In this document: positions 1 to 25,163 of the stretch, one piece after another
Layout of the letters: each line of letters starts with the position of its first letter
How positions within the stretch are numbered: position 1 is the first letter of the stretch
DNA from: a virus
Length of the DNA: 25,163 nt
Virus record (IMG/VR): IMGVR_UViG_3300008116_000288
Location: 1 to 25,163 of that record
Direction: 5' to 3' (one strand)
Program-made: the position numbers and the translations under genes
The notes under the pieces: generated by a model
Seen by the model: the letters and a program-made list of their open reading frames with translations, nothing else
The model's database searches: none
What the model was told of the DNA's origin: nothing

Positions 1-1584
1 GGAAGTAATAATAACCCTACCAAAATGTTTTATATATTGGGTATACGTTTTTACGGCTATGATGAAGAAGGTAATCAAGTGTCCGGCGACAGTGTATTTG
101 ACGGTACTTCAATTGATCCCAACGCCGGGCCAGGTGGAGCATTGTTTGAGACATTTTATGATATCGTTATTACTGAATTTAAATTCAAAATTGATGGCAA
201 TGCAACCACTTACGACATTCGGGCCGAGACAGCTAGTATATCGTCATCAATTAACCAAACAAAAGGCATAGTTCCTGACAATAAAAATGTGTATGGTACA
301 ACTGTTAGGGATATGTTTTCAGGGCCAAACGGTTTGCTAACTCAATTAAACAAGGATCAAAAAGCTTTGTTGGATAATGAGACAATAGAACATCCCATTA
401 CATATAGAATTCAGTGGTTAGGTTCTGGCGGAAGAAATATTGCATTGTCTAGAATGAATACTCCTAACAAAACGAGTAAGAGTAATCAGGCAGGGGCAGG
501 GGCAGAGAATACTGCACAATCAAATGAAGCCACTGCTGCTAGAGCAGCACCTAATAAGAATCGGATAGAACACAAAGTATCTGGCGGTAGCCCTATAGTT
601 CAAGAACTAGAGCAAATAATAGTTCAAAGCACCTACTTAACAGATGCTATGTCTGTAAATTACACAGACGCACCAGAATCTGATTCGGAATCATCAACTC
701 CGGAATCCGTAGAAGGTGCCGGCCGACAAATTGCTTGGTTCAGCGTGAGTCCACAAATTAGTAATATTAGGTGGGATAGAAAAAGAAAAGACTGGGCATA
801 CGATATTACCTATGTTATTCAACAATATCTTATTCCGCAAATTGAAAATCCGTATGTAGTAAACAACACCTCATACTATGGCCCGCATAAAAGATATGAA
901 TACTGGTATACTGGTAAAAATACAGAAATACTTGGCTATGAACAAGTAATTAATAATCAATATTTCGTGTCATTACTAACTAACCCAGAAAATAGTGGCA
1001 ATTCTGGTGGTAATAGTTCTAATAACGATGGACAAGGCGCCAAAAATGCAGTAAATACTCAATCAAATGGTAATAAGTCAGGAGGACAAGGTACTCCTAG
1101 TCTAGAAGCAGGAAATAGTTTTAGAACAAGCTTATATGATCCAGAAAGTTTTGCTAAAGCTAAAATTCAAATATTAGGAGATCCGGACTTTTTAATACAC
1201 GATACTGTTTCTGGTACTTTAGGAGGAGGAAGAAACTTACAGCAGGCCTATAGTAAATTTTATGAGGCAAACGGGACCACTGTTAATCCTACGTCTGGAC
1301 AAGTATTCGTTGAAATTGACTTTAAGGAAGCAGTTGACTATTCTCGTATTAACGCAGTCATTAACCCACTCGCAGCAAAGGATGCAGCAGACAAACAAAC
1401 TCAAGAAGAAGAGGGTCTTACCAATTCCAACGATAATCAAACTGGAAATGCAAGTCCAACAACTGCGAATACCACAACACCTACAGGAACCCCGACGGAT
1501 CGGGAAGCATTAGATATCGCTGCTGCATCACTTTTCACGCGTGGACCATTTGCTGATGGTTACCGACTTGGTCCAACATCATAA
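1..1584 (+). CDS. Baseplate-hub-like virion structural protein (5' end outside window)
   Basis: The frame is open from base 1, and 527 residues are visible before TAA at 1582. An ATG at 25 exists but lacks a well-placed ribosome site, and the frame continues upstream of it, so the true start is probably to the left. Counting codons from base 1, a beta-rich region with ITEFKFKIDG begins near codon 57. A motif YYGPHKRYEYWYTGKNTEIL lies at about 292-311. A Ser/Gly/Asn linker spans about 329-365, and a second folded part follows with IQILGDPDF (389) and GQVFVEIDF (433). The tail after about 465 is Thr/Asn/Pro-rich. I recall similar 'YTGKNTEIL' proteins next to gp5 in marine T4-like phages, usually labelled only as virion structural proteins. 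A role as the gp27-type hub that seats the gp5 spike is inferred from position and is not proven. It ends 13 bases before the gp5-like gene, suggesting co-transcription. Confidence 0.75.
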   Translation, partial: GSNNNPTKMFYILGIRFYGYDEEGNQVSGDSVFDGTSIDPNAGPGGALFETFYDIVITEFKFKIDGNATTYDIRAETASISSSINQTKGIVPDNKNVYGTTVRDMFSGPNGLLTQLNKDQKALLDNETIEHPITYRIQWLGSGGRNIALSRMNTPNKTSKSNQAGAGAENTAQSNEATAARAAPNKNRIEHKVSGGSPIVQELEQIIVQSTYLTDAMSVNYTDAPESDSESSTPESVEGAGRQIAWFSVSPQISNIRWDRKRKDWAYDITYVIQQYLIPQIENPYVVNNTSYYGPHKRYEYWYTGKNTEILGYEQVINNQYFVSLLTNPENSGNSGGNSSNNDGQGAKNAVNTQSNGNKSGGQGTPSLEAGNSFRTSLYDPESFAKAKIQILGDPDFLIHDTVSGTLGGGRNLQQAYSKFYEANGTTVNPTSGQVFVEIDFKEAVDYSRINAVINPLAAKDAADKQTQEEEGLTNSNDNQTGNASPTTANTTTPTGTPTDREALDIAAASLFTRGPFADGYRLGPTS

Positions 1585-1597
1585 AGAGATATGAAAT

Positions 1598-4500
1598 ATG
1601 CCTATTGACACAACCAAACAAAAAGGTCCTGTTAAAAGCTCTAGACCAGAATCTGGCGGAGCTAATGTAAAGAACTATCCAATTATTGGTGTTGTTAAGG
1701 ACAATATTGATCCTACTAGAGCAGGAAGAATCAAGGTAGCACTACAAGATGGTAAGGGTGCTGTTGATCCTGACTCTGCTGGCAACTGGGTAACTGTTCA
1801 ATATTTGTCTACGTTCTTTGGAACGATCGGTTCCAGCTCAGGAGAAGGTGCTGAGGATTATGGATCATATAAAAACAATCCTACCTCATATGGTCAATGG
1901 CAAGCTCCGCCTGATATCGGGACTAAAGTAGTCTGTATATTTGTCAACGGTGATCTTAACGCCGGGTATTATATTGGTGCTATTCCAGAGCCTGAAGCGT
2001 TACAGATGGTTCCTGCAATTGGCGCCAGCGACAAAGTAACATTAAATCAAGGTGAAGCTGACGGGTTTGGTGGTGCAACTAGATTACCGGTTACTAACCT
2101 AAATACGAATAACAAAGATAAAGCAGACAGTAATCAATTCTTAGATACTCCTCGCCCGGTTCACAGCTATTCAGCTAGTGTAATGAGCCAACAAGGTATC
2201 ATTCGTGATCCTGTAAGAGGGCCAATCTCATCCAGCGCAAGCAGAGAGACGGTAAGTAGAGTAGGCTGGGGTGTAGCTACACCGGGAAGACCCATATATC
2301 AAGGAGGATATGATGACTCAACTCTTCCTGAAAACTTATCAGGAGAAAAAGCGCAAGAGTTAAAAGTAATTTCTAGACGAGGCGGACACAGCATCGTTAT
2401 GGATGACGGTGACGTTATTGGCCGCGATCAACTCGTTCGCATTCGCACAGCTTTAGGCCATCAAATCTTAATGAGTGATGATGGACAAACATTGATGATT
2501 CTTCATAGCAATGGTCAGAGCTATGTTGAATTAGGCAAAGAAGGTACAGTTGATATCTATTCAACTAACAGTATTAACATGCGTACTCAGGGTGATTTTA
2601 ATATTCACGCTGATCGCCATGTTAATATTCACGCAATGGAAAACTTGAATATTCAAGCTAAGAATATTCATACAAACAGTGAAGAAGAAACTAAATCACG
2701 AGCAGGAAAAGATTATAGAATTGAGGCATTAAACAACTTTACTGTTAAGGCTGGTGCAGCATTTGCAGCTAGCAGTGGCGGCGAAGCTAGCATGGTTGCC
2801 GGTGGACAAGCATTCGTTAATGGTAGCAAAGTAAATCTCAATTCAGGAAGTCCAGGATTGACCCCAGCAACAGTACCCATCATATCTCTCGTTGCACAAA
2901 CAGATACCCTGTTTGATGAAGGGAAGGGCTGGGCTGCCGCCCCAGGCAAACTATTAAGTATCGCATCAAGAGCTCCTGCACACTTCCCGTGGGCAAATGC
3001 AGGTATGGGAGTTGATGTTAAAACTTCAGGTAACGCTAGTGATAACTTACCCAAAGCTCCATCTAACGCCGTTCAGAATGTGAATGCCGCTGCTGCCGCT
3101 AGCGGAGCAACACCACCAAACACCGCAACTGTTGCTTCAGTCCCTGCAACAAATTCAGTATCTCCTGCAATGGATAAAAATACAACAGGTGCAGTATTGG
3201 GAGCTGTTGCAACAACTGCGGCTACTGGGGTAACTGCACCTGCTGTAGCTGGCGGCGCAGCAATTATTCCAACAAGTGCAGGCGCAAAAGCCTCAGGATT
3301 AATTGGAGCAATTAATCAGGTAGCGGGCAATATTAATACTGCTATCGGACAGGTAAATCAAGTTGTATCCACTGCAAGCTCGGTAGTAAATCAAGTCTCT
3401 ACTTCTGTAACGCAGTCTGCGGTTGCGGTTGGCTCTTTTGCTCAAACACCTCAACAGCTAACTCAGTCAGGAATATTAAAGCCCGGTTCATCCAATCTTA
3501 TTAATGGTTTGGCTAGCGCAGGAAAGAGCATTATCAATAGTGTTCCTGACTCACTGTTTACTGGAAAAGCAGGAGCCGAAAATGTTACTGCACTAGCAAC
3601 AAATGTTGTAGCACAGGCTCAATCTGCGGTAACTGTAATGCAGTCTGCACAAAAAGCATTAGGTGATGCAGGAATATTAACTGGTAAGGAATCATCCACC
3701 CAAACAGCTGGACTTGTCACCGCTACAGCTACCGCTGGAATAGAACAAACTATTAGTGTAGTTAAGCAAGCTGCAAGCACAACCACATCGCTAGTAAATA
3801 ATGTAACTAACATATCAAGTAGTTTAACTCAGACCACAAACTCAGTCACCGGCGCAGTGAACAGTGCAATCAGCACCGCAACATCACTTACAGGATCAAT
3901 CACCGGGGGAATAAATTCTGCAACTAATGCAGTAGGTCAATTACAAAATACTGCAAATCAAGTTTCCGGTGCGTTAGACAAAGCTAGCTCAGTGTTGAAT
4001 TCAATTGGTGCAGGTAATGAAGCAGCTAATTTGGCTAATAGCTTAGGTGGATTGGGCGGAATCGCAAATGCACTTAAGGGAATGGGTGAAGGCGGCCCAT
4101 CGGTATCGCTAACCGGATTACTCGATTCCGTTAAGGGCATAGCAGGATCAGCATATAGTGCTATATTAGACAGCTTCCCTAAATTAGAGCCAAACGTTCC
4201 GCAATATCTTTCTGATTTTGCTAAGCAGGCAGCAACTAAAGCAGCAGTTACCGAAAGTACTGTCCCCGGTTCACCAGCACCTGGCGCGACAAATCTTGAA
4301 AACAGATTATCCACTATTGCTCAAAACTTGACCGGTGATTTGGCACCAATTGGCGAAGGGTTGGCAAGTACAGTAAACAACACTGTAGCAGGAATAACCG
4401 GCTCACTACAAAATACTATTAATCAAGTGACTGAAGGAGCAACCAATATATTATCAGGCAACACGCCATCTACTGTAACATTGACTTCTCTAACCGACAC

Positions 4501-5518
4501 ATTATCGCAAGCATCCACATTTGTTAATAATGTATCTGGAGTCACCAATACTACTACCAACTTGATTAATCAGGTAACGGGCGTTGCCGGCGATGCTTCT
4601 AGGGTACTCGCTAATGTAAATAATGCAGTAAATGAAGTAAATGGTTTGTCAGGTGCTGCACAAACATTGCAGAGTGGATTGACCAGTCTTGCAAATGCGG
4701 CTAAGTCAGTACAAGCAGGTGGCGGTTCTGCTAAGGCATCTACTCTTGCTAGTGGAATAAACAATCTACCGGGCGGAATTAAATCGGTATCATCATTGTT
4801 GGATAAAGCGTCCGGCGCAGTCAACATGGTTCCGGGCACTGGTCAGTTGTCTGGACTATTGCAAAATGCACAGACGCAAGTGTTGAACGGATTATCTACT
4901 GTTAATAATGTATTGAACGACATTAACAATATTACTAATAAAGCTGGCGGACTAAGCTCACTAATAGCATCAAAGCTTCCTCTAGGCGAAGCTTCGCAGA
5001 TGTTGTCAGCATTGTCAGCATTAGGGTCAGGCGGTCCAAGTCCTATTAGACTTCCTGAGTTGGGTGTGAATACTCTTAACAGAGCTTCGCTCACTGCACA
5101 GATCAATAACATTATCGGTGACTTAGGCATACCAAAACCCAACTTGTTGGGTGAGGTATTATCAACTGTTGTTATGGCTATTGAGAAAAGAGAATTGGAA
5201 CTCAGAAAAGAGAGACAGCGAATTCAAGAACAACTTGATATTGCTGAAGCTGAAGAAATTAAGGCAGGAAATGAATTTGTTGACGCATTTAATACCCTTC
5301 CGGAAGGCGATCCAACCATTGCTGCACTAGAAAAGAAATATAACGAAGCTAGAGCTAAAACTGAAAAACTAGTCAGAGAATTAGCCAATGTGGGTAAAAG
5401 AGTCAAAGAAACTACCGAGGCTAAAACAGCACCTCCGGACCCTGCAACAGCTCCTGCTCCACAACCCACATTAGCATTGAACACAACACAAGTCAACAAT
5501 AACATTGGGTTTGGATGA
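1598..5518 (+). CDS. gp5: gp5-like baseplate central spike, lysozyme-less, with long C-terminal extension
   Basis: This 1306-residue protein should form the trimeric spike under the tail tube that punctures the cell envelope. Residues 27-131 look like the gp5/VgrG OB-fold (YPIIGVVKDNIDPTRAGRIK, then GNWVTVQY, then PPDIGTKVVCIFVNGD and GYYIGAIPEP). Residues 256-420 carry the repeating short beta-strands of a spike beta-helix (RRGGHSIVMDDGD, GHQILMSDDGQT, then NI.A/NIHA steps). T4 gp5 has a lysozyme domain between these parts; here residues 132-255 are too short and show no recognisable lysozyme. After a linker (SRAPAHFPWANAGMGVD, about 457-473) come about 700 residues rich in Ala, Ser, Thr, Asn, Gly and Val with few charges. 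A charged coiled coil (about 1194-1272) and an Ala/Pro tail follow. ATG 1598 is preceded by AAGAGA. An ATG at 1591 is out of frame and stops at once. Spike identity is firm; the role of the extension is unknown. Confidence 0.87.
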   Translation: MPIDTTKQKGPVKSSRPESGGANVKNYPIIGVVKDNIDPTRAGRIKVALQDGKGAVDPDSAGNWVTVQYLSTFFGTIGSSSGEGAEDYGSYKNNPTSYGQWQAPPDIGTKVVCIFVNGDLNAGYYIGAIPEPEALQMVPAIGASDKVTLNQGEADGFGGATRLPVTNLNTNNKDKADSNQFLDTPRPVHSYSASVMSQQGIIRDPVRGPISSSASRETVSRVGWGVATPGRPIYQGGYDDSTLPENLSGEKAQELKVISRRGGHSIVMDDGDVIGRDQLVRIRTALGHQILMSDDGQTLMILHSNGQSYVELGKEGTVDIYSTNSINMRTQGDFNIHADRHVNIHAMENLNIQAKNIHTNSEEETKSRAGKDYRIEALNNFTVKAGAAFAASSGGEASMVAGGQAFVNGSKVNLNSGSPGLTPATVPIISLVAQTDTLFDEGKGWAAAPGKLLSIASRAPAHFPWANAGMGVDVKTSGNASDNLPKAPSNAVQNVNAAAAASGATPPNTATVASVPATNSVSPAMDKNTTGAVLGAVATTAATGVTAPAVAGGAAIIPTSAGAKASGLIGAINQVAGNINTAIGQVNQVVSTASSVVNQVSTSVTQSAVAVGSFAQTPQQLTQSGILKPGSSNLINGLASAGKSIINSVPDSLFTGKAGAENVTALATNVVAQAQSAVTVMQSAQKALGDAGILTGKESSTQTAGLVTATATAGIEQTISVVKQAASTTTSLVNNVTNISSSLTQTTNSVTGAVNSAISTATSLTGSITGGINSATNAVGQLQNTANQVSGALDKASSVLNSIGAGNEAANLANSLGGLGGIANALKGMGEGGPSVSLTGLLDSVKGIAGSAYSAILDSFPKLEPNVPQYLSDFAKQAATKAAVTESTVPGSPAPGATNLENRLSTIAQNLTGDLAPIGEGLASTVNNTVAGITGSLQNTINQVTEGATNILSGNTPSTVTLTSLTDTLSQASTFVNNVSGVTNTTTNLINQVTGVAGDASRVLANVNNAVNEVNGLSGAAQTLQSGLTSLANAAKSVQAGGGSAKASTLASGINNLPGGIKSVSSLLDKASGAVNMVPGTGQLSGLLQNAQTQVLNGLSTVNNVLNDINNITNKAGGLSSLIASKLPLGEASQMLSALSALGSGGPSPIRLPELGVNTLNRASLTAQINNIIGDLGIPKPNLLGEVLSTVVMAIEKRELELRKERQRIQEQLDIAEAEEIKAGNEFVDAFNTLPEGDPTIAALEKKYNEARAKTEKLVRELANVGKRVKETTEAKTAPPDPATAPAPQPTLALNTTQVNNNIGFG
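2360..2860 (+). other. Spike beta-helix domain of the gp5-like protein
   Basis: Residues about 256-420 of the gp5-like protein alternate short hydrophobic/polar strands with Asp, Asn or Gly turns, for example GHSIVMDDGD, HQILMSDDGQ, GQSYVELGKEG, VDIYSTNSINM, DFNIHADRHVNIHAMENLNI. This is the pattern of the intertwined triple-stranded beta-helix of T4 gp5 and VgrG needles. It ends at a Gly/Pro-rich boundary (NSGSPGLTPA), after which the pattern is lost. Confidence 0.75.
3068..5170 (+). repeat. Low-complexity Ala/Ser/Thr/Asn/Gly amphipathic region of the gp5-like protein
   Basis: Residues about 491-1191 are degenerate protein repeats, not exact DNA repeats. Segments such as INQVAGNINTAIGQVNQVV, VSGALDKASSVLNSIG and VLANVNNAVNEVNGLSG place Val, Ile, Leu or Ala every three to four residues, separated by Ser, Thr, Asn and Gly. 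Charged and aromatic residues are scarce and Trp is absent. The pattern suits long amphipathic helices or fibrous trimers. A pair of similar sub-blocks ends in GEGGPSVSLTGL (near 4090) and GSGGPSPIRLPEL (near 5030). Confidence 0.6.
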
Positions 5519-5526
5519 GCTAAATA
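5519..5526 (+). promoter_or_regulatory. Weak T4-late-promoter-like box before gp25
   Basis: GCTAAATA in the 25-base gap between the gp5-like gene and gp25 matches the T4 late -10 box TATAAATA at 6 of 8 positions, including the TAAATA core. It is followed by AGAGGAT (5532-5538), a good ribosome site 5 to 8 bases before ATG 5544. An AT-rich gap could give this match by chance, so it is only a candidate. Confidence 0.2.
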
Positions 5527-5543
5527 TTGATAGAGGATAACAC

Positions 5544-5993
5544 ATGGCAACTTACTTGGGATTCAGCACGCAAAATGCATGTCAACCAAAAACGACGAAC
5601 GCTACATCAGGCAGTGCAGGCGGCCCGGGCGGAATTCGCACAGGTATTAATTGGGGTAAAAAATACAGTTTAGTAGACAATGATCTAGTAATACAAGATT
5701 TTATTAACGCTCTCAACATACGAAGAGGGACTAAAGTAGGTCAGCCTGGCTATGGAACTATATTGTGGGACTTATTGTTTGAACAAAACGTAGCACAAGT
5801 TCAAGATGACATTGAAAATGAAGTAAGAAGAATCGCTAGACAAGATCCTAGAATGGTGTTCAACATGGTTAGGTCTTATCCATATGAAAACGGAATTCTG
5901 ATAGAAATTCAGATGGCTGTACAACCCATAAACCAGCCTGTAGTTATTAAAGTAAACGTGAATATTCAAGAGAGTACAGCCACTTTAGTATAA
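5544..5993 (+). CDS. gp25: gp25-like baseplate wedge protein
   Basis: This 149-residue protein belongs to the GPW/gp25 family, present in the baseplates of contractile tails and related injection machines, where it joins the wedges to the hub and sheath. The diagnostic stretch is visible: DLVIQDFINALNIRRGTKVG at 47-66, QPGYGTILWDLLFE at 67-80, then a helix (VQDDIENEVRRIARQ) leading to the conserved DPR at 101-103, and closing beta-strands (ILIEIQMAV, VVIKVNVNIQ). T4 gp25 has 132 residues. The excess here is mostly a Gly/Ser/Thr-rich N-terminal segment before residue 32. AGAGGAT lies just upstream of ATG 5544, and a second Met does not occur until DPRM, so the start is secure. It sits directly before gp6, with which gp25 interacts in known baseplates. 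Confidence 0.94.
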   Translation: MATYLGFSTQNACQPKTTNATSGSAGGPGGIRTGINWGKKYSLVDNDLVIQDFINALNIRRGTKVGQPGYGTILWDLLFEQNVAQVQDDIENEVRRIARQDPRMVFNMVRSYPYENGILIEIQMAVQPINQPVVIKVNVNIQESTATLV

Positions 5994-6011
5994 AACACGG
6001 TTTTTTTCTAT

Positions 6012-6019
6012 GATAAATA
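6012..6019 (+). promoter_or_regulatory. Candidate T4-type late promoter before gp6
   Basis: GATAAATA matches the T4 late promoter box TATAAATA at 7 of 8 positions. It stands in the largest intergenic gap of the window (47 bases) and on the coding strand. Transcription would begin about 10 bases downstream, just before the GAGAGA ribosome site (6031-6036) of gp6. T4 late promoters need no -35 element, and none is seen. The evidence is sequence similarity and position only. Confidence 0.4.
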
Positions 6020-6040
6020 TATTATCAATAGAGAGAAACT

Positions 6041-9000
6041 ATGGCAACAAGTTCAAGACAATCAGCACTATTTGGCCTTAACGACTGGAAGACTATTTAC
6101 CAGACGTTCAACCAAGCAGACTTTCGTAGTTATGACTATGAAACACTACGCAAAGCGTTTATAGATTACCTTCAGGTATATTATCCTGAAACTTTCAATG
6201 ATTATGTTGAATCTAGTGAATTTGTTGCCTTACTAGATGTAATCGCCTTTATGGGACAGGGTCTTGCATTCCGTAATGACCTAAACGCTCGTGAAAACTT
6301 TATTGATACTGCTGAACGTAGAGATAGTGTTGTTAAGCTTGCTAATCTTGTGAGCTACACCCCAAAAAGAAATATTGCTGGTCAAGGCTATCTCAAAGTA
6401 ACTAGCATTAGCACTACCCAAAACATTACTGACATTAATGGTTTAAATCTAAGCAATGTTCCTGTATTATGGAACGACCCTGCTAATCCTAATTGGCTAG
6501 AGCAGTTCAACACAATTATTAACGCTGCATTGATCAATACACAAAGAATTGGGCGCCCCGGTAACGTTAGTGAAATCTCTGGCATAACAACCAATGAATA
6601 TAGCATACAGATTGCTCCCAATGCACTACCTATCGTCCCATTCAATGCAACAGTCAACAACACCAACATGAACTTTGAATTGTGCAGTGTCACTAGCATA
6701 GACGAAGATTATGTTTATGAAATTCCACCTGCGCCATCTGGCCGTTTCAACATGTTATATCGTAACGACAAGTTAGGGTTCGGAAGTCCTGACACTGGAT
6801 TCTTTTTCTACTTCAAGCAGGGAAGCCTACAGACATTTGACTTTGCATTACAACAACAAATTGCAAACCAAACCATTAACATTGATATTCAGGGAATTAA
6901 CAATACTGACACTTGGCTGTACAAAATCAATCAAGATCGTTCTAGAGATTTGTGGAGAAAAGTTGAAAACGTATACGCTGATGCCTACCTACAAAACGAA
7001 AGTTCAGCTAGACAAATCTTTTCTGTAAGCTCACGTTTCAACGACCAAGTAACTTATGTGTTCGGTGATGGAGTATTTTCTGAAATACCTGTAGGAAACT
7101 TTAGAGCATATGTTCGTGCAGGTAACGCACTCACTTACACAATTTATCCTACAGACATGAACGGTTTATCTGTGGCGTTTACTTACATATCACGATTGGG
7201 TAGAGCAGAAACTTTGACATTAGGATTGTCACTAACTCAAACTGTGACTACTGCACAAGCTAGAGAATCAATCGCTGAAATTAAGCAACGTGCCCCTACT
7301 CGCTACTATACACAGAATCGTATGGTAAATGGCGAAGATTATAATAACTTCCCATATACACTGTATAGTTCAATTATTAAGAGTAAGGCAATCAATCGTT
7401 CAAGCATTGGCGTGAGTAAGAACTTAGACTTACTTGACCCAACTGGTAAGTATAGCAGCACAAACAGTTTCGGTTCTGACGGCGCATTATATCAAGATGA
7501 CACTGATGGATTCTTGAATCTTACGATCAATAACACCAGCGATATTATTGCATTCTTTACAAATACATTAGCAAGTGTATTGTCGTTGAATCGTGCAAGC
7601 CAATATTATATTCAAAATTATCCTCGCTATGATGTTAATACTAGTACTGGCGATGGAGTAGTATATTGGAAGACTAGCTCAGTAGATACTAGCAGTGAAT
7701 CAGGGTATGTATATAATGTTTCTGGTAGTTTAGAAACTCCGATTAATGTTGGTACATTCAATACTAATAATTTAAAGTATCTAACGACTGGCGCTATTGT
7801 AAAGTTCAATGCCCCTGCAGGTTTTTACTTTGACAGTGATAACAGATTGAAAGCGGGAATCCCGGGACCTAGTGATAGCACATTTATTTGGACTACTATT
7901 CTCAATGTCGTGGGCGATGGATCAAACAATGGCGAAGGTAGCTTTGCAAATGGTTCAGGGCCTATTGTAGTCAGTGGGTATGTTCCCGATGGAGTTGTTC
8001 TTACTCAAATTATTCCAGTGTTTGGCAACAACATCCCCGCTAGCGTAATTCAAGAATGCTTGATCAGAATGGAATTGAATCAAGATTTCACATTAGTATT
8101 TGACAATTCATTAATGATCAACCAGAATAGATGGAGCATCAAGAAATTCACTGATCCAAATTGGTTCGTGAAATTCACTAGCGTTGGACTTAACAGATAT
8201 TCTATTACATACAGGTCACTAACATATTATTTTGCCAGTGTTGCTGATACTCGTTTTACTTTTGCTAAAAACGAATTAGTCTATGATCCATTTAGCGGTA
8301 AAATTATTCAAGACTTTATTAATGTATTAGGAATTAACGCACTTCCTAATAATACTACACCGTTGGGTAAAGATACTAAAGTTAACATCTTAGGACAGAC
8401 TGTTGAAAGCGACGGCTACGTAAATGACTTCCAAGTAGAAGTTGCAGCCACAGACGTAAACAACCGTCAATTGATTTTGAATCCAGACTTCTTTAATGAA
8501 ATTACTGGATATGTCAGTGGAGGTTCCAATATTGGAATCTATACATTCTTTGAGACTGTACAAGACCCTATCAATTTAACACGCCAGTATTTGATACCCA
8601 CAAGTAGTGTTATGTCACAGTATCCAACACAGACTCAAATTGAGCTTGTGAAGTATGATTATCCTCTTGGACAATTATTCTATGCATACGGTGAAAATAA
8701 ATTCTACAAAACTGTACAGGATCAAACTGTAACAGTTCCATTCTACTATTTGGTTGAGCAATTGCAGTATAGTGTTAAGCCCGGTCGTCAAGGATTAAGT
8801 TATCAGTATCGCCATAACTCAAACAATACAAATAGAATTGATCCAGTTACAACTAATATTATTGATTTGTATGTGGTTACTCAGAGCTATTATACTGCAT
8901 ATCAAAACTATATTGTTGACAGTACTAATACTATTCCTGAGCCAAATAGACCTACTTTAACTGAACTTACACAAGAATACAATCAAGTGCAAAACTATAA

Positions 9001-9409
9001 AATGTTGTCGGATTCCGTAATATTAAATAGTGTTGAGTTCAAGCCATTGTTTGGACCTAAAGCTGACCCAGCGTTGCAAGCAACGATCAAAGTAGTAAAG
9101 GTAAGTAAAGTTAATGCTAGTGACAGTGAAATTAGAAGTGCAGTGTTGGCTGCAATGAACAATTATTTCAACATTAATAATTGGGACTTTGGTGACACAT
9201 TCTATTTCTCAGAGCTTAGCGCATATCTACATGCTGAATGCGGAGACCTGATCAGTTCCGCAGTGTTAGTACCAAATGATCCTACCATGAGTTTTGGAGA
9301 CTTATATGAAATAAAGTGCAGACCATATGAAATCTTTGTCAACGCTGCTACAGCAAATGATGTATTAGTTGTACCGGCACTCACTCCCGATGAATTACAA
9401 ATAAGATAA
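6041..9409 (+). CDS. gp6: gp6-like baseplate wedge protein (enlarged)
   Basis: gp6 proteins dimerise between neighbouring wedges to close the baseplate ring around the hub. The N-terminal signature is clear at residues 36-110: LRKAFIDYLQVYYPETFNDY, SSEFVALLDVIAFMGQ, RNDLNARENFIDTAERRDSV. A baseplate-J/gp6 motif follows at about 405-434 (ARESIAEIKQRAPTRYYTQN and MVNGEDY). The C-terminal block (about 1007-1085) has SDSEIRSAVLAAMNNYF, NNWDFGDTFYFSELSAYLH and LISSAVLVP. At 1122 residues it is much longer than T4 gp6 (660). The surplus lies mainly between about 440 and 1000, a beta-rich Asn/Tyr-rich region I cannot assign. The start is supported by GAGAGA five bases before ATG. The gene ends eight bases before the giant gene, consistent with one operon. 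The identification is secure; the role of the insert is unknown. Confidence 0.93.
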   Translation: MATSSRQSALFGLNDWKTIYQTFNQADFRSYDYETLRKAFIDYLQVYYPETFNDYVESSEFVALLDVIAFMGQGLAFRNDLNARENFIDTAERRDSVVKLANLVSYTPKRNIAGQGYLKVTSISTTQNITDINGLNLSNVPVLWNDPANPNWLEQFNTIINAALINTQRIGRPGNVSEISGITTNEYSIQIAPNALPIVPFNATVNNTNMNFELCSVTSIDEDYVYEIPPAPSGRFNMLYRNDKLGFGSPDTGFFFYFKQGSLQTFDFALQQQIANQTINIDIQGINNTDTWLYKINQDRSRDLWRKVENVYADAYLQNESSARQIFSVSSRFNDQVTYVFGDGVFSEIPVGNFRAYVRAGNALTYTIYPTDMNGLSVAFTYISRLGRAETLTLGLSLTQTVTTAQARESIAEIKQRAPTRYYTQNRMVNGEDYNNFPYTLYSSIIKSKAINRSSIGVSKNLDLLDPTGKYSSTNSFGSDGALYQDDTDGFLNLTINNTSDIIAFFTNTLASVLSLNRASQYYIQNYPRYDVNTSTGDGVVYWKTSSVDTSSESGYVYNVSGSLETPINVGTFNTNNLKYLTTGAIVKFNAPAGFYFDSDNRLKAGIPGPSDSTFIWTTILNVVGDGSNNGEGSFANGSGPIVVSGYVPDGVVLTQIIPVFGNNIPASVIQECLIRMELNQDFTLVFDNSLMINQNRWSIKKFTDPNWFVKFTSVGLNRYSITYRSLTYYFASVADTRFTFAKNELVYDPFSGKIIQDFINVLGINALPNNTTPLGKDTKVNILGQTVESDGYVNDFQVEVAATDVNNRQLILNPDFFNEITGYVSGGSNIGIYTFFETVQDPINLTRQYLIPTSSVMSQYPTQTQIELVKYDYPLGQLFYAYGENKFYKTVQDQTVTVPFYYLVEQLQYSVKPGRQGLSYQYRHNSNNTNRIDPVTTNIIDLYVVTQSYYTAYQNYIVDSTNTIPEPNRPTLTELTQEYNQVQNYKMLSDSVILNSVEFKPLFGPKADPALQATIKVVKVSKVNASDSEIRSAVLAAMNNYFNINNWDFGDTFYFSELSAYLHAECGDLISSAVLVPNDPTMSFGDLYEIKCRPYEIFVNAATANDVLVVPALTPDELQIR

Positions 9410-9417
9410 GTAGATAC

Positions 9418-9867
9418 ATGGCTAGAGTAAGAACATTAAATTTCCTTCCGGAAATATTTCAGACCCCCACTAACGCTGAATTTTTAGCAGCGACCCTGGA
9501 CCAAATTGTTAGTAATCCAGTAACAGCTAAAGTTCAAGGCTATGTTGGTAGTAGATTTGGACCGGGTATAAATGCGCTTGATTATTATGTCACCGAGCCT
9601 ACCAAAGTTCGCACAGACTATCAATTAGAACCCGGGGTAGTATTCACTAAGCCTGGTGAAAGCGTTGCACGAGACTTCATTACATACCCTGGCATTGTTG
9701 ACTCACTAAAAATCAGCGGTGCAGTAACTAATAATAATGATCGTTTGTTCCAAAGCCAGTTCTATTCATGGGATAGCTTTACGAATCTAGACAAGCTTGT
9801 GAACTATCACGAGTACTACTGGATTCCAGCCGGTCCTCCTGCTGTTACAGTTTCTAACTCAGTAGTC
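9418..9867 (+). other. Conserved N-terminal block of the giant protein
   Basis: Residues 1-150 contain LNFLPEIFQT, TNAEFLAATLDQIV, YVGSRFGPG, YYVTEPTKVRTDYQLEPGV, DRLFQSQFYSWDSF and LDKLVNYHEYYWIP. This order is the hallmark, from memory, of giant virion proteins downstream of gp6 in marine T4-like phages. Being N-terminal and conserved, it is the likely anchor to the baseplate, which is inference. Confidence 0.6.
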
Positions 9868-12800
9868 TTTACAAACGAAGATTATCTAGTAACTGATTTT
9901 GCTAATAATTACGAAATCTCAGAAGTAGGTTCTCAGATTGATTTAGGATCAAACCCAACACTATCTCTATTGCGTGGCGGCACGTACACGTTTACGGTAA
10001 ATCAAGATAGTCAGTTTTGGATTCAGACTGAACCTGGCACTAGCGGCTTTGAAGCAACTCAGCCCAATATTCCTACTAGAGAAGTGTTTGGTGTTTCAAA
10101 CAACGGCGAGAATAATGGCACAGTAACGTTTGTTGTACCACAAAAGAATGCACAAGATCAATATATTTTCCCCGGCAACAATGTTGTTGACGTAGTTTCT
10201 ACATTACCATTCAGTCAGGTAAATGGTCAAAGACTCTATACTATCACTGATCCTGCAACCGGAATCACCTATCCCGGATTACAAGAAATTGATGGTGTAT
10301 CTGGGTTAAATGGATTGCGTGTAATGTTTTACGACACTGGCGCAGTCGATGAAATTGGATATATCTCATCTTACTATGATGAAACATTCTATGACGTAAA
10401 CGATCCATTCTTTACTAACCCTGCAACAGTAGTTGTTGCTAGCACTAGCGCAGTCAATAATGCATTGACCGTAGATACAGGATATTCAACTGGACCATTA
10501 ATATTAAATCAGACTATTACAATTTCTGGGACTCCGATGGGAGGTCTTGTACCGGGTCAGGTATATTTTGTTAAAGAAATCTTGAGTTCAACAGAGTTTA
10601 CTGTTTCAGAAAGCATTGAGGGTGCGACTGTAACATTGTCCACTCAGAGTGGCGTAGACATGGTCGTGAATATCAATCAGGGTCAGTTTGAGCAGGGCTT
10701 CTATTCTACAGTAAACGAGAACTTCTATAGAATTCAATTAGTAGGAGATCCTAACAATCCTGTACTAAGATTAATTCCAGATGGATCTATCCCTAACAAT
10801 CAAAACATCGTTCCTCAGTTTGGTGTTCAGTGGATTAATCGTCCATTCTATCGCAATACACTGGGAGTAATCTCACTAGTACCTCAGATTACAGCGCCGA
10901 AAGATATTCTATACTATCAAGATGGTTCTAACCCCAACAAAGTTGGCATCTTGAAAATTATTGAAAATAATGGTAAAGATTATCTAGATGTTGATACGGA
11001 AATTTTAGGTAAGATTAACTATACTTCTCCAAATGGTGTTGCATTTACAAATGGCTTAAAAGTTAGCTTTGACGGAAACGTGTTTCCTGTTAGCTATCGC
11101 CGCGGCGAATACTACGTAGAAGGTGTTGGCACCGGAATTGAATTAATTTCCGTAGAAGATTTAATTTGCCCTGAAGGATTTACTATTGGTGACTATATAC
11201 CTTGGGATTCTTTGGGCTTTGATATCGGTAACTATGACATTAATTTATTCTTGCCTATTGAACAAGATTATATCACTATTGCTAGAAACAGCATAAGCAG
11301 AAATGCATGGTCTAGAAGCAATCGTTGGTTCCATATTGATGTTATTAACGCTACTGCAAGCTATAATAAAAATCCTGCAATATTAACAGAGTTTGCAACA
11401 CAGGAAAATAAAGCTAAAAGACCTATCATTGAGTTTTATCCAAACCTAAGATTGTATAACGGTGGCTCAGTAGGTAAAAGAGCAGTAGATTTCTTTGACA
11501 CTAGAGAACCAGATGCACTCACTAACGTTGCTGGACTATACAATTATTATCCCGACGTTGAGACGTATACTACAAACACTGCGGTAGTTGCTCCTACCCC
11601 GACAACAATTGTTGCAGTAAGTGCAATGCTTGCCGGCGAGACTTATGTAGTTGACACTGCATTTGGCACTTTGCAGCCTGTTTGGAATACGCTTGCTGGC
11701 ACTGAGGGCGTTACCTATGTTGACGGTGACGTAATTACTTGCCAGGTAGACGGCAGCACAATTGCTGTTCCTGGCACCGGTCTAGCAAGACTGTTGTATG
11801 ATCAAACAACGATTGTTGTGCCACTAGACGAAGTTACCGGAACGTTCCAAATCGGGATGTACACTGGCGACACACTAAATCTAGTTCCCGTAAATTCACA
11901 AATTATTAACCTTTCAGATGACGGTACGGATCTAACAATAACAGTTAACTGGCCATATCCTCAGGATCTAGTAGGCGGAACAACTAGCATCGTTGGCACT
12001 GATACTACAGCTAGCAACTACGCAGTATTCCCTGGTGCAAGAATCATTTTTGCAAATGATACGGATGCCGAAACAAGCACTACCATTTATGTAGTAGATA
12101 TCGTAGAATTAGCACCTGGTCAAGAACCGGAAATCGTATTAACTAGAGCAGAAGACGCTACCATTGAGATTGATGAGCAAACTGCAATTTCTAGAGGATA
12201 TAATTATCAGGGCAAGACATTCTATTATGATGGAATTGAATGGCTAGAAGCTCAGCAAAAAGTTACGGTAAATCAAGCTCCGTTATTTGATGTGTTTGAT
12301 GACAACGGCATTTCTTTTGGCAACCCAGAAATCTATAACAGTACAACATTTAAGGGAAGCACAATATTTTCATACGGTATTAATCCATTAACCGTTGACG
12401 ATCCTATTTTAGGCTTCCCAGTGCGCTTTAGCGACATTGGCAATATCGGTGACATTAGCTTTGACGTAACTCTTAACTCAGATACATTTGACTATGTGCG
12501 TGGTTTTGAGTCTATCACTCAAAAAGTAAACACCGGTTATGTTCACAACACTACTACACGTACAGAATATCAGAGAGAGTTGGGTTGGCAAACAGCAGTT
12601 GCTCCTAGCACGCAGTATCAGATATTCAATTTCAATTATCAAATTGAAAACCCTACATTAGTTTATACGTGCGATGTTCAAGCATTGCCTGACTTATTAC
12701 CAGACGAGCAGGGCTGGACTAGTGTTCAGGTATACTACAACAATGTTTATCAAGAGCCTAGCAATTATACAATAACCCGCTACGACAATGCAACTAGTAT

Positions 12801-15800
12801 TACATTGATCAATCCGCCCGAAGAAACTACGGTAGTACAAGTTTTGGTATTGAGTGATCAAGTAAGCAACAATGCTTACTACATGACACCTATCAATCTA
12901 AACAACAACCCATTCAATGAAGACTTGACAGTTGCAGATTTAGGTGATATCAGAAATCAATACCAAGACATATTTGTAAACGCACCCGGCACGACCGGCA
13001 ATATCTTTGGTGTAAACAACTTTAGAGATTTAGGCAATCTAGTTCCATATGGAACTAAGATCATTCAAAACAGTGCAAGTCTTGCAATACCCGGTGCATT
13101 CCTGCGTAAGTCTAATCACGACTTGTTAAACGCATTGTTGTTCAACAGCCGCGAATACGTAAAGTATAAGCAATTGCTTGTAGATACTGTGCAAAATACT
13201 GATTATGTACAACGTTATACTCCTGCTGACATTCTAGACGATGCAATTGAGCAAATTTCTGCTAGCAGAAGTGAAACCAGCGCATTCTTCTGGTCAGACA
13301 TGTTGCCTAACAAGAGTCCATTCAGAGTCAACACTTACAAGTTTAACAGTAACAATGATGTAACTAGATATCCATTGAGTCAAGTTTATAACTTTGAATC
13401 AGCAAATTATAATGGCGTACTAGTTTATCTTAACCGCACCGTTGACAACAACTTAGTGCAGAAGCAATTACTAAGAAATGTTGACTATACAATTAGCACT
13501 GATAGTCCCACATTAACTATCACATTAGATTTGGTACCTGGTGACAGCGTTGTAATTAAAGAATACAATCAGACGTACGGTTCATATGTTCCTTATACTC
13601 CAAGTAAGTTGGGGCTATATGCACTACACCAGCCTCAGGTAGTATTGGACAGCGACTATACTGTTCCAACATACTTCATTAAAGGTCACGATGGATCATA
13701 TACGAAGTTGTATGGTGACTATATTCCTGAGCTAGATGTTCTTATTGACTTCAGAGACCAAGCATTGCTTGAGTTTGAAAAGAGAATCTACAATAACGTA
13801 AAACTAAGCACCGAAGTTCCTATCAAGTTCTATGATGTACTTCCCGGCTTCTTTAGAAATAGTGACTATAGCTACGATGAATGGCTACAGATGTATTCTG
13901 TAAACTTCTTGAATTGGATTGGTCAGAACAGATTAGACTACAAGACTCAGTTCTATAACAGAAACAACGAATTCACATACAACTATACCAACGCACAAAA
14001 CAAGTTGGATGGCTCCCCTATTAAGCAGGGATATTGGAGAGGTCTATACGAATATCTATATGATACTACTACTCCTAACTTGACCCCTTGGGAAATGCTA
14101 GGGTTTGCTGATAAGCCTACGTGGTGGGAAGATCGTTATGGGCCGGCCCCATACACAAGCGACAACCTAGTATTGTGGGGAGACGTTGAAGCAGGTATCG
14201 TGTATTCAGAAGATGGCACGTTCACTGTTGTTCCTGAATTAGCAAGACCGGGAATCACTAATATCATTCCTGTTGACACAGCAGGTAATTTGCTCAGCCC
14301 ATTATTCTCTGTTGTCGGTACTTATAATCCTAGCACTTTCCAGAAAGATTGGAGAGTTGGTGATGATGGTCCCGTTGAATTAAGCTATCGTCGTAGCTCA
14401 ACATATCCGTTTGACGTAATAAAATTATTCGCATTAACCCGCCCGGCGGAGTTTTACAACTTAGCAGTTGACCTAGACAACTACAAATTTAATGCCGAAT
14501 TCAATCAGTATTTGGTAAACAATAGAACCCATTTGATTCCTAGCGACATTGAAGTGTATGGTAACGGCACTGCTAAAACTTCCTACATCAACTGGATTGT
14601 TGACTATGAAAAGCAATTAGGCATTGACTCAACCGCTAACATCACTAGCTTGCTTGATAACCTAGACGTTAGATTGATCTATCGTTTGGCAGGATACAGT
14701 GACAAGACAATGCTTAAGTTCTATGTTGAGAAGGGTTCTCCCAATAGCAACAATGCAGCGTTATTAATTCCTGACGAGAGCTATTCAGTATTACTATATG
14801 ACAACCAGCCATTTGACAAAATAACATTTTCTAGTGTTATTGTTCAACAAGATGTTGACGGCTATAAAGTATTTGGTAACTCTCAGAACATTGCTTACTT
14901 TACGACATACGCCCCGCTTAATAATGGCAATTACGAAGATATTACTGTAATCAACCAAAGAGTTAAAGTAAACAAAGATCATTCAACTCAAGAAGTATTA
15001 GTTCCATATGGAACTAAGTTCTATAGCGCCCAAGAAGTAGCTCAGTTTATTATGAGCTATGCTGCATACCTAAATGATAAGGGTATGATTTTTGATAAGA
15101 TTGAATCTGGCGTAGAGATTAACTGGAATCTTATGGTACAAGAGTTCTTGTACTGGACGCAAACTGGCTGGGATGTAGGTAGCATCATTACATTGAACCC
15201 ATCCGCAACAGATTTAAATGTCAATAGAGACGGATACATTGTACAGCCACTGACATTGCAGCAGCAAAACTTCATTCTTAATCAGGATCTATATCCGATT
15301 CAGCTTAACAACCTATGCGTAAATCGTGATGGGACTTCATTCAGAGTACACACATTGAACGAAGGTGATTCAATGTCTTATGCTCAGTTCAATGTCAGCA
15401 ACTTTGAGCATGGTATTGTGTTTGATAACACTACCTTGTTCAATGACGTTATCTACAACCTAACAACTGGTCTAAGACAGAATAGAATTACTTTGCGCGG
15501 TATGAAGACCGCAGAGTGGAACGGTACAGTAGATACTTGGGGCTTTATTCTAAATCAAGACAACGTTCAAGAATGGGCCCGTGATATCAAGTATCCTAAG
15601 GGAATCATTGTAAAGTATAAGAACAAGTATTGGACTGCATTGAGACTCGTAGAACCATCAGCAGTATTCAATGAGCTTGATTGGAAATTGGTAGACTACC
15701 AAGATATTCAAAAGGGACTGTTGCCAAATAGTGCAACCCGTTCATATGAAAGCACACTGTACTATAACTGCAACGAAACTAATCTTGAACAAGATGCAGA

Positions 15801-18800
15801 CTTGTTGTCCTTCTCATTGATTGGTTATCGTCCCCGTGATTACCTTGCTCTTGCAGACTTGACAGATGTAACGCAGATCAACGTCTACAAGAACATGATT
15901 AAGAACAAGGGTACACGCAATGCTACTCAGGCATTTGATGGTGTAAATCTGCCGCAGGGCGGAATCCAGTACAACGTTTATGAAAACTGGGCTATCAAGA
16001 ACGGCGAATATGGCGGAGTACTAAATGATAACTTTGTTGAGTTCAGACTTGATCAAAGCGTATTGACCGGCAACCCGAGCATTGTGTCACTTAATAACGG
16101 TGTGTATACTCCAGGGGCAATGCAGGAAGTTTCATTGTACGACCTATTCAATTATGGCGATAATGTTACCGATCCTAACATACTAGCCACTGTCAATACC
16201 GAAGCAACTGACATTACATATCCTAGCGCAGGTTATGCAAACTTTGATGACGTAAAAATGTCATCATTCTACTATGCAGGATTGCCAAACGCCGTTGATA
16301 AGTCAGGTAAGGTAATCCCAATACAGAATTTCTATGTAAGAGACTACTTCTGGTTAGCAAACTTTAAAGAAAAGTGGGGCATCTATACTTGGAATCCAAT
16401 CGGACAGGTGGTTGCTGCAATCGGTAATGTAAACGGAACCACCACAATCCGATTCTCACAACCGCACAATTTAAAGAAATTAGATCCTATTGCGATTGTT
16501 AATTTCTCAACAACCGTTGATGGTTACTATTTGGTTTCCGATATCATTAACCTCAATGAAGTAATAATCAATTTAAATCTGCCAAATCTCAACAGCGGCA
16601 ATGTATTGCAGGGACTTGGTGTAGGTTTGTTAGTAACTAATCAAAGAGTGAACAAGCCATCTGACATTGAATCTTTATCACTGTTAGAAGCAGAGTTTAC
16701 TAAGAATACAGTTTGGGTAGACGAGAACACTGATGGTAGCTGGGCAGTATATCGCAAGAATATCAACTATCAAAATACTGGCGAAATTTATGTTGACAAT
16801 TCAACAACGTTTGGTTCAAGCGTAGCCTATACTGATATTGTGGGATACTTGATCGGTGATCCTGGCGCAGGCAAAGTACACAGATTCTATTACAACGAGT
16901 CTACAAACGAGTATGATTTGGCCCAAGTAATTACCAAAACAAGTTCGTTTGGCTCTGCTATTGCACACGCAGGTAACACATTTGTAATATCTCAACCCAC
17001 CGGAACTCCAAAAGTCTTTGTGTATATTTGGAACGACACTACTGCAACTAACAACCTAATTCAGTATCAAGAAATTGCAGCGCCTGGCGGAGTAACTGAT
17101 TGGGGAAGTAAGATTGCTATCTCAGGTGATCAGAATTGGATTTATATCTCTGATTATCTTAATACCAATGTATACGTATACCGAAAAGATAACACAGAAT
17201 TTACTGCTGGATATTTCACTGTAGGACAAACTTACACAATTACTAGTGTGGGAACAACTGACTTCACAACAATCGGTGCCCCGCAGAATAGTGTAGGCAT
17301 TACATTCGTTGCTACGGGAATTGGTACCGGAACAGGTACTGCAACACGAGTGACATACCAAGAAGCAGCAGTGATTGATGGAAGTTTGCTAGGATTAACC
17401 AATAGTGATGGATTTGGCAAGTCAATCTCAACCAGCTACTATGGGGACAGAATATTCATCGGTGCACCAAACAAAGATCACGCAAATGGCACGACCGATA
17501 ATGGCGAACTATATTTCTATCAACGTTCTGTGCAGAACTTTGAAGCGCAGTATACTACAGTTCCTTACTTACCGCACACATTCAATTTAGCATGGACACC
17601 CGATACCGCAGCCGCAAATGTAACTGCAACAAACGGTACTACTGACAAGATTACCCTTTCTACTGTAAGTGGAATGAGTGTGAATGATGCCATTGTTTTT
17701 GTTGGCAGTGGTCTATCTGGTACAGGAATTGAAGAAAACAAAACCTATTACATTGAATCTATCGTGGGCGGCGATATCACCATTAAAACTTCAAGATCAT
17801 CAACTACTGTATTTGGTATTACTACAGTTGCTTCAGTAACCGGAGCTACTGCTTCAGCACAAACCACTCCGTTGTATGTTACTGTCAATGGAACACTAGT
17901 CGCTGATAATAACTATGCAGTAAATGGCAGCAATCTAATTTACAGTGGATTCTTAAGAGCCGGCGATATTGTAAATGTCAGCGGTAATGAGTTCTTCATG
18001 GCGCAAGAATTCAATCCAGAAACTAACGATAGAATCAATATTCAGTTTGGCTATGCAGTAGATACTACGCAATCTTCTGGCGAGTTGTTAATTGGTAGCC
18101 CATTTGAAATCAATGAAGAAATCAAAGAAGGCAAGGTATATAGATATACTGATGCAGGCGCAAGATTTGGCATAGTATTTGGTACAGAAGAATGCAACGT
18201 TTTGGGTTCACGTACTATTTTGATTAACGGATTCGCAGTTAATTTAGCAGCGGGCAATGCCGAAGATACAGCTTCAGTAATTAATGCGACTCAAGTGCCG
18301 AACGTTATTGCTTCTTCAACTAGTGATAACAAGTTAATCATTCAGGTGGCAGACCAGTCATTAGCTCAAATCAACAACAAACTAGTAGTAACTGCGTTTG
18401 ATGATACGACATTGGCAGAGTTGGGCATACAGTCATATAGCTTTACTCAGATTGTTACTTGCCCGCATCGTGAGGGTCCAACTGAATTCGGTAAGTCAAT
18501 CAAGTTTAACGAATTTGATTCTGTTGTTATCGGTGCCCCGGTTGGTGCTAATTTTGTAGGAACTACCTTTGACTTTACCGATGACGAAAATCTAGATAAT
18601 GACACTGTGTTTGATAATAATGCTACTAGATTTGTAGAGAGCTATGCAAACTCTGGTGCAGTATATATGTTTGATTTACTATCAAACTACGAAGGAAATG
18701 CATTAAATCCTGGCGCATTTGTATATGCCCAGTCTGTGAACACTTCTACCTTAAACTTTGACTTCAATCCATATTATGGCTATGCAGTTGACTTCAATAA

Positions 18801-21800
18801 CAATACTGTTGTTGCAGGTGCGCCCAACATGCAAGGCACATTGATCACCGGCGGTCAAGCAACTGGATTTACTAATGCAACTGGTGTCAGAGACTGGACT
18901 GAATATAGACAGTCAGCACCCATCGTTGACATTGAAAAAATTGAAAATACACAGATTTTCAGTGCATTGACAAACGATACTCTTGTAAACCTAGACTACA
19001 TGGATCCATTACAGGGTAAGTTGTTAGGTGCAGTAAGACAGAACATTGATTATGTTTCTGGATCAGACCCGGCAAAATATAATAGCAATAATTCAACCAA
19101 CGGGTATGTTTGGGGAGCAGAGCAAGTAGGACAGATTTGGTTCAATACTAAATCAGTGCGTTTTGTAAACTATCACCAAAACGATGTAGTATACAATAGC
19201 GAATATTGGGGCACTTTATTCCCTGGATCAGATGTTGCAGTTTACACTTGGGTAGCTAGCAACAATACTCCTGCTCAATATTCTGGTCCGGGTGTTCCTT
19301 TTGACGTTACTCAATATTGTGTTGGAAGTACTCTTAATTCTTCTAACATTGTTACGCCGATATATTATTTCTGGGTCAGAAACACCAACATCATTGACAA
19401 ACATCGTGGGAAAACACTATCTGACAATATTATTGCTAGATACATCGCTAACCCAAGAAATTCTGGGATAGCTTATGTTGCACCGTTGCTACCTAATACT
19501 TTTGCACTGTATAACTCAGAAGAATATTTTGACGGCAACAACTCTATCTTCCATATAGGATATGCAAACGGAACTGGATCAGATGTTTCACACTCTGAAT
19601 ACACATTAATTCGTGAAAACTATCCAGATGACTTCTTGCCTGGATTGCCTGCTGTAGCCGACGCTCCTACTACACTGCCATTCCGAGTACTATACCCAGC
19701 AGCAGGCGTAGACGAGCCTAATTCACTATATGCTAGAATGCTAGACAGCTTAAGTGGCACTACAGCGCCCATAACAACACCCGACGGCACTATTGAAACC
19801 GGACAGGTTGTTCCTAATCCGTTCTTACCGAAAGCAGTTCAGTCAGGGGTTCTTGCAAGACCTAGACAGAGCTTCTTCTTTAATAGATTTACGGCTCTAC
19901 AGAATTATCTTACCTATGCCAACGAAGTATTAATCCAGTATCCGATAGTAGAATTGAGACCTAACCTGTCATTCATTTTTGCGCAGGGTGAATTCTTTGA
20001 TACTGCTAATTATTGGACTTATGTCAACTGGTGGCTACCAGGGTATAACAATAGCACTAGAGCGGCGTTGCAGGTTCCGATTTATGCTGATTTGGCAGAA
20101 TTGCGTGTAGCTCCGGGGACTATTGTTAAAGTAGAACAGAACGGTCAGGGTCTTTTTGAATTTTATAGATATGATGACAATGGTGTTTGGTCTAGAATTG
20201 GTCTAGAAAACGGAACGATCCAATTCAATAGCTATCTTTGGGATTACGAAGCTGCTAAGCTAGGATACGGTGGTGACTTCTTTGACACTACGCCGTTTGA
20301 TATCTATCCAAGTGAAGAAACCAGAAACATTGTTCGTGCATTGAACGAGCAAATTTACACCGGTGATTTACTAGAGCATAGAAATAAGAGCTTGGTATTA
20401 CTATTTGAATATATCCAAAGCGAAACCATTGAATCGCAAAATTACTTACCATGGATTAACAAAACTTCATTGATGGATGTGTTCCACACTGTACGTGAAC
20501 TAAAACCATACGAAGTGTTCAAGAGTGACAATGTTGCTTTCCTAGAAGGATACATCAATGAAGTCAAGCCTTATCACGTAGTCATTAAAGAATTCTTAGT
20601 AAAGTACACTGGAATTGAAGAATTTACCGGTGATATTACAGACTTTGATGTTCCGGCAACGTATAGCCCAACATATCAAGAGTATATTAGTCCGCAACTA
20701 GTTTATAGTGATCCTAATAATCGCTATGAATATGAATACGGTAATGATATTTGGGCCACTGCACCATACACACAGTGGTATCAGAATTATGGATTGTCAA
20801 TCACTGGCGAACCCAACTACAACATAACTACCCTAAAAACATATATGGATTTGGGAACTAGAACTATGATTGTAGACAACGCTAGTGGCTTCCCAGTTAA
20901 CGGTGTAATCAGAATCGGAGACGAATCTATTGCATATAGTTATGTTGACCGCGACTTGAATTTGTTAGGTGGATTGTCAAGAGGGTTCAATCAAACTGTA
21001 GTTGCTCAACATATTCCCGGTGCAAATATCTTTATTGATCTTCCTGCTGTGGTAGTGTTAAACGAGGGTAGCGGCTATACAGATGTTCCTCAAGTAACAG
21101 CGTATATTGATACTGCGATTTATCCGGCACCCAGAAAAGAAGCTATTCTACAGGCAGTAATGAGTGGCGACCGCGTCTCTGCTGTTAACGTAATTGATCC
21201 GGGCGAGGGGTATGCAGTTCTTCCCGAAATCAGAATTTCTACTGCGTATAGCGTACTCTTTAGTGATGCTGATATTAACCCTGCATTGCACACCATAAAT
21301 CTATATGCGCCTTCTTTCGTGACCGGCGACTTAGTAAAATTCACTCAGGGTTCAAACGGCGGCAAACCAAACTTCTTAGTTAATGATCAGTGGTACTATG
21401 TTGGAGTTCTAGAGTCATTGCCATCCGTCATTGTTGCATTATATAACAGCTATAGCGATGCAGTGAAGGATCAGAATAGAATTCAGATCACACCTGGCTT
21501 AGCATCTAGCGACATGGTACTGTCTCCGGGTGCAAGAGCATCTATTGTAACGTCATCTTCACCAATTCGTGAAAACAATATCACTTTGCGCTTTGACAGA
21601 ACAACATATGGTTCTCAGGTACTTGATTGGGAATCAGGGGCGTTCTATGGTGCATTCTTTGCAGGAACATATTACAACAGTGACAAGATTTCAAGCTCTG
21701 CTATCACGCTTGAAAGCACCGAGCCTGATATCAATAATATTCTTGCAAGTGCCCAAGGTGTAGCCCTACAAATCTCTGACGTAGAAAATGATAGACAGCT

Positions 21801-24800
21801 TACATGGTCTTCTACTATAAGATATGTTGAGAAAACAAATAGCTCAAATGATTCTATCAACTTAGTTCCTGCCGCAAAAACATTTGTTGGTACAGCTACA
21901 ATTGCAGGCACAACAATGAATGTAACTGCAATTAGTGAGGGAACTGTAGTAATTGGTACATATGTGTATGGTCCAATTATTGATCCTGATACTCGCATTG
22001 TTTCGCAGATAAGCGGGACACCGGGCGGAACAGGCGTGTACGAGGTTTCAATCAGTCAACCTGAGACTATTGTAGTTAACGAAACAGTATCCTCATCTGG
22101 TTATATTGTAATGGAATCAACAAGTGGGTTCAGTATAAATGATGTAATAATCTTTGATGATATTGTTACCACAACCGGCACAACTAATATCGTTCCTGGA
22201 ACAGTGTATTATGTAAAACAAATCATCAGTGGTACGGAACTTACATTATCAACTGCAATTAATGGATCACTATTCAATCCCGGCAATTGGACAGGAAGTA
22301 TGTCAGTCGTCGGCTCTGCTGTAAATGGATATGAATTGAATGCTGCTGGAACCACTGTTGGTTTCTATGTAGACATGCCGATTAAGTTTGTAGGAGCTGT
22401 AGTAGGTAACCTTGCTGAAAACGAAACTTATTATGTTTCTGCAATTCATAACCCTATTCAATTCTCAGTTTCTACAACTCAGGGCGGCCCAACCGAAATC
22501 TTGATTAGTGAAACTGTGAGTGCGCAGGGACTAGAATGCTACACTGGTCAACTTGTAGACACTGCTATATTAACTTTAGAATATCCTGGAATTCTAGAAG
22601 TAACTACAACACAGGCTACTGTTAACACATTGACTGTTCCAATGTCACCCGTAGGCACTGGTGGAACAACAGGTTTCTATACTAATCTTCCAGTCTTCTT
22701 TACTGGGCAGGTGTTTGGTGGAATCATTGAAAATTTGGATTATTATATAACAACTGTTGTTGATAACGAAACTTTCACTATCAGTGAATTCAAAGATCCG
22801 GTTATCACAGAAATCTCTGAAACAGTTGCATCAACAGACACTATCGTAGTAGAATCCACAACCGGCTTTGACTTGAATGATCCTATCATTATTACATCGC
22901 TAACCGGAACGTTAGCATCAAGTAATATTGAGTCTGGAAGAACTTACTACGTAAGTGAAATCGTCAGCAACACCGAAATGACTATTTCAGAATTGGTTAA
23001 CGGAACAGTATTGTCGCTCAATAACGGTACTGGAACTGCAATTCTAACCAATCAAAAGAATACAGTTCAGTTGACTAGCGAAACTGGTTCAATGACCATG
23101 AACGTTTCACTGCCTGTAAGTCCAGGACAAATCAATGGTCAGCTATTCACGCTATATCAGACTGCTGGACAGTATCCTGATATCGTTTCTGAAAACTATT
23201 CGGACTTGATTGAAAGAACAATTCGTGCTACAATCGGAACGAACTATACTGTTCCAGTTAATAGAATTGCAATCCCAGAATCAGAAGGTGGAACATTTAA
23301 TTTCTACGTTAACATGCCATTGCGAGTAAACAGTGCAGTGGGTGGATTGAGTACCGGTGTTACCTATTATGTAACTGAATATTCGGGAGAAGAAATACCT
23401 GATCCTGAAAATCCTGGGGAGACAATAGCACGACCAAACATTCAGGTAGAAGTTAACACTACTTCTTCAGTAGGAAACGTATTAACCTGTGCATACGATG
23501 TAGGAAGAAATCTATTAGGAACTACATCACTATACATCGGTATGCCAATCGTATTCTCTGGAATTGGATTGGGCGGAATTGTTATTGGACAAGAATATTT
23601 TGTTGAAAGCATCGTTAGTTCCACTGAGTTCACTATCTCTGAAACTGATGGCGGCACAGCAAAGACATTATCCACCGCAAACGGTATTATGATGGGTGAT
23701 GGTAACCCATACATCATCATATCTACTAGTAAGGGCGGAAGTGCAGTAGCTTTAACTAATGATACTTCAGCTTCTTCTAGCTTCACTCAGTTTATAACTG
23801 GGACTCCCGAATTCAGTTTGTCATATGTGTTGGGTGGATACACTGCGATAATTACTAATCCCGGTGAAGGCTTTGCAATCAACAATGTGATTACTGTTTC
23901 CGGAACTGAGGTAGGCGGAACAACCCCGGCCAACGACATTACACTAACGGTTAACACAGTAGATGATGACGGCGGGATTACATCTGTAATAAGAACCGGT
24001 ACTCCTCCCGCATCAACGCAGCAGTACTATCTACAGGTGCGCTCAGAAAATACAGTGGCGGTATACAACAACTCATTGATGACTGTTCCGGTTAGCGGCA
24101 TTGCTTTCCCGTTTGTAGGATATACTGAATCAACAGTTACCAATTCTACTACCGATACACTAACAGTAGACACAACTGGATTCAGTAATTATGATGCAGT
24201 ATCATTTAGCGGTTCAATACCTACTGCATTTGATATCGGTGAAACATACTATCTGTACAATGTAACTTCTACAACTGCTCAAGTAACGACCACTCCAAAT
24301 GACGCAGGTACGATTGTTTCTGGAATCACATTTACTGATGATTTTATGATGGCTAAGCTAGGTAGCATCGCATTACTGCCCGAACCATTCTACTTCAATC
24401 AGAGCATTGTCAAGTTTAACAATAGAGTTTATGAATGCGTCATTTCTAACAACGATGACGAATTCATTTTCGGTAAGTGGGAGTTGCTTGATTCAGGTGA
24501 TCGCAGATTGAATGCAATGGATCGTGTAATTGGATACTATCAGCCTACCGTGGACATGCCTGGGGTAGACCTCACACAGTTGTTTGAGGGTGTCACGTAT
24601 CCTAATTCTACATATTTAGGTAATGCTTTCCAACCAAACCAGCAGTATCCTCTTGATACTCAGTTGTCTGACTTGCCATTCTACCCATCTGAGGTAGATA
24701 TTACTGGCATCGTATACGATGGCGAAAAGTATATCTCTAGCGCAAATCTACCAACATATAGTGCTATTATCGGAAGCTTAGATAATCAGAATTGGGGAGT

Positions 24801-25163
24801 AGGCAGACTAACTAATAATCCTGTCAACTTGACAGATATTACATATGCGGGCGGAATCTATTTAATGACTTCTGCTAACCCAGCAACTCCTATCTATAGA
24901 AGTACTGACGGTATTTCTTGGACAACAACCGGATACTATACGCCAAATGATCCTTCTACTGCATTGTCAGTTGCGACTATGCCTTTGAATTCAGTAGCAT
25001 ATTGCTCAATGGGTCAGGCTTGGGTAGCAGTAGGTCAGAACATACTTCGCAGCACAGATTCATATCTGTGGGATAAGATAACAGATTTTAATCCTGCATA
25101 CGAATATCAATTAAATGCAATAGCTCCAATTACTGGTACTAATTGCATGGGACTTATTGCAGT
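9418..25163 (+). CDS. Giant multidomain virion structural protein, over 5,248 residues (3' end outside window)
   Basis: The frame runs from ATG 9418 to the right edge with no stop: 5,248 complete codons, roughly 570 kDa by average residue mass. ATG 9418 is the first possible start, since an in-frame TGA lies at 9391, but its ribosome site is poor (only AAGTAG-like). The N-terminus (LNFLPEIFQTPTNAEFLAAT) and blocks around residues 1558-1570 (WEMLGF...WW), 2135-2169 (IGYRPRDYL...KGTRNA), 3192-3199 (LDYMDPLQ) and 3682-3720 (KTS...EVKPYH) match my memory of giant structural proteins of marine T4-like phages. Between them lie a cupredoxin-like segment, an FG-GAP beta-propeller, small repeats and an Asp-box region, listed separately. 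Cysteine is very rare (about a dozen). No enzyme motif or transmembrane run was noticed. Position right after gp6 equals T4 gene 7, so a baseplate-attached adhesion or sensing role is likely but inferred. Confidence 0.88.
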   Translation, partial: MARVRTLNFLPEIFQTPTNAEFLAATLDQIVSNPVTAKVQGYVGSRFGPGINALDYYVTEPTKVRTDYQLEPGVVFTKPGESVARDFITYPGIVDSLKISGAVTNNNDRLFQSQFYSWDSFTNLDKLVNYHEYYWIPAGPPAVTVSNSVVFTNEDYLVTDFANNYEISEVGSQIDLGSNPTLSLLRGGTYTFTVNQDSQFWIQTEPGTSGFEATQPNIPTREVFGVSNNGENNGTVTFVVPQKNAQDQYIFPGNNVVDVVSTLPFSQVNGQRLYTITDPATGITYPGLQEIDGVSGLNGLRVMFYDTGAVDEIGYISSYYDETFYDVNDPFFTNPATVVVASTSAVNNALTVDTGYSTGPLILNQTITISGTPMGGLVPGQVYFVKEILSSTEFTVSESIEGATVTLSTQSGVDMVVNINQGQFEQGFYSTVNENFYRIQLVGDPNNPVLRLIPDGSIPNNQNIVPQFGVQWINRPFYRNTLGVISLVPQITAPKDILYYQDGSNPNKVGILKIIENNGKDYLDVDTEILGKINYTSPNGVAFTNGLKVSFDGNVFPVSYRRGEYYVEGVGTGIELISVEDLICPEGFTIGDYIPWDSLGFDIGNYDINLFLPIEQDYITIARNSISRNAWSRSNRWFHIDVINATASYNKNPAILTEFATQENKAKRPIIEFYPNLRLYNGGSVGKRAVDFFDTREPDALTNVAGLYNYYPDVETYTTNTAVVAPTPTTIVAVSAMLAGETYVVDTAFGTLQPVWNTLAGTEGVTYVDGDVITCQVDGSTIAVPGTGLARLLYDQTTIVVPLDEVTGTFQIGMYTGDTLNLVPVNSQIINLSDDGTDLTITVNWPYPQDLVGGTTSIVGTDTTASNYAVFPGARIIFANDTDAETSTTIYVVDIVELAPGQEPEIVLTRAEDATIEIDEQTAISRGYNYQGKTFYYDGIEWLEAQQKVTVNQAPLFDVFDDNGISFGNPEIYNSTTFKGSTIFSYGINPLTVDDPILGFPVRFSDIGNIGDISFDVTLNSDTFDYVRGFESITQKVNTGYVHNTTTRTEYQRELGWQTAVAPSTQYQIFNFNYQIENPTLVYTCDVQALPDLLPDEQGWTSVQVYYNNVYQEPSNYTITRYDNATSITLINPPEETTVVQVLVLSDQVSNNAYYMTPINLNNNPFNEDLTVADLGDIRNQYQDIFVNAPGTTGNIFGVNNFRDLGNLVPYGTKIIQNSASLAIPGAFLRKSNHDLLNALLFNSREYVKYKQLLVDTVQNTDYVQRYTPADILDDAIEQISASRSETSAFFWSDMLPNKSPFRVNTYKFNSNNDVTRYPLSQVYNFESANYNGVLVYLNRTVDNNLVQKQLLRNVDYTISTDSPTLTITLDLVPGDSVVIKEYNQTYGSYVPYTPSKLGLYALHQPQVVLDSDYTVPTYFIKGHDGSYTKLYGDYIPELDVLIDFRDQALLEFEKRIYNNVKLSTEVPIKFYDVLPGFFRNSDYSYDEWLQMYSVNFLNWIGQNRLDYKTQFYNRNNEFTYNYTNAQNKLDGSPIKQGYWRGLYEYLYDTTTPNLTPWEMLGFADKPTWWEDRYGPAPYTSDNLVLWGDVEAGIVYSEDGTFTVVPELARPGITNIIPVDTAGNLLSPLFSVVGTYNPSTFQKDWRVGDDGPVELSYRRSSTYPFDVIKLFALTRPAEFYNLAVDLDNYKFNAEFNQYLVNNRTHLIPSDIEVYGNGTAKTSYINWIVDYEKQLGIDSTANITSLLDNLDVRLIYRLAGYSDKTMLKFYVEKGSPNSNNAALLIPDESYSVLLYDNQPFDKITFSSVIVQQDVDGYKVFGNSQNIAYFTTYAPLNNGNYEDITVINQRVKVNKDHSTQEVLVPYGTKFYSAQEVAQFIMSYAAYLNDKGMIFDKIESGVEINWNLMVQEFLYWTQTGWDVGSIITLNPSATDLNVNRDGYIVQPLTLQQQNFILNQDLYPIQLNNLCVNRDGTSFRVHTLNEGDSMSYAQFNVSNFEHGIVFDNTTLFNDVIYNLTTGLRQNRITLRGMKTAEWNGTVDTWGFILNQDNVQEWARDIKYPKGIIVKYKNKYWTALRLVEPSAVFNELDWKLVDYQDIQKGLLPNSATRSYESTLYYNCNETNLEQDADLLSFSLIGYRPRDYLALADLTDVTQINVYKNMIKNKGTRNATQAFDGVNLPQGGIQYNVYENWAIKNGEYGGVLNDNFVEFRLDQSVLTGNPSIVSLNNGVYTPGAMQEVSLYDLFNYGDNVTDPNILATVNTEATDITYPSAGYANFDDVKMSSFYYAGLPNAVDKSGKVIPIQNFYVRDYFWLANFKEKWGIYTWNPIGQVVAAIGNVNGTTTIRFSQPHNLKKLDPIAIVNFSTTVDGYYLVSDIINLNEVIINLNLPNLNSGNVLQGLGVGLLVTNQRVNKPSDIESLSLLEAEFTKNTVWVDENTDGSWAVYRKNINYQNTGEIYVDNSTTFGSSVAYTDIVGYLIGDPGAGKVHRFYYNESTNEYDLAQVITKTSSFGSAIAHAGNTFVISQPTGTPKVFVYIWNDTTATNNLIQYQEIAAPGGVTDWGSKIAISGDQNWIYISDYLNTNVYVYRKDNTEFTAGYFTVGQTYTITSVGTTDFTTIGAPQNSVGITFVATGIGTGTGTATRVTYQEAAVIDGSLLGLTNSDGFGKSISTSYYGDRIFIGAPNKDHANGTTDNGELYFYQRSVQNFEAQYTTVPYLPHTFNLAWTPDTAAANVTATNGTTDKITLSTVSGMSVNDAIVFVGSGLSGTGIEENKTYYIESIVGGDITIKTSRSSTTVFGITTVASVTGATASAQTTPLYVTVNGTLVADNNYAVNGSNLIYSGFLRAGDIVNVSGNEFFMAQEFNPETNDRINIQFGYAVDTTQSSGELLIGSPFEINEEIKEGKVYRYTDAGARFGIVFGTEECNVLGSRTILINGFAVNLAAGNAEDTASVINATQVPNVIASSTSDNKLIIQVADQSLAQINNKLVVTAFDDTTLAELGIQSYSFTQIVTCPHREGPTEFGKSIKFNEFDSVVIGAPVGANFVGTTFDFTDDENLDNDTVFDNNATRFVESYANSGAVYMFDLLSNYEGNALNPGAFVYAQSVNTSTLNFDFNPYYGYAVDFNNNTVVAGAPNMQGTLITGGQATGFTNATGVRDWTEYRQSAPIVDIEKIENTQIFSALTNDTLVNLDYMDPLQGKLLGAVRQNIDYVSGSDPAKYNSNNSTNGYVWGAEQVGQIWFNTKSVRFVNYHQNDVVYNSEYWGTLFPGSDVAVYTWVASNNTPAQYSGPGVPFDVTQYCVGSTLNSSNIVTPIYYFWVRNTNIIDKHRGKTLSDNIIARYIANPRNSGIAYVAPLLPNTFALYNSEEYFDGNNSIFHIGYANGTGSDVSHSEYTLIRENYPDDFLPGLPAVADAPTTLPFRVLYPAAGVDEPNSLYARMLDSLSGTTAPITTPDGTIETGQVVPNPFLPKAVQSGVLARPRQSFFFNRFTALQNYLTYANEVLIQYPIVELRPNLSFIFAQGEFFDTANYWTYVNWWLPGYNNSTRAALQVPIYADLAELRVAPGTIVKVEQNGQGLFEFYRYDDNGVWSRIGLENGTIQFNSYLWDYEAAKLGYGGDFFDTTPFDIYPSEETRNIVRALNEQIYTGDLLEHRNKSLVLLFEYIQSETIESQNYLPWINKTSLMDVFHTVRELKPYEVFKSDNVAFLEGYINEVKPYHVVIKEFLVKYTGIEEFTGDITDFDVPATYSPTYQEYISPQLVYSDPNNRYEYEYGNDIWATAPYTQWYQNYGLSITGEPNYNITTLKTYMDLGTRTMIVDNASGFPVNGVIRIGDESIAYSYVDRDLNLLGGLSRGFNQTVVAQHIPGANIFIDLPAVVVLNEGSGYTDVPQVTAYIDTAIYPAPRKEAILQAVMSGDRVSAVNVIDPGEGYAVLPEIRISTAYSVLFSDADINPALHTINLYAPSFVTGDLVKFTQGSNGGKPNFLVNDQWYYVGVLESLPSVIVALYNSYSDAVKDQNRIQITPGLASSDMVLSPGARASIVTSSSPIRENNITLRFDRTTYGSQVLDWESGAFYGAFFAGTYYNSDKISSSAITLESTEPDINNILASAQGVALQISDVENDRQLTWSSTIRYVEKTNSSNDSINLVPAAKTFVGTATIAGTTMNVTAISEGTVVIGTYVYGPIIDPDTRIVSQISGTPGGTGVYEVSISQPETIVVNETVSSSGYIVMESTSGFSINDVIIFDDIVTTTGTTNIVPGTVYYVKQIISGTELTLSTAINGSLFNPGNWTGSMSVVGSAVNGYELNAAGTTVGFYVDMPIKFVGAVVGNLAENETYYVSAIHNPIQFSVSTTQGGPTEILISETVSAQGLECYTGQLVDTAILTLEYPGILEVTTTQATVNTLTVPMSPVGTGGTTGFYTNLPVFFTGQVFGGIIENLDYYITTVVDNETFTISEFKDPVITEISETVASTDTIVVESTTGFDLNDPIIITSLTGTLASSNIESGRTYYVSEIVSNTEMTISELVNGTVLSLNNGTGTAILTNQKNTVQLTSETGSMTMNVSLPVSPGQINGQLFTLYQTAGQYPDIVSENYSDLIERTIRATIGTNYTVPVNRIAIPESEGGTFNFYVNMPLRVNSAVGGLSTGVTYYVTEYSGEEIPDPENPGETIARPNIQVEVNTTSSVGNVLTCAYDVGRNLLGTTSLYIGMPIVFSGIGLGGIVIGQEYFVESIVSSTEFTISETDGGTAKTLSTANGIMMGDGNPYIIISTSKGGSAVALTNDTSASSSFTQFITGTPEFSLSYVLGGYTAIITNPGEGFAINNVITVSGTEVGGTTPANDITLTVNTVDDDGGITSVIRTGTPPASTQQYYLQVRSENTVAVYNNSLMTVPVSGIAFPFVGYTESTVTNSTTDTLTVDTTGFSNYDAVSFSGSIPTAFDIGETYYLYNVTSTTAQVTTTPNDAGTIVSGITFTDDFMMAKLGSIALLPEPFYFNQSIVKFNNRVYECVISNNDDEFIFGKWELLDSGDRRLNAMDRVIGYYQPTVDMPGVDLTQLFEGVTYPNSTYLGNAFQPNQQYPLDTQLSDLPFYPSEVDITGIVYDGEKYISSANLPTYSAIIGSLDNQNWGVGRLTNNPVNLTDITYAGGIYLMTSANPATPIYRSTDGISWTTTGYYTPNDPSTALSVATMPLNSVAYCSMGQAWVAVGQNILRSTDSYLWDKITDFNPAYEYQLNAIAPITGTNCMGLIA
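9961..10170 (+). other. Cupredoxin-like beta domain in the giant protein
   Basis: Residues 182-251 read LSLLRGGTYTFTVN, FWIQTEPGTSG, GVSNNGENNGTVTFVVPQ, DQYIFPGNN. The 'RG.TYTF ... G.VTFVVP...YIF' layout resembles cupredoxin-fold segments seen in phage and bacterial surface proteins. The usual copper-ligand Cys and His are absent, so a structural role is more likely than redox. The match is by eye. Confidence 0.45.
10441..10632 (+). repeat. Isolated N-terminal copy of the YYV/TISE beta repeat
   Basis: Residues 342-405 show the unit LTVDTGYSTGPLILNQTI, ISGTPMGGLVPGQVYFVKEI, SSTEFTVSE. The same order (hydrophobic strand, 'G.v.G..YyV..I.s.t.FTiSe') recurs in tandem more than 11 kb downstream in the same gene, so it appears to be a shuffled module dropped into the N-terminal part. 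Confidence 0.55.
17206..17349 (+). other. GTTDFT-type module inserted in propeller blade 3
   Basis: Residues 2597-2644 (GYFTVGQTYTITSVGTTDFT, TIGAPQNSVGITFVATG, GTGTGTATR) form a self-contained beta segment of a type I recall in many unrelated phage structural proteins. It interrupts blade 3 between VYVYRKDNTEF and TYQEAAVIDG, the latter resembling YQEIAAPG that closes blade 2. Confidence 0.55.
17581..17988 (+). other. Insert in propeller blade 4, containing a YYI-type repeat
   Basis: After the outer strand ELYFYQRSVQNFEAQY of blade 4, about 135 residues intervene before FFMAQEFNPETND resumes the blade. The insert holds one repeat of the YYV/TISE family (ITLSTVSGMSVNDAIVFVGS, then IEENKTYYIESIVGGDITIK) and a second short beta segment (LYVTVNGTLVADNNYAVNG). 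Confidence 0.5.
18154..18432 (+). other. Insert in propeller blade 5
   Basis: Following KVYRYTD of blade 5, about 90 residues (GSRTILINGFAVNLAAG, DTASVINATQVPNVIASST, DNKLIIQVADQS, DTTLAELGI) form a separate unit before the next blade begins at 18472. Its 'iNG..v.L..G...D.a..IN...vp.V.A....n.LiI' order is typical of small beta modules in large phage structural proteins. Confidence 0.45.
20281..20661 (+). other. Conserved KTS...EVKPYH block of the giant protein
   Basis: Residues 3622-3748 contain a mostly helical, charged segment: EETRNIVRALNEQIYTGDLL, LPWINKTSLMDVFHTVRELK, FLEGYINEVKPYHVVIKEFL, KYTGIEEFTGD. It differs from the beta-rich surroundings. From memory it is one of the best-conserved stretches of this giant-protein family, and so a good anchor for homology searches. 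No function is known to me. Confidence 0.5.
20848..21036 (+). other. SRGxxxTxxAxH beta module of the giant protein
   Basis: Residues 3811-3873 carry TMIVDNASGFPVNGVIRIGD, ESIAYSYVD, LLGGLSRGFNQTVVAQH, PGANIFI. The 'fP..G.i.IGdE.i.Y........l..l.RG...T.a..H..G..V' pattern is common in phage tail and fibre proteins. Two 'GxGYxxxP' segments follow directly (NEGSGYTDVPQVTAYI near 21064 and PGEGYAVLPEIRIS near 21199), a second small repeat type. Confidence 0.5.
21883..22062 (+). other. GTGVYEVS-type small beta module
   Basis: Residues 4156-4215 read FVGTATIAGTTMNVTAISEG, TVVIGTYVYGPIIDPDTRIV, then SGTPGGTGVYEVSISQ. I recall the end motif 'GTGGTGTYTVS.SQ' as a frequent mobile module in phage and bacterial beta-rich proteins. 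It immediately precedes the tandem repeat array. Confidence 0.5.
22081..23715 (+). repeat. Tandem array of about six degenerate YYV/TISE beta repeats
   Basis: Residues 4222-4766 consist of units of about 70-85 residues starting near 22081, 22312, 22600, 22819, 23233 and 23455. A shared core is 'f....Piif.g...g.i..g..YyV..I.s.t.fTiSe': VPGTVYYVKQIISGTELTLS, LAENETYYVSAIHNPIQFSV, IENLDYYITTVVDNETFTIS, IESGRTYYVSEIVSNTEMTI, LSTGVTYYVTEY, IVIGQEYFVESIVSSTEFTI. A further copy lies at about 24121-24330 and isolated ones at 10441 and 17617. The repeats are evident at protein level; the DNA has diverged. Each is probably a small beta-sandwich forming a stalk. Confidence 0.65.
24691..25163 (+). repeat. 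Asp-box (BNR-like) propeller segment, cut by the window edge
   Basis: From residue 5092 onward the pattern changes to 'I.y.g..yi........s.i..S.D...W': ITGIVYDGEKYISSANLPTY, ITYAGGIYLMTSANPATPIY, RSTDGISWTTTGYY (Asp-box-like at 5161-5167), VAYCSMGQAWVAVGQNILRS and STDSYLWDKIT (5212 on). Asp-boxes mark sialidase-type and photosynthesis-factor-type propellers. No catalytic sialidase residues can be judged from this fragment. T4 gp7 also has a propeller carrying such a motif (from memory). Confidence 0.55.

Follow-up and report, generated by a model that had tools for sequence, protein, structure and literature searches.

The 25,163-nucleotide stretch of viral DNA analysed here (the window; IMG/VR record IMGVR_UViG_3300008116_000288, positions 1 to 25,163) encodes a giant protein that is probably one intact virion component of the PHROG 10938 family, with a core docked on the baseplate wedge and an arm of modules leading to a conserved end domain. 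The evidence comprises a single frame, its coding signal, its family, its gene position, and its modular growth across relatives. Existing records already cover the family, its gene place, and its virion nature. We add the resolved full length, the layout of core, array, and tip, and the module series, which we did not find in the literature searched.

A single coding frame that ends beyond the window

The frame begins with an ATG at position 9418 of the + strand and stays free of stops to 25161, at the 3′ window edge, a run of 5,248 codons. The first-pass annotation had correctly described it as one frame open for 15.7 kb and leaving the window unfinished. G+C content is even along the frame (0.37 to 0.42). 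By our own arithmetic, stops would make up roughly 6% of random codons at ~40% G+C, and a frame of 5,248 open codons could therefore not have arisen by chance.

Parts of the frame recur in six other IMG/VR contigs (3300031951_000037, 3300031963_000050, 3300042691_009160, 3300008450_000869, 3300008259_003384, and 3300031758_000154), with 99.98 to 100% identity over the shared frame (blastn); the last of these has only 127 bases in common with the window. Their record numbers are different, and we took the six to be independent assemblies. An exception to the match is a 70-base inverted piece at the contig end of locus L065. The entire frame is present in two of these near-identical contigs (L008, positions 524-20680, and the same stretch of L007), where it comprises 6,718 codons and a stop. 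The first-pass annotation had proposed extending the contig to the stop codon, and these contigs place that stop 4.4 kb beyond the window end. The complete product has 6,718 residues, a mass of 735 kDa, and a pI of 4.2. To rank it among the largest viral proteins, as had been done from the window alone, is fair, though huge-phage proteins of the same size class, up to 7,694 residues long and some of them tentatively called structural, have already been reported (Al-Shayeb et al. 2020; excerpts of PMC7162821). Within 40 kb around a weak gp6 match in huge-phage record LR756508, the largest frame had 1,400 aa.

We compared the frame with those of three diverged relatives (L009, L015, and L045) in bins of 400 codons. 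Third codon positions were the most variable in every alignable bin, and second positions were the least variable in all bins but one (L045, 801-1200; 0.19 for first positions and 0.20 for second positions); two N-terminal L045 bins had no alignable sequence. This bias along the frame indicates that the whole frame is selected as protein. We confirmed a single intact coding frame in this lineage.

The long frame is extremely unlikely to be an assembly artefact or a chimera. Its source is a metagenomic contig, and odd contig ends do occur in relatives, such as the inverted end of L065; however, the identical frame is present in other IMG/VR contigs, and diverged relatives have complete homologous frames of 5,798 to 6,609 codons. 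An assembly join within the frame, which the first-pass annotation had named as the finding that could undo its reading, left no sign, and we dismissed the artefact on the evidence from other contigs. We take the IMG/VR contigs to be from freshwater. One scan of genome contigs for a link to a host found no relative.

Baseplate genes next to the giant frame

The following genes, all on the + strand, are relevant to the position of the giant frame.

9418..25163, + strand: giant open reading frame, 5,248 codons in the window, 6,718 aa complete
6041..9409, + strand: gp6-type baseplate wedge gene, 1,122 aa (phrog_10646, E 1.1e-261; phrog_219, E 8e-26)
5544..5993, + strand: gp25-type baseplate wedge gene, 149 aa (phrog_975/261/43, E 4e-7 to 1.4e-6)
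1598..5518, + strand: gp5-like baseplate hub (OB domain), 1,306 aa (profile match)

The giant frame directly follows the gp25- and gp6-type wedge genes, starting at 9418 after the gp6 gene at 6041-9409, and it sits between gp6 and a separate fibre-like gene that is also present. In the hub gene at 1598-5518, the gp5-type profile covers residues 26-422 only, and a separate lysozyme family was unmatched in Pfam and PHROGs scans; much of the rest of the chain is Ala/Ser/Thr/Val-rich by eye. Near-identical loci L058, L060, and L065 have 192 extra bases (a multiple of three) at window position ~1348, in the gene at 25-1584, which the window lacks through either a deletion or a repeat collapse. Locus L059 is without ~140 bases of the gp6 gene (window 6649-6788), either by an assembly fault or as a variant.

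Membership in a known family of jumbo-phage giants

The first 2,500 residues matched phrog_10938 with an E value of 1.1e-209 (profile of 3,324 positions). This PHROG is labelled "virion structural protein" in the category "head and packaging," not tail, a label that speaks against a place in the wedge. A tblastn search with the first 1,000 residues matched 56 of 50,697 phage records, all at <60% identity. The best 40 of these 56 matches were jumbo-phage genomes of, in our own grouping, the Atu_ph07, PA5oct, SCTP-2, and RaK2/121Q kinds, the sole other kind being one shorter Klebsiella phage record. With residues 2701-5248 as the query, 56 records matched again, and among the matches listed it was core block B (~3149-3829) that aligned. 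By blastp, colinear blocks at residues ~1-150, 565-710, 875-1295, 1389-2240, and 3151-3790 were found in all five isolates compared (Phosso, Atu_ph07, PA5oct, SCTP-2, and RaK2).

The isolate proteins have 3,326 (RaK2), 3,323 (121Q), 3,807 (SCTP-2), 3,857 (PA5oct gp355), 4,449 (Atu_ph07), and 4,555 (Phosso) residues. In six of the seven jumbo-phage isolates examined, the giant gene stands directly after gp6. The exception is SCTP-2, whose gp6 homologue lies elsewhere, ~90 kb from the giant, and this counts against a position at the baseplate periphery. Directly before the SCTP-2 giant stands another very large gene (9,291 bases; L005:10633-19923). The RaK2 ORF070-type proteins resemble the window protein by homology over the core blocks (RaK2) or block A (121Q) and by position after gp6, but they have about half its length, are without the YYV module described below (by a profile made from the window protein), and have no recognisable counterpart of its C-terminal 280-aa domain. 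The proteins of PA5oct, Atu_ph07, and Phosso likewise have a colinear core and a gene after gp6, but their C-terminal part is short, and the YYV module was not found in them. Atu_ph07 and Phosso also differ by a ~1,500-aa middle insert. This insert, between core blocks A and B (Phosso, L002:24948-29486; Atu_ph07, L003:24924-29453), is without the FG-GAP match that was seen in five of six IMG/VR loci scanned, the window lineage included; the Atu_ph07 insert gave a weak tail-sheath domain match.

Within IMG/VR, 574 of 576 pattern matches encoded a protein related to the first 1,000 residues, and 80 were kept. The T4-type gp23 capsid family was matched in all three IMG/VR contigs searched (L008, L009, and L088). 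Complete frames of 4,933 to 6,726 codons were present in 12 IMG/VR loci, two near-identical pairs included. Among 131 loci checked, 87 had a longest frame of at least 4,000 aa, and seven had a shorter, uncut longest frame. Three of these seven (L032, L036, and L131) are broken; in the others (L065, L108, L109, and L132), we took the frame to be another gene, with the contig ending early. The remaining 37 of the 131 loci have cut frames. We conclude that the giant is a very long, module-expanded member of the known PHROG 10938 family and not a new kind of protein. Most of the giant structural genes that we met have no annotation beyond "structural" or "hypothetical" protein.

Core, module array, and end domain

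Within the window, the giant frame is laid out as follows.

9418..9867, + strand: residues 1-150, N-terminal segment, conserved among jumbo-phage isolates (tblastn, blastp)
10411..10671, + strand: residues 332-418, first YYV beta module, an N-terminal insertion (HMM)
11110..11547, + strand: residues ~565-710, conserved in isolates (blastp)
13315..13587, + strand: residues ~1300-1390, predicted to fold like the anchor domains of tail fibres (CBA120 TSP4 and others; from a model)
13582..16137, + strand: residues 1389-2240, core block A, the best conserved (profile and blastp matches)
15562..15708, + strand: residues ~2049-2097, predicted chitin-binding-type-3 (CBM5/12-like) module (fold match)
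17404..17517, + strand: residues ~2663-2700, FG-GAP_2 repeat, beta-propeller type (Pfam, E 1.4e-6)
18868..20787, + strand: residues 3151-3790, core block B, conserved in isolates (tblastn, blastp)
22051..24342, + strand: residues 4212-4975, YYV beta module array, some modules partial (chunked self-BLAST, HMM)

The conserved core comprises ~3,800 residues. Block A is nearly constant in length across the family (844 to 862 residues), and the span of block B varies (594 to 793). An AlphaFold2 model of residues 1300-2260 had a mean pLDDT of 57.5, and a Foldseek search of the PDB with the block A model returned no rows at E <= 0.001. Sequence searches against solved structures (A2, A4, A5, A6, and two single segments) returned either nothing or rows with E values of 0.6 or worse. 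For the putative anchor fold at residues ~1300-1390, the best rows had Z scores of 7.1 to 7.7, near background (TSP4, Z 7.4; T7 gp17, Z 5.0). The CBM-like residues ~2049-2097 matched 8fqc_P1 (Z 8.1; rmsd, 0.9 over 45 residues), a small match of near-background Z. The homologue in PP408249 is annotated as chitin-binding type 3; a Pfam match to the CBM5/12 module was absent. The FG-GAP_2 match (28.8 bits against a cut-off of 23) is a single repeat, above the cut-off in three of eight proteins scanned, and suggests a propeller at this place. Sub-threshold Pfam names (Peptidase_M29, Arylesterase, PSII_BNR, and Lactonase) were not relied on. Residues ~5,100-5,560 are a candidate second propeller (PSII_BNR, E 0.078, and TDGxxW motifs by eye).

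Self-BLAST of the whole protein gave nothing useful and was replaced by searches in chunks. An HMM of the YYV module (~85 residues), built from ten copies in the window protein, detected 15 copies in the complete protein (E <= 0.001). Two of these are near residues 332 and 2732, and the other thirteen, of which some are partial, lie within 4212-6439. The C-terminal array, which extends past the window to residue 6439, sits between the core and the conserved end domain, and the extra length of the protein is mostly C-terminal. The part after block B has 490 to 1,075 residues in six module-free members (two further module-free members were left out of this measurement) and 2,928 in the window protein. 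Across 22 long frames (from 26 frames of at least 3,000 aa with both ends inside the locus, duplicates dropped), the YYV number (0 to 15) rises with length; the correlation (r = 0.86) is descriptive only, with close relatives and the broken-frame pieces L036 and L131 included, and the zero counts among distant relatives may in part reflect homology that the profile missed, as it comes from this protein.

All 12 complete frames of 4,933 to 6,726 codons end in a version of the last 280 residues, with 43 to 72% identity to the window protein in other members. This end domain was not recognisable by its profile in isolates or in the distant IMG/VR loci L038 and L039 (E 0.004 to 0.002); the profile was made from 18 members and found most of these again, so that its E values are partly circular. 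Judged from these sequence comparisons, the 280-residue end domain is clade specific and conserved.

An AlphaFold2 model of residues 5930-6718 had a pLDDT of 70.8. In this model, residues ~5965-6035 resemble the fibre-anchor type (TSP4, Z 8.8; rmsd, 1.6 over 63), and residues ~6168-6349 resemble an E1-FCCH-type barrel (Z 10.2; rmsd, 1.4 over 77); both are modest matches. The Pfam family E1_FCCH is below the cut-off in the member shown and reaches E <= 0.1 in 14 of 19. The remaining YYV modules presumably share this barrel type. Matches in a viral model library have long alignments with a large rmsd and are a resemblance in kind only: for block A, they were proteins of uncultured Caudovirales and an Atu_ph07 structural protein, and for the C-terminal segment, they were other long phage proteins, including the "baseplate wedge initiator" of cyanophage Bellamy.

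The position of T4 gene 7

In T4, gene 7 comes after gene 6, and the giant had been assigned at first to the T4 gene 7 slot. That assignment holds for position but not for homology. When three core regions were compared by hhalign with an alignment of six gp7 sequences, the probabilities were 0.1 to 0.3%, and a gp7 profile run over ten records found gp7 in T4 only (1 of 10) and left it undetected in the nine related records. On these results we rejected T4 gp7 homology by sequence. The T4 wedge initiator gp7 (1,032 aa) is thus like the giant in its place after gp6 but has no detectable sequence relation to it. A gp7 or gp8 row was absent among the best 50 listed in each PDB fold list for block A, which excludes nothing.

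The nine related records are six isolates and three IMG/VR contigs, the latter possibly fragments. Pfam gp8 was found in T4 only and was undetected in these nine. The gp9/gp10 N-terminal family was below the cut-off in four of the nine and absent in five. A short gp53-like frame was present in all ten records; its match outside T4 was weak and passed the cut-off in three. In excerpts of its published description, the T4 counterparts of phage CBB include gp6, gp25, and gp53. The first-pass annotation had suggested that the giant might replace several peripheral baseplate and fibre genes. The failure to find gp8 and the weak or absent gp9/gp10 fit the replacement of some peripheral wedge genes, but the gp53-like frame and the separate fibre-like gene remain, so that any replacement would be partial.

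In cyanophage ACG-2014e, a structural protein of 3,495 aa is encoded between gp6 and gp8. It is like the window giant in being a very large structural protein directly after gp25-gp6, but it is not alignable to the PHROG 10938 family (probability of 0.1 to 0.2% against the three core regions), and gp8 is still next to it. Two giants of 3,495 and 2,706 aa (L152:16776-27263 and KJ019054.1 78738-86858, respectively) flank gp8 in this phage. The N-terminal part of the former aligned with the T4 gp7 profile at E 0.011 and a probability of 3.9%, in a KGT-type segment. Giants occupy the post-gp6 slot in two phage groups, and common descent is not implied.

It is unlikely that the giant is a true T4 gp7 orthologue that diverged past recognition, was enlarged by insertions, and acts as wedge initiator. 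The shared place after gp25 and gp6, the weak alignment of the ACG-2014e giant in this slot to gp7, and the failure to find gp7 elsewhere in the nine related records would agree with orthology, whereas the comparisons of the three core regions, both with the gp7 alignment and with the cyanophage giant, argue against it.

Virion evidence and a single chain

The record of PA5oct gp355 carries an "ESI-MS/MS" note. For phAPEC6 gp245 (381.88 kDa), excerpts of PMC7247149 give 17 unique peptides and 7.6% coverage and list it next to the baseplate wedge protein gp244. We infer that gp245 is a family homologue, because 121Q, which belongs to the same species according to that source, has the same gene order. 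CBB_236, which adjoins the baseplate wedge gene CBB_237, was covered by 21 peptides (7.72% coverage; excerpts of PMC5259590). From these relatives, the window giant is likely to be present in the virion; their coverage of 7.6 to 7.7%, with peptide positions not given, says nothing on whether the chain is intact.

Broken frames occur in four relatives, L032 (in five pieces), L035, L036, and L131. Their first pieces have 2,762, 1,101, 2,914, and 3,599 codons, respectively, and each overlaps the next frame. The overlaps and the unequal lengths of the first pieces fit sequencing or assembly indels. The L131 break comes immediately behind the core, where a TTG start overlaps the stop by four bases, and this split may be natural. 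We consider it very unlikely that the giant is a polyprotein that is cut during assembly into several virion proteins. Such cutting would agree with the low peptide coverage in relatives and with the two overlapping frames of L131, but the pieces in the four relatives overlap as indel errors would produce, and each of the 12 complete long members has the C-terminal domain at the end of that one frame.

Proposed role of the giant

We propose that the ~3,800-residue core lies at the baseplate periphery, beside the gp6/gp25/gp53 wedge, where T4 has gp7 and gp8. The core would dock on the wedge, take over part of the peripheral wedge, and hold fibres. A C-terminal string of beads would extend from it, with ~13 YYV modules, the sequence-suggested propeller, and the fibre-anchor-type domain, and would end in the clade-specific, conserved 280-residue domain. 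The beads could make up an extended arm for binding to fibres or surface glycans, with a reach set by module number. We thus infer that the protein is a scaffold at the baseplate periphery with an adhesive arm fused to it; for docking, reach, and binding, we draw on gene position and modest fold matches.

A protein that is only a fibre or adhesin, attached outside and not part of the wedge, would account for the fibre-anchor, CBM-like, propeller, and FCCH-type domains. We regard this as quite unlikely, since the conserved core is far larger than a fibre anchor and the gene is placed between gp6 and a separate fibre-like gene.

More tentatively, a single chain of ~735 kDa may combine two roles, that of the peripheral wedge, where it would stand in for gp7 and gp8, and that of a long arm that binds glycans and whose reach lineages tune by modules, although we hold this fuller version to be doubtful. 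Beta modules would be gained or lost while the core and the tip on either side of them stay fixed. If this is true, and if six copies are present, the giant would add ~4.4 MDa to one baseplate. Two questions are at stake: does a fused scaffold and arm stand in for gp7 and gp8, which are separate parts in T4, and does the number of modules determine reach or binding? The layout of core, array, and tip, together with relatives that have 0 to 15 modules, makes this family a testable case of baseplate growth.
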